Source: Candidatus Thalassospirochaeta sargassi (GTDB lineage Bacteria; Spirochaetota; Spirochaetia; UBA9216). From it: a stretch of DNA of 64,000 bases. The translations under genes were made by a program, and so were the position numbers. This document shows, piece by piece, positions 1 to 64,000 of the stretch. Below the pieces are notes generated by a model, which did no database searches, was not told the DNA's origin, and saw only the letters and a list, made by a program, of their open reading frames with translations. Where the stretch lies: contig JAQQAL010000022.1 of the NCBI GenBank assembly GCA_028532855.1, positions 68,844-132,843 on the forward strand, written 5' to 3'. The stretch's first letter is position 1. Each line of letters opens with the position of its first letter.

Positions 1-1504
1 CAAACTTGTCCGACTGGTAGATGAACTCCTCAAACTGACTGCCCAGCCAGTTCTGTGCAGCGTAGCTGATAAGCCCGCCAACCGACTGAAGTTCATCCGT
101 GGATTTTTCACTTGAATCAACCAGCTGCATTATAACAACATTATCATTGAGAATTAGTGCTTCTGATATTTCATCCATAGCAAGATTGTCTATAGTTTTA
201 AGGAAATATTCATTCGATGATGCTCCGTTGAGACTGTCGTCATCAGCAACAGAGGGCTGAGTGTACACAGGGATATTCTGGTTATAGTAATAAACCGAAG
301 GATTACCATAGATAATCGGAAAGGCATTTGTATTATGAACATTCAGTGCAGAATCCGCGGCTGCCTCGGTGAAGCCCTCGCTGCGTGCAAACTCGGCGAA
401 GTTCTCAGCCTCTTCAACCAGGTAGTCTTCAATAACACCCTTGGCATAAAGTTCCATGTAATCCTTTACAACAGCAATATCGCTAGCCAGAGTCATATCG
501 GCATATTCAGGAGATTTATCGCATCGGTAAATTACCCAGCTTCCGTCGTCCTCGATTATTCTGCTCATCTCGCCAGTACTCAGTGAAAATACCTCATCAA
601 GGGCTTCATCATTATTGATGATGTTTTTCATTTCATAGTAGTAGCGTGAACCCATTTCGCCGCCCTTGTCCGCATAGGGATCGGAAGACTGGGTTTTTGC
701 AAGTTCGGTGAACATGCCGGGAGCGTCCTGAAGTTTTTCATAAATCTGTTCAGCATCTTTTTCGCTGCTTTTTACAGTAATTTTGCTTAAAACAATAGAA
801 CGGAAAAGATCCGCATTTTCGCTGCCGTATTCAGCAACCTTATCATCAGGAAAAGAAGAGAAGGGGAAGGCAGTGTAGCGAAAAGTTTTTTCAACAGAAG
901 CAATCTCCTGAAGGAACTTTTCCTCATTAAGGTTAATCGGATTTGAGTTAATATCGCTTGCAAATCTGCTGTAGTAAAGATCCTCTTCAAATCTGTCGCG
1001 GATATATTTTTTCTCAGTGTTTGAACTCTGAGCATAAAGATTCTCGCTGAACTCACCGTTTTCCATATAAGGACCGTAAAGGACAATGGCTTCATCTACA
1101 GAATTAGATGAAACAATCACTCCGCTGTTCTTAAGCTCCTTAATTGCCGCAGTGCGGTAAACAGTGTTGTCGAAGGCGGAGCGCCAAACCTGAAACTGGA
1201 TAAAATATGCATTAGCATCGGTCATCTGGTCCCTGTAGTTATCAGCTATTGAATTAACCTGATCTGAGAAAAAAGAACCGTCGTAGTATACAATTTCTTC
1301 ACCGTCGTATGAACCGAAAACCATATTCCCGGATGATGAGTTATTGCTTGCAAGCGGAGCTCCTATAAAAGTTACAATAATCACAACTAAAATAACTATA
1401 CTTATAACCCACATTACAGGATTGCTTTTGCGTTTTTTCTCAAGTATTTCAACATTCTCATTTGCGTGTTTATTATGGTTTCGGCGCTGATTTCTGGATG
1501 CCAT
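1..1504 (-). CDS. SurA/PpiD-like membrane-anchored peptidyl-prolyl isomerase (C-terminus beyond window)
   Basis: About 500 codons are visible; the end lies beyond base 1. The ATG at 1504 has AAGGAA about 8 bases upstream. The protein has a basic tail of ~28 residues, one membrane segment (about residues 30-48) and a long extracytoplasmic part. Near residue 280 the stretch DKGGEMGSR followed by an alternating hydrophobic segment is the hallmark of a parvulin (PpiC) domain; the part before it resembles a SurA_N chaperone domain. Such proteins assist folding of exported or outer-membrane proteins. The single N-terminal anchor is PpiD-like rather than periplasmic SurA-like. The role is inferred from the family. 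No neighbour on the visible side belongs to the same unit. Confidence 0.8.
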   Translation of the reverse strand, partial: MASRNQRRNHNKHANENVEILEKKRKSNPVMWVISIVILVVIIVTFIGAPLASNNSSSGNMVFGSYDGEEIVYYDGSFFSDQVNSIADNYRDQMTDANAYFIQFQVWRSAFDNTVYRTAAIKELKNSGVIVSSNSVDEAIVLYGPYMENGEFSENLYAQSSNTEKKYIRDRFEEDLYYSRFASDINSNPINLNEEKFLQEIASVEKTFRYTAFPFSSFPDDKVAEYGSENADLFRSIVLSKITVKSSEKDAEQIYEKLQDAPGMFTELAKTQSSDPYADKGGEMGSRYYYEMKNIINNDEALDEVFSLSTGEMSRIIEDDGSWVIYRCDKSPEYADMTLASDIAVVKDYMELYAKGVIEDYLVEEAENFAEFARSEGFTEAAADSALNVHNTNAFPIIYGNPSVYYYNQNIPVYTQPSVADDDSLNGASSNEYFLKTIDNLAMDEISEALILNDNVVIMQLVDSSEKSTDELQSVGGLISYAAQNWLGSQFEEFIYQSDKF

Positions 1505-1849
1505 TAATAATTCCTTAGGTAAAAAATATGCAGTAAAATTCTGACAGCAAACATTATCATGAGAGCCTTGTTCTGTCAACGCAAACAAAATTCGGGCGTC
1601 CCCCGGGGCTTTGCGCCGGGGCGGACTTTCCGCTGCAACGGCCATATTCGGCGTCACAATCCCGGCTCCGTCCCCTCCGCCGGTTCCGCCGGTCCGTTTC
1701 CACTGCAATTCCTGACGCAGAAGAAACCTCAGTTTCTGTAATCGTGCAGACTTCTTTCGCCCCGCCTCAACTTCTAATTTTGCATACATGCAAAATTATG
1801 CTCCTCACGTCGCGTTGAAGTTTCAGTTCAAATCGTCTCAGCAAAGAAA
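1505..1849. repeat. GC-rich gene-free stretch with a duplicated TTTCCRCTGCAA motif
   Basis: This 345-base stretch has no convincing gene. The centre (about 1605-1710) is much richer in G and C than its surroundings and contains CCCCCGGGGC with a nearby GCGCCGGGGCGG. Two copies of a degenerate unit lie about 70 bases apart: GGACTTTCCGCTGCAA near 1622 and GTCCGTTTCCACTGCAA near 1693. From memory, similar TTTCCGCTGCAA-bearing intergenic DNA is common in Treponema relatives; that cannot be verified here. Short open frames exist but have no ribosome binding site and unusual composition. Confidence 0.4.
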
Positions 1850-1887
1850 AAAAAGACCATACCAGCTAAAGCTGAAATGGTCTTTTT
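1850..1887 (-). terminator. Rho-independent terminator after tRNA-Pro
   Basis: An 11-base perfect stem (AAAAAGACCAT at 1850-1860 with ATGGTCTTTTT at 1877-1887) lies immediately downstream of tRNA-Pro on the minus strand, and the T-run is part of the stem's 3' arm and continues past it. Confidence 0.85.
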
Positions 1888-1890
1888 CTA

Positions 1891-1962
1891 TCGGGCTGAG
1901 TGGATTTGAACCACCGGCCTCGCCGTCCCGAACGGCGCGCGCTCCCCCTGCGCCACAGCCCG
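1891..1962 (-). tRNA. tRNA-Pro (anticodon CGG)
   Basis: The minus strand folds as a complete cloverleaf: acceptor stem CGGGCTG/CAGCCCG, D-stem GCGC/GCGC, anticodon stem CGCCG/CGGCG around the loop TTCGGGA, and a T-arm GGTGG-TTCAAAT-CCACT. The loop gives anticodon CGG (codon CCG, proline) followed by the G37 typical of tRNA-Pro. The discriminator base is A and CCA is not encoded. It is followed directly by its own terminator. Confidence 0.95.
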
Positions 1963-1970
1963 TAAATGAA

Positions 1971-2024
1971 GAAAAAAAAAACAAGCCCTTGAAACAAAAG
2001 TTCTAACTTAGTTTCAAGGGCTTT
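1971..2024 (-). terminator. Rho-independent terminator after tRNA-Asp
   Basis: The arms AAGCCCTTGAAAC (1983-1995) and GTTTCAAGGGCTT (2011-2023) form a 13-base stem. On the minus strand it is followed by about ten T (bases 1972-1981 read in reverse). It separates tRNA-Asp from tRNA-Pro, so the two tRNAs are probably separate transcription units. Confidence 0.9.
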
Positions 2025-2027
2025 GGT

Positions 2028-2101
2028 CGGGAGCGACGGGGATTGAACCCGCGATCTCCGGCTTGACAGGCCGGCGCGATAACCGACTTCGCCACGCCCC
2101 C
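2028..2101 (-). tRNA. tRNA-Asp (anticodon GTC)
   Basis: Minus-strand cloverleaf with acceptor GGGGGCG/CGCTCCC (one G-T wobble), anticodon stem CCGGC/GCCGG around loop CTGTCAA, and T-arm GCGGG-TTCAATC-CCCGT. The anticodon GTC reads GAC/GAU (aspartate), and the discriminator base is G as expected for tRNA-Asp. CCA is not encoded. Confidence 0.95.
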
Positions 2102-2208
2102 TTAAGGTATGGGTAATATATCCAACTACAAAAAAACTGTCAATAAGTTATTAAAATTATTTTTAACCTTTTTAGTTTAATGCGCCGGACGCCGAATATG
2201 AAAATACG

Positions 2209-3024
2209 ATGAAGAAAATACTCTGTATAGCAGCGATTTTAACATTTGCATTAGCTTCAGCGGTCACAGCAGAAAGCTACAGTTACACAATAAAAAAAGG
2301 TGATACACTATATAGTATCAGTAGAAAATACAATATCAGAATTGAGAGCCTGAAATCATATAACGGAATAACAGATCCCTCAAAATTGTATCCGGGTATG
2401 ACTTTAAATATTCCCGGGGGATATACAGTTAAGAAGGGAGATACCCTTTACAGTATTGCCCGTGCTCAAGGAACAACGGTTGATGAACTCCTGGAGCTGA
2501 ATAATCTCGAACCTTCCTCCATTTTGAAAGCCGGACAGTTTATTCACATTCCTTTCAACTCTCCTTCTCAAGTCAATCCTGGAGAAGGTGCAGGCGAAAC
2601 TGTTGTTGAGTCAACACAGGAAAATCCGGCTGCAGATGACCCCACCCAGCCCGCTACGGCATTGGTAGCTATAATGGAAACCCCTGACTGGCCACATGAG
2701 GGCGTAAGAACAGAGCTTACGGGTAAACTCAAGGGTATTCAGATTACAGGTGCTCCAGGAGATGATATTGTAGCTGTAAACGGAGGTACAGTGGTCTGGG
2801 CGTCAGATTACGGTATCTATAATAAGCTTGTCCTTGTAGAGGGCCAGAACGGTCTAGTGTACGGCTACGGCGGAAATGAAACCACAAATGTCAAAGTGGG
2901 CGATTATGTAAAGCCTGGAAGTATTATCGGGATTCTAGGTGGAAATTCGGATAGGGCTTCGGTTTTTTTCTTTGTTTACAAAGATGGGAAACCTCTAGAC
3001 CCAACAAAAGCGCCGAGAGTTTGA
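2209..3024 (+). CDS. Exported protein with two LysM domains and a degenerate M23 (LytM) domain
   Basis: A 271-residue protein with a signal peptide (residues 1-21, ending near VTAES), two LysM peptidoglycan-binding repeats (about 25-69 and 71-115, each with KKGDTLYSI), an acidic/proline linker (116-155) and a C-terminal M23-like beta domain (about 165-260). LysM-M23 proteins of this type cleave or regulate cleavage of peptidoglycan. Here the metal ligands are missing: the usual HxGxD strand reads KGIQITG and the usual HxH strand reads VFFFVY. It is therefore likely non-catalytic, perhaps an activator of an amidase as in the EnvC/NlpD type (inference). It stands alone between the tRNAs and the decarboxylase operon. 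Confidence 0.85.
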   Translation: MKKILCIAAILTFALASAVTAESYSYTIKKGDTLYSISRKYNIRIESLKSYNGITDPSKLYPGMTLNIPGGYTVKKGDTLYSIARAQGTTVDELLELNNLEPSSILKAGQFIHIPFNSPSQVNPGEGAGETVVESTQENPAADDPTQPATALVAIMETPDWPHEGVRTELTGKLKGIQITGAPGDDIVAVNGGTVVWASDYGIYNKLVLVEGQNGLVYGYGGNETTNVKVGDYVKPGSIIGILGGNSDRASVFFFVYKDGKPLDPTKAPRV

Positions 3025-3053
3025 TAGACTTAAAGACTCCCTAAAATAGAAAA

Positions 3054-3077
3054 GGGGGTATCCTGTTTGGATCCCCC
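3054..3077 (-). terminator. Terminator downstream of the decarboxylase operon
   Basis: GGGGG at 3054-3058 and ATCC pair with GGATCCCCC ending at 3077, with one bulged base. On the minus strand the stem is followed by TTTTCTATTTT, so it ends the mmdADCB transcript; it may also serve the convergent LysM gene, though that side has no clear T-run. Confidence 0.65.
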
Positions 3078-3104
3078 GTGAAAATCAATTTATAGAAGAA
3101 TTGA

Positions 3105-4253
3105 CTAATTCAACGAAAGCAGTACACCGGCAGCAATTGCTGATCCGATAACCCCCGCAACATTCGGTCCCATTGCATTCATAAGAAGGAAGTTGCCCGG
3201 ATCTTCTTCCTGCCCGACCTTCTGTACTACACGGGCAGCCATCGGAACCGCAGAGACCCCTGCTGCTCCAATCATCGGGTTGATCTTTCCACCACTTAGT
3301 TTGCTCATAAGCTTACCCAGTAAGACCCCGCCGCCGGTGCCTATACCGAAAGCAATACATCCCAGAACAATAATAAATATGGTCTGAAAGTTGAGAAAGT
3401 GTTCGGCCTGCATCTTTGAGCCGACCGATATTCCAAGAAAGATAGTAACAATGTTGATAAGCTCGTTCTGAGCTGTTTTAGACAGTCGCTCTGTTACACC
3501 GCATTCCTTGAAAAGGTTACCAAGCATCAGCATACCGATAAGCGGGGCGGATGCGGGAATTAGCAGGGCTGTTACAATTGTAGTTACTATCGGAAAGATG
3601 ATCTTTGTCCTCTTTGAAACCGGTTTCGGATCAGCCATCCTGATAAGACGCTCTTCCTTTGACGTTAGAGCTCTTATGATAGGTGGCTGTATAATCGGTA
3701 CAAGAGCCATGTAGGTATATGCTGCAACGGCAATTGGTCCCAGAAGATGAGACGCGAGTTTGGACGTCAGATAAATTGCAGTTGGACCGTCCGCACCGCC
3801 GATAATTGCGATTGAACAGGCTTCAGCAAAGTTGAAGCCTAGATCATGAGCGGCAAGGAAAGGGATTGTTCCCAGTGCCTTTGCACCCAGAAGAGTTGCA
3901 AATATACCAAGCTGAGCAGCAGCCCCCAGAAGGAATGTCTGGGGCTTTCCCAGGAGTGGACCGAAGTCGGTCATGGCTCCAATGCCCATAAAAATAATCG
4001 GCGGGAAAATACCGATCTTGACACCGTAGTAGAAGTAGTACAATAGTCCACCCTCGTCCAGAATACCAGTCATCGGAAGGTTGACAAGTATGGCACCGAA
4101 ACCGATGGGTATGAGGAGAAGAGGCTCATACTGTTTGGCTATGGCTAGATATATCAACAGTCCGCCAACACCCATCATGACAAGATTCTGCCATGTGAGT
4201 GCCTGAAATGCCGTACTGTCGAGAAAACTCGCGAATAAATCGAAAAAACTCAC
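3105..4253 (-). CDS. mmdB: Sodium-translocating acyl-CoA decarboxylase, beta (membrane) subunit
   Basis: 382 residues, strongly hydrophobic, with the family signature [16 protein letters not shown] and the conserved segments [18 protein letters not shown] and [14 protein letters not shown]. This is the OadB/MmdB/GcdB subunit, the carboxybiotin decarboxylase that couples release of CO2 to export of sodium ions. The start is GTG at 4253, with GGAGG 8 bases upstream. It is the last of four genes in the order carboxyltransferase, small anchor, biotin carrier, beta subunit, the same kind of set as methylmalonyl-CoA decarboxylase of Veillonella and Propionigenium. The substrate of the complex is set by the carboxyltransferase, not by this subunit. 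Confidence 0.9.
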
Positions 4254-4265
4254 TAAAAGCCTCCG

Positions 4266-4751
4266 TTAGCCTATGTCCATCAGCGGCTGGCCTTCGGTTA
4301 CGTTAGCGCCTTGGGTTACATGTATAGCTGTAACCGATCCGGTGTGGGTAGCGAAGACTTCAATGTCCATTTTCATGGCCTCCATAACAATCAGAAGATC
4401 ACCTGATTTGACGGATGCACCCTGAGCAACCTTAATTTCCTTGATTGTCCCTGTAATTGCAGCTTTTTCGGTAGCTCCTCCGGCGGCAGCGGCAGGCGCG
4501 GAAGCAGCGGGAGCGGCAGGTGCAGCGGGAGCGGCAGGTGCGGCTGGAGCTGCAGGTGCGGCTGGGGCTGAAGGAGCAGCAGGTGCCGGTGCGGCAGCAG
4601 CGGGGGTAGGGGCAGCTACGCCACCGGCGGGTGCCGCAAGGCTGACTACGTAGGTCTGGCCCTGGTGTTCAATGTTAAGAACGTTGCCGTTTCTATTTAC
4701 ATTAATGTCATATAAAGCGCCGTCATACTGAAATTTAATGTTCTTGCTCAT
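4266..4751 (-). CDS. mmdC: Biotin carboxyl carrier subunit of the sodium-pumping decarboxylase
   Basis: 161 residues. Residues 1-40 form a small N-terminal strand region, 41-92 are an almost pure Ala-Pro linker (a flexible arm usual for this subunit), and 93-161 are a biotinyl domain with the attachment motif VMEAMKM; Lys127 is the expected biotinylated residue. It carries CO2 from the carboxyltransferase MmdA to the membrane subunit MmdB. AGGAG precedes ATG at 4751, 13 bases upstream. It lies 12 bases before mmdB and 5 bases after mmdD. The Ala-Pro repeat gives a spurious open frame on the opposite strand. Confidence 0.9.
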   Translation of the reverse strand: MSKNIKFQYDGALYDINVNRNGNVLNIEHQGQTYVVSLAAPAGGVAAPTPAAAAPAPAAPSAPAAPAAPAAPAAPAAPAAPAASAPAAAAGGATEKAAITGTIKEIKVAQGASVKSGDLLIVMEAMKMDIEVFATHTGSVTAIHVTQGANVTEGQPLMDIG

Positions 4752-4756
4752 AATTA

Positions 4757-5146
4757 CTATACTCCTGGAACTGTTTTGGATAATTTATTGTTCGCGACCC
4801 ATGGGTCGTATTTAACATAGGTTGATGCCCATGCGGCCGCTGAGGGGCCAGCAGCATCATTTTCTTCGATTGCGAAATAAGCCGCAACCGCTGCGATAAG
4901 CCAGTCAGCATTACCGCCCATTGTCATGCCTTCTGTTGCCGCTGCAACCATCACAGGAAGTGGGAGTGATGACTGCGGTGCGGTTTGTACAGCCGTTGGC
5001 TGTGTAGAGGTGACAGGCTTTTCCGTTTTCTCGTCGGAAAGTCTTCTGATAATAATCATCAGAACACTCAATAAAACGAGGATTGTGAATACAATCAGAA
5101 TGCCGAGGCCTGAAGCCATTAAACTATAACTGAATTGTTCCTGCAT
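4757..5146 (-). CDS. mmdD: OadG/MmdD-family small membrane subunit of the decarboxylase
   Basis: 129 residues with one N-terminal membrane helix (about residues 9-32), a charged and proline-rich linker, and a C-terminal segment (about 70-129) resembling the delta/gamma subunit tails that dock the carboxyltransferase. OadG-type subunits assemble the soluble carboxyltransferase with the membrane beta subunit. Position between mmdA and mmdC supports the call. GGAG lies 11 bases before ATG. Confidence 0.75.
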   Translation of the reverse strand: MQEQFSYSLMASGLGILIVFTILVLLSVLMIIIRRLSDEKTEKPVTSTQPTAVQTAPQSSLPLPVMVAAATEGMTMGGNADWLIAAVAAYFAIEENDAAGPSAAAWASTYVKYDPWVANNKLSKTVPGV

Positions 5147-5160
5147 TTGTTTACTTACTC

Positions 5161-6708
5161 CTACAAGGGTATATTGCCGTGTTTTTTAACCGGCCGGTCT
5201 TCTCGTTTACGTAGATTCATTTCAAGAGCTCTGATAAGCTCGATTCTTGTGAATTCCGGATCTATTATATCATCAACAAGTCCGTAACCTGCTGCTACAT
5301 ATGGATTCATGAATTCCTGCTGGAACTCAGCTATTTTTTCGGCTCTTTTTGCAGCAGGATCATCGGCTTCTTTTATTTCTTTTCTGGAAATAATATTTGC
5401 AGCACCTTCAGCTCCCATTACCGCAATTTCTGCTGTAGGATAAGCGAGCACTCTGTCGTAACCAAGAGACTTTGAAGACATTGCAATCATTGAACCGCCG
5501 TACGACTTTCTAATTATAAGTGAAAGCTTGGGGACTGTTGCCTCTGCAATAGCATAAAGCAGTTTTGCGCCATGTCTGATAATCCCGCCGTGTTCCTGGG
5601 CAATACCCGGGAGGTATCCCGGTACATCTACCAGGGAGATAATGGGAATATTAAAAGAATCACAGAATCTAAGGAACCTTGCCCCCTTGTCTGAAGAGTT
5701 TATATCAAGAGCAGCAGCCATATAATTAGGCTGATTAGCAAATAGACCGACTGTTCGTCCGTTGAGTTTTGCGAAGCCTACCACAACACTTTTTGCCCAG
5801 TCTTTGTGGACTTCAAGGAAAGATCCTCTGTCAAAAACTTCATCGATTATGTCTCGAACATCATAGGGTTTCTTCGGCTCATCCGGAATGATGGGCATAA
5901 CATTACTTGTTCGGTCCGGGTTATCACCTGTATCAGTAACAGGCGGCTGTTCCTGATTGTTTGACGGAAGATAATCCATTAGAGCACGAATAAAATAATA
6001 ACAGTCTTCTTCTGTTTCAAAACGAAAATGAGCGTTTCCACTTTTCGCGCAATGCGCAGATGCCCCTCCGAGATCTTCATGTGAAATTATCTCTCCGGTC
6101 ACAGCCTTAATTACATCGGGACCGGTAATATACATATGACTCTTACCGTCTACCATGAAGATGAAGTCAGTAATCGCCGGTGAATATACTGCACCGCCGG
6201 CACATGGCCCGAGAATTACCGAAAACTGCGGTATTACACCGGATGATAGGGTGTTGTTTTTGAATATCTTAGCATATCCGTTAAGTGAAAGAATTCCTTC
6301 CTGTATTCTTGCACCGCCGGAATCATTTACCTGTATAAACGGAGACCCGGTTTTAAGAGCCAGGTTCTGTGCTTCCGCAATTTTCTCAGCGTGCATTTCT
6401 CCAAGAGAACCGCCAAGTACTGTAAAATCCTGAGAGGAGATAAACACCTGTTTACCATTAATTTTTCCGCTTCCTGTGACAACTCCGTCGCCTGAAAAGC
6501 GTTTTTTATCCATTCCGAACTCAGTGGTTCTGCCCTTGATGTACGCCTGGCTTTCTATAAAAGAACCTTCATCGGTTATGCCTTCGATGCGTTCGCGTGC
6601 TGTCTTTTTGCCTTTTTCATGCTGTGCTTTTATACGTGCGTCTCCGCCGCCTTTAAGCATTTTGGCTTTTACTTCTTTAAATTCCTGTAACCTTTCTTCG
6701 TTACCCAT
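5161..6708 (-). CDS. mmdA: Acyl-CoA carboxyltransferase subunit of sodium-pumping decarboxylase (methylmalonyl-/malonyl-CoA type)
   Basis: 515 residues of the PccB/MmdA carboxyltransferase family, with two crotonase-like halves. Visible landmarks are NDSGGARIQEG, the oxyanion segments FSVILGPCAGGAVYSPA and VDVPGYLPG, and IIRKSYGGS. It moves the carboxyl group of an acyl-CoA to the biotin carrier. Length fits MmdA (about 510) rather than glutaconyl-CoA decarboxylase GcdA (about 590); an oxaloacetate decarboxylase alpha subunit would be a different fold. I start at ATG 6708 because GGGGG lies 6 bases upstream; a TTG at 6723 in the same frame has no binding site. Because the window also holds an acylating dehydrogenase and an aminotransferase, malonyl-CoA or methylmalonyl-CoA is the likely substrate (inference). 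Confidence 0.85.
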   Translation of the reverse strand: MGNEERLQEFKEVKAKMLKGGGDARIKAQHEKGKKTARERIEGITDEGSFIESQAYIKGRTTEFGMDKKRFSGDGVVTGSGKINGKQVFISSQDFTVLGGSLGEMHAEKIAEAQNLALKTGSPFIQVNDSGGARIQEGILSLNGYAKIFKNNTLSSGVIPQFSVILGPCAGGAVYSPAITDFIFMVDGKSHMYITGPDVIKAVTGEIISHEDLGGASAHCAKSGNAHFRFETEEDCYYFIRALMDYLPSNNQEQPPVTDTGDNPDRTSNVMPIIPDEPKKPYDVRDIIDEVFDRGSFLEVHKDWAKSVVVGFAKLNGRTVGLFANQPNYMAAALDINSSDKGARFLRFCDSFNIPIISLVDVPGYLPGIAQEHGGIIRHGAKLLYAIAEATVPKLSLIIRKSYGGSMIAMSSKSLGYDRVLAYPTAEIAVMGAEGAANIISRKEIKEADDPAAKRAEKIAEFQQEFMNPYVAAGYGLVDDIIDPEFTRIELIRALEMNLRKREDRPVKKHGNIPL

Positions 6709-6747
6709 TGTGACCCCCGCCAAAAAAGATGTGTGTCTTTAAATAAA

Positions 6748-6850
6748 AACCCTACTTATATAAGGACAATTGTCAACCCTATTCGGATCTTTATGTTAAA
6801 AACGCCTTATTGTCTGACAATAATAGCATTAGTTTTTGGTTGCGTAAACA
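6748..6850 (-). promoter_or_regulatory. mmdA promoter with two candidate operators
   Basis: On the minus strand TTGACA (6771-6776) lies 16 bases from a weak -10 TAGGGT (6749-6754). The -35 box is embedded in the palindrome GACAATTGTC (6765-6774). Upstream are a perfect palindrome ATTGTC-T-GACAAT (6809-6821), which fits the TNGTNNNACNA pattern of FadR-type GntR regulators, and TGGTTGCGTAAACA (6837-6850), a near match to the shared TGTTTGCGYAAACA motif. Confidence 0.6.
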
Positions 6851-6878
6851 TTTATTTTTGAAACTTATATCTGTTTAA

Positions 6879-7325
6879 CTATTTATTAAGCAAAGTTTTC
6901 TGAAGCATCAAAATCCATTTTGCAGGTGATGGAATTCTGAAAGCCATTCTATCCAGGTCACCTTTTTCGTTTTTGAAGGATATCTGAATTACAGTATCGT
7001 TTAGCGGTTTATCACAGAAAAAATCTGTAGTACCGATTGTTTTAATAGAATTCTTTGGAATAAATGCTTCAAGTCCTCCAAATCTGGAATGATAATATAC
7101 ACCGTCTCTGACGAGGGCTATTGCACCGGTTTTACGGATAGGTTTTTCAAGTTTGCTCTCCTGACCAAACCAGGTTACGCCGAAGGACGCGAGTATAATT
7201 TGATCTTCTGGATATTTACGAGACAAATGCTGAGATTCGAGATAGCGTATTAGAGCCATAAGGAGAACAATTCCGAATATGACTATCCCAAGCACTGCAG
7301 GGGGAAGATTTACAATAGTGTTCAT
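6879..7325 (-). CDS. Conserved-looking membrane-anchored protein of unknown function
   Basis: 148 residues; not recognised. One N-terminal membrane helix (about residues 9-27) is followed by a soluble part of ~115 residues rich in beta strands, with a layout like a small PH-like domain (short strands ending in a C-terminal helix SPAKWILMLQKTLL). Its ATG overlaps the stop of the preceding gene (TGATG), so the two are translationally coupled and probably act together. Confidence 0.55.
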   Translation of the reverse strand: MNTIVNLPPAVLGIVIFGIVLLMALIRYLESQHLSRKYPEDQIILASFGVTWFGQESKLEKPIRKTGAIALVRDGVYYHSRFGGLEAFIPKNSIKTIGTTDFFCDKPLNDTVIQISFKNEKGDLDRMAFRIPSPAKWILMLQKTLLNK

Positions 7326-7705
7326 CAGATCCTCTTAAGATATTTTATTGCCTTTCTGTAGGCTATTTTTTTACCGAGATTACTTTCGTTAAGTTTCGAG
7401 ATGAATGAAAGTGCTATTTCCTGATCATTTTTGCCTTTTTCTCTTAGTTTTTCAATATAAGCTTTATTTTCTAAAAGTGAAAGGTATACAGGATCAGTGG
7501 CGTTACCGTTAAGGCTGCTCATTATTCCAACATTAACAACAATAAGCAGGGAAATAATTGCCGTTATAAGAAAATCCCAACCAGGATCAGGGACTATATT
7601 TCTAATTATGGAATTGGGGTTTCCGGCATTAAAAATAGAATAAACATCTATTATCATTAGCACAACCAGAATGATGTAAAATATGCGATGTTTCCTTACT
7701 TTCAT
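7325..7705 (-). CDS. Small protein with two membrane helices, unknown function
   Basis: 126 residues; not recognised. Two hydrophobic helices (about residues 8-25 and 45-68) are followed by a charged C-terminal part. I start at ATG 7705, which has GGAG just upstream; an in-frame extension to 7942 would run through a terminator and into the permease gene and is not credible. It overlaps the next gene by one base and follows the permease gene's terminator, so it needs readthrough or its own promoter. Confidence 0.55.
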   Translation of the reverse strand: MKVRKHRIFYIILVVLMIIDVYSIFNAGNPNSIIRNIVPDPGWDFLITAIISLLIVVNVGIMSSLNGNATDPVYLSLLENKAYIEKLREKGKNDQEIALSFISKLNESNLGKKIAYRKAIKYLKRI

Positions 7706-7730
7706 AGGGAGCTCCATTAATTGATAGTTT

Positions 7731-7771
7731 AAAAAAAGGATGCCTGACGGCGTTTTCGCCGTCCAGCATCC
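7731..7771 (-). terminator. Terminator of the NCS2 permease gene
   Basis: GGATGC and GACGGCG pair with CGCCGTC and GCATCC across a TTTT loop (7738-7771, two-base mismatch); on the minus strand the stem is followed by seven T (7731-7737). Confidence 0.9.
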
Positions 7772-7793
7772 TGAAAAACAGATAAACTGGTTT

Positions 7794-9320
7794 TTATTTA
7801 TTGAGAACGTGCCAGTTAGCATGACCAACAGGAATAGCTGCCCATTCGGCTTCAGCTTTTTCCCATGCTTCGTCGGATGCCTCAGCTTCCCAAACGGTGA
7901 GGCCTCTTTCTTCTCTGGTTGCACCAGGAAGAATGTTGTCAAGGAGCATTGTTACAAAAGCTGTAACTGCCATACCGGTTGTGAAAATAGTTTGAAATAT
8001 ATTAGTTATAACATACTGAGCAGAACCGGGATCGCCGGATACCATAGACGCAGCACCGAAGTGAGCGGGGATTGTAAGACCTGCAAAGAAGCCTACACCA
8101 ATGATGAAGAGGTTTCTCGCGTTATTAAGGTTTGTAAACTGAAGGTTGGAAAGACCAGTTGCGGCTATAAGTCCGAACATGGCGAAGAACAGAGCTCCAG
8201 TAATAGGCTGTGGCATTGTAGCAAGAACCATTCCGAATTTTCCAAAGAAGGGAAGTGCGATGAGGATTACACCTGCACAGCGGATAACACGACGGCTTGC
8301 TACTCTCGTAAGACCAATTGAACCGATATTTTCAGAGTATGAAGTAGTACCATTACATGTCTGAAAAATTGATGCGATAAGACATCCTATACCTTCAGCA
8401 CCAATACCCTTTGATATAATCTTAGATGTCGGAACCGGTGCTTCTGCTATTCTTGCGCATGAATAGTAATCACCAACTGATTCAATCATTGAACCAATGT
8501 AACCGGCAAGCATACCGAGGGCACCGGCAAAGGTGATGGCATTAAATGATGGAACACCCCATTTAAACGGAATAATCGGTTTAATCCAGAATACGGGTGC
8601 AGAACTGATAAGTTCAATACCACCTCTGAGGTTGGCCGGATTACCTTCGGGGATAAGGCCTGTAGCTGTTCCTATCCATGCTAGAATCCATCCGAGGATA
8701 ACTGCAAGAAGAATCGGGAAAAGTGCAAACACTTTAGATCTTCTGGAGAAAACCTGAGAAAAGATTACGATAGCTACGAAAGTGGAAAGAGAAATTACCC
8801 AGTTTCCGGCCATCCAGGGAGCTCCAACACCGTAAAGTGCCAGACCTATCATGGCAATTGTAGGTCCAATAACTATCGGGCTGAAAGCTTTTTTAATTAA
8901 GCCCATAAGACCGGTGTAACCAATGATAATTTCAAAAAGTGAAGCTATCATAACTGCAGCACTGACCTGCTGAATCATAATTTCGTAGCCGAACCCTTCA
9001 GCAGCACACATGCCTACAATAGCAAACATTGGTCCGAGGAAGGAAAAAGTACCACCCTGCAGAATCGGCAGTTTGTTTCCGATAGGAGACTGCTGAATCA
9101 GGGTTGTAATTCCAGCACAGAAAAACATTGTTGAGATAAGAAGTGCGAGTTCCGTGGTGGGAAGTCCCATTGCTCCACCTGTTATCATCGGAATGATAAT
9201 AGTAGAACCGAACTGTGTCAGGAACTGCTGAGCACCGAGAAGAAATGAAAGTCCCCATTTCGGTTTAGTACCAATAGGATATACTACCCAACCTTCTCCT
9301 TTTTTTGCTTCGTCGCTCAT
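7794..9320 (-). CDS. NCS2 family nucleobase permease (uracil/xanthine type)
   Basis: 508 residues with about 12-14 membrane segments. NCS2 landmarks include GAQQFLTQFGS in the first helix, LPILQGGTFSFLGP, the GSMIESVGDYYSCARI region carrying the conserved substrate-binding Glu, and QTCNGTTSYSENIGSIG. These transporters import uracil, xanthine, urate or similar bases by cation symport; which base is used cannot be read from sequence. It is divergent from the aldehyde dehydrogenase/aminotransferase genes across a 422-base regulatory gap, and the window holds both pyrimidine (preTA) and purine operons that could use the substrate. ATG at 9320 follows GGAGG. Confidence 0.9.
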   Translation of the reverse strand: MSDEAKKGEGWVVYPIGTKPKWGLSFLLGAQQFLTQFGSTIIIPMITGGAMGLPTTELALLISTMFFCAGITTLIQQSPIGNKLPILQGGTFSFLGPMFAIVGMCAAEGFGYEIMIQQVSAAVMIASLFEIIIGYTGLMGLIKKAFSPIVIGPTIAMIGLALYGVGAPWMAGNWVISLSTFVAIVIFSQVFSRRSKVFALFPILLAVILGWILAWIGTATGLIPEGNPANLRGGIELISSAPVFWIKPIIPFKWGVPSFNAITFAGALGMLAGYIGSMIESVGDYYSCARIAEAPVPTSKIISKGIGAEGIGCLIASIFQTCNGTTSYSENIGSIGLTRVASRRVIRCAGVILIALPFFGKFGMVLATMPQPITGALFFAMFGLIAATGLSNLQFTNLNNARNLFIIGVGFFAGLTIPAHFGAASMVSGDPGSAQYVITNIFQTIFTTGMAVTAFVTMLLDNILPGATREERGLTVWEAEASDEAWEKAEAEWAAIPVGHANWHVLNK

Positions 9321-9501
9321 AAATCCTCCAAAAAAAATATATTAAGAACAGAATTGAGCATTCTGTATCTTGCAGAAAAAAAATAGATTATTATTTTTTG
9401 TAGTCGTGTCTAAAGTCTTGGTTATTTCGGGTTGGTTAATGTAGTGTGTGATATGTGGTGTGGTTACATTAAAATTTAAGTTAAACATAAATAGATACTT
9501 C

Positions 9502-9531
9502 ATAATAAACAATATGTCCGCTGTAAGTCAA
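9502..9531 (-). promoter_or_regulatory. Candidate promoter of the NCS2 permease gene
   Basis: On the minus strand TTGACT (9526-9531) and TATTAT (9502-9507) are spaced 18 bases apart, leaving a leader of about 175 bases. I looked for a purine riboswitch in that leader and do not see one. Confidence 0.5.
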
Positions 9532-9612
9532 TGTTTTATTAGACTTCTGTCAGACTTTAGATAGATTTTAAGTTACAATTTTGAGATCCGTCAAGTTAAA
9601 TTTAACAAAAAA

Positions 9613-9626
9613 TGTTTGCGCTAAAA
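9613..9626. promoter_or_regulatory. Candidate operator, shared TGTTTGC motif
   Basis: TGTTTGCGCTAAAA has an intact left half of the palindromic motif found elsewhere in the window. It lies about 30 bases upstream of the -35 box of the aldehyde dehydrogenase promoter. Confidence 0.45.
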
Positions 9627-9654
9627 AAATCTGATTAATTTACCATATATAGCC

Positions 9655-9717
9655 TTGACCTGAGCTCTAAAGGATATTATTGTGTCTCTATGATCGGTTG
9701 GATCATTGTCTGACAAT
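9655..9717 (+). promoter_or_regulatory. Promoter and downstream operator of the aldehyde dehydrogenase gene
   Basis: TTGACC (9655-9660), 17-base spacer, TATTGT (9678-9683). The perfect palindrome ATTGTC-T-GACAAT at 9705-9717 would lie in the first 30 transcribed bases, a usual repressor position. The same 13-mer occurs at the mmdA promoter (6809-6821). Confidence 0.65.
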
Positions 9718-9742
9718 ATATTTGAAGTGGAGGAGAGCTAAT

Positions 9743-11134
9743 ATGGCAGATCCCAAAGAAGCTGCTGCGTATATAGCAGGTTTGGTTGAAAGAGCACAGG
9801 CTGCTCAGAAGAAGATTGAATTCGCAACTCAGGAACAGGTCGACGACATGTGTGTAAGAATCGCCTGGGCAGGTTGTAAACCCGATTTCGCAAAAAAACT
9901 CGGTGAGTTTGCTGCTGAAGAATCAGGAATGGGTTTTGGACCCGACAAGGTTGGTAAGATTTACGCAAAGGTAAAAGGAACTCTCAGAGATATGAGAGGC
10001 GAGCCCTCAGTCGGTCTTATTGAAGTTGATGATGAGAAGGGTCTGCTGAAATATGCAAAACCTGTTGGTGTTATCGGAGCACTTGTTCCCTGTACCAACC
10101 CTGAAGCTACTCCTTTTGTTAAGGCTCTTGGAGCAGTTAAAACCAGAAATGCAATAATCATGGCTCCGCATCCGAGAACAAAGGGCACCAACAAGATGGC
10201 TATTGATGCTATCCGGGCTGCTCTCAAGGCTAATAATTTCCCTGAGGACCTCGTTATCGGAATCGATGAAGTATCAGTGGAAGCTACTAATGAACTTATG
10301 AAGCAGACTGATCTCGTTCTTGCTACAGGTGGTGCAGGCATGGTTAAGGCTGCATACTCAAGCGGAACACCCGCTTACGGTGTCGGTGCTGGTAACGCTG
10401 TAAGTGTTATAGCTGATGATGCTGATCTTGCTGATGCTGCAAACAAGATTAAAAGATCAAAGATTTTCGATCACGCAACAAGCTGTTCTACAGAAAACTG
10501 CGTACTTATTCCTGAAAATCTTTATGATGATATGGTTAAGGCTCTTGAAGCTGAAGGCGGATACATGGCCGCTGGCGCAGAGAAAGAAGCCCTCCAGGCT
10601 ACAATGTGGGAAAATGGCGTTCTTTCAAGAAATATCGTTGCACAGCCTGCTCAGAAGATTGCAAAGCTTGCAAAGCTTAATATGGGTGAAGACAAGTGCT
10701 TCATCATGGTTGCAGAAGACGGTGTAGGAAAAGAACACCCCTTCTCTGGAGAGAAACTCTCTCCGGTAACAACACTATACAAATATAAAACCTTTGACGA
10801 AGCAATAGATCTTGTTAACAGGATAACTGACTACTCAGGAGCGGGCCACTCAGCTGGCATCCATACTCAGGATGAAAGAAAGGTTAAAGAGCTTTCACGG
10901 AGAGTCAAGGTTTCCAGAATCATGGTAAACCAGCCGCAGTGTCTTGCTAACTCAGGAGCCTGGACAAACGGCATGCCGATGTCTATGACTCTCGGTTGTG
11001 GTACATGGGGCGGAAATATTGCTTCTGAAAATATCACATGGAAGAATCTTCTTAACTACACCTGGGTTTCTTTCGAGATTGAAAACACAATGCCGACAGA
11101 TGAAGAACTATTCGGCAAGATCATGCACGAATAG
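9743..11134 (+). CDS. CoA-acylating aldehyde dehydrogenase (sulfoacetaldehyde/semialdehyde dehydrogenase-like)
   Basis: 463 residues of the aldehyde dehydrogenase superfamily, the short acylating branch with EutE, AdhE N-domain and SauS. The motif HATSCSTENC places the catalytic Cys at residue 248; GGAGMVKAAYSSGTPAYGVG and GHSAGIHT are typical of this branch. It should oxidise an aldehyde to an acyl-CoA with NAD(P). The closest family name I recall is SauS (sulfoacetaldehyde dehydrogenase), but context favours (methyl)malonate semialdehyde: an omega-aminotransferase follows, and the mmdA promoter shares its operator. Start is ATG 9743 with GGAGGAG upstream; an upstream extension to 9680 crosses the promoter and operator. 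Confidence 0.8.
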   Translation: MADPKEAAAYIAGLVERAQAAQKKIEFATQEQVDDMCVRIAWAGCKPDFAKKLGEFAAEESGMGFGPDKVGKIYAKVKGTLRDMRGEPSVGLIEVDDEKGLLKYAKPVGVIGALVPCTNPEATPFVKALGAVKTRNAIIMAPHPRTKGTNKMAIDAIRAALKANNFPEDLVIGIDEVSVEATNELMKQTDLVLATGGAGMVKAAYSSGTPAYGVGAGNAVSVIADDADLADAANKIKRSKIFDHATSCSTENCVLIPENLYDDMVKALEAEGGYMAAGAEKEALQATMWENGVLSRNIVAQPAQKIAKLAKLNMGEDKCFIMVAEDGVGKEHPFSGEKLSPVTTLYKYKTFDEAIDLVNRITDYSGAGHSAGIHTQDERKVKELSRRVKVSRIMVNQPQCLANSGAWTNGMPMSMTLGCGTWGGNIASENITWKNLLNYTWVSFEIENTMPTDEELFGKIMHE

Positions 11135-11157
11135 GCTGCTCGTTAAGCAGGCACAAA

Positions 11158-11181
11158 AACGACGGGGTAATACCCGTCGTT
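11158..11181. other. Intercistronic hairpin
   Basis: AACGACGGG (11158-11166) pairs with CCCGTCGTT (11173-11181). No T-run follows on the plus strand (ATAAAAAAAC), so it is probably an mRNA-stabilising or processing hairpin between the two genes rather than a plus-strand terminator. Confidence 0.55.
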
Positions 11182-11206
11182 ATAAAAAAACATAAGGGGG
11201 GAGCTA

Positions 11207-12529
11207 ATGGCTGGTGAAGATATCAGGGCTCTTGATAAAAAATATAATTTACACTCCTGGAGTGCGCAGAAAGCACTTAATCCGATTGTTGTAGACAAAG
11301 CTGAAGGCATCTTTTTCTGGGACGCTGACGGCAAGAAATACTACGACATGTCATCACAGCTTGTTAACATGAACGTCGGGCATTGCAACAAGAAAATTGT
11401 TAAAGCAATTCAGGATCAGGCGGAAAAGCTGCCGTTTATCGGTCCTGCCTATGCTGTTGATGTCAGAGCTGAGCTTGCAAGAAAACTCATTGAAGAAGTT
11501 GTTCCCGAGATGGGAAAGGTCTTCTTCACAAATGCAGGTGCAGAAGCAAATGAAAACGCAATTAAAATCGCAAGACTTAAAACAGGAAAGCAGAAAATAT
11601 TCAGCGGTTACCGCTCATACCACGGTGCTACCTATGCTGCTGCAAACCTGACAGGTGAACCCAGGAGACTTGCTTCAGAACCCGGAATTCCCGGATTCGT
11701 AAAATTCTTCAATCCTTATATTGAAAGAGAACCTGTAATCAAGTTTGACAGTGAAGAACAGTACACTGAATACTGCCTTGCAAAGCTTGAGGAGCAGATT
11801 ATCTGGGAAGGTCAGGATAATATTGCCGCACTCTTCCTTGAAACTGTTGTCGGTTCAAACGGTGTACTTATTCCACCTAAGGGATACCTCAAGGGTGTAA
11901 GAGAGCTCTGTACTAAATACGGCATCATGATGGTCTGTGATGAAGTAATGGCCGGCTGGGGAAGAACTGGTGAATGGTTCGCTTACATGAACTGGGATGT
12001 AGTACCTGATATGATTACCTTCGCAAAGGGTGTTACATGCGGTTACGTTCCTATCGGTGGAGTTATCGTTTCTAAAGAAATTGCTGAACACTTTGAAGAG
12101 AACGTCCTAATCTGCGGTCTAACTTACAGTGCTCATCTTATGGGCTGTGCCGCAGGTATTGCTACTATCGACGTTTACAAAGAACTTGATCTTATAAACA
12201 GATCTAAAGAAATGGGTAAGGTTATGGCCAAACTCATGGCTGAACTTCAGGAAAAGCATCCGAGTGTAGGCCCTTGCCGAAACATCGGGCTTTTTGGAAT
12301 GGTTGAGTTTGTTAATAAAGAGAATGGCCCCCTTGTTCCTTACGCAAAGGACCCGAAAGGTCTGATGAAACAGATTATCGGCAAACTCAGAGAGAACGGT
12401 TTTACAACCTACTCACATGAGAACATGATCTCTGTATCACCTCCGCTGATTATCACTGAAGAACAGCTTAAAGAAGCCTTTGCAATACTTGATAAGGTTG
12501 CAACATGGGTTGATGAGAATCTTCTGTAG
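11207..12529 (+). CDS. Class III (omega) aminotransferase, candidate beta-alanine/taurine:2-oxoacid aminotransferase
   Basis: 440 residues with class III PLP aminotransferase landmarks: FFTNAGAEANENAIKIAR, SYHGATY, the PLP-phenol aspartate in CDEVMAGWGRTG (Asp245) and the PLP lysine in TFAKGVTCGYVPIGG (Lys274). Such enzymes transaminate terminal amino groups, as in beta-alanine, beta-aminoisobutyrate, GABA or taurine, giving a semialdehyde. The preceding acylating dehydrogenase would take that product. A strong AGGGGGGAGC precedes ATG. Taurine is an alternative substrate, but no isethionate or sulfoacetate gene is nearby and pyrimidine genes are. Confidence 0.8.
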   Translation: MAGEDIRALDKKYNLHSWSAQKALNPIVVDKAEGIFFWDADGKKYYDMSSQLVNMNVGHCNKKIVKAIQDQAEKLPFIGPAYAVDVRAELARKLIEEVVPEMGKVFFTNAGAEANENAIKIARLKTGKQKIFSGYRSYHGATYAAANLTGEPRRLASEPGIPGFVKFFNPYIEREPVIKFDSEEQYTEYCLAKLEEQIIWEGQDNIAALFLETVVGSNGVLIPPKGYLKGVRELCTKYGIMMVCDEVMAGWGRTGEWFAYMNWDVVPDMITFAKGVTCGYVPIGGVIVSKEIAEHFEENVLICGLTYSAHLMGCAAGIATIDVYKELDLINRSKEMGKVMAKLMAELQEKHPSVGPCRNIGLFGMVEFVNKENGPLVPYAKDPKGLMKQIIGKLRENGFTTYSHENMISVSPPLIITEEQLKEAFAILDKVATWVDENLL

Positions 12530-12556
12530 AATTAACGGATAAAATGATTATAAACC

Positions 12557-12587
12557 GGCTGTTTCCTCTGGGAAGCAGCCTTTTTTT
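12557..12587 (+). terminator. Terminator of the aminotransferase operon
   Basis: GGCTGTTTCC pairs imperfectly with GGAAGCAGCC around TCTG, followed by seven T. Confidence 0.9.
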
Positions 12588-12602
12588 ATGGCTTAATAAA
12601 TT

Positions 12603-13382
12603 TTAAAGATACGACTCAATGAGTTTTATTCGACTTGTAAAATATTCCTTACGCCTGCGGTTAAACTCACCAGGGTCGCCGGTTATACCGATTTCCGCAG
12701 GATTAATATTTTTGAGCTGTTCATGGAGGGATGCAAGGAGATCGTGCCAGCTCATGTCAGTGTGAACGCTGGTTTTGGGAGCATAACCCATAATTTTAAG
12801 ATAGTCTGAACCTGAGTCTTTTTTTATCAGAGCAAGCATTATAAGGTCCTGTGGACTCATCTCTTTAAGAATATCCTCAAAATCGCCTTCGTCATGATAA
12901 AGCCCGCGGTAAAAAAGTTTAAATTCTTCCTCAGCTTTTTTATAATTCTTCTGTTCGTAATATAACTGGGGCAGTAGTGTAATCCCTTTTTTAAGCATAT
13001 ATTCTCTGCATTTTTCAGTATCAAGAAGTGCTTCAGCCTCAGAGAGTAAACCATGTTCAAGATAGGTTGAAGCAATAAAAAAACCAAGAATTGTATCTTC
13101 TGTTTTTTTATATCCCTCGGTTATCACCTCGAACCTGTCTTTAAGGTTTTCAGAACCGCTGAAATTAAGAAAATAATCAAGATAAACCTCAGGCTGTTTC
13201 GGGTATTTTGTAACAGCCTTTTTTAACAGAGCATCTGATTTGTCAAATTCTTTACGTGTTCGATGATAAAGTGCACTATCGATAATTCTTTTCCAGGGTG
13301 CTGTGGAGATGTAAGGAACTACTACCCTGAAGAAGATTACAAGTAGAAAAAGGGCGCCGGGAAGAAAAAGTAATTTAAGCAT
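12603..13382 (-). CDS. Membrane-anchored TPR-like protein, unknown function
   Basis: 259 residues. One N-terminal membrane helix (about residues 4-24) is followed by an all-helical region with TPR-like repeats (the segments around SDALLKKAVTKYPKQPEVYLDY and KKAEEEFKLFYRG are spaced like tetratricopeptide units). It probably acts as a scaffold at the membrane; no specific role can be assigned. AGGAG precedes ATG, and it follows the next gene by 8 bases, so the pair is co-transcribed. Confidence 0.5.
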   Translation of the reverse strand: MLKLLFLPGALFLLVIFFRVVVPYISTAPWKRIIDSALYHRTRKEFDKSDALLKKAVTKYPKQPEVYLDYFLNFSGSENLKDRFEVITEGYKKTEDTILGFFIASTYLEHGLLSEAEALLDTEKCREYMLKKGITLLPQLYYEQKNYKKAEEEFKLFYRGLYHDEGDFEDILKEMSPQDLIMLALIKKDSGSDYLKIMGYAPKTSVHTDMSWHDLLASLHEQLKNINPAEIGITGDPGEFNRRRKEYFTSRIKLIESYL

Positions 13383-13390
13383 TGTAACTC

Positions 13391-13909
13391 CTATAGAACC
13401 TGGAACTTACCTGTCACAGCATCGACTATAACTTTAAAGCTGTGTCTGTCCCTGTTGGTGCATTTTACTATCCAGAAAGGTTTATGTACAAGACTTTGTT
13501 TTAGAATTTCTGAATCAGGTGCAAAAAGAACCTTCATATTATGTATGGATGAATGCATCAGATACGTTTTAGCGGTTTTCAAAGCCTGTTCCTGAGTGTA
13601 ATCCTGTTCGAGGATACCTGCCGTAAGTACTTCTTTCTCCGCTATATCAAAACTGTCTGTGGTCGCTGCATGATTATTAATTAAATCTACCAGGCAGGAA
13701 GCCTTTGTACTTCGACTTTTTCCAAAAAGGGTTTTTACAGTAAAAGAAAAAAGGAACCAGTAGTAGGGGTAATATATTAATTTCTGAACCTGTACCGAAT
13801 GATGCTCGGAATACTTGGAAACAATATTTTTAGCATCATTTTCATTAATCGTGCCGGGTATCAGATTGATTTTTGTTTTGACTGATGTCGTTTCTTTATT
13901 GTCAGGCAT
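13391..13909 (-). CDS. Hypothetical protein
   Basis: 172 residues; not recognised. It has no signal peptide, and a short hydrophobic patch near residues 47-57 (YYPYYWFLFSF). The C-terminal sequence KVIVDAVTGKFQVL resembles the strand ending of PepSY-like or small alpha/beta folds, but this is weak. GGAG lies upstream of the ATG. It sits between the symporter terminator and the TPR-like gene. Confidence 0.45.
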   Translation of the reverse strand: MPDNKETTSVKTKINLIPGTINENDAKNIVSKYSEHHSVQVQKLIYYPYYWFLFSFTVKTLFGKSRSTKASCLVDLINNHAATTDSFDIAEKEVLTAGILEQDYTQEQALKTAKTYLMHSSIHNMKVLFAPDSEILKQSLVHKPFWIVKCTNRDRHSFKVIVDAVTGKFQVL

Positions 13910-13923
13910 GAAGTCTTACTCCG

Positions 13924-13952
13924 AAAAAAGACCGCCCCGAATAAACGGGGCG
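13924..13952 (-). terminator. Terminator of the SSS symporter operon
   Basis: CGCCCCG (13933-13939) pairs with CGGGGCG (13946-13952). On the minus strand GGTCTTTTTT follows the stem. Confidence 0.9.
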
Positions 13953-13977
13953 AAAAAATATTGATCGCGACGAGCAA

Positions 13978-15525
13978 TTATTTATCGATTTTTTTGTTGA
14001 TCCCGCTTGCTTCCTGAGCCAGGTTAAAATCTGACTTTGCGAGCATGTCCTTGGGGATGGGACCAATCTTAATTGCTTCATCCATTGCTTTGACAATATA
14101 GTCAGCAACCGGATGTGATTTTTGTGTTGCTTTACTGACAATTATAATCAGAAGCCAGGACACAATTAAACCACCGAGCATTGGGTCTATACCTGTTCCT
14201 AATTTTTCAAAAAGGAAGGCACTTAAAGCTCCGCCAATAATTGATGAAAGTGCACCCGGGGTGTTGGCTTTTTTCCACCATACAGCACATACATAAGCAG
14301 GGAGGAAAGCACTACCAAGTACTGATGTTGTGAAAATGGTAACTGCGAAAACTCCCGGAGGATTAAATACCGCAATAATTAAACCAACGATACCGAATAT
14401 AAGTACGAGTATTCTAGATACCCAAACCATCTGATGATCAGTAGCTTTGGGGTGGAAGAAACGCTGGAAGATATCTCTTGAAGCGATTGTACCAACCTGA
14501 AGAAGAATTGAGTCGGCTGTTGACATGATAGCTGCCATGATAGCTGCCATAACGATCCCGGTAACAGCAGCGGGAAGAAGCTCGCTTGCAAGTGTAAAGA
14601 TTGCCATTTCCGGATCTGCAAGATTCGGGAGAACAATGATTGCAAAAATACCGAGGAGGTAGGGAGCTGTTACGAAAAACAGGTTCCAGATTGTAGAATA
14701 TACACCGGCAAGACGCGCAGTTTTGGGGCTTTCCATAGCCATATGTCTTGTTACAACGTGTGGCCAGCCCATGTATCCAACTGAAAAGATAAGAACAGCA
14801 CCAAGCAGGTCGCTCCATGCATATTGGTTAGCAAGATCTTTTCCCCAAATGGAGAGGTATGTTGGATCAATTTGTGCAATTGATTCATTAACGGCTGTAA
14901 ATCCGCCGACGTTAATCATTGTCGCTGCAAATATCCAGATCATACCGATAACCATTACCATTGACTGGAAAAAGTCAGTGTACGCAACTGCAAAGTACCC
15001 GCCCATGAATGTATAGAGCATGATGATCCCAACTGCTATTGCAAGAGCCGCACCATATGGTAGACCTGTTACAAGAGCCATTCCCTTACCCCCGGCAATA
15101 AACTGAGCTAGAACATAAAAGAAAAGAAGGAAAACAGATAAACTGCCGCTTATTAAACGGGTAGCTGCATGCGGGTATCTGTGTTCAAGATATTCGATTG
15201 AAGTTAAAGAACCAAGAATCTTAGAGAGTTTTCTCATTCTTCGACCAATAACCGAAAGGTTTACGACTCCGCCACCGATATCACCTACTGCATACCAGAT
15301 AGACCAGTAACCTGTGGTGTAGCCGGCGGATCCTCCACCGAGAAACATATAACCACTCATTGAGGTTGACTGCAGAGTCATTGCTGTTACGAGAGGGCCA
15401 ACCTTTCGACCTCCAAGAAGATACCCTTCAAGGTCTTTGGCTCCGCCTTTCTTGACAGCCCAGAATCCAATGCCTACTACTACAACGTAGTAAAAAACTA
15501 GAAAAATAAGAACTACTGGGTTCAT
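13978..15525 (-). CDS. Sodium:solute symporter (SSS family)
   Basis: 515 residues with about 13 membrane helices. The start of the protein matches SSS transporters (FLVFYYVVVVGIGFWA, then DLEGYLLGGRKVGPLVTAMT), and helix 8 has MSTADSILLQVGT with the Ser/Thr sodium-site residues. SSS members import proline, pantothenate, acetate, allantoin or nucleobase derivatives with sodium; the substrate is not evident. Its ATG overlaps the stop of a 44-codon gene (TAATG). Pantothenate or a pyrimidine breakdown product would suit the neighbourhood, but this is only inference. Confidence 0.85.
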   Translation of the reverse strand: MNPVVLIFLVFYYVVVVGIGFWAVKKGGAKDLEGYLLGGRKVGPLVTAMTLQSTSMSGYMFLGGGSAGYTTGYWSIWYAVGDIGGGVVNLSVIGRRMRKLSKILGSLTSIEYLEHRYPHAATRLISGSLSVFLLFFYVLAQFIAGGKGMALVTGLPYGAALAIAVGIIMLYTFMGGYFAVAYTDFFQSMVMVIGMIWIFAATMINVGGFTAVNESIAQIDPTYLSIWGKDLANQYAWSDLLGAVLIFSVGYMGWPHVVTRHMAMESPKTARLAGVYSTIWNLFFVTAPYLLGIFAIIVLPNLADPEMAIFTLASELLPAAVTGIVMAAIMAAIMSTADSILLQVGTIASRDIFQRFFHPKATDHQMVWVSRILVLIFGIVGLIIAVFNPPGVFAVTIFTTSVLGSAFLPAYVCAVWWKKANTPGALSSIIGGALSAFLFEKLGTGIDPMLGGLIVSWLLIIIVSKATQKSHPVADYIVKAMDEAIKIGPIPKDMLAKSDFNLAQEASGINKKIDK

Positions 15526-15659
15526 TATTTGTCACCCCCCTGATTTTCAGCGTCATCTACCCAGTTTCTGGTTTTTACCCAGAATATTATTGTGTAGATG
15601 ATCCAGAAGAGTGGAAATCCAAACAGCACTAAAGCTGTTAAGCCTGGTAATCCAAACAT
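15525..15659 (-). CDS. 44-residue membrane partner of the SSS symporter
   Basis: A short reading frame, ATG at 15659 with GGAGG 7 bases upstream, ending in TAA whose last base is shared with the symporter ATG. The protein begins MFGLPGLTALVLFGFPLF, forms one membrane helix (about residues 4-28) and ends in a charged tail (VDDAENQGGDK). Tiny proteins in this position are known before several sodium symporters (YhdT/MetS-like or symporter small accessory proteins). Overlap and a perfect binding site make it convincing despite its size. Confidence 0.8.
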   Translation of the reverse strand: MFGLPGLTALVLFGFPLFWIIYTIIFWVKTRNWVDDAENQGGDK

Positions 15660-15807
15660 ACTTCCTCCAAAATATTTTTTAGGGCATTACTACCCAAAAA
15701 ACAGCCTAAATGTGAATGGAAATAACTGTCAAGTATAAAGTCGTGCTATATTATCCACTTAAGTCCCACAATTTGAAAAAAATTCAGATTAGTGTTATTG
15801 TAGCCGA

Positions 15808-16677
15808 ATGACTGAGGAAGAATGCTTTAAAAAGGTAATTAATATAAAATATCCTGAAGGTTTTGTCTGTCCAAGATGCCGTAGCAATGCTTATTGGGTG
15901 AAACCAGGTAGACGAATAATCATATGTAGGTCATGTCGAAAGGAAATTTCTCCGCTATCCGGCAGTATGTTCAGTAGAAGTCATCTTCCTTTAAATCTAT
16001 GGTTTAATATTGTTGAAATGATGACAAACTCACCAGACAGGGTTATTACAGCTAAAACTATTTTCAAAGAACTAGGCCTGGGGTCATACCGAACAGCATG
16101 GGAAGCTTTGAACAAAATTCGTTTTGTCATAAGCCACAATGAACCCAGGATTAAACTCAAGGGTCATATTGAGTTTGATGAAATGGTTATAAACGGAATA
16201 GGTTCCGAATATAATAAGGTAAGCATACTTGGAGCCCTTGAAATAGAAGGTAAAAAAAGACTTACGCTCCAAATGATAAAAAATCCAGATGAAATGAATA
16301 TTAAAGATTATCTTAAGAAAAAGATTGATAAAAAAGCTACGGTAATAACTGATCCTGATAAGCTGTATATACATAACTGGCTTGTTCTGAACAGGATAAA
16401 GCAGAAGAGTTCGGTTAAACATTACGGGGCAAATTTTATGAGCATACATATAATCCTGCAGGATGTTAGATACGGTCTGCGAAACGGCCATCACAGTGTG
16501 TCCGAAAAATATCTGCAGCGGAATCTTGATGAATACGTTTTTACTTTTAACAATAACGATGATAGGACCAAAGCATATGAAAAGGTTCTGAATTATATGG
16601 TCAATACAAAACTCACAGCTTATAGAAGCGCCGAAATACCCAAAAGATCTTTTCTTTCTATAATAGCGGGTGAGTGA
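15808..16677 (+). CDS. IS1595/ISXO2-like transposase
   Basis: 289 residues. The N-terminal zinc ribbon has CPRC and CRSC pairs (about residues 22-25 and 40-43) and a helical region follows. The DDE-type domain has the first acidic residue in IEFDEMVING and the second in VITDPDKL, and ends with the YLQRNLDEYVFTFNNN segment typical of IS1595 (usually YLdEFxFRyN). I see no convincing terminal inverted repeats or target duplication in the flanks (15700-15807, 16678-16733), so it may be an immobile remnant or a domesticated copy. It is the only transposase-like gene in the window and separates two pyrimidine-related units. Confidence 0.75.
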   Translation: MTEEECFKKVINIKYPEGFVCPRCRSNAYWVKPGRRIIICRSCRKEISPLSGSMFSRSHLPLNLWFNIVEMMTNSPDRVITAKTIFKELGLGSYRTAWEALNKIRFVISHNEPRIKLKGHIEFDEMVINGIGSEYNKVSILGALEIEGKKRLTLQMIKNPDEMNIKDYLKKKIDKKATVITDPDKLYIHNWLVLNRIKQKSSVKHYGANFMSIHIILQDVRYGLRNGHHSVSEKYLQRNLDEYVFTFNNNDDRTKAYEKVLNYMVNTKLTAYRSAEIPKRSFLSIIAGE

Positions 16678-16678
16678 T

Positions 16679-16710
16679 AAAAAAGGAGCTGCCTCAGATG
16701 AAGCAGCTCC
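16679..16710 (-). terminator. Terminator of the eamA-preT-preA operon
   Basis: GGAGCTGC (16685-16692) pairs with GCAGCTCC (16703-16710); six T follow on the minus strand. Confidence 0.9.
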
Positions 16711-16733
16711 CGATTCAGTATGTTTAGATAAGT

Positions 16734-18041
16734 TTACTCGTCGTACTGGCCGACTATGATATCCCGTTTACACGGTACATCTTCCGCATATACAGCTTCA
16801 GAGCCCTTACCGAATTGGTCCTGGGGTTTGAAAACTACCTTACCGGGAGTAATGCAGTTTGCAACCGGACAGACATGTAGGCAGAGCTGGCAGCCAACAC
16901 ACTTGTCTTCATCAATTTCAACCTTACGATTCTCAGGATCCCAGGTTATAGCCTGATGTGCGCCATCAAAACATGAAACATAGCATCTACCACAGCCGAC
17001 ACATTTATCATAGTCAATCTGCGGGTATACCTTGAAATCTCTTTCAAGATCCTCCGCCGGCACAATGTTCTGAAGGGCTTTACCGCAGAAATCGTTGATA
17101 GATTTGTAGCCTTTTTCTTCCATCCAGATGGAAAGACCGCTAATCATATCTTCAACAATTCTGTATCCGTACTGCATTATAGAAGTAGTGAACTGAAGGT
17201 TGGTACAGCCGAGTGAAATAAACTCAGCGCAGTCTTCCCATGTTTCAATTCCGCCTATTCCAGAAATAGGAATGTCTTTAAGGTATTCATCCTGTTTCAT
17301 ATTGGCAATAAATCTAAGTGCAATAGGTTTTGCTGCAGCGCCAGAATATCCTGAGATTGAAGATTTCCCGTTTACAACGGGAAGTGCTGTCATCTGATCA
17401 AGGTCAATGTGTGTAATTGATTTGATCGTGTTGATTGCTGCTATAGCGTGACCGCCGGCTTTGATGGCAGCGGTTGCAGGTACTTCCATCTTCTCGATAT
17501 TCGGAGTCATTTTTAGCATTACAGGAATGTCAGTACCAGCGAGAGTAGCCTTAGTGAACTTCTCAATAAGCTCGAGATTTGCTCCAACATCGGAACCCAT
17601 GTTTTCCTGAGTCATCTGGGGGCATGAAAAGTTGCATTCAATAATATCCGCACCTGCCTCAGTAACATCTTTTGCAAGTCTGGTCCAGTCCTCTTCGTTT
17701 GAACCCATGATTGATACTATGAGGCACTTAGTAGGATAGTCTGCTTTTAGTTTTCGAAGAAACTTAAGATTCTCTTCATAGGGGTGGTCGGAGATCTGTT
17801 CCATGTTTTTGAACCCGAGGAAGGGCTGTCCTTCTTTTCGAACATGGTCAAAACGGGGAGAACATTCATCCGGTATATATGTACCGATTGTTTTGAAAAC
17901 AACTCCGCCTCCGCCTGCTTCGAGGAACTTTGAACACATTTCATAAGTTGCCGCAACAGGTGATGAGGAGAGCATAAACGGGTTTTCACATTTAAAACCC
18001 AGGAAGTCTACTGATAAATCTGCGTGTGTTCTCTTTTTCAT
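16734..18041 (-). CDS. preA: NAD-dependent dihydropyrimidine dehydrogenase subunit PreA
   Basis: 435 residues: an FMN-binding dihydroorotate-dehydrogenase-like barrel (about 10-310) and a C-terminal ferredoxin with two 4Fe-4S motifs ([11 protein letters not shown] and [12 protein letters not shown], about residues 340-395). The active-site motif ECNFSCPQM places the catalytic Cys at residue 140. With PreT it forms the bacterial counterpart of mammalian DPD, which interconverts uracil/thymine and the 5,6-dihydro forms with NADH. The ATG shares one base with the preT stop (TAATG), so the subunits are translationally coupled. Confidence 0.95.
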
Positions 18042-19327
18042 TATTTAGCCTCCTCTGAGAGATACTTGTCGATACTCTCTGCAGCTGTTTTTCCAACTGC
18101 TACAGCCTGAACAACAGTGTTTCCGCCGTTCACGATATCTCCACCTGCAAAGATGTAGGGTATATCGGTTTTGCAGTCTTTGGTCTCGTCAGCTATGATA
18201 GTATTCTTCGGTGTAAACTTAAGATCGGCGATTTCTTTAACCGATTCATCAGCGGCCTGGCCTATCGCAAAGACAACCTTGTCGCATTCAAGCTGTATGA
18301 TTGAATCATCCCTAAAGCCCTTACCCTTGATAGCGGTGACCTTACCGTTTTCTCCGATAATTTCAACCGGTGTGAAGCCGTAGTGAAAGTGAACGCCTAA
18401 CTCTTCTACGTAACTCATTTCGATTTTATGAGCAGGTGCTTCTTCACGAGTTCGTCGGTAGAGTATCATAGTTTTTTCTGCACCGAGCAGTCTTGCTGTT
18501 GTAGCACAGTCCATTGCAACATCTCCACCGCCAATTACTACAACCTTGTTGCCAGGGTCGATGTCGCCGTTTGAAGGCTTTGCGGCCCCAAGATATTCTA
18601 CAGCGTTTGTGACACCATCAAGATCTACGCCCGGAACATCCAGCATTTTCGCTGCCTGAATACCGGCACCTACAAAAAACGCTTTAAAACCTTCAGCCTT
18701 AAGCGCATCAATTGTTTTGTCCTTACCAATCTTTGTATTACACTCGATTTTTACACCGAGATTTTTGATTGTCTCTATTTCTTCATCAACAATATACTGT
18801 GGAAGACGGGCTGGAACAACTCCGTATGAAAGAACGCCGCCGGGAATTGCCTTTTCTTCAAAAATTGTTACATCATATCCCTTTTGTGCGAGCTCTGCAC
18901 CGCATGTAAGTGACGCGGGGCCGGAACCGATCATTGCCACTTTTTCCTTTGTAGCCTCAACTTTTTCAAGTGGCTGAAAGCCGGAAGCTTTTTCATAGTC
19001 TGTGGCAAATCTCTGAAGTCTGCCGATCTGTATCGGTTTATCTATACCTGATCGTGAACAGCCTTTCTCGCAGAGAACTTCATAAGGACATACGCGTGCG
19101 CATATTCCACCGAGAACATTGTTTGTGCGGATAATCTCTGCCGCACCCTTAAAATTTCTGAACCTTATTGCCCGTATGAAATCACCGGGATTGGTTCCTG
19201 CAGGACAGTCCTGACTGCATGGTGCATCAAGACAAAGAAGACATCTGGAAGCTTCTTCCATTGCAGTTGCAATATTAAATGCAGGAACTGCTTCGCAAAG
19301 ATAGTCTTTTTTTGCATTTTCGGACAT
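18041..19327 (-). CDS. preT: NAD-dependent dihydropyrimidine dehydrogenase subunit PreT
   Basis: 428 residues of the GltD/PreT family: an N-terminal Fe-S domain rich in cysteines ([19 protein letters not shown], then [15 protein letters not shown]), an FAD site ([17 protein letters not shown], near residue 130) and an NAD(P) site ([19 protein letters not shown]). It oxidises NADH and passes electrons to PreA. AGGAGG precedes ATG. It follows eamA by 20 bases, so the transcription start is probably the eamA promoter, which has a shared operator. Confidence 0.95.
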
Positions 19328-19347
19328 CTATAACCCTCCTATAAAAG

Positions 19348-20277
19348 TTACATCCTTGTTTTCATATCAGCATTTATAAAATTATTTTGACGCTGAATAA
19401 GAAAAATAGAAATAATTACTATAAAAATACCCGCATAAGCAGCTGATGCAGGTCTTTCGCCTAAGAATAGAATTGAAAGAGTAATTCCAGAAACCGGAAT
19501 TAGAAATTTGAATGCTGTAGCTCTTACAACATCGAAGTATTTCAAAGACATTGAAAAAAACAGATAGGCAGCAGCTGTAGCAATACTACCTAGATAAATA
19601 ATCAGAAGAATATCCATCCCCGAAGGTGAGCTGAGTTCAGTGAAAAAATTTTTATTAATAATAAAATTAACAAAGAACAGAACTACTGTTCCTATGAGCA
19701 TGCTGATATAGGTTGTAGCCAGACTCCCGAGACGTCTTACAGGCTCTTTTATGAGTATTCCGTATAAACTCATTGAAACGGCACCGCAAAGCAGAAGCAG
19801 GTTACCTGAAAGTACCTCACCGCCAGTTTTGAACAAGCTGAAATCACCGCCGGTAACAACAAGAACAATCCCTGCAATTCCAATCGCAATTCCTATTATC
19901 TGTCTACGCGAAATACTCTCACCCAGCAAAAAGAATGCAAGTACGGCTGTAAAAACAGGCTGTGTGTTAATTAATATTGAGCCGTTTGAAGCTGTAGAGT
20001 GTGCGATACCGAAATATAAAAAAATTGAAAATACGGCAGTGCCTGCAAGACCTGCAGCAGTAAGAATAATTAAAGATTTAAAATCAATTTTCTTGCTGTT
20101 TTTTCTTATTTCGATTATAAACATTGGTGAAAGAGTTATTATTGCGGCAATATATCGCAGGAATGCCATTGTCATAGGACTGATGTCGGTCATCAGGTAT
20201 TTTGAGACCGGATATACCGAACCCCACGCGAGCATTGCGATAATTAGATATGTTACAGGTCTTGCTGATTCACGCAT
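19348..20277 (-). CDS. EamA/DMT-family transporter
   Basis: 309 residues with ten membrane helices in two EamA repeats (the second near GNLLLLCGAVSMSLYGILIKE). Family members export or import small metabolites. It is the first gene of the operon with preT and preA, so it may move a pyrimidine or one of its breakdown products (inference). The ATG at 20277 lies only ~3 bases from the expected transcription start of a strong upstream promoter and has no ribosome binding site, so the message may be leaderless. Confidence 0.8.
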   Translation of the reverse strand: MRESARPVTYLIIAMLAWGSVYPVSKYLMTDISPMTMAFLRYIAAIITLSPMFIIEIRKNSKKIDFKSLIILTAAGLAGTAVFSIFLYFGIAHSTASNGSILINTQPVFTAVLAFFLLGESISRRQIIGIAIGIAGIVLVVTGGDFSLFKTGGEVLSGNLLLLCGAVSMSLYGILIKEPVRRLGSLATTYISMLIGTVVLFFVNFIINKNFFTELSSPSGMDILLIIYLGSIATAAAYLFFSMSLKYFDVVRATAFKFLIPVSGITLSILFLGERPASAAYAGIFIVIISIFLIQRQNNFINADMKTRM

Positions 20278-20285
20278 AAAGACAA

Positions 20286-20345
20286 ATTATAAATGCTTTT
20301 TTGTGAATTCGCAACATAAAAGTTTAAAAAATGTTTGCCTAAACA
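20286..20345. promoter_or_regulatory. eamA-preTA promoter with shared operator
   Basis: Minus strand: TTGCGA (20309-20314), 17-base spacer, perfect TATAAT (20286-20291). TGTTTGCCTAAACA at 20332-20345 is a nearly perfect palindrome of the shared motif and sits between this promoter and the divergent AEC gene, 20 bases before the latter's start codon. Confidence 0.65.
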
Positions 20346-20364
20346 TTGAACTCGGGAGATAAGA

Positions 20365-21252
20365 TTGATTTTCAGCATTTTTATTATAATTTTACCGCTT
20401 TTCGCGGCGATGGGTGCCGGTTTCGGTCTCTCAAAACTTTTTACTATAGATGAGAACAGTCTGACAAGGGTTTTGACCGACTTTTTTATGCCTGCACTGG
20501 TGTTTTATTCATTATATACATCGGATATTGTCGTTACTGAAACCCTCAGGTTGCTCGGTGCTACGACAATGGCTGTTTTTTTACTTATTATAATGGCAAT
20601 AGCATATTGTCGCGCCTCAAAAATGAGTGTGAGGGCATTTGCTCCGTCAATATGTTTCATGAATTCAGGATTTCTTGGAATTCCGTTGATGGCACTGTGG
20701 GGTGGGGCTGCCGCGGTGAATATTGAAGTTGTTATTGACCAGATGCAGACTTTCTATATTTTTACAATAGGAATTATAATCGTATCAGGTGGTTTCAACG
20801 CTAACGGATTGAAAGAAATGACACGCACTCCGCTGCTATGGGCAATAATAGCGGGGTTTTTCCTAAGATTCGCGGGTATTAAAATACCAGAAGCTGTTAC
20901 TGGCATATTCAGGTTTAGTGGTGAAGGAGCCTCTGCGCTTGCGGCCTTTACGGTTGGATGTTCTATGAGCAGCCGCAGGATAATCCTGAACCGGCATCTT
21001 ACAGCAGGGCTTGTGCTTCGTTTTGCGGGCGGATTTGCAGCCGGATGGCTTTCTTCAATAGTTTTTGGTCTGACAGGAACAACAAAAATTATAATGATTG
21101 TTGCTACTAGCCTGCCGTCAGCTGTTTTCTCATATGTGCTGCCGCTACGTTACGGCGTCAATACGGAGCTGGCAGGAAGTATGGTTGTTGTTTCAACACT
21201 GCTGGGAATAATTATGATTCCGGCAGCATTTGTTCTGGCCGGAATGGTTTAA
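20365..21252 (+). CDS. AEC family transporter
   Basis: 295 residues, about ten membrane helices; the N-terminal pattern and FMNSGFLGIPLMALWGG match the auxin efflux carrier (AEC) family, whose bacterial members carry malonate, malate or other organic acids. The start is TTG at 20365 after GGGAGAT. Malonate-type substrates would fit the acyl-CoA decarboxylase in this window, but the family alone does not fix the substrate. It is divergent from eamA-preTA, and an operator lies between them. Confidence 0.8.
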   Translation: MIFSIFIIILPLFAAMGAGFGLSKLFTIDENSLTRVLTDFFMPALVFYSLYTSDIVVTETLRLLGATTMAVFLLIIMAIAYCRASKMSVRAFAPSICFMNSGFLGIPLMALWGGAAAVNIEVVIDQMQTFYIFTIGIIIVSGGFNANGLKEMTRTPLLWAIIAGFFLRFAGIKIPEAVTGIFRFSGEGASALAAFTVGCSMSSRRIILNRHLTAGLVLRFAGGFAAGWLSSIVFGLTGTTKIIMIVATSLPSAVFSYVLPLRYGVNTELAGSMVVVSTLLGIIMIPAAFVLAGMV

Positions 21253-21253
21253 G

Positions 21254-21991
21254 TTACTCCCAGACGCTTTCGGCCAGGCAATTCGGAGCTCCTCCGCCAT
21301 AAGGTCGGATGCAATGCTGAACCCGGTTTCCTTCTATATTATACTCAGCCTGAGCTTCGCACCCTGGAAGAATTTCCATCTTATGAATAATTTCAATTTT
21401 TCTAAGCTTTTTTTCAACATGAAAATCAAGTGGTAAAGCATCAAGTAGCCATTTGATATATTCTCCAGAAGTAACATGTGAGTTTACATCCAGTGAAGAA
21501 TAATCCGCTCTGAATCCGCCAACTATTTCTGAATTATCGGGTTCGGATAACTTGCCTTTGAAATTATCAATTATCATTCTTTCGGCACTATCAGGCTCAG
21601 GGTGGATGTCAAGAACCTTCTTAGGAAGGCGAACAACCCTGCGTTTTTTAAGATCGATTGTAAGCCATGCACTTGTAGCCCGGCATATTTCTCCCCCATT
21701 TTCATCTATTATTTGGAAATCTCTGCATGAATAAAGATCCCGTGCGCCTGTAGGCCATGTAGTAACCGTAAGCTCTTCTCTTGTCGCAGGAAGTCTTTTG
21801 ATTTCAACGTTGATCCTTGACAACATCCAGGTTAATCCTATTTCCTGAAGATCCTGCACTGTAATGCCGTAGTCTATGCAATGGTCACCTGCAGCGTCAT
21901 ACATGAAATGAAAAAGACTAGGGATGTAGGCTAGACCATTCGGTCCTGTGTGGTAATTTCTTATTTTGTATTTATCACTGTATTTCATCAT
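21254..21991 (-). CDS. Acyl-ACP thioesterase
   Basis: 245 residues of the FatA/FatB-like bacterial thioesterase family with two hot-dog folds. The first half contains the substrate-helix region YDAAGDHCIDYG and LTWMLSRINVEIKRLP; the second half contains SSLDVNSHVTSGEYIKWLLDALP, where Asn and His match the active-site N-x-H. It releases free fatty acids from acyl-ACP in the cytoplasm. It converges on the AEC gene with one base between stops. Two adjacent ATG codons exist at the start and no binding site is obvious. Confidence 0.8.
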   Translation of the reverse strand: MMKYSDKYKIRNYHTGPNGLAYIPSLFHFMYDAAGDHCIDYGITVQDLQEIGLTWMLSRINVEIKRLPATREELTVTTWPTGARDLYSCRDFQIIDENGGEICRATSAWLTIDLKKRRVVRLPKKVLDIHPEPDSAERMIIDNFKGKLSEPDNSEIVGGFRADYSSLDVNSHVTSGEYIKWLLDALPLDFHVEKKLRKIEIIHKMEILPGCEAQAEYNIEGNRVQHCIRPYGGGAPNCLAESVWE

Positions 21992-22136
21992 AAGAACATG
22001 CTAATAAAAAGCGAAGATAATGTAAACGTAAAAATTATAAAGTAAAATATTTCAGAACGCGTTTTTTTAATGAAAGTGTAATAAAAATCATCTATACTTG
22101 AAGAAGATACATCTAAATTAACTACGGAGAGGTTGT

Positions 22137-23132
22137 ATGTTAATACAAAAAGTTATGCTAGTCAGTTTATTGATGATAGCATTTGTCATTTTGCCATTGA
22201 GCGCTCAGCAGAAAGAGACACTTGCTGTCCTCGATTTTACTACGGAAGCGGTATCCGAAATAGAAATGAAGGCTATAGTTGAGTTTCTGTCAGCCGAGCT
22301 GTTCAAGACGAGAAAATATACAGTTATTGATGTGAGTCAGCGTGAAACAATTCTTAAAGAGATGGAGTTTTCAATGCAGGGTTGTTCAGACGATTCATGT
22401 GCTCTTGAAATAGGTAAATTGCTATCAGCTGAAATGATTGTTACCGGAAACCTGTCGAAGGTTGGAAGCAGATATCTGATGTCGGTAAAGATGCTTGAAA
22501 CCGAAACATCTAAGACAATGGGCACAGCTAATGGAAAATTCACGGATCTTGATGAACTGATTGACGGTCTTGAAACTATTGCATACAGCCTGGCGGATAT
22601 GGAAGCCCGGGGCCCTGCCATTGTGAAAGCAGAGCCGGTTGCTGAGCCGGAACCTGTCGTTGAAAAGACACCTGTTGAAACAAAGGCCGATGAAGCAGAC
22701 TTTACTGCTGAAGATACAGTTGCTGAAGAAGCCAAATCGCGTGATACGAAGGTACAGGTTGACAAGGGCGGTTCGAAGATAGGGGGAATAGTCTGCACGG
22801 CCGGAGGAGTTGCAGCCCTGGGAGTAGGGGGATATTTTCTCTACAACCTTTTTGCAAACAGCCTGCCTGAATATAACGATGCTGCTGATGCGTATGATTA
22901 CGCCTATGAAGAAAATGCTGACTACGGCAGCCTGCATGATGCACAGACTGAAGCATACGATGAGGCTGTTCTCGATTTGGCAATTGGCGCCGGCGCAGCA
23001 GTAATAGGTGTTGCTCTGACTACGGTCGGTATTCTGCTGTTTCCCAACGGACAAACCGAAAGCGGCGCTGAAGTAAGCATGTCGCCGGTTATCTACGATA
23101 ACCCAGGCCTTATAGTCCGGGTAAGATATTAA
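22137..23132 (+). CDS. Exported CsgG/FlgO-like protein
   Basis: 331 residues: signal peptide (1-24), a CsgG/FlgO-like alpha/beta domain (about 25-160; LAVLDFTTE, LSAEMIVTGNLSKVGSRYL), a Glu/Pro/Thr-rich acidic linker (165-210) and two hydrophobic segments near 217-235 and 278-300. The domain resembles periplasmic lipoprotein components of secretion and flagellar systems; spirochaetes often carry several copies. The protein at 40659-41561 is a clear paralogue over the first domain. GGAGAG precedes ATG. The next gene follows after 12 bases. No specific function can be named. Confidence 0.65.
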   Translation: MLIQKVMLVSLLMIAFVILPLSAQQKETLAVLDFTTEAVSEIEMKAIVEFLSAELFKTRKYTVIDVSQRETILKEMEFSMQGCSDDSCALEIGKLLSAEMIVTGNLSKVGSRYLMSVKMLETETSKTMGTANGKFTDLDELIDGLETIAYSLADMEARGPAIVKAEPVAEPEPVVEKTPVETKADEADFTAEDTVAEEAKSRDTKVQVDKGGSKIGGIVCTAGGVAALGVGGYFLYNLFANSLPEYNDAADAYDYAYEENADYGSLHDAQTEAYDEAVLDLAIGAGAAVIGVALTTVGILLFPNGQTESGAEVSMSPVIYDNPGLIVRVRY

Positions 23133-23144
23133 GGAGTGGGTGAG

Positions 23145-24689
23145 ATGAAGAGAACGATATTATTATTAACTGCGCTTATTATTATGGTCGGATTTTCAGC
23201 CTGTGAATTGCTCTCAGGTTCGCCCGATAGAGATAATCAAAATGATCCGGGGGCAGCAGAATATTTAGATTATTATGTAACCCTTACTTTAGAGCCCGGT
23301 ATAGATTATATTGGTATAACTTATGACCTTGCGGGAGATACTCCATTTGATGAATTTGATGAGAAAATTGAAGTGATATATGGAACCGATACAGATATAA
23401 ACAGCAGCAATAATTCCAGTATGACTTCTGATTCCAATTATATAGAAATAACTGGTCTAAGCTATGGAAATATGTATAATTTCTGGCTTAAGTGTACTGA
23501 TGAGGATTCAGATGAACTTATTTTTCAGAAGCATATCAGCGCCATGCCGGAAGCTATTGGTAAAAAAGATGATGGTTTCGCTACGAACGGTAAGTTTGAA
23601 TTAGGACTGCCGTATACATCTTCAGAAGCATATGACTTGACGAGTAATTCGAGTAATGAAATATTTATTGGAGCCGGGTCTTCTTCTCCTGTAATTTCTC
23701 AGCCGATAATCAAATTGACTTCTGATGGATCTTATGATTCATCATTCGGGATAAGCGGTGTTTTTGACGACGGTAGCAATGAAAATTACGAACTGGTATC
23801 TGCTATGTGCGGTGAAGACGTAGTAAATTTCCTTGCAAGAGGTAATTCCTTTGATTTGGAGTCGTACAAAAATTCGGACAGCAGAGGTTCAGCCGGATTT
23901 CAGTATGGTGTATACGCAGCAGCCAGTGCGGAAAATTATGTATATGCTGGTGGAATTAATTATGACAGTGAGTTTTCTATTGTAAGGTTTGATTCTACAA
24001 TTAAGCAGTCATCATCTTTAGAATATTCTGTTATTAATGCAGATCTGACTGATGATATAGTTATGTACAGTGAGGTAATTGGCATTTCTTATAAGAATGA
24101 AAAAATTTATGGTGTAGGCATATATGAAACAGAAGAAATGATGATTTATAAAACATTTATGCATGCTGTGATTCTTGATGCAGACAATATGACTCTTTTA
24201 AACGAGCTTGAGTTTAACGCTGACTGGGATGATGATCAGGAGCGAAGAATCCAGATAGGGACACCTGGTCCGATGAGCAGGGTTGTGATTGCTGCTGACA
24301 ATGATAATAATGTTTATATTGCGGGGGCGGGAATCATTTCCAAATTCAGCCAAAACGGAGATGTTTTTGATATAGATTCGAATTGGCAGGATAGCGGAAG
24401 CCGTTATTTCGTTAACAATTATTGTCCCGAAGAGCTGCTGGTACAGGATAACGATAAAATACTACTCTTTACTAATGTTTGGACGGATATTGAATCTGAT
24501 CCTGCCATCTTAGAAAAGAGTATAATTTACAGATTTAACAATGACGGTACAACAGATACTTCATTCGGAACAGATGGTTCAATAGAAAATACAAATTTCG
24601 AGATTACAGGTGCCGAGGTTAAATCTGACGGTAGAATTATTGTTTCAGGAAATGAGGCTGGAGCTGCCGTTGTATATCAATATGAATAA
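23145..24689 (+). CDS. Lipoprotein with delta-60-type repeats
   Basis: 514 residues. ATG at 23145 has AAGGAG 8 bases upstream; a GTG 9 bases earlier overlaps that site. The signal peptide ends in a lipobox (VGFSAC, Cys20). Residues 40-135 are an Ig/FnIII-like beta region, and the rest has repeats of the delta-60 beta-propeller type with DSSFG or DTSFG phrases (DSSFGISGVFDDG, DTSFGTDGSI). Such repeats occur in exported surface proteins of spirochaetes and bacteroidetes. It is co-transcribed with the CsgG-like gene and has its own terminator. Confidence 0.75.
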   Translation: MKRTILLLTALIIMVGFSACELLSGSPDRDNQNDPGAAEYLDYYVTLTLEPGIDYIGITYDLAGDTPFDEFDEKIEVIYGTDTDINSSNNSSMTSDSNYIEITGLSYGNMYNFWLKCTDEDSDELIFQKHISAMPEAIGKKDDGFATNGKFELGLPYTSSEAYDLTSNSSNEIFIGAGSSSPVISQPIIKLTSDGSYDSSFGISGVFDDGSNENYELVSAMCGEDVVNFLARGNSFDLESYKNSDSRGSAGFQYGVYAAASAENYVYAGGINYDSEFSIVRFDSTIKQSSSLEYSVINADLTDDIVMYSEVIGISYKNEKIYGVGIYETEEMMIYKTFMHAVILDADNMTLLNELEFNADWDDDQERRIQIGTPGPMSRVVIAADNDNNVYIAGAGIISKFSQNGDVFDIDSNWQDSGSRYFVNNYCPEELLVQDNDKILLFTNVWTDIESDPAILEKSIIYRFNNDGTTDTSFGTDGSIENTNFEITGAEVKSDGRIIVSGNEAGAAVVYQYE

Positions 24690-24713
24690 AAATCAGCAAT
24701 AGGATACCTATCG

Positions 24714-24742
24714 GGGCCCGTTATCAGCGGGCACCTTTTTTT
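24714..24742 (+). terminator. Terminator of the lipoprotein gene
   Basis: GCCCG (24716-24720) pairs with CGGGC (24728-24732), followed by ACC and seven T. Confidence 0.75.
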
Positions 24743-24766
24743 ATTATTGAAGCTGTGAAATAATTA

Positions 24767-25459
24767 ATGATAGTCTGCTGCATGGCTGAAAAAAGACTAA
24801 GATTATGGGACAGAGAGTTTTTAAGCAAGGGTGATGTGATTCTTGCATTTATTCTGCGGGGGCTGTTTTTAGTTTCTCTTGTGATTAGTATTGTTACAGG
24901 CCGCTATGATCTGATTCCGATTTCCGCGGTCTCATTCGGGCTGACCTTTCTCCCTTCTATTCTTGAACGGAGTATAAAGGTGAGTCTGCCGCCGTCGTTT
25001 CAGGTTATGCTCCTTATTTTTATTTTCGGTGCCCAGTTTCTCGGGGAGATTCTCGATTATTATGAGCGATTCTGGTGGTGGGATCTGCTGCTGCACGGAT
25101 GGTCGGGGGTCCTGCTGGGTACTGTAGGATTCCTGCTAGTGTATGTTATGAATGAGGCATCAAAGGTTGAGGTAGATATGTCGCCTTTTTTCATATCATT
25201 TTTTGCACTCTGTTTTGCAGTAACCTGCGGTGTTGTCTGGGAGGTGTTCGAATACCTCATGGATGTTATATTCGGGACAAATATGCAGAAATCCGGGCTT
25301 GTTGATACTATGGGTGACCTGATTATTGATGCCGCGGGTGCTCTGATTATGTCAGTAAACGGTTTTCTGACCCTGCGTGCAAGAAAGAATAATGTCCTTT
25401 CAAGATCTATAACAAGGTTTATGGAAAAGAACCCTGACATGGAAAAAAAGCACGGCTGA
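24767..25459 (+). CDS. DUF2238/YjdF-like integral membrane protein
   Basis: 230 residues with about six membrane helices. The conserved polar residues typical of the YjdF-like family are visible: YERFWWWDLLLHGWSG, VVWEVFEYLMD and DTMGDLIIDAAGAL. Its function is unknown. No strong ribosome binding site precedes ATG 24767; the Met at codon 6 is an alternative start. It stands alone between the lipoprotein terminator and the convergent ptb gene. Confidence 0.65.
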   Translation: MIVCCMAEKRLRLWDREFLSKGDVILAFILRGLFLVSLVISIVTGRYDLIPISAVSFGLTFLPSILERSIKVSLPPSFQVMLLIFIFGAQFLGEILDYYERFWWWDLLLHGWSGVLLGTVGFLLVYVMNEASKVEVDMSPFFISFFALCFAVTCGVVWEVFEYLMDVIFGTNMQKSGLVDTMGDLIIDAAGALIMSVNGFLTLRARKNNVLSRSITRFMEKNPDMEKKHG

Positions 25460-25559
25460 GTCAGGGTTTGAAGCTGCAGTGTTGAAGAGGGATGGTTGGA
25501 GCGGAGCAATCCCCGTGAGCCGGCCGGTCAAAACAACACAGCGGAAAGCCCGACCTGTT

Positions 25560-26456
25560 TTAAACCAGTGAAACACCTGCAAGAATTGAATAATACTTGA
25601 TGTCGTCAGAGTCACTTCTGGAAGTGAGGATGACGGGTACATCGGCGCCTACTATAAGGCCTGCAATTGGGTAATCGGTCAGATAGGCGAGTGATTTATA
25701 GAATACGTTTGCAGCTTCAATGTCTGGAAACAGCAGTACGTCAGCATCTCCTCCTACTTCAGTTTTTATACCTTTTATTTCGCAGCTTTTGCTGGATATG
25801 GCGTTATCGAGTGCAAAAGGGCCGTCGATTATACAGTTTTTTATCTGGCCTCGGTCGGCCATTTTTGACAGTGCTGCTGCATCAATTGTTGCGGGCATTG
25901 CAGGGTTAACCTTCTCAACCGCACCGATGACTGCAACCCTGGGTTTTTCTACTCCGAGTTTTCTGGATACGCTGAGGGCGTTCTCGGTTATTGCTACCTT
26001 TTCTTTAAGTTCCGGCGCAATGTTAAGTGCGGAATCAGTCATAACTATCAGTTTATGGTATGTCGGGGGGTTAAGGATTGCAACATGTGAGAGTACACCA
26101 CTGCCCCGGAGTCCTGTATTTTTGTCGAGCACAGCCTTCATTATAGTAGCTGTTGCTGTTTTACCTTTCATCAGACAGTCGCCGATGCCTTCGCGAATGA
26201 GTTCGACTGCTTTAGCGGCACAGGCTTTTTCTCCGTCGGCCTCAACTATTTTTAAATTGCTGATGTCGACTGAAGCTTCTTTTGCTGCTGAAGCAATTGC
26301 CGCTGCATTTCCAACAAGGATAGGTATTATTACGTCCGCTTCGGCGGCTGCGCTGACAGCCTTGAGTGCGTCGGCTTCTTCGGCCATTGCAAGGACTACC
26401 TTTTTGGATACATTTTTTTTTGCGGCTGTTTCAAGTTCTGTGAAACTTTTGATCAT
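25560..26456 (-). CDS. ptb: Phosphate butyryltransferase (phosphotransacylase family)
   Basis: 298 residues of the Pta/Ptb family, with GDCLMKGKTATATIMKAVL, SHVAILNPPTYHKLIVMTD and SRSDSDDIKYYSI near the C-terminus; length and sequence fit Ptb (about 300) better than Pta. It converts a short acyl-CoA (butyryl-, propionyl- or acetyl-) and phosphate to the acyl phosphate, which a kinase uses to make ATP; ackA is at 34395. Divergent from the Liv-type transporter. A long antisense open frame (25720-26484) is a codon-bias shadow. Confidence 0.85.
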   Translation of the reverse strand: MIKSFTELETAAKKNVSKKVVLAMAEEADALKAVSAAAEADVIIPILVGNAAAIASAAKEASVDISNLKIVEADGEKACAAKAVELIREGIGDCLMKGKTATATIMKAVLDKNTGLRGSGVLSHVAILNPPTYHKLIVMTDSALNIAPELKEKVAITENALSVSRKLGVEKPRVAVIGAVEKVNPAMPATIDAAALSKMADRGQIKNCIIDGPFALDNAISSKSCEIKGIKTEVGGDADVLLFPDIEAANVFYKSLAYLTDYPIAGLIVGADVPVILTSRSDSDDIKYYSILAGVSLV

Positions 26457-26512
26457 CTTAAACTCCTCTGCTGTATTTTTATAAATGAAAATGTAAAAAA
26501 ATGCAAATCAAC

Positions 26513-26541
26513 TTGACTCTAAATATTCATCATCATACAAT
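26513..26541 (+). promoter_or_regulatory. Promoter of the Liv-type ABC transporter operon
   Basis: TTGACT (26513-26518), 17-base spacer, TACAAT (26536-26541). The shared TGTTTGC motif is not present here. Confidence 0.7.
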
Positions 26542-26590
26542 ATTAACTTATTAATAAAGTAAAGAAAATAGTTCAACTAAAGGATGATGC

Positions 26591-27346
26591 ATGCTTTCTA
26601 TTAAGAACGTCAGCAAACATTTCGGCGGTCTGAAGGCCCTCAAGGAAGTTTCCTTTAATATTGAGGACGGACGGATTCATGGGATTATAGGTCCAAATGG
26701 TTCAGGGAAAACAACGATGTTTAACTGTATCACAGGACTCCTTGAGGTGACGATGGGAAATATATACCTTGACGACACCGAAATTACTGGGAAACCGGCT
26801 CACGAGATTTCAAACCTTGGTATACGAAGAACATTCCAGCAGGGTAAACTTGTTCCGTCCATGACTGTTGTAGAAAATGTAATGAGTGGAATTTTCGACT
26901 TCAGTTCCGGAGATGTAATCGATACATTTTTCAGACGGCCGTTTTCAAAATCTAAGAATGAAGATCAGTTGAGGGCGCAGGCTCTTGAAATGCTAGGGCT
27001 GCTTGGGCTTGCTGAATCAGCTGACAGGTGGGCCTCGGATCTTGTCTGGGCTGAACGTCAGTTTGTTCAAATAGCGAGGGCTGTTGTATCCCGGCCAAAA
27101 ATTCTGCTTCTTGATGAACCGGCTTCAGGTATGGGGCCTATAGAAACCCAGGAAGTGGGTGAATTGATTAAAAAGATTAAAGCCATGGGTATTACACCTG
27201 TCGTCGTCAGTCATGATATGAAAATGCTGATGAATGTCGCTGAAATGGTTACTGTTTTAAACTTCGGGGATATGATTTTTGAAGGCACCCCATCCGAAGT
27301 GCAGAGCGATCCTAAAGTACTGGAGGCATACCTTGGCGCAGAATGA
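26591..27346 (+). CDS. Branched-chain-type ABC transporter ATPase (LivG family)
   Basis: 251 residues. Walker A GPNGSGKT (34-41), Q-loop near FQQGK, Walker B ILLLDEP (171-177) and the H-loop SHD are intact. The ABC signature, normally LSGG/Q or LSYGQ, reads LVWAE (151-155), unusual for a working ATPase. LivG-type subunits energise uptake of branched-chain amino acids, urea, amides or aromatic compounds. It is the first of five genes in the order G-F-H-M-substrate-binding protein. Confidence 0.85.
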   Translation: MLSIKNVSKHFGGLKALKEVSFNIEDGRIHGIIGPNGSGKTTMFNCITGLLEVTMGNIYLDDTEITGKPAHEISNLGIRRTFQQGKLVPSMTVVENVMSGIFDFSSGDVIDTFFRRPFSKSKNEDQLRAQALEMLGLLGLAESADRWASDLVWAERQFVQIARAVVSRPKILLLDEPASGMGPIETQEVGELIKKIKAMGITPVVVSHDMKMLMNVAEMVTVLNFGDMIFEGTPSEVQSDPKVLEAYLGAE

Positions 27347-28049
27347 CCCCATATTGAAAATTGACAGCCTTTCGGTTTCATACGGACACGTTAAGGCATT
27401 AAGCGATATCAGCCTTGAAGTCGGAAAGGGCGAGATTGTTGTTCTAGTCGGCGCGAATGGAGCTGGTAAAACAAGTATAATGGAGACTGTCCTTGGAGCA
27501 AATGTTCCTGTAGGCGGTGATATTGAATTCAAGGGAATACATATAGGCGGAGTACCTGTAGATAAGAATGTACGAAACGGAATGTTTCTGGTTCCTGAAG
27601 GCCGTGGTGTTTTCGCTTCTATGACGGTTATGGACAACCTGCTCCTGGGGGCACATCATAACCTGAAGAATTCAGATAAAAAACTGCAGCTTGTATTTGA
27701 TTCATTTCCCGTTTTAGGCGAGCGAAAGCTGCAGGTTGCCGGTACTCTGTCAGGCGGCGAGCGGCAGATGCTGGCTATAGCCCGTGCATTGATGTCATCG
27801 CCGGATATGATAATGGTTGATGAACCGTCAATCGGTCTCGCACCGATTATCGTTAATGACATTTTCGAGATTTTAGTGAATCTTAACAAGGAAGGATATT
27901 CAATCCTTCTTTCTGAACAGAATGTATATAAGGCTCTGAAAATTGCCCACAGAGGCTATGTTTTAGAGACGGGCAGAATAATAAAAAGCGGAACAGCAGA
28001 AGAACTTCTTAATGACGAAGCTGTCCGCGAAGCATATCTTGGAGCATAG
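27333..28049 (+). CDS. Branched-chain-type ABC transporter ATPase (LivF family)
   Basis: 238 residues with canonical Walker A (GANGAGKT), signature LSGGERQM, Walker B MIMVDEPS and LivF-like VPEGRGVFASMTV. I start at TTG 27333, inside the end of livG, because GGAGG lies 6 bases upstream and the protein then begins in register with LivF; the ATG at 27279 would add an unrelated tail. It overlaps livG by 14 bases. Confidence 0.85.
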   Translation: MAQNDPILKIDSLSVSYGHVKALSDISLEVGKGEIVVLVGANGAGKTSIMETVLGANVPVGGDIEFKGIHIGGVPVDKNVRNGMFLVPEGRGVFASMTVMDNLLLGAHHNLKNSDKKLQLVFDSFPVLGERKLQVAGTLSGGERQMLAIARALMSSPDMIMVDEPSIGLAPIIVNDIFEILVNLNKEGYSILLSEQNVYKALKIAHRGYVLETGRIIKSGTAEELLNDEAVREAYLGA

Positions 28050-28052
28050 CTG

Positions 28053-28940
28053 ATGGAAATACTTATTGCTCAAATATTCAACGGTCTTTCGATAGGAAGT
28101 ATCTATGTACTCCTTGTAACGGGGTTCAACCTGCTGCTTCTTGTCGCAATGATAATTCATTTTTCTTTTCCTGTGGTTGTTGTATTTTCAATGTATATAT
28201 CATGGTTTGTGATGACCCTCACAGGAAGTGTTGCTCTCGGGGTTGCGGGGGGTATTGCCTCTGCTGTCGTTGTCAATGTAATTACGGCACCTATGTTTCA
28301 GCATATCATGCGTGAACGCGGGTCGGTAGATATAAATGCAACCATGGTTATCTCGATGGGTATGGGGATGATAATCACAGATATTCTTTCCCATACTTTT
28401 AACCAGGGTTTCCCGATTGCATTTCCCGATGCCCTGACGGGTAATGATCAGGGTGCGCTTATAAGCGTAGGGCTTGTAAGTATATCAAGAGGACAGGTTC
28501 TAACCCTGATTGTTGGTATTATCTTTGTAGCCTTTCTGTTCTGGCTTCTTTACAAGACCCGTGCCGGAAGAGCGTTTCGTGCAATTGCAGAGGATCCGAA
28601 CGGCGCAAAGCTAGTTGGTATTCCGCTGCTTAAAACCGGGTTTCAGTCTTATGCATTGACGGGAATCCTCGGAGGCGTAACAGCAGTACTGATGGCCGTG
28701 CTTCTTGGGTCCGCTTCAGCCGGGCTTGGTGACCAGCTTGGTCATAAGGTACTAGCTGTATCGATTATAGCGGGGCTTGGAAATCTGACCGGTGGTCTTA
28801 TCATTGGATTGCTGCTTGGCATACTGGAGGCGATCATCCAGGGTTACCTGGCAGGTTCCTGGTCGAATGCTATCGCATTTATTGTTATGCTCGTTGTCAT
28901 CTTGGCGAAACCCAAAGGGGTTTTCGGTTCAAAACTTTAG
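28053..28940 (+). CDS. Branched-chain-type ABC transporter permease (LivH family)
   Basis: 295 residues, about eight membrane helices. The EAA-like segment RAIAEDPNGAKLVGIPL and the C-terminal VVILAKPKGVFG match LivH permeases. The ATG lies 3 bases after the livF stop. It forms the membrane channel with the next gene. Confidence 0.88.
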   Translation: MEILIAQIFNGLSIGSIYVLLVTGFNLLLLVAMIIHFSFPVVVVFSMYISWFVMTLTGSVALGVAGGIASAVVVNVITAPMFQHIMRERGSVDINATMVISMGMGMIITDILSHTFNQGFPIAFPDALTGNDQGALISVGLVSISRGQVLTLIVGIIFVAFLFWLLYKTRAGRAFRAIAEDPNGAKLVGIPLLKTGFQSYALTGILGGVTAVLMAVLLGSASAGLGDQLGHKVLAVSIIAGLGNLTGGLIIGLLLGILEAIIQGYLAGSWSNAIAFIVMLVVILAKPKGVFGSKL

Positions 28941-28954
28941 GCCGGGAGGTTATT

Positions 28955-29836
28955 GTGTCTTTACCATTGTATTATTACCTGGCTATAACAGCCATTTATA
29001 TTCTTATGAGCTGGTCTATCTATATTCCTTACCGGGTGGGGCAGCTTCATTTTATGACCGTTGCCAACATGGCAATATCATCTTATTTTGCGGCCCTGAT
29101 GGCGATTAATTTTGCATGGCCGTTCTGGCTTGTGCTGATTGTCGGTACTTTACTCGGGGCTTTGATAGGCTTTCTAGTCTCTGTTGCAATAGGCGACGCA
29201 CCATGTTTTGCTGTTGTAATTGTAGGATTTACATTTATTTACCTTACAAAGACTATTATCGAAAATGTTGAGGCATTCGGTGGCCCGCTTGGAATATTCA
29301 GTATACCTAAAGTTCTGCAGACCTCATCTGACAACCGCACATTACTACTGATTGTCGCATATGCCCTGGTGCTTTTAACCGGTTTTCTAATAAGCCGATT
29401 TGATCATTCCAGGCTGGGACGTGCAGCATCTGCGATTTTTATTGATAGGGATCTTGCTGTATCCTTCGGTGTGGATGTAAAGAAACTGGGTATGTTTCTG
29501 CAAACCTGGGCAAGTGCTGTCGGAGGCATGTCCGGTGTTATGTATGCTTTTATTATGCGCAGTATCTCACCTAATCATTTCACCTTTCATTTGATAGGTG
29601 TCTGTATGACGATGCTTTTTGTCGGAGGATATACTACGTTATGGGGAGCTCTGCTTGCAGCACCTATACTATGGGGGTTTCCGCTCATTCTGCCTGAGGC
29701 TTTGCAGTCCTGGAATATCGTTATCTACGGTGTTCTGTTGATTGTTGTTCTCGTGATAAAGCCGGAGGGAATAATTACCCGGCCGACGGTAAAAAAAATA
29801 GAAAGTTTACTGTCGCGAAACAGGAAAAAGGTATAA
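28955..29836 (+). CDS. Branched-chain-type ABC transporter permease (LivM family)
   Basis: 293 residues, about eight or nine membrane helices; IFIDRDLAVSFGVDVKKLG is the cytoplasmic EAA-like loop and VLVIKPEGIITR the family-typical end. The start is GTG 28955 behind GGGAGG. LivH/LivM pairs form the channel of the importer. Confidence 0.88.
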   Translation: MSLPLYYYLAITAIYILMSWSIYIPYRVGQLHFMTVANMAISSYFAALMAINFAWPFWLVLIVGTLLGALIGFLVSVAIGDAPCFAVVIVGFTFIYLTKTIIENVEAFGGPLGIFSIPKVLQTSSDNRTLLLIVAYALVLLTGFLISRFDHSRLGRAASAIFIDRDLAVSFGVDVKKLGMFLQTWASAVGGMSGVMYAFIMRSISPNHFTFHLIGVCMTMLFVGGYTTLWGALLAAPILWGFPLILPEALQSWNIVIYGVLLIVVLVIKPEGIITRPTVKKIESLLSRNRKKV

Positions 29837-29889
29837 AATAATTAATGTGTAACACGGTACGTATGTACTGTAAAATTTTGGAGGAAAAC

Positions 29890-31095
29890 ATGAAAAAAAT
29901 TCTGACTCTTCTGATGATTATGCTCCTGACTGTGTCTTTTGCTTTTGCCGGAGGACAGCAGGAATCCGCTGGTTCGACTGATGCAGCTGTTGGAGGCTCC
30001 GAGGTGGTTGTAGACGAATGGGAGATCCCGTTTCTGAACTGTCTCACAGGCGCAATTGCAAGTATCGGAGAATACCTGCAGTGGGGTGCTGAATATGCAG
30101 CCGAGCAGATTAATGCTGAAGGTGGTATTGCTGGAAAGCCCGTTAAAATCGTCAGAGTAGACACCGCGCTGAGCCCGGAAAAGGGTACTGTAGAAATGTC
30201 GAAACTTGTAGACGACGCACTTGTTGTCATGGGGCCCGTTCCCGAACCGGTTATTATGGCAGCCGTTCCTATTGCAGCCGATGAAGGACTTTACAGTTTT
30301 ACTGCAACAACTTCATATGAATATGCCGCGGAGTATTTCCCATGGGCAATCTCATGGTTTTCTCCTACAGATGAAAAGCTTCCGCCGATCGTTACCGCAT
30401 GGGCTGAAAAAGTTGAAGCAAAGAATGTTGTGCAGTTTGTAGAGAATTACGGCGCATGGCCCGGAATGGCAAAGGCGCATGTAATAGGTCTTGAAGACGC
30501 AGGTGTTAACGTACTTGAAGATGTAGAAGTACCAAGCGATGCAGTATCTTTCGGTCCGCTAATTGTTAAGGCTCTTGCGCAGGATCCCGATGCTATTGTA
30601 TTTGCATGTAATGCTGAAAAGGCAGCCAAGATTATAATCGAGCTCAGGAACCGTGGCTGGGAAGATATGAACAAGATGCTTGTTTTCTCTTCAGCCGATG
30701 ATGCTGCACTTTACACAACCGGTGGAGAAAAGATCGACGGTGTAATGATCTACAACTACAACGATCCGGCACTTGATACTCCGAGATGGAATGATTTCCG
30801 ACAGGCGTTCAAGGATGACCATGACGGTATTGAACCTTTCTCTCTTTCCCCTAATTACTACGATGCAGTTTATATGATTAAGCGTGCTATTGAAGACACC
30901 GGCATAACCGGAGATCCGAAGAAGCTTGCTGAAGAAAGAATCAAAATCAGAGACTACTGTAATGACATTCAGAACTTTGAAGGTCTCCAGTATAACTGGA
31001 CTAATAAGGGCGGTTATCCTGCCGACAAGCCTCTGTTTCTATTTGAAATCCAGGATGGCCAGAAGGTCCTCGTAGAGAAGATTATTCCGGAATAG
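29890..31095 (+). CDS. Liv-type ABC transporter substrate-binding protein
   Basis: 401 residues. ATG 29890 has GGAGG 6 bases upstream. A signal peptide (1-19) is followed by AGGQQESAG, a pattern I associate with spirochaete ABC receptors. The rest is a type I periplasmic binding protein of the LivK/FmdD kind (PFLNCLTGAIASIGEYLQWGA, then EYAAEQINAEGGIAGKPVKIV). The ligand cannot be read from the sequence; branched-chain amino acids, urea, short amides or nucleobases are family possibilities. No lipobox cysteine is present, so it is probably freely periplasmic. Confidence 0.85.
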   Translation: MKKILTLLMIMLLTVSFAFAGGQQESAGSTDAAVGGSEVVVDEWEIPFLNCLTGAIASIGEYLQWGAEYAAEQINAEGGIAGKPVKIVRVDTALSPEKGTVEMSKLVDDALVVMGPVPEPVIMAAVPIAADEGLYSFTATTSYEYAAEYFPWAISWFSPTDEKLPPIVTAWAEKVEAKNVVQFVENYGAWPGMAKAHVIGLEDAGVNVLEDVEVPSDAVSFGPLIVKALAQDPDAIVFACNAEKAAKIIIELRNRGWEDMNKMLVFSSADDAALYTTGGEKIDGVMIYNYNDPALDTPRWNDFRQAFKDDHDGIEPFSLSPNYYDAVYMIKRAIEDTGITGDPKKLAEERIKIRDYCNDIQNFEGLQYNWTNKGGYPADKPLFLFEIQDGQKVLVEKIIPE

Positions 31096-31151
31096 GGAAA
31101 TCTGCGCCATGCGGCGCATCGCAGACGGTGACCCTGTCTGCTTTATATATG

Positions 31152-31189
31152 AAACCCCCGGTGCGGAAAATCCGCACCGGGGGTTTTTT
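31152..31189 (+). terminator. Strong terminator of the Liv-type operon
   Basis: A 15-base perfect stem (AAACCCCCGGTGCGG, 31152-31166, with its complement ending 31186) with six T. It is symmetric and may also end the opposite M20 operon. Confidence 0.95.
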
Positions 31190-31276
31190 AGGCGGAACAT
31201 TGAAACTGAATAAAATTGTAATCGTCCTAACCAATCCTCTGTGGCAAATAAAAAGACTGACCGGATTTTACTCAAT

Positions 31277-32500
31277 TTAATTACAGAATCTAATCGCTGT
31301 AAGCAAGTACCATCTGTAGCATTCCCACATCTGATCGATATCTGCATACTCATTGACATGATGCGGCAGTTTACGCGGGCCGGGGCCGTTTACAAGGCAA
31401 GGAATCCCAGCCCATGCGCGCAGGAAGGTGCCGTCGGTTGCACCGGGAACACCGTTGTATGTCGGTTCTTTACCGGTCAGGTCTTTAAACGCTTTGTGGG
31501 ATTCTGTGACTATCTTTTCATCGCGCTCCATTGATACAACGGGGCGATCCTCAATATATTCAATTTCTGCCTTGAAATCCGAATCACTTTCAGAAAGTTT
31601 TTTTAGGATAGCCTTCAGATCGCTGCGAATCTGATCATGATCCTGACCCGGAATTGTCCGAATGTCTATCCAGGCTTCCGCATCCCGCGGCATAACATTA
31701 AGCTGTGCAGGTTCGCCGGCCGGCGGTGCCTGAACTACGGTGAAGGTGAGAGAAGGCCAGCCAAGGAATTCATCACAGCCGTGAACCTCTTTGAGTTTAT
31801 TTTCATATTCTTCATAGGCAAGGATTATTCTAGCCATTCGGGTGTTAGGGTTGATGCCAAAAAGCGGTGTGCATCCGTGAGCCATCTTACCTGTTACTTT
31901 AACCTTTGCCCGGATAGCACCCTTCATGGTAAGGCATAGTTCGTTATCAAGAGGTTCGGATACGAGGCAGGCGTCAACACCTTCAGCATGGCCCTGTTTG
32001 ATGAAATTCTTAACGCCTATCATCATACCTTCCTCATCACAGACTATGCAGAGTTTCAGCTTCCCCTTGAAGGGGATACCGCTTTTCATAATAGTCCTTA
32101 CTGTGAGCAGGTTAATAGCAAGACCAGCCTTCATGTCGCAGCTGCCGCGTCCATAGAGCTTGTTTCCTTCTACAAGCCCGCTGAATGGTCCGTGAGTCCA
32201 TTCAGCAGGGTCTCCTTCTGATACAACATCTGTATGTCCTTCAAACATCAGGGTGGGGCCCGGCACGCCGGAGTCGATTGTGAGAATGACATTTTCACGG
32301 CCCGGTTCAACTTCTTCTACAAGGGGTTTAAGGCCTATTTCTTTTTCAATCCAGTCGGATACAAAGGCGACAACATTTTTTTCAGTGTTTCCTGTTTCCG
32401 GTCTGATAACTGAATCAATCTGAACAAGTTTCTGTGTAAGTTCAATTAGTTCAGTTTTGTCTGCAAGATCAATTAATTTTTTTTCATTTTCTGTAAGCAT
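31277..32500 (-). CDS. M20-family metallopeptidase (ArgE/DapE/carboxypeptidase type)
   Basis: 407 residues. Metal-site motifs are EGHTDVV, RGSCDMKAG, CDEEGM and SEP, and the C-terminal GPGPRKLPHHVNEYADI carries the last His. M20 enzymes hydrolyse N-acyl amino acids, di- and tripeptides or carnosine-type beta-alanyl peptides. It ends the ackA operon. Substrate unknown; a role in cleaving beta-alanyl or carbamoyl-type compounds is possible but unproven. Confidence 0.85.
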   Translation of the reverse strand: MLTENEKKLIDLADKTELIELTQKLVQIDSVIRPETGNTEKNVVAFVSDWIEKEIGLKPLVEEVEPGRENVILTIDSGVPGPTLMFEGHTDVVSEGDPAEWTHGPFSGLVEGNKLYGRGSCDMKAGLAINLLTVRTIMKSGIPFKGKLKLCIVCDEEGMMIGVKNFIKQGHAEGVDACLVSEPLDNELCLTMKGAIRAKVKVTGKMAHGCTPLFGINPNTRMARIILAYEEYENKLKEVHGCDEFLGWPSLTFTVVQAPPAGEPAQLNVMPRDAEAWIDIRTIPGQDHDQIRSDLKAILKKLSESDSDFKAEIEYIEDRPVVSMERDEKIVTESHKAFKDLTGKEPTYNGVPGATDGTFLRAWAGIPCLVNGPGPRKLPHHVNEYADIDQMWECYRWYLLTAIRFCN

Positions 32501-32503
32501 ATT

Positions 32504-33424
32504 TTATTTCCTCGATAAATCTATGGTTTTCACAAGACGGGTTATAGTCCGGTTAACCGGAACATCAATCCCTGCTTCATCAGCAGCACGAACAATAGCA
32601 TTATTGATGAAATCTATTTCAGTCATGCTGCCTCTATCAAAATCCTGAAGCATTGATGAGCGGTTTGGACCTGTTTTTTCGGCTACTGAGTATACAACCT
32701 CAAGCGGATTATCATATGTCAACTTTATTCCGGTTTTTTCGCATACCGCAACAGCTTCATCTACAAGGTCTTTCATCAGGGCTTTCATTTCAGCATAGTC
32801 AAGAAGTTCGCCATTCTTTAATCCTGAGAGAGCTGTAAGAGCGTTTATTCCGACATTGATTACAAGCTTACTCCACACAAGACTCTCGATGTTGGTTTCA
32901 ATATCAGCCTCAAATCCAGCCTTGTTGAGGGCTTGAATGAAAGGTTTGAGTTTGTCATTATTTTTATCTGACATGCATATGTGAGTGGGGCCATTGCCTG
33001 CGTGTTTGATATGACCGGGCCCTGCGAAGGTTGCACCTTGAGAGGTAACACCTGCAGCGGTATGTGATGCTCCAAAACTGTTTTTCAGGATCTCCTCGTT
33101 GCCATAGCCATTCTGCAGGGTGACCACGATTGTGCTGTCAGTTGCAGCCTTTTTGAAATTATCAGCAATGATACCGGTAGCAGTAGATTTAACAAAAACA
33201 ATCATTATGTCCGAACCATTAACTTCATTTGCATCAGAAGATGCCTTAGGGGTCACAACTTCAATTTCACCTGTCGCCAGAGTTTCAATCTTAAGCCCGT
33301 CTTTGTTAACCGCTTCAACATGGGCTTTGTTGATATCATAAAGAACTACATCATTTCCGGCCGCCGATAGTTTTCCACCGAAGAGCGAGCCCATGGCCCC
33401 TGCGCCTATTATTGATATTTTCAT
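32504..33424 (-). CDS. panE: 2-dehydropantoate 2-reductase
   Basis: 306 residues of the ApbA/PanE family: NADP site IGAGAMGSLFGG at the N-terminus, the catalytic Lys region VWSKLVINVGINALTAL and the conserved Glu region MLQDFDRGSMTEIDFINNAI. It reduces 2-dehydropantoate to pantoate with NADPH in the pantothenate pathway; panB is 2.3 kb away on the other strand. The operon partners are not pantothenate genes, so a related oxoacid could be the substrate. Confidence 0.85.
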   Translation of the reverse strand: MKISIIGAGAMGSLFGGKLSAAGNDVVLYDINKAHVEAVNKDGLKIETLATGEIEVVTPKASSDANEVNGSDIMIVFVKSTATGIIADNFKKAATDSTIVVTLQNGYGNEEILKNSFGASHTAAGVTSQGATFAGPGHIKHAGNGPTHICMSDKNNDKLKPFIQALNKAGFEADIETNIESLVWSKLVINVGINALTALSGLKNGELLDYAEMKALMKDLVDEAVAVCEKTGIKLTYDNPLEVVYSVAEKTGPNRSSMLQDFDRGSMTEIDFINNAIVRAADEAGIDVPVNRTITRLVKTIDLSRK

Positions 33425-33433
33425 TTTAACTCC

Positions 33434-34390
33434 TTATTCTCCGGCGTGTCCGGGAAAGCCGTAGGCAGTTTTAGCTGCACTAACACCGGCTGCAATAGCT
33501 TTTGCCATTACCTCAGCTGCAATTGCACCTATAGATGAGACATCAGCTTCAACCTCGCCTGTAGATAATGTGAAAATAGTATCGCCGTCATGCATTGTAT
33601 GTATGGGGTTGATGGCCCGCGCATATCCGTCATGGGACATCATTGAAACCTTTGTGGCCTGAACCTTATTTAGTTTTGCATTAGTGGCAATTGCCCCTAT
33701 TGTAGTATTTCCGCCGAGCGGGTTTATACCGGTCGAAATTGCCTGCCTGAGATAGTGGGTCGGCGGTTTGAAATCACCGCCGTCTTCAGGTATTACTCCT
33801 GCGATAGTTTCTCCGGTTTCAGGATCCTGTACATTTCCAAAGCAATTTACAGCGACAATTGCGCCGATAATGACTTCTCCGATTTTAACGCTCGCAGTAC
33901 CGAGACCGCCTTTCATAATGCCCTGCATCCCCCGGGATTTTCCGACAGTAGCACCGGTACCAGCGCCTACATTGCCCATTCGGGCTTCGGTAGATGATGC
34001 GTTCTCACAGGCTGCATATCCCATGGCTGCATCAGGGCGCGCCTTATAATCGGCGACAGGAAGGTCAAAAAGAACTGCGCCGGGGACAATAGGCACGATA
34101 CCGACTCCAACATCAAAGCCCTTTCCATTATCTTCGCACCATTGCATTACCCCGTCTGCACCGGCAAGACCGTATGCGCTGCCGCCTCCGAGGTAAACTG
34201 CATTCACTGCATGCACCAGATTTACGGGATTAAGTGCATCGGTTTCACGGGTTCCCGGACCGCCGCCTGCAACATTTACTCCACAGGCGGCCATTTCTTC
34301 CGCAATTATTACAGTGCAGCCTGTACCGCCTTTCGTGTTCTGAGCATGGCCGACAAGTATACCGGGGACATCACAAATTGAATTAAGCAT
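33434..34390 (-). CDS. P1-family (DmpA/BapA-like) peptidase
   Basis: 318 residues. Start ATG 34390 (CAGGAGTT upstream, inside the end of ackA). Family marks are GILVGHAQN, GGPGTRETDALNP and the self-cleavage region GGNTTIGAIATNAKL, where the Asn-Thr bond would be cut to expose a Thr nucleophile. Family members are aminopeptidases of unusual specificity, including beta-aminopeptidases that release N-terminal beta-alanine. It lies between ackA and panE in a four-gene operon. Release of beta-alanine is attractive in this context but only inferred. Confidence 0.8.
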   Translation of the reverse strand: MLNSICDVPGILVGHAQNTKGGTGCTVIIAEEMAACGVNVAGGGPGTRETDALNPVNLVHAVNAVYLGGGSAYGLAGADGVMQWCEDNGKGFDVGVGIVPIVPGAVLFDLPVADYKARPDAAMGYAACENASSTEARMGNVGAGTGATVGKSRGMQGIMKGGLGTASVKIGEVIIGAIVAVNCFGNVQDPETGETIAGVIPEDGGDFKPPTHYLRQAISTGINPLGGNTTIGAIATNAKLNKVQATKVSMMSHDGYARAINPIHTMHDGDTIFTLSTGEVEADVSSIGAIAAEVMAKAIAAGVSAAKTAYGFPGHAGE

Positions 34391-34394
34391 GTTT

Positions 34395-35561
34395 TTAACT
34401 CCTGATAGTTTCAATAGTCTGGGTAGCAATCATTAGTTCTTCATTAGTCGGAACCACTATTACTTTTACCCTGGAATCAGCTGCAGATATAATGGATTCT
34501 CCACTGCAGCTGTTATTTAAATTTTCATCAATTTTGATACCTAGTACATCGAGATTCCTGCAGATCATACTTCTCACTATTGCTGAATTTTCGCCGATGC
34601 CTGCGGTAAATATAAGAGCGTCCATCCTTCCCTGGAGACTCATTGCAAGTGCACCGATAAATCTTCTAATTGATCTTGAAAATATTCTGAGAGCAAGTTC
34701 TGCACGTTTATTACCCCTGGATGATGCATTAAGTATATCCCGAATATCACTGGAGACAGCGCTTAACCCCAGGAGACCGGATTTTTTATAGATAATTTCT
34801 TTAACCTCTTTGGCCGACATTCCCTGCTCTTCTATCATGTTGAGTATTACATCAGGATCAACATCACCGGAACGTGTTCCCATGGGTACGCCGCAGACAG
34901 TTCCGTAGCCGACTGAGGTGTCAACTCCTTCACAGCCAATTGAAGCCGCGACCGTAACACCGCCGCCAATATGACAGCTAATTGCATGCAGTTTGTCGGG
35001 ACTGATTCCTGTAATTGCCGCCGCCCTCAGGTTTACATATTTATGAGAAGCACTGTGAAAACCAAATTTACGGTATCCGTATTTTTCATAAAGCGAGTAA
35101 TCCAATGCATATAGAAAATCTTCATCTTCCATGCCTGTATAATAAGCAGTGTCGAAGGATGCTACATGAGGAACATCGCTTATGAACTTCTGAGCGGCTT
35201 TAACACCCAGCAGACAGGCAGGATTATGAAGAGGGGCAAGCGAGTTATATTTTTCAAATTCGACAAGCATTTTATCATTAATAATCAGAGGAGCAGAGAC
35301 ACCGGCTCCGCCGTGTACAATTCTATGACCGACTGCATCGATATTGCAGGATATTGTATCAAGTACATAACCCAGAGCTGTATTATGATCAGGTATTTCA
35401 AGGTGCTGAGATCTCTTTTCACCATTTCCGGGCTGATAGTTAAGTATGCCGTCAAGACCTATACGTTCAACAAGACCCTTGCAGAGAGTCTGCTTTGTAT
35501 TCATATCTATTACCTGAAACTTCAGGGATGAGCTGCCACTGTTAATTACAAGTACGTTCAT
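34395..35561 (-). CDS. ackA: Acetate/propionate kinase (ackA family)
   Basis: 388 residues. ATG 35561 has GGAGG upstream and the protein begins MNVLVINSGSSSLKF, the family signature; HRIVHGG and GTRSGDVDPDVI are also typical. Two conserved stretches differ: the usual FDTAFHQTMP reads FDTAYYTGME, and the usual HLGNGASI reads HIGGGVTVA. This may reflect a different short acyl substrate such as propionate. It makes ATP from acyl phosphate formed by PduL or Ptb. First gene of an operon with the P1 peptidase, panE and M20 genes. Confidence 0.88.
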   Translation of the reverse strand: MNVLVINSGSSSLKFQVIDMNTKQTLCKGLVERIGLDGILNYQPGNGEKRSQHLEIPDHNTALGYVLDTISCNIDAVGHRIVHGGAGVSAPLIINDKMLVEFEKYNSLAPLHNPACLLGVKAAQKFISDVPHVASFDTAYYTGMEDEDFLYALDYSLYEKYGYRKFGFHSASHKYVNLRAAAITGISPDKLHAISCHIGGGVTVAASIGCEGVDTSVGYGTVCGVPMGTRSGDVDPDVILNMIEEQGMSAKEVKEIIYKKSGLLGLSAVSSDIRDILNASSRGNKRAELALRIFSRSIRRFIGALAMSLQGRMDALIFTAGIGENSAIVRSMICRNLDVLGIKIDENLNNSCSGESIISAADSRVKVIVVPTNEELMIATQTIETIRS

Positions 35562-35592
35562 TTTATCCTCCAAAATTAGTATAATGATATCA

Positions 35593-35662
35593 TATTTGCG
35601 CAAACAATTAAACAAATGTTTTGGAAAACAAGGCTGGCAAAAAGCAAAAAATGGGTTATAGT
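35593..35662. promoter_or_regulatory. ackA/panB divergent control region with two shared operators
   Basis: TATTTGCGCAAACA (35593-35606) and TGTTTTGGAAAACA (35617-35630) are two copies of the shared palindrome, 24 bases apart. The first overlaps a possible minus-strand -35 (TTGTTT) for ackA. On the plus strand TGGCAA (35635-35640), 16-base spacer and TATAGT (35657-35662) would drive panB. Confidence 0.6.
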
Positions 35663-35697
35663 AGAGTAACCTGAAAGTATCAAATAAGGAGAAAAAA

Positions 35698-36564
35698 ATG
35701 AGTTCACATCCAGACGCAACAAAAAAACTGCTTTCTGCCGATTTGCTTAAAATGAGAGCTGACGGAGAAAAAATTTCAATGATTACGGCATATTCATATC
35801 CCCAGGGGATGATTGTTGATCAGGCCGGAATAGATATTATCCTTGTAGGCGATTCACTTGGAATGGTAGAGCTTGGATATGATGATACAGTTCCTGTAAC
35901 TATGGATGAGATGCTTATGCATACAAAGGCTGTAACCAGGGCTGTAAAGCGCGCACATGTTGTAGGCGATCTGCCTTTCATGTCTTATAATATTTCAACC
36001 GAACAGGCCGTTACAAATGCTGGTATCCTCTATAAGAACGGTGGTGCAGACTCAATTAAATTTGAGGGCGGCCAGGAATATGCAAATGTTGCATCGGCTA
36101 TAACACGTGCCGGTATTCCATTCTTTGCTCATATAGGGCTTACTCCCCAGACTGCTGCCATGATGGGCGGTTTCAAGGTTCAGGGAAAGTCACTTGATGC
36201 AGCGAAGGCTGTTCTTGATGATGCTCTAGCAATGCAGGACGCGGGTGCTTTTGCAGTTATTCTTGAAGCAATTCCCCAGCAGCTTGCTGAAATAATCACT
36301 GAAAAACTCGATATCTGTACCGTAGGAATAGGAGCCGGACCTCAGTGTTCAGGACAGGTTCTTGTTTTTCACGATCTGCTTGGCCTGTTCAAAAAGTTCA
36401 CACCGAAGTTCGTAAAGGTTTACGCCGATATGTATTCCGCTCAGATGGATGCAGTATCAGAGTATATCAAGGACGTAAAGGAAGTAAACTTCCCGGCTGC
36501 AGAGCATAGCTTTAATATGAAAAAGGAAGCTGTAGAAGAGCTGAAGAACGCACTCGGAGTATAA
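35698..36564 (+). CDS. panB: 3-methyl-2-oxobutanoate hydroxymethyltransferase
   Basis: 288 residues with PanB marks: MITAYSYPQGMIVDQAGID, LVGDSLGMVELGY, GDLPFMSY, FAHIGLTPQ and GAGPQCSGQVLVFHDLLGL. It adds a one-carbon unit from 5,10-methylene-THF to 2-oxoisovalerate, giving 2-dehydropantoate; folD begins at the next base and supplies methylene-THF. Pantothenate also needs beta-alanine, the uracil breakdown product, a possible link to the rest of the window. Confidence 0.95.
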   Translation: MSSHPDATKKLLSADLLKMRADGEKISMITAYSYPQGMIVDQAGIDIILVGDSLGMVELGYDDTVPVTMDEMLMHTKAVTRAVKRAHVVGDLPFMSYNISTEQAVTNAGILYKNGGADSIKFEGGQEYANVASAITRAGIPFFAHIGLTPQTAAMMGGFKVQGKSLDAAKAVLDDALAMQDAGAFAVILEAIPQQLAEIITEKLDICTVGIGAGPQCSGQVLVFHDLLGLFKKFTPKFVKVYADMYSAQMDAVSEYIKDVKEVNFPAAEHSFNMKKEAVEELKNALGV

Positions 36565-37473
36565 ATGTCCGCGAAATTAATAAAAGGCACCGTAATCCGC
36601 GAGGAGATTCTCGCGGAGCTGCGGGCTGAAACTGAAGAACTGAAACAAAAATACGGCAGGGTGCCGGGGCTTGTGACTATTCTTGTAGGTGAAAATCCGG
36701 CATCGGTATCATATGTCACACTTAAGATCAAAACGGCGAAGAGGCTTGGTTATAATGAAATTCAGGATAGCCAGTCGCCTGATATTACCGAAGATGCCCT
36801 GCTCAGACTTATTGAAAAATATAATCACGACGATGACATCAACGGAATACTTGTCCAGCTTCCATTACCGGATCACATAGATGAAAAAAAGGTTCTAAAC
36901 AAGATTGATCCTGATAAGGATGTTGACGGTTTTCATCCGGTAAATGTCGGTAGGCTTATGATAGGTGGCGATGAAGTGAAGTTCCCGCCATGTACACCTG
37001 CGGCCATACAGGAGATGATTGTGCGTGCCGGCGTTGAAACAAAGGGCGCCGAGGTTGTCGTTGTAGGCCGTTCCAATATTGTAGGTAAACCGATTGCCAA
37101 TATGATGATGCAGAAGGGGGAGGGCGCTAATGCGACAGTAACTGTTGTTCACACCGGCACCAAGAACCTGGCTGAGCATTGTCTGCGAGCCGATATTCTG
37201 ATAGTAGCTGCAGGAGTACCCGGTCTTGTAAAACCAGAATGGATTAAGAAGGGTGCATGCGTCATAGACGTTGGTGTAAACAGAGTAGGTGAAAAAATCA
37301 GTGAAAAGACCGGAAAAAAAATTGCCGTATTATCGGGTGATGTTGATTTTGAGCCTGCATGTGAAAGAGCCGGTTTTATTACTCCTGTACCAGGCGGTGT
37401 AGGGCCTATGACTATTACTATGCTGATGAAAAATACAATGAAATCCTTTAAGTACAGCCTTGGGCTTTTGTAG
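36565..37473 (+). CDS. folD: Bifunctional methylenetetrahydrofolate dehydrogenase/cyclohydrolase
   Basis: 302 residues: SYVTLKIKTAKRLGY with the catalytic Lys, QLPLPDHI, KDVDGFHPVN, VVGRSNIVGKPIANMM (NAD(P) site) and TPVPGGVGPMTITMLM. It interconverts methylene-, methenyl- and formyl-THF. The ATG follows the panB stop with no gap. It can also serve one-carbon units produced by purine fermentation, together with formate-THF ligase at 38864. Confidence 0.95.
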   Translation: MSAKLIKGTVIREEILAELRAETEELKQKYGRVPGLVTILVGENPASVSYVTLKIKTAKRLGYNEIQDSQSPDITEDALLRLIEKYNHDDDINGILVQLPLPDHIDEKKVLNKIDPDKDVDGFHPVNVGRLMIGGDEVKFPPCTPAAIQEMIVRAGVETKGAEVVVVGRSNIVGKPIANMMMQKGEGANATVTVVHTGTKNLAEHCLRADILIVAAGVPGLVKPEWIKKGACVIDVGVNRVGEKISEKTGKKIAVLSGDVDFEPACERAGFITPVPGGVGPMTITMLMKNTMKSFKYSLGLL

Positions 37474-37568
37474 AAATCTGTAATGGCAGAGCTTCCGACT
37501 CGACAGAATGACAGAATTGACTATGCTGTTTAGAATGCTGATGAAAGCCCCGGGAGAAACTGATTTTT

Positions 37569-38417
37569 ATGGAATTTAAAATCTTAGAATCGACTCAAGA
37601 AATATATAGTTTTATAGAAAGGCTGAAGTCTGAGAATTTAACAACGATAGCTATGGATTTTGAAGGCGAGTTTAATCTCCATGTTTATGGCGAGAAGCTC
37701 TGTCTGATACAGATATTCGACGGCTGTGAAGCTTATATAATTGATCCATTAAAAGCCGATATGTCTGCTGTGAAAAAACTGTTCGAAGATGAAAAAATTC
37801 TCAAGATAATGTGGGATGCTCAGAGTGATATATCATTAGTTGTTAACGGTTATTCAATGACTATAAAATCTGTTTTAGATCTACGTCCGGCCGCTGATCT
37901 GCTTGAGCTTACGAAAAAAGATTATGCCAGCGTTACAGCTGAGATTCTTGAGATTGAGAAAAAAGCTGGAAAATCAAGATTCCAGAAATATAACTGGATG
38001 CGAAGACCAATTGACAAGGCTGCTGTAGAGTATGCCTTAAATGATGTTCTGCATCTGCATGCTCTTCGAGATGAGGTTTTTAAACGTTTATATGATAAAA
38101 ACCTTATTAACGAATTTTTCAGACTTAATATGATTGTGCAGAATCGTAATTATGTTCGTGTACCGGGGCAGCGTCATAAGAAGATGAAGGGCTACAGATA
38201 CCTTAGCAGCAATGAGAAAAAAAAGCTTAAAAAAATATTTGACATTAGAGATTCCTTTGCACGTGAACTGAATTGGCCGCCGCATCGGGTTATAGCAAAT
38301 CCGGAGTTGATTGAAATCTCAAAAGGGATTACAGACCCGGGAAATATCAGGTTTGATAGAAAAATAACACCCGCAGTTCGTCAAGAGATAATCCTGAAAA
38401 TCAGGAACTCATCATAA
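37569..38417 (+). CDS. rnd: Ribonuclease D-like 3'-5' exonuclease
   Basis: 282 residues with the DEDDy exonuclease motifs: AMDFEGEFN (Exo I), MWDAQSDI (Exo II) and YALNDVLHLHALRD (Exo III), followed by a helical HRDC-like region (about 200-280). It trims the 3' ends of tRNA precursors and other small RNAs. Its end overlaps the convergent CoA-binding protein gene by 17 bases. Confidence 0.9.
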   Translation: MEFKILESTQEIYSFIERLKSENLTTIAMDFEGEFNLHVYGEKLCLIQIFDGCEAYIIDPLKADMSAVKKLFEDEKILKIMWDAQSDISLVVNGYSMTIKSVLDLRPAADLLELTKKDYASVTAEILEIEKKAGKSRFQKYNWMRRPIDKAAVEYALNDVLHLHALRDEVFKRLYDKNLINEFFRLNMIVQNRNYVRVPGQRHKKMKGYRYLSSNEKKKLKKIFDIRDSFARELNWPPHRVIANPELIEISKGITDPGNIRFDRKITPAVRQEIILKIRNSS

Positions 38418-38793
38418 TACAGGTTTTAGAGACAACTGATATTCCTTTTTTTCGACAGAGCCTGATTGCTTCCTTTGATTCCGCTCCCGGTTGAAGCCAA
38501 ACCTGTTTTATTCCGTTTTCCGCAGCCTCTTTTATCAGGGTCTCGGTAATTGGCGGCGGTGTGACGCAGATTAATAATTCAATATTCTCAGGCAATTCAT
38601 CTATGGCCGGGAAGCATTTTTCTCCGTCAAACTCTTTCAGTTTAGGGTTTAACGGATAGACATTATATCCCCGCTTTTTCAGGTTTCTGAATACCCTGCC
38701 TCCGAATTTTGTTTTATCATTTGAAACACCTGCAACTGCAACGTTTTTTGATTTGAGATGATTGTCTGCAGTCGTTTTAAATTTTAATATCAT
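38401..38793 (-). CDS. CoA-binding (YccU-like) domain protein
   Basis: 130 residues, a Rossmann-like CoA-binding domain as in the N-terminus of succinyl-CoA synthetase alpha: KNVAVAGVSNDKTKFGGRVFRNL, YPLNPKL and KQVWLQPGAESKEA. Function unknown; possibly an acyl-CoA sensor or ligase partner. It overlaps the rnd gene end and has no clear ribosome binding site. Confidence 0.8.
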   Translation of the reverse strand: MILKFKTTADNHLKSKNVAVAGVSNDKTKFGGRVFRNLKKRGYNVYPLNPKLKEFDGEKCFPAIDELPENIELLICVTPPPITETLIKEAAENGIKQVWLQPGAESKEAIRLCRKKGISVVSKTCIMMSS

Positions 38794-38829
38794 AACTATT
38801 TTAGATATGCTCTTCCAAAAAACGATACA

Positions 38830-38853
38830 CGGCAGAGAATAGAATCTCTGCCG
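38830..38853 (-). terminator. Terminator of the formate-THF ligase gene
   Basis: CGGCAGAGA (38830-38838) pairs with TCTCTGCCG (38845-38853); a run of six T follows after eight bases on the minus strand. It is less canonical than others in the window. Confidence 0.65.
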
Positions 38854-38863
38854 CGGAATTAAA

Positions 38864-40627
38864 CTAGAATAAGCCTTTTACTTTTCCAGTTTCTACATCA
38901 ACATCTATTCTTCTGAATGCAGGATCAGACGCAGTGCCAGGCATAAGCTTTATACCGCCAGCAACAGGAACAATGAAACCTGCTCCCTGATATATTAATA
39001 TATCACTGATAGGAAGTGTCCAGCCTTTCGGGCGTCCTTTAAGAGAGGGCTCGTGGGAAAGGCTGAGATGAGTTTTAACCATACATGTGCCTAGTCCACT
39101 CAGCGATTTATCAGCCATTATTGACTCAAGTTTTTTACGGGCATCTGATGTATAACTGACGCCGTCGGCTCCGTAGACTTCCTTGGCAATGAGTTCAATT
39201 CTATTTTCAAGAGGTGTTTCGTCTGAATACAAAAATTTGAAATCCGGTTTATCTTCACAGGCTGCAGCAACTGTTTCAGCCAGTTCAACTGCACCCTCTC
39301 CGCCTTTTTCCCAGTGTTTTGACACTGCTACTCTGGCCCCGGCAGCCTTACAAGCCTCTTTTATGATCTTGACCTCATTATCGGTGTCGGTGTAGAAGTG
39401 ATTGATGCATACAACAGCTGGAATCCCGCTCTTTTTGACAGTTTCAATGTGTGCAAGCAGGTTCTGCAATCCATTCTTAACAAGTTCGGTATTTTCTTCT
39501 GTATAGGCTTTATCAAGTGGTTTGCCCGGGGCTACCCGGGGTCCTCCGCCATGCATCTTCAGCGCCCTGACGGTGCAGACAATCACTGAACAGTTAGGAG
39601 TGAGCCCGGAGAATCGGCATTTAAGATTCCAGAACTTTTCAAAGCCGATGTCGGCACCGAAACCGCTTTCAGTTACGTGGTAATCTGCCAGTTTAAGGCC
39701 AAGTCTGTCTGCTATAATGGATGATTGCCCTATGGCTATATTGGCAAAAGGCCCTGCATGTACTAGTACGGGCTGTCCTTCAATTGTCTGCATAAGAGTA
39801 GGGTTAATGGCCTTGGACATAATCGCTGTCATTGCTCCGTCAACCTCAAGATCGGCAGTAGTTACAGCTCTGCCTTTTTTGTCATATGCAACAATCATTT
39901 TAGAGATGCGTTCACGTAGATCCTTAAGATCTTTTGCTACAGCAAGAATCGCCATTATTTCTGAAGAAACAGTAATCTGAAAACCGCTCTTCATCATAAA
40001 GCCGTCCATCTTTCCACCAAGACCTATCATGATTTCTCTTAGTGATTGTGCGGAAAAATCTATGGCCCATCCTATTGCCGGGTTGCGAGGATCTATGTCG
40101 AGACGTTTCAGTCCCTTTTTTTCAAGTGTTTCATCACTGTAGTTGAATTCATGCTGAAGCCGGCTGGTGAGAGCAACCATTGCAAGGTTGTGTGCATTTG
40201 TAATAGCGTCAATATCTCCGGTGAGGCCCAGGCTGAAATCGGTGAGAGGAATGCACTGAGCGAGTCCTCCTCCTGCAGCAGAGCCTTTTATGTTGAAGGT
40301 GGGGCCTCCCGAAGGCTGTCTGATTGCTCCTGTTACTGATTTGCCGATCTTGCCAAGCCCCTGGACAAGCCCCATGGTTGTGGTCGTTTTACCTTCGCCG
40401 AGGGGAGTAGGGTTGATTGCGGTAACCTCAATGTATTTGCCGTCAGGTTTGGTTTTAAGTCGATCAAGAATTGTTCTGTAATCTAGTTTTGCAAGGTAAT
40501 GACCGTAGGGGAGTATTTCCAGCTCATCAAGTTCCAGCTCTTCAGCAAGCTGCCGGACATTCTTCATGTTTTTTTCTGAAAGCTCAGCAATCTCCCAGTC
40601 TTCGAGTTTTGTGGGATCTATGTTCAT
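38864..40627 (-). CDS. fhs: Formate-tetrahydrofolate ligase
   Basis: 587 residues; FTHFS marks include the nucleotide site [31 protein letters not shown] and [16 protein letters not shown]. It activates formate to 10-formyl-THF with ATP, or runs in reverse to make ATP from formyl-THF during purine fermentation. Start is taken at ATG 40627 because GGAG lies 7 bases upstream; an in-frame ATG 12 bases earlier has no site. Together with folD it completes a one-carbon branch. It follows the CsgG-like gene by 31 bases. Confidence 0.95.
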
Positions 40628-40658
40628 TTTCTGCTCCATATTCTGTTTTTAAGCGGTT

Positions 40659-41561
40659 TTAATAAACCAGCAGGGTATCTTTCAACTGTTGATTATAGTT
40701 TGCTTCATACATAAAGGGTGTCGCGACACTGCCAAGCCAGGATGATGCCCATATAGTGCCTGTCAATATTTTGGCTACAAGAGAATCAGTGAAAAGGCTC
40801 ATAACAAAAAGGCCTGTAGCTGCAATTCCTGTATACCCGAGCTCATCGAAGCCCTGTCTGAAACTGCCGATGTTCAGTCCGAACGTGATAAAATTAACAA
40901 AAGCATAACGGCCGGCATTAGAGAGTTCATAATCATCATAGATTTCTCTGCGGACATCAAGATTTGATTCCTGCATGGTTCTTTCATTGAAATCGATTTT
41001 TCTCAGCTCGATCATACTGAAAAAGCCAATCTGTTCAACGTATTCGGTAAGTGTCGCGGCATCATAACCGATGTTCTGATTGATTACAGCAAGTGCCTCC
41101 GTTGAATCAGCAAGTTCAGCAGCGGCTTCTGCTGAAAGATCGAGGAAGTCGTCCATGTTAACAGCGCTTTTTTTGACAGATTTTTCTATCTCCCCGGTTT
41201 CAACATTTATTTTATCAATAACGAGTATGAATTTGTTGCCGAACTTGCTGAGGTTACCGAGAAAGAGATAATTTACAGATAGAAGTTCACCAATCTCGGA
41301 CGCACTGGCTTCATTAACGAGTCCGGACATCTGAAGTTGATGTTCGTTAAGAATGGACTGCATGTTTCCGCGTTCAAGTACAATGTATACCCCGGTTGCT
41401 ACTAAATCTGAGCGAAAAAGATCTGCTATAGCAAGGGCATCAGACAGGTCAATATCCTTTGCTTCAAAATCCAGTACAGCAACACGATCTTTTGAGAACG
41501 CCGGTGCTGCAAGAATTGCGGCAATAAGCAGGACTAAAAAAATAAGTCTTTTTATATTCAT
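40659..41561 (-). CDS. Exported CsgG/FlgO-like protein (paralogue of the 22137 gene)
   Basis: 300 residues with a signal peptide (1-24, ending near PAFSKD) and the same first domain as the gene at 22137: VAVLDFEAKDI, the ERGNMQSILNEHQLQMSG segment and LGNLSKFGNKFILV. The C-terminal half differs and has two or three hydrophobic segments. ATG 41561 with GGAG 9 bases upstream is preferred over the codon 12 bases earlier. Role unknown. Confidence 0.65.
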   Translation of the reverse strand: MNIKRLIFLVLLIAAILAAPAFSKDRVAVLDFEAKDIDLSDALAIADLFRSDLVATGVYIVLERGNMQSILNEHQLQMSGLVNEASASEIGELLSVNYLFLGNLSKFGNKFILVIDKINVETGEIEKSVKKSAVNMDDFLDLSAEAAAELADSTEALAVINQNIGYDAATLTEYVEQIGFFSMIELRKIDFNERTMQESNLDVRREIYDDYELSNAGRYAFVNFITFGLNIGSFRQGFDELGYTGIAATGLFVMSLFTDSLVAKILTGTIWASSWLGSVATPFMYEANYNQQLKDTLLVY

Positions 41562-41600
41562 AACATACTCCATTCTTTATTCATCGATAATAATGCTTTT

Positions 41601-41629
41601 ATAGTATTACGTCTAAAAAATGCTGTCAA
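41601..41629 (-). promoter_or_regulatory. Promoter of the CsgG-like paralogue
   Basis: Minus strand TTGACA (41624-41629), 17-base spacer, TACTAT (41601-41606), a strong match. Its message may extend into fhs. Confidence 0.7.
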
Positions 41630-41659
41630 CGAAAGACTTTTAATAATTAAGATCCTGAT

Positions 41660-41692
41660 AAAAAGAGACAGCCGGTCCTTCTGGATCGGCTG
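41660..41692 (-). terminator. Terminator of the first carbamoyl hydrolase gene
   Basis: CAGCCGATCC and GGACCGGCTG pair around AGAA on the minus strand (41669-41692, one mismatch), followed by TCTCTTTTT. Confidence 0.85.
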
Positions 41693-41715
41693 CAAGTAAA
41701 ATCAATATCAGATTA

Positions 41716-42963
41716 TCAAACTTCGTTAGCAGTCTTGAGAATACAGTGAAGCAGAACGTTCGTTCCGCGCTCACAGTCTTCGTATGGCGTGTCTTCGACT
41801 TCAACATGGCTTCGACCGTTTATTGATGGTACGAAGATCATGGCCCCGCGGGTAACCTGGTTGACTTCACTCATGTCGTGGCCTGCGCCTGAAACCATTC
41901 GTTTACAGCTGTATCCTAGCTCTTCCGAGGTTTCTGCAACCCTGTCCCAGAGATCTTGATCAAAGGGGGCATGTGCTACTTTCCAGGTTTCTTCAGTTCT
42001 GATAGGGCAGCCTCTTCTTTCTGCTATTACCTCAAATTCCTTCTTCATCATTTCCCATGCCTTTATTGCATGTTCATCGTCCCAGGATCGAATGTCTACA
42101 GTAAAGTGGACTGCATCAGGAATGATGTTTCTTGAGTTGGGATAGTTCTGTATTTCTCCGACAGTACCAACCATATTGCCCATCTGGTGTGCAACCTTGT
42201 TAACAACCATGTTCATTTCGGAGAACGCAAGGAGGGCATCATTTCTGCCAATCATTGGGGTAGGTCCTACCTGGTTTGCTGTACCTTCAAGCCAGATGTC
42301 GTACCAGTGAAGACATAAAATACCTTTCGGGGCGCCAATCTGTATTTTTTCATTCCAGAGCTGAGGGCCCTGCTCAATGTGCAGTTCGTATGCCGCATAG
42401 ATGTCCCATTCTTTATGTGATGCCGGGTATGTGCCCTTATAGCCGATTCTTTCAAGTTCCTCGCCGAAAACTGTTTCGCCATCGCGATCTTTTCTAGCAT
42501 AGGCCCATTCTTTTGTGTGGTTGCCTACCCAGACGCCTGAACCCATACATGCAGGCGCGAACCAGCCGCCCTCTTCATTAGTCCAGTCGACAATGATGAG
42601 ATCTCTTTCGAGTTCTATATTATGATCGTTGATGACTCGCATTACCTCAAGGGCACCGAGCACTCCAAGTATACCATCGAAACGACCGCCGGGGCGCTGT
42701 GTGTCAAAATGTGAACCTGTCATAACTGCACCGAGTGAGGGGTTCTTGCCGGGGCGTTTTGCAAAAATGTTGCCCATCTCATCGATTGTTACCTCACAAC
42801 CGCATTCTTTGTACCATTTAACAAGAAGATCTCTTCCGATTTTATCCTCATCGGTCGCCGCACATCTAATCAGACCGTTGTTGTCGGTTTTGCCGATTTT
42901 CGCAGATTCCTCTATAGTGCTCTGTAAACGAGCGCCGTCAATTCTAAGATCCTTAAGTTCCAA
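41716..42963 (-). CDS. Zn-dependent N-carbamoyl amidohydrolase (hydantoinase/carbamoylase family)
   Basis: 415 residues of the M20-like AllC/beta-ureidopropionase family. Metal ligands are visible as His85 (GSHFDT), Asp96 (RFDGILG), Glu130/131 (NEEGG), His195 (ELHIEQGP) and His386 (RSHVEVE). These enzymes split N-carbamoyl groups from beta-alanine, amino acids, allantoate or ureidoglycine. In the substrate-binding dimer loop the usual A-N-H-A-G reads A-N-Q-V-G (Gln231), unlike the neighbouring paralogue. Candidate for beta-ureidopropionase given preTA, but the substrate is unproven. Two shared operators lie upstream. Confidence 0.82.
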   Translation of the reverse strand: MELKDLRIDGARLQSTIEESAKIGKTDNNGLIRCAATDEDKIGRDLLVKWYKECGCEVTIDEMGNIFAKRPGKNPSLGAVMTGSHFDTQRPGGRFDGILGVLGALEVMRVINDHNIELERDLIIVDWTNEEGGWFAPACMGSGVWVGNHTKEWAYARKDRDGETVFGEELERIGYKGTYPASHKEWDIYAAYELHIEQGPQLWNEKIQIGAPKGILCLHWYDIWLEGTANQVGPTPMIGRNDALLAFSEMNMVVNKVAHQMGNMVGTVGEIQNYPNSRNIIPDAVHFTVDIRSWDDEHAIKAWEMMKKEFEVIAERRGCPIRTEETWKVAHAPFDQDLWDRVAETSEELGYSCKRMVSGAGHDMSEVNQVTRGAMIFVPSINGRSHVEVEDTPYEDCERGTNVLLHCILKTANEV

Positions 42964-42990
42964 AATATAAAAACCTCCTATAGGCTAAAA

Positions 42991-43044
42991 TGTTTGCCTT
43001 AACATTTGCGTAAACATGATACCAGATAAATTTGAATATAGCAA
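42991..43044 (-). promoter_or_regulatory. Promoter of the first carbamoyl hydrolase gene with tandem shared operators
   Basis: Minus strand TTGCTA (43039-43044), 17-base spacer, TATCAT (43016-43021). CATTTGCGTAAACA (43003-43016) abuts the -10 box and TGTTTGCCTTAACA (42991-43004) follows it, both copies of the shared motif, as for a repressor. Confidence 0.7.
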
Positions 43045-43064
43045 ATAAAAAAAATGAATAAAAA

Positions 43065-43089
43065 AACCCCGTCCAATCAGGACAGGGTT
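43065..43089 (-). terminator. Terminator of the second carbamoyl hydrolase gene
   Basis: AACCCTGTCC and GGACGGGGTT pair across a short loop on the minus strand (43065-43089, one bulge/mismatch), followed by TTTTT, so this gene is separate from the next. Confidence 0.85.
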
Positions 43090-43118
43090 GTAAAGGTTTA
43101 TGGCTTAAATAATTAGAC

Positions 43119-44387
43119 TTATTCAGCGTCCGCCTTAAGTACTGCGTTCAGAAGAACTGTGGCTCCTGAAGTGCAATGTTCGGGTGTTGAGTATTCGGGC
43201 TCGCAGTGTGATAGACCATCTTTTGACTGAACAAAAATCATGGTTGTAGGTAGAACGTATGAAGCGAACTGTGCGTCATGCCCGGCACCTGAGTGCAGCA
43301 CCTGGTGTGAAACACCGGTTTCTTCAGCAGCTTCTTTTACAAAACCGAAAAGCTTCTTGTCCCAGTATACAGTGTCTCTGTTCCACATTTTTTCAACTTC
43401 ACATTTACAACCAGCCCATTCCTTATCTGCGCAACTCTTAACAATTTCAAGAACCTTGTCCCGAAGGTCGGCTGATTCATGGCGGCAGTCGAGTGAGAAG
43501 TCAACGTAGTCGGGGACGCATGTGTGAACGTTGGGGTGACAAACAATTTCACCGGTTGTGTAGACAAGTTCAGGATGACCGAGTTTGTCGATTTCTTCAT
43601 GGAGATAGTTGATAACCTGTGATGCTGCCCAGAGAGCATCCTGTCTCTTGTTCATCGGGAAGGTGCCTGCATGAACAGTCTGGCCGTAGAATCTGAATCT
43701 GTAGTTAAACATACCGAGAACGCAGTCTACAACACCGACATCGAGACCGGCGTCTTCAAGAATGGGCCCCTGTTCAATATGAAGTTCGAACATGTTTTTA
43801 TAGTTGTCGCGGCTGAGTCTGTTTTTCTTGTCGCCTTTGTATCCTGAACGATCAAGTGCCTCGCCGAAGGTGTCTTCACCGTCAAGAACGCTTTTTGATG
43901 CCATCATATCATCGTATTTGAATTTGCCTTTAATATCTTCGGGCAGGTAATCCCAGCATACGATACCTGAAACCATCATGGCAGGCGGGTAGAGTGAACC
44001 TTCTTCATTTGTCCAAATCATGGCTGTTAGGGGGTGTTTGTGCGGGATTTTGTGTTCTGCAACTGTTTCGAGTACTTCCATGGCGGACATAACGCCAAGG
44101 ATGCCGTCGTAGTTGCCGCCGTTTTTAACAGAGTCGGTGTGTGAAGCCATGACGATGCGTTTTGCATCAGGATCTGAACCCGGAAGAGTAGCATACATAT
44201 TAGCCAGGTCATCAATTTCAATGACTGCTCCTATAGCTTCCATTCTTTTAGTGAATTCTTCTCGTGCAAGAACGTCTTCAGGAGACAGGGTGTATCTTGT
44301 GATACCGCCGTGTCCTGCATCGCCGTATTTGCTGAAAGTTTTGATTTTGTCTGTCATTCTTTCCAGACTGCATTCGTAAAGAGACAT
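43119..44387 (-). CDS. Zn-dependent N-carbamoyl amidohydrolase, second paralogue
   Basis: 422 residues of the same family as the gene at 41716. Metal ligands: His83 (ASHTDS), Asp94 (NYDGILG), Glu128/129 (NEEGS), His203 (ELHIEQGP) and the His of LSHCEPE. The dimer-loop His is kept (QTVHAGTFPM, His239), as in typical allantoate amidohydrolases and beta-ureidopropionases. The two paralogues have separate promoters and terminators, so they probably act on different carbamoyl compounds, for example one from pyrimidines and one from purines (inference). Confidence 0.85.
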   Translation of the reverse strand: MSLYECSLERMTDKIKTFSKYGDAGHGGITRYTLSPEDVLAREEFTKRMEAIGAVIEIDDLANMYATLPGSDPDAKRIVMASHTDSVKNGGNYDGILGVMSAMEVLETVAEHKIPHKHPLTAMIWTNEEGSLYPPAMMVSGIVCWDYLPEDIKGKFKYDDMMASKSVLDGEDTFGEALDRSGYKGDKKNRLSRDNYKNMFELHIEQGPILEDAGLDVGVVDCVLGMFNYRFRFYGQTVHAGTFPMNKRQDALWAASQVINYLHEEIDKLGHPELVYTTGEIVCHPNVHTCVPDYVDFSLDCRHESADLRDKVLEIVKSCADKEWAGCKCEVEKMWNRDTVYWDKKLFGFVKEAAEETGVSHQVLHSGAGHDAQFASYVLPTTMIFVQSKDGLSHCEPEYSTPEHCTSGATVLLNAVLKADAE

Positions 44388-44439
44388 AATGTCCTCCTGG
44401 TATTATTTAAATTGGGTGTATCACTGTTTCAAAGCGATA

Positions 44440-44496
44440 TGTTTGCCCAAACAGTTTATATTCTTGAATAATAACAGAAAATCCTGGATAAATCAA
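44440..44496 (-). promoter_or_regulatory. Promoter and shared operator of the second carbamoyl hydrolase gene
   Basis: Minus strand TTGATT (44491-44496), 17-base spacer, TATTAT (44468-44473). TGTTTGCCCAAACA at 44440-44453 lies about +8 to +21 of the expected transcript start. Confidence 0.7.
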
Positions 44497-44579
44497 ATAT
44501 TATCTGTAATTGTATAAATAAAAATATATTCTGTTGACCTTAGATGTCGCTCAGTTTAACCTGTTCTCAAGGAGAAATA

Positions 44580-47546
44580 ATGAAATTCAAAGAACTGCGT
44601 TACTACTATGATAAATTCAAATATGGTGAAGACAATTTCCATAATCTTATGCAGTATCGTGTTAAAGAGATACTGCTGATTTCGACATTTTATGATGCAT
44701 ATATTTTTGAGCATGATTCATTATTGTCGGAACAGGTTGTGGGAGAATATCATCAGCTTAACCTGACGACGGTTCCCAGGATTACGTCTGTCCCAACCGG
44801 GGAAGATGCCCTTGAGATTTTGAAGAATAAGCATTTTGACCTGGTTATAACTACAATGAGGACAGGAGAGGATAACACATTCGAATTATCCCGCAAGATT
44901 AAGCAGCTTCACAAAAACCTGCCTATAATTCTGATGCTTACAGTTAAATCAGACATTGCGATAATCAACAGAAACAGGGACAGGTTGGAAAGTATTGAGA
45001 ATATATTTCTCTGGAACGGAGATTCTAAGCTTATTCTTGCAATGATAAAATATATTGAGGACAAGAAAAATGCCCCGTATGACACTGAAAACGGCCATGT
45101 TAAGGTTATTCTTTTAGTGGAAGATTCGATAAACTTTATATCTATATATCTGCCTTTGCTTTATACAGAAATTATGGAGCAGACCCAGAGGCTTATTTCA
45201 GAAGAGCTCAATGATAACCAGAAATATAATCGTATGAGGACAAGACCCAAGGTTCTTGTTACAAGTAGTTATGAAGAGGGAATGCGTCTATATAAAAAAT
45301 ACAAAGAGCACATTCTCTGTGTCATGTCGGATATGGAGTTTTACAGAAATGATGACCTTGACGGAGACGCAGGAGTAAAATTTCTAAATTATATAAAGAA
45401 TGATGATCCCGATTTACCATGTATTCTTCAATCTTCCCTGCTTAGCAACCGTCGGAAAGCTGAAACACTTGGGGTGACTTTTTTTCATAAGCTTTCGCAG
45501 TTTCTTCTAAAGGATTTAAGACACTTCATCGTAGAAAACCTTGGTTTCGGTGATCTTGTATTCAGGGATGAGCTAGGCGGTGAACTTGCAAGAGCTGTGA
45601 CTCTTTCAGATTTTGAGCGTATTCTTCCGGAGCTGTCAATGGAAGTTATAATGCATCATACAAGAAAAAAAGATTTTTCACTCTGGTTAACTGCTCATGG
45701 TGAAATGCAGCTTGCGAAAACATTGCGTCCGATTGAAATGGAAGATTTCACAAACTACGAAGAGTATAAAGATTTTCTTATCCATCAGTTCAGTAATCTT
45801 AGAAAGATGCGTAACAGAGGAAAGATTGTCACGCTGAACAGGGAAAGCCTGAGGCAGGATGGTGTTGTAACAAGGGCGGCTTCAGGTTCTCTTGGGGGGA
45901 AAGGCCGTGGACTGGCTTTTTTTAATTCTTTTCTGGTGACAACTGAATTTGAAGATGCATTCAAGGATGCTGTAGTAAAAATACCGCAAACAACAATAAT
46001 CGGCACAAATGGTTTTGGAGGTTTCGTCTCTGATAATAATCTCTTTGAATTAAGAGATTGTGATGATGATAACGAAATAAAAAAGAGATTTATTGAGGGT
46101 GATTTGTCGCCGGCAATAACAGAAAAACTGAAAATCTATCTTGAGGGTGTTAAGACTCCCATTGCAGTAAGATCCTCCGGGCTTCTGGAGGATTCTCAGT
46201 CGCAGCCCTTTGCCGGTGTTTATCAAACCTATATGCTTCCTAATAATTCAGAGGACATCGAAGAAAGGCTTGATCAGCTTGTTACTGCGGTGAAGCTTGT
46301 GTATTCATCAGTATTTCTGAATGATACCAGGCGGTATATAGAAAATCTGAATTATCTTATTGAAGAAGAAAGTATGGCTGTTGTTATACAGGAGGTAGTT
46401 GGGCGCACATATGAAAATTATTACTATCCTCATCTGTCCGGAGTTGCACAATCATATAATTATTATCCAATAGGGAATATGGCAAATCAGGATGGAGTGG
46501 CATCTATTGCCGTGGGTCTTGGTCAGTCGGTAGTAGAGGGTGAGAAGAATTTTAGATTCTGCCCAGAGTATCCTACTGTAAACTATCTTTCTGATGAAGA
46601 TTTAATTAAAACTACACAGACTGATTTTTATGCACTGGATTTAAGTAACAGAAAGGCTAATCTGCTCAATGGTGAATTTGAGACGCTTGTAAAGCTCAGA
46701 ATGTTTAAAGCAGAAAAACATAGAAATCTCTATCATCTTGCATCTGTGTGGGATAATGATAATCACAGAATTGTAGACGGTGTAGGCTTACCCGGCCCAA
46801 GGATTATCAACTTTGCCAATATTCTCAAATATAATGTTTTTCCTCTTTCCGAGATTGTTAAAGAGGTTTTAACCATGGCGCAAATTGCTCTGGGAATTCC
46901 TGTGGAAATAGAGTTTGCGGTTGATTTAACCAAAGATGAGTATCAGGGCATTAAACCGACATTTTATCTGCTTCAGGTGCGACCAATGACGGTTAATTTT
47001 GAAGATTCGTTGATTGATATAAATGAAATAGAAGAAGAGAGTATGCTGCTTTACACTGAAGAAGCTCTGGGTAATGGCACGCTGGATGATATAAGGGATA
47101 TTGTTTTTATTGACCCTGACAAATTCGATAAAACAAAAACCCAGGAAATGTGTATGGAAATCGAGAAAATAAATACAGAGCTTAAGAATCAGGGCCGGGA
47201 GTATATTCTGATTGGGCCGGGTAGGTGGGGAACCCGGGACCGTTTTCTTGGAATACCGGTTATATGGTCACAAATAAGTAAGGCTAAGATTATTGTTGAG
47301 GTAGGACTCGAAGATTATGAAATTGAACCCTCTCAGGGAACTCATTTTTTTCATAATGTCGTAGCCATGAACATCGGTTATTTTAATGTGCCTTTTAAGA
47401 AGAAAAAGAAATCATTTATTGATTGGAATCACATTAAAAAGCATCATGGCGCAACAGAGTATGAATATTTCACACATATTGTGAACCAAACACCGTTTAA
47501 AGTTATAATGGATGGGAAGAACCGGAAGTCGATAATATGTAAGTAG
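44580..47546 (+). CDS. Two receiver-like domains fused to a PPDK/PEP-synthase N-terminal (ATP-grasp) domain
   Basis: 988 residues; ATG 44580 has AAGGAG upstream. Residues about 25-145 and 170-320 look like two receiver (CheY-like) folds. The first lacks a clear phosphoacceptor; in the second SDMEFYRNDDLDGDAG holds acidic residues. About 400-830 is the nucleotide/pyruvate-binding domain of pyruvate phosphate dikinase: AVRSSGLLEDSQSQPFAG and LLQVRPM are conserved. The swivelling phospho-His domain and PEP-binding barrel of PPDK are absent. The molecule is probably a signal-linked phosphotransfer or ATP-grasp enzyme. Similar orphan proteins occur in spirochaetes and bacteroidetes (recollection). 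Confidence 0.75.
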   Translation: MKFKELRYYYDKFKYGEDNFHNLMQYRVKEILLISTFYDAYIFEHDSLLSEQVVGEYHQLNLTTVPRITSVPTGEDALEILKNKHFDLVITTMRTGEDNTFELSRKIKQLHKNLPIILMLTVKSDIAIINRNRDRLESIENIFLWNGDSKLILAMIKYIEDKKNAPYDTENGHVKVILLVEDSINFISIYLPLLYTEIMEQTQRLISEELNDNQKYNRMRTRPKVLVTSSYEEGMRLYKKYKEHILCVMSDMEFYRNDDLDGDAGVKFLNYIKNDDPDLPCILQSSLLSNRRKAETLGVTFFHKLSQFLLKDLRHFIVENLGFGDLVFRDELGGELARAVTLSDFERILPELSMEVIMHHTRKKDFSLWLTAHGEMQLAKTLRPIEMEDFTNYEEYKDFLIHQFSNLRKMRNRGKIVTLNRESLRQDGVVTRAASGSLGGKGRGLAFFNSFLVTTEFEDAFKDAVVKIPQTTIIGTNGFGGFVSDNNLFELRDCDDDNEIKKRFIEGDLSPAITEKLKIYLEGVKTPIAVRSSGLLEDSQSQPFAGVYQTYMLPNNSEDIEERLDQLVTAVKLVYSSVFLNDTRRYIENLNYLIEEESMAVVIQEVVGRTYENYYYPHLSGVAQSYNYYPIGNMANQDGVASIAVGLGQSVVEGEKNFRFCPEYPTVNYLSDEDLIKTTQTDFYALDLSNRKANLLNGEFETLVKLRMFKAEKHRNLYHLASVWDNDNHRIVDGVGLPGPRIINFANILKYNVFPLSEIVKEVLTMAQIALGIPVEIEFAVDLTKDEYQGIKPTFYLLQVRPMTVNFEDSLIDINEIEEESMLLYTEEALGNGTLDDIRDIVFIDPDKFDKTKTQEMCMEIEKINTELKNQGREYILIGPGRWGTRDRFLGIPVIWSQISKAKIIVEVGLEDYEIEPSQGTHFFHNVVAMNIGYFNVPFKKKKKSFIDWNHIKKHHGATEYEYFTHIVNQTPFKVIMDGKNRKSIICK

Positions 47547-47586
47547 AATGTCAGACTAAGTTTATTGTGAAATTAGAAACTATTTC

Positions 47587-49006
<1,420 letters not shown>

Positions 49007-49054
49007 TAAGAATTGAGGCGGATAATTCCGCGATAAAATATAATTCCATTAATT

Positions 49055-49090
49055 GGGGGGTTGTCTGTAATAACAGCACAACCCCTTTTT
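49055..49090 (+). terminator. gdhA terminator
   Basis: GGGGTTGT (49057-49064) pairs with ACAACCCC (49078-49085), followed by five T. It lies 18 bases from the end of the convergent operon and may serve both. Confidence 0.85.
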
Positions 49091-49107
49091 AAGAAAAAGA
49101 AGATAAG

Positions 49108-49677
49108 CTATAGAATTAAATCAACTTCCTGAAAATCTTCTATTCCTGCAGCATGACCCTCATCAAAGTCTACATGCATTTCAAGGGCCTGGTCGTCGCC
49201 GGCTTTAATTGCAACATTTTCAAATGTCAAAGCTCTGGGGCCCGGTACTCTGACTTTAACAACATCGCCTGATTTAAGACCGAGTTTATCCGCATCTTTT
49301 GAGTGCATGTGAATATGGCGGGCAGCGACTATTACGCCTTGCTTGAGTTCAATACTGCCTGCAGGTCCTTCAATTTTAAGGGTTTCACTGTCTTTGAGAT
49401 TGCCCGAAAGTCTTACGGGAGGCTGAATGCCAAGGGTAAGGGCATTGGTGATGGACACTTCCACCTGGCTGTAAGGGCGCGCCGGACCTACAACTACAAC
49501 CCCGTCAATAAAGCCGGAGGGGCCTGTTACCCTTACTGTTTCAGAACATGCATAATTTCCCGGAATAGTGAGATTCTTTATGTTCGTTAATTTATGTTCC
49601 TTGCCGAAAAGAATATCGATATCAGAAGGTTTTAAGTGAATGTGGATATCTGAGCGGGCTATTGGTACTTTAAACAT
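49108..49677 (-). CDS. pduL: Phosphate propanoyltransferase (PduL-type)
   Basis: 189 residues with both PduL zinc/CoA regions: IARSDIHIHLKPSDIDILFG and AARHIHMHSKDADKLGLKSGD, then VDFDEGHAAG. It lacks the shell-targeting N-terminal peptide of microcompartment forms and so is cytoplasmic. It exchanges CoA for phosphate on acetyl- or propionyl-CoA, feeding ackA. It is the last gene of the purine operon, one base after ygeW. Confidence 0.93.
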   Translation of the reverse strand: MFKVPIARSDIHIHLKPSDIDILFGKEHKLTNIKNLTIPGNYACSETVRVTGPSGFIDGVVVVGPARPYSQVEVSITNALTLGIQPPVRLSGNLKDSETLKIEGPAGSIELKQGVIVAARHIHMHSKDADKLGLKSGDVVKVRVPGPRALTFENVAIKAGDDQALEMHVDFDEGHAAGIEDFQEVDLIL

Positions 49678-49678
49678 A

Positions 49679-50875
49679 TCAGATTGTTCTCCACCTGCCT
49701 GAGTTAATAAACTGTTGAAGTACAGAAGACGGGTTTTTCTGTTTCGCGAGTAAAATCATGGCAGCAATAATATATGGTTTGTAGGAAGCTTCACGATACG
49801 TAATACTGCGGTATCTGTCAAAAACACTTGCCTCGACCTCTCCTTTCTCACAGCTTACCCCCGTAATGTCGGCTGGAAGACAATGCATATACAGAGCTGA
49901 TGAATTTTTAGTTTTTTTCATAAGTTCTTCGGTGCATTCCCAATCTGTATAGGCTGAATTTTGTGCAAGGCAATGCTTTTCAAGCTCTAATAAGCCTGCA
50001 TCGTCACTATTTTTCAATAGCTCTGTCCGCTCCTGCATAACGCTGTAGGGGGCCCAGCTTTTAGGATAAACAATGTCGGCATTCTCGAATGCATCCGACA
50101 TTGATTCAGTGCGGGAGAATTCTGCCCCGGATGCCGAACAGAAATCTTCGGCAATCTTTTCTGTTTCAGGTATGAGGTTGTACCCCGGTGGATGTGCAAG
50201 AGTAACGTCCATGCCGAAACGACTGAAGAGACCTATAGCTCCCTGGGGTACAGAGAGGGGCTTACCGTATGAAGGCGAATAAGCCCAACTCATTACCAGT
50301 TTTTTCCCTTTAAGATTTTCAACACCTCCAAAATGATTTATAAGATGAAGGGTATCCGCCATTATCTGCGTTGGATGATCCAAATCACACTGAAGATTTA
50401 CCATTGCTGGACGAGAGGGCAACAGACCTTCTGAAAAATCTTCATCAAGCGCGTTTGCAATTTCTTTCATATAGCTGTGACCCTCGCCTATGTACATATC
50501 ATCACGAATACCTATTGCTTCAGTTAGAAATGAAATCATGCATGATGTTTCACGGACCGTTTCACCGTGGGCTATCTGTGATTTTTTTTCATCCAGGTCC
50601 TGTACCGTAAGACCGAGCAGATTTGCTGCTGAGGTATAAGAAAACCTGGTGCGGGTTGAGTTATCTCTAAAGATAGATACAGCCAGGCCTGAATCAAAAA
50701 TTTTCGGTGAAATATTTTCATTCCTCAGCAATCTCAAGGCTTCTGCAGTTTTTAAGACTGCTGCTATCTCATCATCGGATTGTTCCCAGCTCAGAAGAAA
50801 ATCTTTTGTAAGCATATCGTCGGTTTTGAGAGAACTGATCTCGCTTATTAAATCATTAAGTGCGGGGTTATTCAT
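49679..50875 (-). CDS. ygeW: YgeW-type knotted carbamoyltransferase
   Basis: 398 residues. The carbamoyl phosphate site is SIFRDNSTRTRF (residues 67-78), with DHPTQIMADTLHL and HCLPAD; the additional N-terminal stretch and overall length match YgeW rather than ornithine carbamoyltransferase. YgeW is linked to anaerobic purine degradation together with YgeX, YgeY, SsnA and xanthine dehydrogenase-like proteins; it is thought to act on a carbamoylated diaminopropionate/ureido intermediate, yielding carbamoyl phosphate for ATP. It follows the amidohydrolase gene by 15 bases. Confidence 0.85.
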   Translation of the reverse strand: MNNPALNDLISEISSLKTDDMLTKDFLLSWEQSDDEIAAVLKTAEALRLLRNENISPKIFDSGLAVSIFRDNSTRTRFSYTSAANLLGLTVQDLDEKKSQIAHGETVRETSCMISFLTEAIGIRDDMYIGEGHSYMKEIANALDEDFSEGLLPSRPAMVNLQCDLDHPTQIMADTLHLINHFGGVENLKGKKLVMSWAYSPSYGKPLSVPQGAIGLFSRFGMDVTLAHPPGYNLIPETEKIAEDFCSASGAEFSRTESMSDAFENADIVYPKSWAPYSVMQERTELLKNSDDAGLLELEKHCLAQNSAYTDWECTEELMKKTKNSSALYMHCLPADITGVSCEKGEVEASVFDRYRSITYREASYKPYIIAAMILLAKQKNPSSVLQQFINSGRWRTI

Positions 50876-50890
50876 TACTTCCTCCAGTAT

Positions 50891-52255
50891 TTATATTCCT
50901 TTAACTAATTCAGATGCTATTCTGTTTACTTCAACTGTAAGAAACTCTTCATCAAAGCCTGTAAGAACTCCTTCGCGGACAGTTATTTTGCCGTTGACTA
51001 TTGTGTATTCTGTCTGATGATTGTATCCGCAGAAAATGAGTGCGGCAAGCGGATCGGAAAGTGCGCCGGCATAACCAAGGCTTTCAAGGTTAAACACTGC
51101 AAGATCCGCCGCCATGCCGCTGGCAATTTTTCCGCATTTTTCGAAACCGAGGACTGCGGCTCCTCCGGCCGTAGCAATAGAGAAAGCCTGCTCAACGGTC
51201 ATCGCAGCAGCGCCACCCAGTACACGTTGAAGAAGCATTGCATTTCGAATTTCCCCAAGCATATCCGAACTGTCGTTTGAAGCTGAGCCGTCCACTGCAA
51301 GCGAAACATTAATTCCAAGTTTTATCATTTCACTGATACGGGCTATACCAGAACCAAGTCGCATATTTGATGAGGGGCAGTGGCTGATTCCACAGCCTGT
51401 CTCGGCAAGAGTTTTTAATTCATCGTCGTTAAAATGTATGCCGTGAGCAAAGAAAACATCTGGACCAGTGAAATCACATTTAGCCATAAGCTCAAGCGGC
51501 CGGCATCCATAGAGTTTTCTGCAGGACTCATTTTCATCGCGGGTTTCAGCGAGATGGGTGTGGAGCCTGACGCCTTTCAAACGGGCAAGTGCCGCGGTCT
51601 CTTTCATTAGGTCACTGGTGATTGAGAAGGGGCTGCAGGGAGCTAGTATTATTCTTCGCATGGAAAGGGGGGAAGAGTCATGAAATTCTTTAATAACACG
51701 CTCACTGTCATCAATAATAGCGTCTTCTGTTTGAACAACCGAATCCGGGGGTAGTCCACCATCCTTACGGCTTCTGCTCATTGATCCGCGGGTTGGTGAA
51801 AAACGTATACCAAGTTGATCGGCTGCTTCAAATTGAATGGACATTATATCCTCATTAAAATTTTCAGGATAAAGATAATGATGATCCGTGGAGCAGGTGC
51901 AGCCGGTCTTCATCAATTCTCCTACGGCTGCCATGCTTGAATAAAGGACAGCCTGCGGGGTGATATTCTGCCAGATGTTATACAGGTAAAGGAGCCAGTC
52001 AAATAATTCCACGTTTTGAACCGCAGGCAGATTTCTTGTTAAAATCTGATAAAAATGATGGTGAGTGTTAATCAGACCCGGAATCACGATGTGGGTGGAG
52101 CAGTCAATTATTTCGGGCAGCGGTTCTATAGACATATAGCTTGTGTCGGAAGGATCGGTTATTGCGTGGATAATATTATCCCGGATGATTACATTCTTGT
52201 TGTATAGGCGTTGATTGCCGTCATAAACACAGTAGCAGTCTTTAAGTACAATCAT
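50891..52255 (-). CDS. 8-oxoguanine deaminase-like amidohydrolase
   Basis: 454 residues of the amidohydrolase (TIM barrel) family. INTHHHFYQILTRNLP, the CTCSTDHHYLYPE motif, GLPPDSVV and APCSPFSITSDLMKE closely follow the 8-oxoguanine deaminase group as I remember it; RLHTHLAET, HGIHF and VDGSASND carry the remaining metal residues. Such enzymes deaminate 8-oxoguanine to urate. This would put oxidised guanine into the purine pathway of the operon. It overlaps xdhB1 by one base. A related deaminase substrate such as guanine is possible. Confidence 0.8.
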   Translation of the reverse strand: MIVLKDCYCVYDGNQRLYNKNVIIRDNIIHAITDPSDTSYMSIEPLPEIIDCSTHIVIPGLINTHHHFYQILTRNLPAVQNVELFDWLLYLYNIWQNITPQAVLYSSMAAVGELMKTGCTCSTDHHYLYPENFNEDIMSIQFEAADQLGIRFSPTRGSMSRSRKDGGLPPDSVVQTEDAIIDDSERVIKEFHDSSPLSMRRIILAPCSPFSITSDLMKETAALARLKGVRLHTHLAETRDENESCRKLYGCRPLELMAKCDFTGPDVFFAHGIHFNDDELKTLAETGCGISHCPSSNMRLGSGIARISEMIKLGINVSLAVDGSASNDSSDMLGEIRNAMLLQRVLGGAAAMTVEQAFSIATAGGAAVLGFEKCGKIASGMAADLAVFNLESLGYAGALSDPLAALIFCGYNHQTEYTIVNGKITVREGVLTGFDEEFLTVEVNRIASELVKGI

Positions 52256-53124
52256 TAAAATCCCTCCGATAGCAGATTCGCAATCAGTTTAAGAGCTGTA
52301 TTTCTGCGATAATCTGAAGTGCTGCGCTGATCGTCGATTGGGTTTAATGCTTTGGTATAAACAGGAATAACTCTTTCTGCAAGTTCAGATCCCTTATCTA
52401 GTGCTTTGCCGTTAATTTCATCCTCTGCCTCGCTTAATCTGACAACTGCAGGCGCGCAGGCCCCGACAGCGAGCCTGAAATTACTGTAAATACCGTTATC
52501 AACTAATGTGCAGGCAGCTATGCTTAGTTTTGAAAGGGCGTTAGCGGCCCTTGTCCCAACCTTTCGGAAATACCATCTGAAAGCATCGTCATGGCAAATA
52601 CTGCTGTCAAAAGAGACAGATACAACTATTTCATCATCTTTAAGGCTGGTTGTGCCGGGGGCTGTGATGAATTCCTTTACAGGGATGCTGCGTCTGCCGG
52701 AAGAACCAGCAGTTTCTATCATTGCATCAAGAATATACAGAACCGGAAGTGAATCAGCCGCGGGGCTGGCATTGCAGATATTACCTGCAAGGGTAGCGAT
52801 ATTTCTGATCCCGGGTGATGCAATTGAAAGCAGCGATTCAGCAAGAATGGCAGGGCATAGACTTGATTCTATTATAGAGGACAGTGTGCAGCTGCTGCCT
52901 ATGCTCAATATGTTCCCGTTGGTATGAATACCTGTGGTTTCTTCGATTCTGCGGCAGCTGAAGAGGGGGGATTTCACCCGTCCCCCTGTTTTTTTCATGG
53001 CGTGGTTGCGAACCATGATATCTGTGCCACCTCCTACCGGGAAAAATCCCTGCATTATCAGCGAGGAGGCTTCTTCGATTGTAGCCGGAAGCAGCGTGCC
53101 TGCAGAAAATAGTTTATCAGACAT
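52255..53124 (-). CDS. Molybdenum hydroxylase FAD subunit (XdhB-like), first set
   Basis: 289 residues of the FAD-binding molybdopterin dehydrogenase family: PVGGGTDIMV (FAD pyrophosphate site) and TLAGNICNASPAAD. Start ATG 53124 overlaps the 2Fe-2S gene by 8 bases (ATGTCTGA). It transfers electrons from the Fe-S subunit to NAD or a ferredoxin. With the next two genes it makes a three-part xanthine/purine hydroxylase. Confidence 0.88.
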   Translation of the reverse strand: MSDKLFSAGTLLPATIEEASSLIMQGFFPVGGGTDIMVRNHAMKKTGGRVKSPLFSCRRIEETTGIHTNGNILSIGSSCTLSSIIESSLCPAILAESLLSIASPGIRNIATLAGNICNASPAADSLPVLYILDAMIETAGSSGRRSIPVKEFITAPGTTSLKDDEIVVSVSFDSSICHDDAFRWYFRKVGTRAANALSKLSIAACTLVDNGIYSNFRLAVGACAPAVVRLSEAEDEINGKALDKGSELAERVIPVYTKALNPIDDQRSTSDYRRNTALKLIANLLSEGF

Positions 53125-53599
53125 TCCGGGCCATCCTTCCGGAAGCAAGACGCACCGCTTCAATAATCATCGTATAACCCGTACAGCGGCACAGATTCCC
53201 GGAAAGCCCGATTTTAATTTCATTATCCGTGGGCCGTGGGTTTTCTCTGAGCAGGGCGGCAGACGCCATAATAAACCCGGGAGTGCAGAATCCGCACTGA
53301 ACAGCTCCTGCATCAGCGAAGGCCTGAGAAATAATAGAGTATTCTTCAGTTTTTGAAAAACCGTCTATTGTATCAATCTCTGCGCCTTCTGCAGCTATAG
53401 CAGGAATGCAGCATGAATTTGCAAGTCTGCCGTTGAAGAATATACTGCATGCACCGCATTCTCCCTCGCCGCAGCCCTCGCGAACGCCAGTGATCCCTGC
53501 GTCCTCCCTGAGAATATCGAGCAGGCGGCGGTCTGATTTGGTTTCGACAGAAAACATCCTGCCGTCGAGCAAAAAGCTTATTTTTATCAGTTTGTTCAT
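53117..53599 (-). CDS. Molybdenum hydroxylase 2Fe-2S subunit (XdhC-like), first set
   Basis: 160 residues with both clusters: [15 protein letters not shown] followed by a further Cys (plant-ferredoxin type) and CGFCTPGFI with CRCTGY (helical type). It relays electrons from the molybdenum cofactor to FAD. It overlaps the large-subunit stop by 4 bases (ATGA). Confidence 0.95.
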
Positions 53600-55725
53600 C
53601 TAAGCTGCTCCTCAAGCATTTCAGGTGTGACAGGTATTTCAGTAATCATTCTGCCTGAGGCCTGTGATATTGCAGCAGTGAATGCCGCTGCAGGCCCCTC
53701 GTTCGGCAGCTCTCCGGCTGCTTTTGCGCCGAAGGGCCCATACCTGTAGGGGTTGTCAATGAAAACACATTCGGTGTCAGGAAAATCAAGGGTTGTAGGT
53801 ATCGTATAATCTGTAAACGATACCTGAGCAGGCTTTCCATTTATCATCTGCATTTTTTCTATGGAAGAATATCCAAGACTCTGGGCCGTGCCACCCTGCA
53901 TCTGCCCCTCAAGGATCTTAATATCAATCGGTGTTCCAACATCATAGACTGCCCATGACCCAGTGATTTTTATCTCAAATGTTATGGGATCAATTTCAAC
54001 CTCTATCACATTGACTGCCCAGGAGTATGCAGGATATGCGTCGCCTGTGAAAGTCTCCTCATCCCAATCAAACTCGGGCGGATGTACATAGCTTTTTTCA
54101 ACAGAAGAAGGAGAGTTAATATCATCTTCAATCTTCTGCTTAAGCATAGCGGCTGCATCCTGAATGAGCTTTCCGACTATCATAATTGTCCGTGATGCAA
54201 CTGTAGGTCCTGAATCAGGAACTATGTCGGTATCAGGGTTTGTGAAAATAATGGCCTCAAGGGGGAGCCCCGATTCCTCAGCGACAATTTTTCTAAGGGT
54301 GATTGATGCGCCCTGTCCCATCTCAACATTTGAAACGAGGATGCGAAGTCTACCGCCTGCAGAAGTCTGTTTATCAGGCTCCCACTCGAGTCTTACAAGG
54401 CTTTTAATTATTTCCTGTTCGCCGTTTCCGGTAAAAGCACCTCCGTGGGCTGCGAAGGATATGCCGATGCCTTTCATTTTATCGCCGGCCTGTGAAGTTT
54501 TTTCATATTCAGCCCATTTGCTGCTGTAGTCCGAGATTTCTTCTACCCGGCTGATCATTTCTTCAAGCTTAATATCATCCCGGAATATGCCGCTGGTGAC
54601 TGAAATGTCCCCGCGTTGAAAGAGGTAGCGGCGCTTTAATTCAAGCGGAGCAGCATTAAGCTTGCGCGCAAGATAATACATATTCATATCAGCTGCAAAA
54701 AGGGCCTGTGGGCCCCCGAAGCCGCGGAAGGCTCCGGAAGGGATATGGTTTGTCTTCATGGTTCGGCCGCGCACTTTTACATCGGCTATGTTGTAGGCGC
54801 CGGTAGAAATGAAAATTGCGCGCTCAAGAACTACCCCCGAGAGTGATTCATACGCACCCGCGTCAATGCGGCAGTCAATGTCCATCGCGGTTATATTGCC
54901 TTCAGAATCAACCGCGGTCCTGATTTTAATAAGGGAAGGGTGCCTCTTGGGTGTGACGCTCATATCATTTCTCCGGTCAAGAACAATCTTGACCGGTTTG
55001 CCGCTGACTATAGCGGCTGCGGCTGCCTGCCCGGCAAGTATTGAAGGGTAATCCTCTTTTCCGCCGAAAGCCCCTCCTGTGATACTCTGAATAACCCGAA
55101 CATTATCATCATCAAGATTAAAGGCGTTTTTAAGAGAATTCTTTATATAATAAGGGCACTGCATAGAACCGTATACTGTAAGCTTTCCTTCGTTGAACTC
55201 GGCTATCATTCCCTGGGGTTCCATATACGCCTGTTCCTGCATCCCTGTTCGATATTGATTTTCAAAGATCTGAGCAGCTTCTTTAAAACTCTTATCAGGA
55301 TTCCCCTTAATAATTGTGTAATCATTGAAAAAGTCAGCCGCGTCTTCAATCACTGATACTGCAGGAAGTGGAGTGTATTCTATTTTTGTCTGAATACAGA
55401 GCTTTTCACAAACTTCAATCCTCGGGCCTGTATAAGCGCAAACAGGCTGCCCAAAATACAAGACCTCGCTTTCCGCAAAAAAAGGCCAGTCCTGAGCAAC
55501 AATTGAAGCCCTGTTCATACCTGTGAAACTCTTACCGTCCACATAAAAATAACCCTCAGGCAATTCAGGTTTTTTTATCGTGTTTATCTTTCCGTGCTGG
55601 AAGTCGGCTGATTTAACAGCCATGGCAAGCATGCCCGGTTTTATAACATCCGATATATAAACTGCTGAGCCTGATGATTTATTTTTAGAATCGTCACGGT
55701 TTACCGGACGGCTTATCTTATGCAA
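53596..55725 (-). CDS. Molybdenum hydroxylase catalytic subunit (XdhA-like), first set
   Basis: 709 residues of the xanthine-dehydrogenase molybdopterin family: QEQAYMEPQ, TGGAFGGKEDYP, IPSGAFRGFGGPQ, NVEMGQGASI and the C-terminal GPFGAKAAGELP with the catalytic Glu. It hydroxylates a purine ring (xanthine, hypoxanthine or related) at molybdenum. Gene follows the PLP enzyme by 10 bases. The second XdhA-like protein in the operon (60290) is 62 residues longer and clearly divergent, suggesting different substrates. Confidence 0.9.
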   Translation of the reverse strand: MHKISRPVNRDDSKNKSSGSAVYISDVIKPGMLAMAVKSADFQHGKINTIKKPELPEGYFYVDGKSFTGMNRASIVAQDWPFFAESEVLYFGQPVCAYTGPRIEVCEKLCIQTKIEYTPLPAVSVIEDAADFFNDYTIIKGNPDKSFKEAAQIFENQYRTGMQEQAYMEPQGMIAEFNEGKLTVYGSMQCPYYIKNSLKNAFNLDDDNVRVIQSITGGAFGGKEDYPSILAGQAAAAAIVSGKPVKIVLDRRNDMSVTPKRHPSLIKIRTAVDSEGNITAMDIDCRIDAGAYESLSGVVLERAIFISTGAYNIADVKVRGRTMKTNHIPSGAFRGFGGPQALFAADMNMYYLARKLNAAPLELKRRYLFQRGDISVTSGIFRDDIKLEEMISRVEEISDYSSKWAEYEKTSQAGDKMKGIGISFAAHGGAFTGNGEQEIIKSLVRLEWEPDKQTSAGGRLRILVSNVEMGQGASITLRKIVAEESGLPLEAIIFTNPDTDIVPDSGPTVASRTIMIVGKLIQDAAAMLKQKIEDDINSPSSVEKSYVHPPEFDWDEETFTGDAYPAYSWAVNVIEVEIDPITFEIKITGSWAVYDVGTPIDIKILEGQMQGGTAQSLGYSSIEKMQMINGKPAQVSFTDYTIPTTLDFPDTECVFIDNPYRYGPFGAKAAGELPNEGPAAAFTAAISQASGRMITEIPVTPEMLEEQLR

Positions 55726-55735
55726 ATTAACACTC

Positions 55736-56896
55736 CTAAATATCTATCGATTTCATTGCTCCTTCGATATCTTTAAGTCCGCTTCCGGTAACAAGTAGAA
55801 CGGTAATATCGTTATTACTGATCTTGTCGCGGGCTTTAAGAAGGCCAGCAAGGACCGAAGAGGATGAGGGTTCGGCGAACAGGCCTGTTGAAGATGCAAG
55901 CATTTGCTGAGCAGAAAGTATTTCCTCGTCGGTAACGGTTACCCCGGCTCCTCCATATTTTTTCAGCATTTTTAATGCAAAATAACCGTTACGCGGAACG
56001 TCAACTGATATAGAATCAGCCAGGGTGTCTGATCTAAGCGGATCTGAAAAATCGCCATCGGCTAAAGCCCTGTTTATGGCTGAAGACCCCTCAGCCTGAA
56101 CAGAATGAATGATCGGTACTTTTTCAATGAATCCCATTTTTAGAAGATCGCAAAAGCCGCGATAGAGTCCGCCAAGAATTACTCCGTCGCCCACAGGTAC
56201 AAAAACATGATCAGGAGCTTTTCCGAGTTCTGTGAAAATCTCCAGAGCGGCTGTCTTCTTGCCCTCAAGGGTGAGTGGATTATAAGCAGTATTGCGATTC
56301 ATGCCGCCATACTTATCGGTATATTCAATAGACTTGTCGAATGCCAGATCATATGTCCCTTCTACGAGGGTTACATCGGCTCCGTACTGAAGCGCCTGAA
56401 CCATCTTCGCTTTCGGTGCTGAATCAGGAATGAATATTTTGACCTTGATTCCTGCTGCTGCTCCAACGCCGGCCATTGATGAGGCGGCATTTCCGGTTGA
56501 GGCTACAACTATGTTATCAATGCGATACTTTTTAGCGAAGGCGGCAACAAGATATGAGGCCCTGTCCTTCAGAGAGCCTGTAGGATTCAGGGTGTCATCT
56601 TTGATAAAAAGGTTTTTGAGGTCTAATTGTTTTCTTAGATTTTCCGGCTTCCATAGGGGAGTCATGCCTACTGGAATCGAAGGAAAGAATTCATGCTCAA
56701 CCGGCAGGAGCTCGTGAATGAAAGCGATCGGGTCAGTTGCGGGATCAATTGCCGGCTGACCTTCGCATATTGTTTCAAGAACTCCCCGCAGGGGTCTGTC
56801 AGCCCTGCCTGCTGAACGGCAGGCGGGGCAGAGCCTTACATTCGGCTTTATATCAAAGGTAAGTCCGCACTCAGTACATTGGTAGTAAAATCTCAT
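55736..56896 (-). CDS. Threonine-synthase-like PLP lyase
   Basis: 386 residues. An N-terminal zinc ribbon (Cys7, Cys10, Cys23, Cys26) precedes a fold type II PLP domain with the lysine in NPTGSLKDRAS (Lys110), STGNAASSMAG and the PLP-phosphate loop. These marks fit threonine synthase or a relative. In E. coli the corresponding cluster has YgeX (diaminopropionate ammonia-lyase), also fold type II; this protein may take over that step. No other threonine gene is near. Start ATG 56896 overlaps the ygeY stop (ATGA). Confidence 0.75.
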   Translation of the reverse strand: MRFYYQCTECGLTFDIKPNVRLCPACRSAGRADRPLRGVLETICEGQPAIDPATDPIAFIHELLPVEHEFFPSIPVGMTPLWKPENLRKQLDLKNLFIKDDTLNPTGSLKDRASYLVAAFAKKYRIDNIVVASTGNAASSMAGVGAAAGIKVKIFIPDSAPKAKMVQALQYGADVTLVEGTYDLAFDKSIEYTDKYGGMNRNTAYNPLTLEGKKTAALEIFTELGKAPDHVFVPVGDGVILGGLYRGFCDLLKMGFIEKVPIIHSVQAEGSSAINRALADGDFSDPLRSDTLADSISVDVPRNGYFALKMLKKYGGAGVTVTDEEILSAQQMLASSTGLFAEPSSSSVLAGLLKARDKISNNDITVLLVTGSGLKDIEGAMKSIDI

Positions 56897-58095
56897 ATGC
56901 TTCCTTCCAGGCTGTATACAAGTGCAGCATAAAATGCGCTGCATGTTACAAGATCACTTATACGGTTTTTTTCGTTTGGTGCATGGGCCTCGTTTTCATC
57001 ACCGGGACCGAAGCCAATTGTCGGGATACTGTACCGTCCGCATACAGCAACAGCATTTGTCGAAAAGGTCCACTTGTCAACCTTGACTCTGCTTCCATAG
57101 AGTTTCTGATACGCTGTGACGCCTGAAGTCACCAGCGGATGATCAGCATCTATCTTCCATGTTGGAAAATATAGATCCTGTCCATATTTTGTTCCCTTCC
57201 AACTAATTTTATCGTAATACGGAACTGTAACATCTTCAGATTCTGGAATTGCATCTTTTACCTGATTTACAGCAAACTCTTCTGTTTCTCCCCATGTAAG
57301 GCGTCTGTCTAGATAAAGTTCGGCTGTATCCGGAACTGCACATTGCGACGGTCCCGCAGCGGACATCTGCGATACAACAATAGTCCCCTTGCCCAGAAAG
57401 TTCTCATCGTCAGGAGGGAGCTCATCATTGAGTTTTTCCATTGCAGCAGCACCGCGGGCGGCTTTATAGGCTGCATTGTCTCCGCGTTCGGGAGCTGATC
57501 CGTGGCATGAGATCCCCCGGAACTTTACCTTCATCTCCATTCTCCCCCTATGTCCGCGATAAATGTTACAGGATGAGGGCTCTGTACTAACGAAGAAATC
57601 TGGAATTATATTTTCTTCTTCAATCATATACTTCCAGCACATACCGTCACAGTCTTCTTCCATTATGGTAAAAGTTAACAGTATCTTGAATTCACCGTCG
57701 TATCCGAGTTCTTTAAGAATTCTTCCGGCGGTTATCATTGAAGCGGCTCCGCCTTTCTGGTCTGTCGAGCCACGGCCTAGAACATGTTCGTCGGTAATTA
57801 TTCCTGAAAAGGGATCAGTATTCCATTGAGCCGGATCACCAACAGTAACAGTATCGATATGTGCATCAAAGGCAAGAATTTTTGACCCTCGGCCTATTTC
57901 AGCAACAAGGTTTCCTAGGCCGTCTATCTCAACCCTGTCAAAACCTGCTTCTTCACAAAGCTGTTTTAACTTATGTATTACGTTCTTTTCTTCACCGCTG
58001 AAACTGGGGATCTTTACAAGAGCGGAAAGGGTTTCTGCCGTATGGGAACGGTAATCTTCAGAAAGTTGTCTTATTTTATCATAATTTATATTCAT
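56893..58095 (-). CDS. ygeY: YgeY-type M20 hydrolase
   Basis: 400 residues with extensive similarity to YgeY as I recall it: FDAHIDTV, GRGSTDQKGG, EEDCDGMCWKY, STEPSSCNIYRGHRGRME, SCHGSAPERGDNA, RRLTWGET and GFGPGDENEAHAPNEK. YgeY belongs to the purine degradation gene set and is believed to hydrolyse a ureido/carbamoyl intermediate. The stop of the DHOD-like gene overlaps its ATG. Confidence 0.9.
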   Translation of the reverse strand: MNINYDKIRQLSEDYRSHTAETLSALVKIPSFSGEEKNVIHKLKQLCEEAGFDRVEIDGLGNLVAEIGRGSKILAFDAHIDTVTVGDPAQWNTDPFSGIITDEHVLGRGSTDQKGGAASMITAGRILKELGYDGEFKILLTFTIMEEDCDGMCWKYMIEEENIIPDFFVSTEPSSCNIYRGHRGRMEMKVKFRGISCHGSAPERGDNAAYKAARGAAAMEKLNDELPPDDENFLGKGTIVVSQMSAAGPSQCAVPDTAELYLDRRLTWGETEEFAVNQVKDAIPESEDVTVPYYDKISWKGTKYGQDLYFPTWKIDADHPLVTSGVTAYQKLYGSRVKVDKWTFSTNAVAVCGRYSIPTIGFGPGDENEAHAPNEKNRISDLVTCSAFYAALVYSLEGSI

Positions 58096-59006
58096 TAGTT
58101 TCTCCGATTCTCAAGATTATCTATATATTTATTCTTAATATCACTGACTGAATTGTAACCCTCAGAGTCAAGCCAGGCGGAAAGTTCGGATGCAATACGG
58201 CCATAGGTTTCAGGCCCCCCGCTGATTGCTGCTGTACAAACCTGAACAAGAGATGCACCGGCCATTAAGAATTTGGCAGCATCCTCACCACTGCTTATTC
58301 CTCCCACACCTATGATGGGTTTTTTTACGAGTCTGGCAAGTTGACATACAATACCAAGGGCAATAGGCTGCAGCGGAGGACCCGACATCCAGCCCTGGCC
58401 CCAGCTGGAACCGAGAGAGGGGCTGCATTTAGAGGGGTTGAAATCAAGTGCCGGTCCGAATGAGTTGACAGCGACAAATCCGTCCACTATAGGTTCAGCC
58501 GTGAGGACAAGCTCTTCAAGCTTTGGAAAATTCGGTGAGATCTTCATGAGTACAGGAATGGAAACACTCTTTTTCAAACTTTCAGCAACCTCAATGAGAG
58601 GAGAAATATCATGACCTGTGTAATGTGTAGAAAATTCTATTGCTGCAGGTTTAACTTCATCTTCAAGTATTCTTCCAAGCTCTGCCACATCTTTTGCGCT
58701 GTATCCGATCGATGCTATGAGGGGTATCTCTGTAGAATTGCTAACAGTTTTAAGCTCTGGGATAAACTTACTGTATTCGTCTTCAAGCCATGTTTCGCAA
58801 TTAAGAAGGCCCCCGGCAATTGTCTTCTTCATAGTGGGGCGTGGATCAACAGCCGGTAATATAGAAAAGGTTTTGGAAACAATTGACCCGGCGCCTGTTT
58901 CAGCGGCTTTTAACATTAGAGCTGCTGTTTTAACATTCGGACCTGCGGCAGGCATTACGGGGTTCGGAAAATCAATACCGAAAACATTACTTTTTAAATC
59001 AGCCAT
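58095..59006 (-). CDS. Dihydroorotate-dehydrogenase-like flavoprotein (no catalytic Cys)
   Basis: 303 residues of the DHOD class 1 / PreA barrel: FPNPVMPAAGPN at the N-terminus, PVLMKISPNFP, VAVNSFGPALDF and the FMN loop IIGVGGISSGEDA. The strand with the catalytic Cys (NFSCPQ in PreA at 16734) reads EFSTHYTGHD here (about residues 124-133), with no Cys or Ser in the expected place. It may therefore do a different reaction or use another base, possibly reduction of a purine-derived intermediate. Overlaps ssnA and ygeY genes. Confidence 0.75.
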   Translation of the reverse strand: MADLKSNVFGIDFPNPVMPAAGPNVKTAALMLKAAETGAGSIVSKTFSILPAVDPRPTMKKTIAGGLLNCETWLEDEYSKFIPELKTVSNSTEIPLIASIGYSAKDVAELGRILEDEVKPAAIEFSTHYTGHDISPLIEVAESLKKSVSIPVLMKISPNFPKLEELVLTAEPIVDGFVAVNSFGPALDFNPSKCSPSLGSSWGQGWMSGPPLQPIALGIVCQLARLVKKPIIGVGGISSGEDAAKFLMAGASLVQVCTAAISGGPETYGRIASELSAWLDSEGYNSVSDIKNKYIDNLENRRN

Positions 59007-60300
59007 AGTATCTCCTGTGCAAAGAGGCTGCAGCGGCTTTTATTTCATCTCTAAGGGCTTCTTCAAAGGTGAAGGTCAGTTTTCCATTCTCATAAAGGAT
59101 CCTGCCGGATGATATCGTCATGTAGACATTGCCGCCCTTCGCTCCGAAAATAAGGTGCCCCAGAGCGTTTTCTGCAGTTATGGGGGTTAGCGGAATATAA
59201 TCGAGAACGGCTATATCCGCATCATAGTTTGATTCTATTCTGCCGCAGGACGGAAAAAACTCAGAAAGCAGTTTTTCAGGATTGCGAATGAAAGCATTTT
59301 CGAGAGAGGAAAAATTCTCAGACAAACCGCTTCCCATTAGGTACTGAGCTCGAAGCGTTGCGAGCATATCAAAACTCATGCCGTCGGTTCCGATAAGGTA
59401 GGACGGAAACCTTTCCCGTGCCGGCTTTCCGACACAATTGTTAGCGTTGGATTCGGGGTTACTAACAATAAACGGTTGCACTTCTCTGAGGATGTTGAAA
59501 TCTTTTTCCGACAGATGAATACAATGTGCCAGTATGGATTGACGGCTCAGGAGCCCGAATGAGTGAAGCCGGTCAACGGGACCTGCAAATCCTTCGTGGA
59601 TACAGTAATCCAAATCTTCATGCCCCTCACCGCAGTGGATGTGGACGGGGACGTCTTCTGCATTATTTCGAATAATATCTGAGGCAATTTTCATGCTTTT
59701 TTTTGAAAGGGTGAAGTTTGCATGCATTCCGAGCATCCCGCGCGTTGTCCCGCTCTCCCTGTATTTGTTTATGAATGATACTGATTCTTCAAAATGCTCG
59801 GCTGTACTTTCGCAACTTATCCTATCAGAAGCTTCAAAGCAGCATACATTTTTGATTCCGGAAAGGTCGAAAGCCCTGTGAACTGTTTCGAGGCTGCCGG
59901 AGACGTAATTCATTGATGCGTGATGATCAAAAACGCAGGTTACCCCGTGTTTTACAGCGTCAATCACCCCTGCAACCGCACTGTAATAAACTGACTCTTC
60001 ATTATGTACAGAATCAAGAGGCCACCAGAAATTTTCCAATACATCGGTGAAGGTTTCAGTAGGCCCCTTGGCAGCCAAGCCGGCTGACAGCCCTGAGTAG
60101 AGGTGGGCGTGAGGGTTAACAAAGCCCGGCATGGCTATTCGCCCGCCTAGATCAACATGCTGTGCATCACCTGGGGAATTTAGAGAACCACTCGCCGCGA
60201 CTGATAATATTTTACCGTCTTCGATGAGGATGTCTCCACTCTCAATAAATATATCCGGAGAGATAATTACTGCATTTTCAAGAAGTAATTTATTGTTCAT
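58999..60300 (-). CDS. ssnA: SsnA-like amidohydrolase
   Basis: 433 residues of the amidohydrolase family. PGFVNPHAHLYSGLSAGL (metal HxH), NFWWPLDSVHNEESVYYSAV, TCVFDHHAS, HIHCGEG, LAHCIHLS, NANNCVGKP and GTDGMSFDM match the SsnA group known from purine degradation clusters. It is expected to open or deaminate a purine ring derivative; the natural substrate is unsettled in the literature. It overlaps the XdhA2 gene by 11 bases. Confidence 0.85.
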   Translation of the reverse strand: MNNKLLLENAVIISPDIFIESGDILIEDGKILSVAASGSLNSPGDAQHVDLGGRIAMPGFVNPHAHLYSGLSAGLAAKGPTETFTDVLENFWWPLDSVHNEESVYYSAVAGVIDAVKHGVTCVFDHHASMNYVSGSLETVHRAFDLSGIKNVCCFEASDRISCESTAEHFEESVSFINKYRESGTTRGMLGMHANFTLSKKSMKIASDIIRNNAEDVPVHIHCGEGHEDLDYCIHEGFAGPVDRLHSFGLLSRQSILAHCIHLSEKDFNILREVQPFIVSNPESNANNCVGKPARERFPSYLIGTDGMSFDMLATLRAQYLMGSGLSENFSSLENAFIRNPEKLLSEFFPSCGRIESNYDADIAVLDYIPLTPITAENALGHLIFGAKGGNVYMTISSGRILYENGKLTFTFEEALRDEIKAAAASLHRRYYG

Positions 60301-62605
60301 TAAGCAGTTTCCAAACCTTCTCAGGAGTAAAGGGCGTATGCCTCAGCCTGATCCCGACCGCGTCGTAAACTGCATTAGCTATAGCAGGAGCCGGGCCGTT
60401 AAGAGCTATTTCTCCTACCGATTTTGCTCCGTATGGACCGGTATCTTCATAGGTGTCGGCTAAGATTGTAATAATTTCCGGGGTATCAACAGTATTGAAT
60501 ATCTTATAGCGCCCGAGATCCGGATTTGTCATACGCCCGTTAGAGTTGAAGATATAGTCTTCGGTTAGAGCATATGATATGCCGTTTAAAACAGCACCCT
60601 CAACCTGACCTTCGGCAAGAAGAGGATTTAGAGGATGTCCGCAGTCAACGGCTGCTGCTATTCTGTTTAAGATTATTTCGCCTGTTTCTATATCAACCTC
60701 AAGATCTGCAAACTGGGCAGTGAACGGCGGAGGCGATTCATGAGCAACAAACGAGGAAGAGGCCTGAATCTGAAGCTGGCCGGATGTGTATAGCCTGAAA
60801 GCGCAGATTTCACCGTATTCAACGGTACGTCCGTCTCTGCTGCTGACTTTTGAATCTTCAACCTTCAGTTCGTTTTTATCTGCGCCGAGCATTTCTGATG
60901 CCGCTTTGAGAATAAGATCATATACCTTCAGCGCGCATTGCTTAACTGCATTCCCGGTGATGTAAGTTGTTGATGATGCATAAGCTCCTGTGTCGAAAGG
61001 GGTAGTGTCTGTGTCGGATGACAGGACTATCATTTTACTGTAATCAGTTTTAAGGGCTTCAGCAGCTATCTGTGCAAGAATGGTATCGCTGCCTGTACCT
61101 ATGTCAGTAGCCCCGGTATTCAGGTTAAATGAACCGTCTTCATTCATCTTGATATGGCAGCTTGCCATATCTATTTCGGGAATACCGGAACCCTGCATTG
61201 CTACGGCCGCGCCGACCCCTCTGATGCGGTTTCCGTTCCGAAGCTTTTTGCCGCGCAGTTTTTCCCATTCTATTGCTTTTGCTCCGCGATCAATACATTC
61301 GGTGAGGCCGCATGATTTAATAAACTGCCTTACACCCTCCTTGCCTTCGCCGAGGGCTTCAAAGACCCTGGATGTTTCTCCACTTTTAATATGACGTTTT
61401 TTTACATATTCACAGAAATCTTCGCCGCAGTATCTTGCAGCTTCGTCAATATGCTGATTTAGGGCGAAATATCCCTGGGTCGCACCGTATCCGCGGTATG
61501 CACCTCCGACAGGTAGATTGGTATATACAGAACGTCCTGAAAACCTTAGATTTTCAATTTTGTTAAACAGAGGAAGCACCTTTGCACCGGCATTTGATAA
61601 CACCGTTAAGGCATGAGGAGCATAGGCGCCTGCATTCATTAAATCATCCACGTCTAATGCTGTTATTGTTCCGTCTTTTTGAACACCCATTTTAATCCTG
61701 CTGCGCATGGCGTGCCTGGTTCTGGCGCTGATGAATACCTCTTTGCGGCTTAATACAATTTTTATGCTGCGTTTCAGTCTCCATGCGGCAAGAGCTGCAA
61801 CCTGTTCAAGAAAAACTTCCTGTTTACCACCGAAACCACCGCCGACCCGCGGCTTGATAACTCTGATGTTTTTAATTTCAATTCCGCAGACAATGCTTAC
61901 AATTCTTCGCACATGATAAGGGACCTGGGTTGCAGTAATTATCACTAAACGGCCTCTCTCATCAAAGTGGACTGAAACAGCATGCGGTTCGGTTGCACAG
62001 TGGGAGGCATACTGCATGCTGTAGGTTTCATCAATTATCAAGTCAGCCTGTTTAAAGCCTTTTTCCAGATCTCCGAATCCAGTGACGATTTCAGCTGCAA
62101 TATTCTCTTCAGGTTTGTAGGTTACGGGTATTGCAGGATACTCATCGTCACTATGTATAACGGGGGAGCCGGCATCAATAGCTTTTTCAATATCAAACAG
62201 GGCGGGAAGCTGTTCAATTTCAACCTTTATCAATTTGAGAGCAGCTTCAGCCTGTTTATATGTATCTGCGACAACCGCTGCAATGCGGTCTCCGACAAAT
62301 CTTACTTTTTTGTCGAACATTCTACAGTCATATGGCGAGGGTTCGGGGTATCCCTGACCGGCAGTGGTATGAAGGGTGTCGGGGGTATTTCCATGGTACA
62401 GGATGAGTTTTACGCCGTCTGCCTGCTCTGCGGCTTTGTAATCAATACTGCTTATTATTCCGTTGGCTATGTCTGAATACAGAAAAGCTATGTGCAGAGG
62501 TGTGTCAGTCATAAAATCATCAGTGTATTTTTCATTTCCGCAAGCCAGTGCTATAGAATCTATTTTTGAATGGGAATGTCCGGCATTGGTGAATTTTTCA
62601 GACAT
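60290..62605 (-). CDS. Molybdenum hydroxylase catalytic subunit (XdhA/XdhD-like), second set
   Basis: 771 residues of the same family, with a complete first domain (GNEKYTDDF, RFVGDRIAAVVAD) and VGGGFGGKQEVFLEQ, VGGAYRGYG, TDIGTGSDTIL and GPYGAKSVGEIALNG carrying the active-site Glu. Its first domain is complete, unlike that of the first set. Substrate unknown; purines or other N-heterocycles. Overlaps the 2Fe-2S gene by 8 bases. Confidence 0.9.
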   Translation of the reverse strand: MSEKFTNAGHSHSKIDSIALACGNEKYTDDFMTDTPLHIAFLYSDIANGIISSIDYKAAEQADGVKLILYHGNTPDTLHTTAGQGYPEPSPYDCRMFDKKVRFVGDRIAAVVADTYKQAEAALKLIKVEIEQLPALFDIEKAIDAGSPVIHSDDEYPAIPVTYKPEENIAAEIVTGFGDLEKGFKQADLIIDETYSMQYASHCATEPHAVSVHFDERGRLVIITATQVPYHVRRIVSIVCGIEIKNIRVIKPRVGGGFGGKQEVFLEQVAALAAWRLKRSIKIVLSRKEVFISARTRHAMRSRIKMGVQKDGTITALDVDDLMNAGAYAPHALTVLSNAGAKVLPLFNKIENLRFSGRSVYTNLPVGGAYRGYGATQGYFALNQHIDEAARYCGEDFCEYVKKRHIKSGETSRVFEALGEGKEGVRQFIKSCGLTECIDRGAKAIEWEKLRGKKLRNGNRIRGVGAAVAMQGSGIPEIDMASCHIKMNEDGSFNLNTGATDIGTGSDTILAQIAAEALKTDYSKMIVLSSDTDTTPFDTGAYASSTTYITGNAVKQCALKVYDLILKAASEMLGADKNELKVEDSKVSSRDGRTVEYGEICAFRLYTSGQLQIQASSSFVAHESPPPFTAQFADLEVDIETGEIILNRIAAAVDCGHPLNPLLAEGQVEGAVLNGISYALTEDYIFNSNGRMTNPDLGRYKIFNTVDTPEIITILADTYEDTGPYGAKSVGEIALNGPAPAIANAVYDAVGIRLRHTPFTPEKVWKLLNEQ

Positions 62606-63086
62606 GTTCCGCCTCCTTCATCAGACGGCCGGCAAGTTTGACAGCTTCAAGTATCTTAACGTAGCCTGTACATCTGCATATATTACCGTCTAATGCTCGG
62701 CGAATATCTTTTTCATCCGGATCATGGTTTTCGAGAAGAAGTGCATATGTGCTTAATATCTGTCCGGGAGTACAGAATCCGCATTGAACTGCGCCGCTTT
62801 CAGCAAAAGCTCTTTGAATAGGATGGGGGTTGTGAATGTCCCCAAGTGCCTTTACAGTAAGAATTTCCCCGTCTTTTGCACTCGCTGCAAGAACCATGCA
62901 GGAGTTGACTGTTCTGCCGTTAAGTATGACAACGCATGCACCGCAGTCCCCGGTTTGGCATCCGTTATGAACTTCGGTATATCCGTTATCTCTTAAAACC
63001 TTTAATAAACTGTCTTTGGGATTGATTGTAAAAACGACATCTTTACCATTTATCACGTAGTTTACGATTAGAAGATTATTCATCAA
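62598..63086 (-). CDS. Molybdenum hydroxylase 2Fe-2S subunit (XdhC-like), second set
   Basis: 162 residues with CQTGDCGACVVILNG plus CMVLA for the first cluster and CGFCTPGQIL plus CRCTGY for the second. Overlaps the FAD gene by 11 bases and the large subunit by 8, so the three-part set is translationally coupled. Confidence 0.95.
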   Translation of the reverse strand: MMNNLLIVNYVINGKDVVFTINPKDSLLKVLRDNGYTEVHNGCQTGDCGACVVILNGRTVNSCMVLAASAKDGEILTVKALGDIHNPHPIQRAFAESGAVQCGFCTPGQILSTYALLLENHDPDEKDIRRALDGNICRCTGYVKILEAVKLAGRLMKEAEHV

Positions 63087-63840
63087 TGCTGCCTCCGGTT
63101 GAAAGTAATCGTTTCAGGGCTGTAGCCGCTCGATGTTTCAGATAGTCGCCGGAAAATTCTCTGCGATCAGAGAACTCGAGTTTTTTTTCAGCTTCGGTTA
63201 TTATTACATCTCTGCTGCCGGAGAAAATCTTAAGAAACCCCCTACAACCGGAGAATGCGCAGTTGTACATGTTTTTTCCGCGTATGGATACGGCGATTGT
63301 AAAAAATGGATAATCAAATCCGGTTAATGTACAGCGATAATATGCTCCATTGAGATATCCCGTTGGAATTCTCACGGAGGACACTAGATTATTTTTTCTT
63401 ATATCCCGATTGTTGAAATAATCTACAGCGCTGATTATATCCTCAGAACCTTCAAAAAATATATCGGCCCCCGCCGCGGCTAAAGGAGAAGCCAGATCCG
63501 ACCAGATTGGAAGTGCTGCTGCGCTTCCCCCGATTGTGATCCTGTTTCTCAAAGGGGTAGCTGCTGCCTTTGATAATGCAGAGGACAGAATGTTTTGAGG
63601 CAGCATTTTCTCACAGAACCTTGCGGTTTCAGTGTAGCTCACTGCAGCACCGATTGAAACTGCTGATTTTTCAGCTTTAATTTCTCTGTACTTTCTGATT
63701 CTGCTGAGATCAAAAAGCCCCCTGATATTAAGTGGGGTTTTGATAAGATATGTACCGCCTGCATGAGGTCGGTAATCGTTCTTGAAAAGGTCCAGAGCCT
63801 CAGAACCTGAACCGGGGAAAAACCATTTTAGCTCATTCAT
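63076..63840 (-). CDS. Molybdenum hydroxylase FAD subunit (XdhB-like), second set
   Basis: 254 residues, shorter than the 289 of the first set and than typical 280-300-residue subunits. The FAD site AGGTYLI and ITIGGSAAALPIWSD are recognisable; the missing length is mostly at the C-terminal domain. It is the first gene of the 13-gene operon. No strong binding site precedes ATG (AGTAAG only). Confidence 0.8.
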   Translation of the reverse strand: MNELKWFFPGSGSEALDLFKNDYRPHAGGTYLIKTPLNIRGLFDLSRIRKYREIKAEKSAVSIGAAVSYTETARFCEKMLPQNILSSALSKAAATPLRNRITIGGSAAALPIWSDLASPLAAAGADIFFEGSEDIISAVDYFNNRDIRKNNLVSSVRIPTGYLNGAYYRCTLTGFDYPFFTIAVSIRGKNMYNCAFSGCRGFLKIFSGSRDVIITEAEKKLEFSDRREFSGDYLKHRAATALKRLLSTGGSIDE

Positions 63841-63893
63841 ACTTACTATATTGTAAATCTAAAAAAGAAAATATAGCAAGCAAAATAACCTCG

Positions 63894-63929
63894 TTGACAA
63901 AGATGTTTACGGCGTTTAGGATTGAATGA
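63894..63929 (+). promoter_or_regulatory. Divergent promoter region of the purine operon
   Basis: Plus strand TTGACA (63894-63899), 17-base spacer, TAGGAT (63917-63922). The opposite strand reads TTGTCA over the same place, so an overlapping minus promoter for the operon is possible. TGTTTACGGCGTTT at 63904 has one half of the shared operator, a weak match. Confidence 0.45.
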
Positions 63930-64000
63930 ATGGCTGGCTCAACTTTACTTCAGAGAATTATAAATACTTACTCTAAAAAGACAAATAAATGGGAGATAAA
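63930..64000 (+). CDS. Possible start of a gene running off the window end
   Basis: An ATG at 63930 opens a frame that stays open for 23 codons to the end (begins MAGSTLLQRIINTYS). It lies right behind a plausible promoter, which would make the message nearly leaderless; AGGA lies 8 bases upstream. A regulator divergent from the purine operon would be expected here, but the fragment is too short to recognise. Confidence 0.35.
   Translation, partial: MAGSTLLQRIINTYSKKTNKWEI

Follow-up and report, generated by a model that had tools for sequence, protein, structure and literature searches.

The window analysed here, the whole stretch of 64,000 nucleotides from Candidatus Thalassospirochaeta sargassi, probably encodes an anaerobic, reductive breakdown of uracil whose end would conserve energy via malonyl-CoA and a Na+-pumping MmdADCB decarboxylase. 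In the proposed route, PreTA would reduce uracil, a dihydropyrimidinase would open the ring, and decarbamoylation would then yield beta-alanine, which a class III aminotransferase (AT), a candidate beta-alanine aminotransferase, would turn into malonate semialdehyde while GdhA recycled 2-oxoglutarate. A CoA-acylating aldehyde dehydrogenase (ALDH), proposed to be a malonate-semialdehyde dehydrogenase, would retain the carboxyl group and form malonyl-CoA, the biotin-dependent membrane complex MmdADCB would convert this to acetyl-CoA and CO2 with export of Na+, and a phosphotransacylase and AckA would make acetate and ATP. The calculated net reaction is uracil + 4 H2O -> acetate + 2 CO2 + 2 NH3 + 2[H]. 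Each substrate, the transport of Na+ and the choice of the acting phosphotransacylase are inferred. A thymine branch ending in propionyl-CoA, also part of the preliminary description, is possible but unsupported, as nothing specific to thymine or beta-aminoisobutyrate was found in this analysis.

The decarboxylase operon

Profile matches and sequence place a carboxyltransferase, a biotin carrier, a gamma/delta subunit and a membrane beta subunit in one operon (Table 1). The OadB match lies far above its curated cut-off, those of MmdA and OadG below theirs. For OadB a single solved relative was found, the oxaloacetate decarboxylase beta chain 6iva, compared with which the pump motifs GGADGPT and a second one of 14 residues are kept. 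MmdA is the only Carboxyl_trans protein, and so the only carboxyltransferase, of the genome, no methylmalonyl-CoA mutase was found there, and the biotin carboxylase model TIGR00514 gave only weak, carbamoyl-phosphate-synthase-like matches, leaving the genome with no biotin carboxylase. Since mutase, biotin carboxylase and a second carboxyltransferase are all missing, MmdA cannot have its usual roles, and an Mmd without a biotin carboxylase partner fits a decarboxylase, not a carboxylase. Because Mmd is linked to a source of malonate semialdehyde, malonyl-CoA would be its expected substrate. The gene of an NCS2 permease sits between mmdA and the ALDH gene.

Table 1. Genes and operator sites of the window (positions count from its first nucleotide)
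Feature	Position	Strand	Basis and remarks
MmdB/OadB membrane decarboxylase subunit, predicted Na+ pump	3105..4253	-	TIGR01109 526 bits (cut-off 190.6), PF03977
MmdC biotin carrier	4266..4751	-	Sequence; biotinylation motif EAMKM
OadG/MmdD gamma/delta subunit	4757..5146	-	PF04277 26.3 bits, slightly below cut-off 27; operon position
MmdA carboxyltransferase	5161..6709	-	TIGR01117 761 bits (subfamily cut-off 998.8), PF01039; ORF extends to 6723
Operator 1 ATTGTCTGACAAT before mmdA	6809..6821		Exact; not kept at mmdA in relatives
Operator 2 TGGTTGCGTAAACA before mmdA	6837..6850		Kept in L032, L071, L145
Two small conserved genes, function unassigned	6879-7325 and 7325-7705	-	Homologues in same place in L032, L035, L037, L071
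NCS2 nucleobase permease	7794..9320	-	PF00860; TIGR03173 206 bits, below its cut-off
Operator 2 TGTTTGCGCTAAAA before ALDH	9613..9626		Kept in L030, L031, L032, L071
Operator 1 ATTGTCTGACAAT before ALDH	9705..9717		Exact; kept in L030 and L071
CoA-acylating ALDH, catalytic Cys248	9743..11134	+	NF047625 SauS 545 bits (cut-off 600), context, tree, alignment
Class III aminotransferase (AT)	11207..12529	+	NF004718 539 bits (cut-off 472); best solved relative 6jix
Na+/solute symporter SSS (PutP/PanF-like), no operator	13978..15525	-	PF00474, TIGR00813 above cut-off; syntenic in L030, L032, L034, L035
PreA, NAD-dependent dihydropyrimidine dehydrogenase	16734..18041	-	NF006183 597 bits (cut-off 335)
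PreT subunit	18041..19327	-	Adjoins preA; GltD-like flavoprotein family
EamA transporter, first gene of eamA-preT-preA set	19348..20277	-	PF00892; 20 bp from preT
Operator 2 TGTTTGCCTAAACA before eamA-preT-preA	20332..20345		Same sequence in L030 and L032
Ptb, phosphate butyryl/acetyltransferase-like, no operator	25560..26456	-	
panE and S58 peptidase genes, downstream of ackA	32504..34429	-	TIGR00745, PF03576
AckA acetate/propionate kinase	34395..35564	-	TIGR00016 401 bits
Operator 2 TATTTGCGCAAACA before ackA	35593..35606		Missing at ackA in L032 genome
M20 carbamoyl hydrolase a	41716..42963	-	TIGR01879 368 bits (cut-off 204)
Operator 2, weaker, TGTTTACGCAAATG before carbamoyl hydrolase a	43003..43016		3 mismatches
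M20 carbamoyl hydrolase b	43119..44387	-	TIGR01879 345 bits; best solved relative 8c46
Operator 2 TGTTTGCCCAAACA before carbamoyl hydrolase b	44440..44453		
Operator 2 TGTTTGCGTAAAAA before gdhA	47627..47640		
GdhA, NADP-type glutamate dehydrogenase	47660..49006	+	NF006929 751 bits (cut-off 536)
PduL phosphotransacylase	49108..49677	-	NF011652 228 bits (cut-off 209)

The aldehyde dehydrogenase and the aminotransferase

The ORF of the ALDH beginning at 9680 starts too early, and Cys248 of the protein aligns with the catalytic cysteine of AdhE-type enzymes. Its best models are the CoA-acylating SauS, AdhE and EutE types, and MMSDH is absent among the best 25 matches listed; an alignment with AdhE brought out many positions specific to the clade, but none that is decisive for binding a carboxylate. 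SauS being the best NCBIfam model, and the taurine:2-oxoglutarate aminotransferase 6jix being the best solved relative of the AT (479 bits), one could read the pair as a taurine aminotransferase and an acylating sulfoacetaldehyde dehydrogenase of the SauS/SqwD type, with Mmd and the pyrimidine genes as functionally unrelated neighbours. We consider this quite unlikely, although together with a supply of malonyl-CoA for fatty acids (below) it is one of the two main rivals. The ALDH misses the SauS equivalog cut-off, as do all clade members tested and the paralogue in the same genome, and ALDHs from inositol operons and pyrimidine clusters get similar scores, so the model does not discriminate. 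No sulfoacetate-CoA ligase was recognised among the genes near the ALDH; its recurrent neighbours are MmdA, PreTA, HydA, ureidopropionase and iol genes, and preTA, the carbamoyl hydrolases and ackA share its operator. A better candidate for a sulfonate enzyme is the second ALDH of the genome, 49% identical, which adjoins transketolase halves. Homologues from Rhodobacteraceae were dropped as sulfonate references, since they lie next to genes for a TPP enzyme, dehydrogenases of the sugar type and a TRAP transporter instead of sau genes.

Candidate genes for the upper pathway

The dihydropyrimidine dehydrogenase that reductive pyrimidine degradation (Pyd) requires is present, PreA scoring above its cut-off with PreT adjacent. 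Both carbamoyl hydrolases belong to the hydantoinase/carbamoylase family and are close to the N-carbamoyl-beta-alanine amidohydrolase 8c46, and a nitrilase-type ureidopropionase homologue, matching the protein of L034, L035 and L040, is encoded at C11:421545. A protein of the dihydropyrimidinase family, which the preliminary description proposed to look for under the same operators (TIGR02033 573 bits, cut-off 393; closest solved relative a dihydropyrimidinase), is encoded 2 kb beyond the window, at C22:134817-136190, and the operator 2 site upstream of it is weak. The gene adjoins a uric-acid gene cluster, and this single hydantoinase may be the HyuA of the uric-acid pathway (PMC12507026).

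Shared operators

The genes, the operators before them, the conservation of these operators and the recurrence of the gene clusters are direct observations. The initial view that AT, ALDH and MmdADCB are linked by shared operators, with preTA and the carbamoyl hydrolases nearby, holds, and operator 2 in fact extends to the latter two as well as to ackA and gdhA. With up to two mismatches, operator 2 (TGTTTGCGCAAACA) has six sites in the window, before mmdA, ALDH-AT, eamA-preTA, ackA, carbamoyl hydrolase b and gdhA, versus 0.46 +/- 0.67 in shuffled sequences, none of 100 shuffles reaching six. No other of the 1,389 near-palindromic 14-mers with at least four G+C attains six sites, and six of the 15 sites genome-wide fall within the window's 1.7% of the genome (binomial 1e-7). 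Outside the window, operator 2 also precedes the gene of an NCS1 permease that has a homologue in the pyrimidine cluster of L044. Operator 2 was not found near the genes for NCS2, the SSS symporter, ptb, pduL, the nitrilase-type ureidopropionase or the fab genes. As for operators in related genomes, conservation is found for operator 2 at ALDH, mmdA and preTA across the relatives L030, L031, L032 and L071; it is absent at ackA in the L032 genome, the sole relative examined for ackA, and general palindromes upstream of the genes of distant relatives gave no common motif.

Operator 1 (TTGTCTGACAA) lies upstream of mmdA, ALDH and a FadR-type gntR outside the window. Its 11-bp core has only two further exact sites in the genome, 36 bp upstream of this gntR and within an MFS gene, and as four occurrences versus about 2.5 expected per genome (a rough composition-based estimate) are not above chance, its weight comes from where it lies and from being kept before ALDH and gntR in a relative. 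A scan with ATTGTCTGACAAT allowing up to three mismatches gave 25 matches versus 26 expected, which is chance level, so that operator 1 is judged by its exact sites and their positions alone. Operator 1 was not found at mmdA in L030, L032 and L071, and was demoted as linking evidence.

The reach of operator 2 bears on two other readings. The beta-alanine module could be fed mainly by beta-alanyl peptides or pantothenate, with the same malonyl-CoA/Na+ end: a single operator 2 site is followed by ackA, the S58 peptidase gene and panE in direct succession, panB and ackA are transcribed divergently, and the SSS symporter is PutP/PanF-like. We regard this as unlikely, since operator 2 also precedes preTA and the carbamoyl hydrolases and the NCS2 permease gene lies inside the mmdA-ALDH region; the sources are not exclusive, and pyrimidines and beta-alanyl peptides or pantothenate may both feed beta-alanine. 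Alternatively, the ALDH, or Mmd reversed by the Na+ gradient, might provide the malonyl-CoA from which fatty acids are built. FAS II is present (FabF, FabD, FabH and FabV by family, FabG and FabZ by reading), but the genome has neither AccC nor AccD, i.e. no acetyl-CoA carboxylase, a lack recorded earlier for spirochaetes (PMC3199775). Yet a catabolic role is indicated by the operator common to ackA, preTA and the carbamoyl hydrolases, and the fab cluster lacks operator 2, so that we find this improbable as the main function, although it could be a side role.

Gene neighbourhoods in related genomes

In 14 of 45 loci, the window counted among them, the ALDH and MmdA are no more than 10 kb apart, and related ALDHs stand beside pyrimidine genes in three separate lineages. 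Against the uracil route stands that an ALDH so closely related was seen in only 6 of 198 sampled genomes of the phylum, the window's own included. AT, ALDH and MmdA are consecutive in L066 and L067, as are ALDH, MmdA, OadG, carrier and OadB in L047, and L035 unites SSS, AT, ALDH, nitrilase-type ureidopropionase, NCS2, MmdA, carrier and OadB in a single cluster. In L040, L041 and L044 the ALDH occurs with PreTA and, in varying sets, HydA, ureidopropionase and AT. It is very improbable that Mmd and ALDH-AT are separate systems with merely a common catabolic regulator, Mmd taking methylmalonyl-CoA from elsewhere; the NCBIfam name of MmdA, methylmalonyl-CoA decarboxylase, speaks for this, but the genome lacks the mutase and ALDH and MmdA are directly consecutive in L038, L047, L059, L064, L066 and L067 (no membrane subunit adjoins MmdA in L038, L059 and L064).

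The last enzyme of inositol operons, an aldolase, makes malonate semialdehyde. ALDHs that the tree places in the same clade come last in the iol operons of L055, L062, L063 and L072, and L064 has iol genes and MmdA alongside the ALDH. The uracil route is thus supported by the shared operator, the ALDH clusters with pyrimidine and Mmd genes, the ends of the iol operons and the missing mutase, biotin carboxylase and other carboxyltransferase. We also entertain, with considerable doubt, that ALDH and Mmd form a general, portable energy module from malonate semialdehyde to acetyl-CoA. Such a module would recur in Spirochaetota and, in part, in Bacillota, would serve the catabolism of pyrimidines, beta-alanine and inositol, and would also provide malonyl-CoA for fatty acids where acetyl-CoA carboxylase is missing.

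If the proposed route is correct, pyrimidine fermentation would save energy beyond acetate kinase, the decarboxylation that is lost as heat in the MSDH ending charging a Na+ gradient. A group of ALDHs whose present match is SauS (sulfoacetaldehyde) would be reassigned as malonyl-CoA-forming malonate-semialdehyde dehydrogenases, and the occurrence of Mmd operons where methylmalonyl-CoA mutase is missing would be accounted for. The route would also yield a prediction for anaerobic degraders of uracil and inositol that is specific and easy to assay, and bear on the source of malonyl-CoA in organisms with FAS II but without acetyl-CoA carboxylase.

Comparison with known systems

The pathway is best read as reductive pyrimidine degradation with a new ending. 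In keeping with the preliminary description, no pathway joining pyrimidine breakdown to a Na+-pumping decarboxylase was found in the literature, chiefly open-access papers. Known Pyd pathways, whose gene clusters are drawn in PMC7332683, end in PydD and PydE (malonic semialdehyde reductase) or in MSDH. They resemble the present case in PreTA and in what would here be the dihydropyrimidinase, the carbamoyl hydrolase and the beta-alanine aminotransferase leading to malonate semialdehyde; from there they proceed by reduction or by the decarboxylating MSDH, whereas here a CoA-acylating ALDH would give malonyl-CoA for a Na+-pumping decarboxylase. The MSDH route yields the same acetyl-CoA, CO2 and NADH, but the energy of decarboxylation is wasted.

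The Na+-translocating methylmalonyl-CoA decarboxylase MmdADCB is of the Veillonella/Propionigenium type, which the present operon matches in subunit set, gene order, biotin carrier and membrane beta subunit motifs; it differs in the linked malonate-semialdehyde source and in a genome without mutase or biotin carboxylase. SauS/SqwD (PMC12890257) belong to the same ALDH family and act on a substrate analogue in which sulfonate replaces the carboxylate, but the ALDH here falls below the curated cut-off and neighbours pyrimidine, inositol and Mmd genes instead of sulfonate genes. Inositol catabolism ending in IolA likewise produces malonate semialdehyde, whereas in clostridial iol operons (C. ultunense, Schnuerera and others) the ALDH directly follows iolB, and L064 adds MmdA. 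Finally, the reductive uric acid pathway (PMC12507026), whose gene cluster is adjacent in the window, has a separate substrate, although the hydantoinase may be common to both.

Gene content and proposed pathway

At the site given in the preliminary description, the minus strand encodes the subunits MmdB, OadG/MmdD and MmdA together with the biotin carrier, and the plus strand encodes the CoA-acylating aldehyde dehydrogenase (ALDH) and class III aminotransferase (AT); preTA and two M20 carbamoyl hydrolases (a and b) lie further along the window. An NCS2 permease and two small conserved genes share the region of the mmd genes, and ptb, ackA, gdhA and pduL are also present in the window. The most economical reading is a route from uracil to acetate via malonyl-CoA, with all enzymatic steps assigned from family and context: uracil would pass through dihydrouracil and N-carbamoyl-beta-alanine to beta-alanine, which would be converted via malonate semialdehyde, malonyl-CoA and acetyl-CoA to acetate, while GdhA would recycle 2-oxoglutarate and the predicted pump would export Na+ as malonyl-CoA is decarboxylated. 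Thymine could be degraded by a putative action of the same enzymes on methylated intermediates.

The source genome (3.84 Mb in 53 contigs, rated 100% complete), in which the window spans G000:C22:68844-132843, has Spirochaetaceae/Spirochaetales as its nearest named relatives. No methylmalonyl-CoA mutase, biotin carboxylase or second carboxyltransferase besides MmdA was found in it, and MmdA therefore cannot serve the usual succinate-propionate pathway or an ATP-dependent carboxylase. A side role in supplying malonyl-CoA to fatty acid synthesis is possible, because FabD, FabF, FabG, FabH, FabV and FabZ are present and acetyl-CoA carboxylase is missing, neither AccC nor AccD having been found in the source genome; such an absence in Spirochaetes has been recorded earlier (PMC3199775). 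Beta-alanyl peptides or pantothenate may be an additional input, as the S58 peptidase and panE genes behind ackA suggest, and the group that these form with an M20 deacylase gene is a possible link to either.

Several further features were observed (Table). The four small conserved genes hold their position in relatives. A homologue of the transposase-like ORF occupies the same place in two related loci (L030 and L032) and is missing there in two others (L034 and L035). The sole hydantoinase, the dihydropyrimidinase-family protein encoded beyond the window, may serve the uric-acid type cluster that adjoins the pyrimidine genes.

Table. Locations of features in the window and elsewhere in the source genome (G000; C, contig; L, locus handle)
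Feature	Location	Remarks
Four small conserved genes	window 6879-7705 and 12603-13909	NCS2-mmdA and AT-SSS intervals (SSS, Na+/solute symporter); function unassigned
ALDH	window 9743	real start (ATG)
Transposase-like ORF	window 15808-16677	SSS-preA interval
ackA, S58 peptidase, panE, M20 deacylase	window 31277-36564	in a row; panB divergent; one operator 2 site
Uric-acid type cluster	window 49679-63840	YgeW, SsnA, XDH subunits, YgeX, YgeY, UacX-like DHO dehydrogenase (58095)
FAS II genes	G000:C24:92000-107000 (L174 5097-13189)	fabV, fabZ, fabF, fabG, fabD, fabH
Second ALDH	G000:C12 (L151 7869-13583)	49% identical; then CoA-transferase, HMG-CoA-lyase-like protein, two transketolase halves
Operator-2-like site	G000:C43:2319 (L177)	before gene preceding 2-oxoacid oxidoreductase and SucCD-like set
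Operator-2-like site	G000:C21:50532 (L176)	197 bp from glycerol-dehydrogenase-like gene

Shared operators

Operator 1 (ATTGTCTGACAAT) has exact matches upstream of both mmdA and ALDH. The four exact genomic copies of its core TTGTCTGACAA lie at these two genes, in the interior of an MFS gene, and on contig C28, 36 bp upstream of a gene for a FadR type GntR with an FCD domain; it matches the GntR/FadR pattern TNGTNNNACNA. Its conservation in the closest relatives is partial: it is kept at ALDH (L030, L071) and, in the L071 genome, also at gntR (locus L135), and not at mmdA. Since it is the ALDH and gntR copies that are kept, this GntR likely controls ALDH-AT and its own gene.

Operator 2 was obtained by aligning the ALDH and mmdA promoters, which gave TGTTTRCGCWA, a portion of the palindrome TGTTTGCGCAAACA. 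The genome has six exact copies of this 11-mer: two are within coding genes, and the window holds the other four, which precede mmdA, ALDH, ackA and carbamoyl hydrolase a. When up to two mismatches are allowed, the palindrome has six sites in the window, versus 0.46 in shuffles, and these precede mmdA, ALDH, eamA-preT-preA, ackA, carbamoyl hydrolase b and gdhA; no other among 1,389 near-palindromic 14-mers of the window (at least four G+C) reached six. As no promoters but those of ALDH and mmdA went into the motif, finding it at the remaining genes counts as independent evidence. At the same threshold there are 15 places genome-wide, of which six, including the two best matches, are in the window (1.7% of the genome), and one of the nine others lies 121 bp ahead of a gene for an NCS1 permease with a homologue inside the pyrimidine cluster of locus L044. 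A candidate for the dihydropyrimidinase that the preliminary description proposed to look for under the same operators is a family member encoded ~2 kb beyond the window end (family score 573 bits, cut-off 393); its site, 45 bp upstream, has three mismatches and is equalled by ~3% of random 210-bp pieces. Across 697 kb of related loci, sites that differ from operator 2 by no more than two mismatches occur solely at ALDH, mmdA or eamA-preTA of L030, L031, L032 or L071; at ackA it was looked for in the L032 genome and not found.

Neighbourhoods of ALDH homologues

The survey of ALDH homologues comprised 80 named loci, 44 of them outside the Rhodobacteraceae group, hence 45 with the window. MmdA lies within 10 kb of ALDH in 14 of the 45 (the window, L032, L033, L035, L037, L038, L039, L042, L047, L059, L064, L066, L067 and L071; L070 was left out, the match there being just 40%), whereas chance proximity is estimated at well under 1%, taking 20 kb out of 3-5 Mb; the loci are partly non-independent. 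The two genes are directly adjacent in L038, L047, L059, L064, L066 and L067; OadG, carrier and OadB follow in L047, and AT, ALDH and MmdA are consecutive in L066 and, in identical order, in L067. A MmdA homologue was present somewhere in 16 of 18 further genomes searched. ALDH accompanies pyrimidine genes in the relatives of the window and, separately, in L040 (PreTA, ureidopropionase, HydA, AT), L041 (ureidopropionase, AT, PreTA) and L044, a Bacillota MAG (PreTA, NCS1, HydA, AT, M20). Both sides are united in L035, with SSS, AT, ALDH, a nitrilase-type ureidopropionase, NCS2, MmdA, carrier and OadB. The L041 contig is binned as Thermoplasmatota, yet its ALDH falls inside the spirochaete clade, by either misbinning or transfer.

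The inositol pathway aldolase yields malonate semialdehyde, and in inositol operons of Clostridia (L055, L062, L063 and L072) a SauS-like ALDH immediately follows iolB, in the slot expected for IolA. In the ALDH tree, pyrimidine-, Mmd- and iol-linked sequences form one 43-row set, with pyrimidine and Mmd labels intermixed, separate from the own-genome paralogue, Rhodobacteraceae and AdhE; the branch to 48 rows including Rhodobacteraceae and the paralogue is starred (97/95), with mixed inner support and flagged long branches. A taurine route by AT and ALDH is suggested by the nearest families of both proteins, but no neighbouring gene backs it, and ALDHs from inositol operons and from pyrimidine clusters obtain similar scores with the SauS model. 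The locus of the second ALDH is possibly a sulfoglycolytic transketolase variant with sulfoacetate as end product.

A transaldolase-like protein of ~360 residues (PF00923) recurs near ALDH (L043, L046, L047, L059 and L064); its gene is also found beside MmdA, at times with a GntR 45-49% identical to that of the window genome, and FadR-type sites are present at its promoter in L059 and L064. Could this protein be another source of malonate semialdehyde?

Comparison with known endings

The endings of reductive pyrimidine degradation described in bacteria are PydE and MSDH (PMC7332683). A literature search of incomplete coverage returned no report in which a malonyl-CoA-forming ALDH and a Na+ decarboxylase are linked with this pathway or with malonate semialdehyde. 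As a genomic hypothesis, such an ending is well supported. Acetyl-CoA, CO2 and NADH, the products expected here, are also those of the MSDH ending, which does not conserve the energy of decarboxylation.
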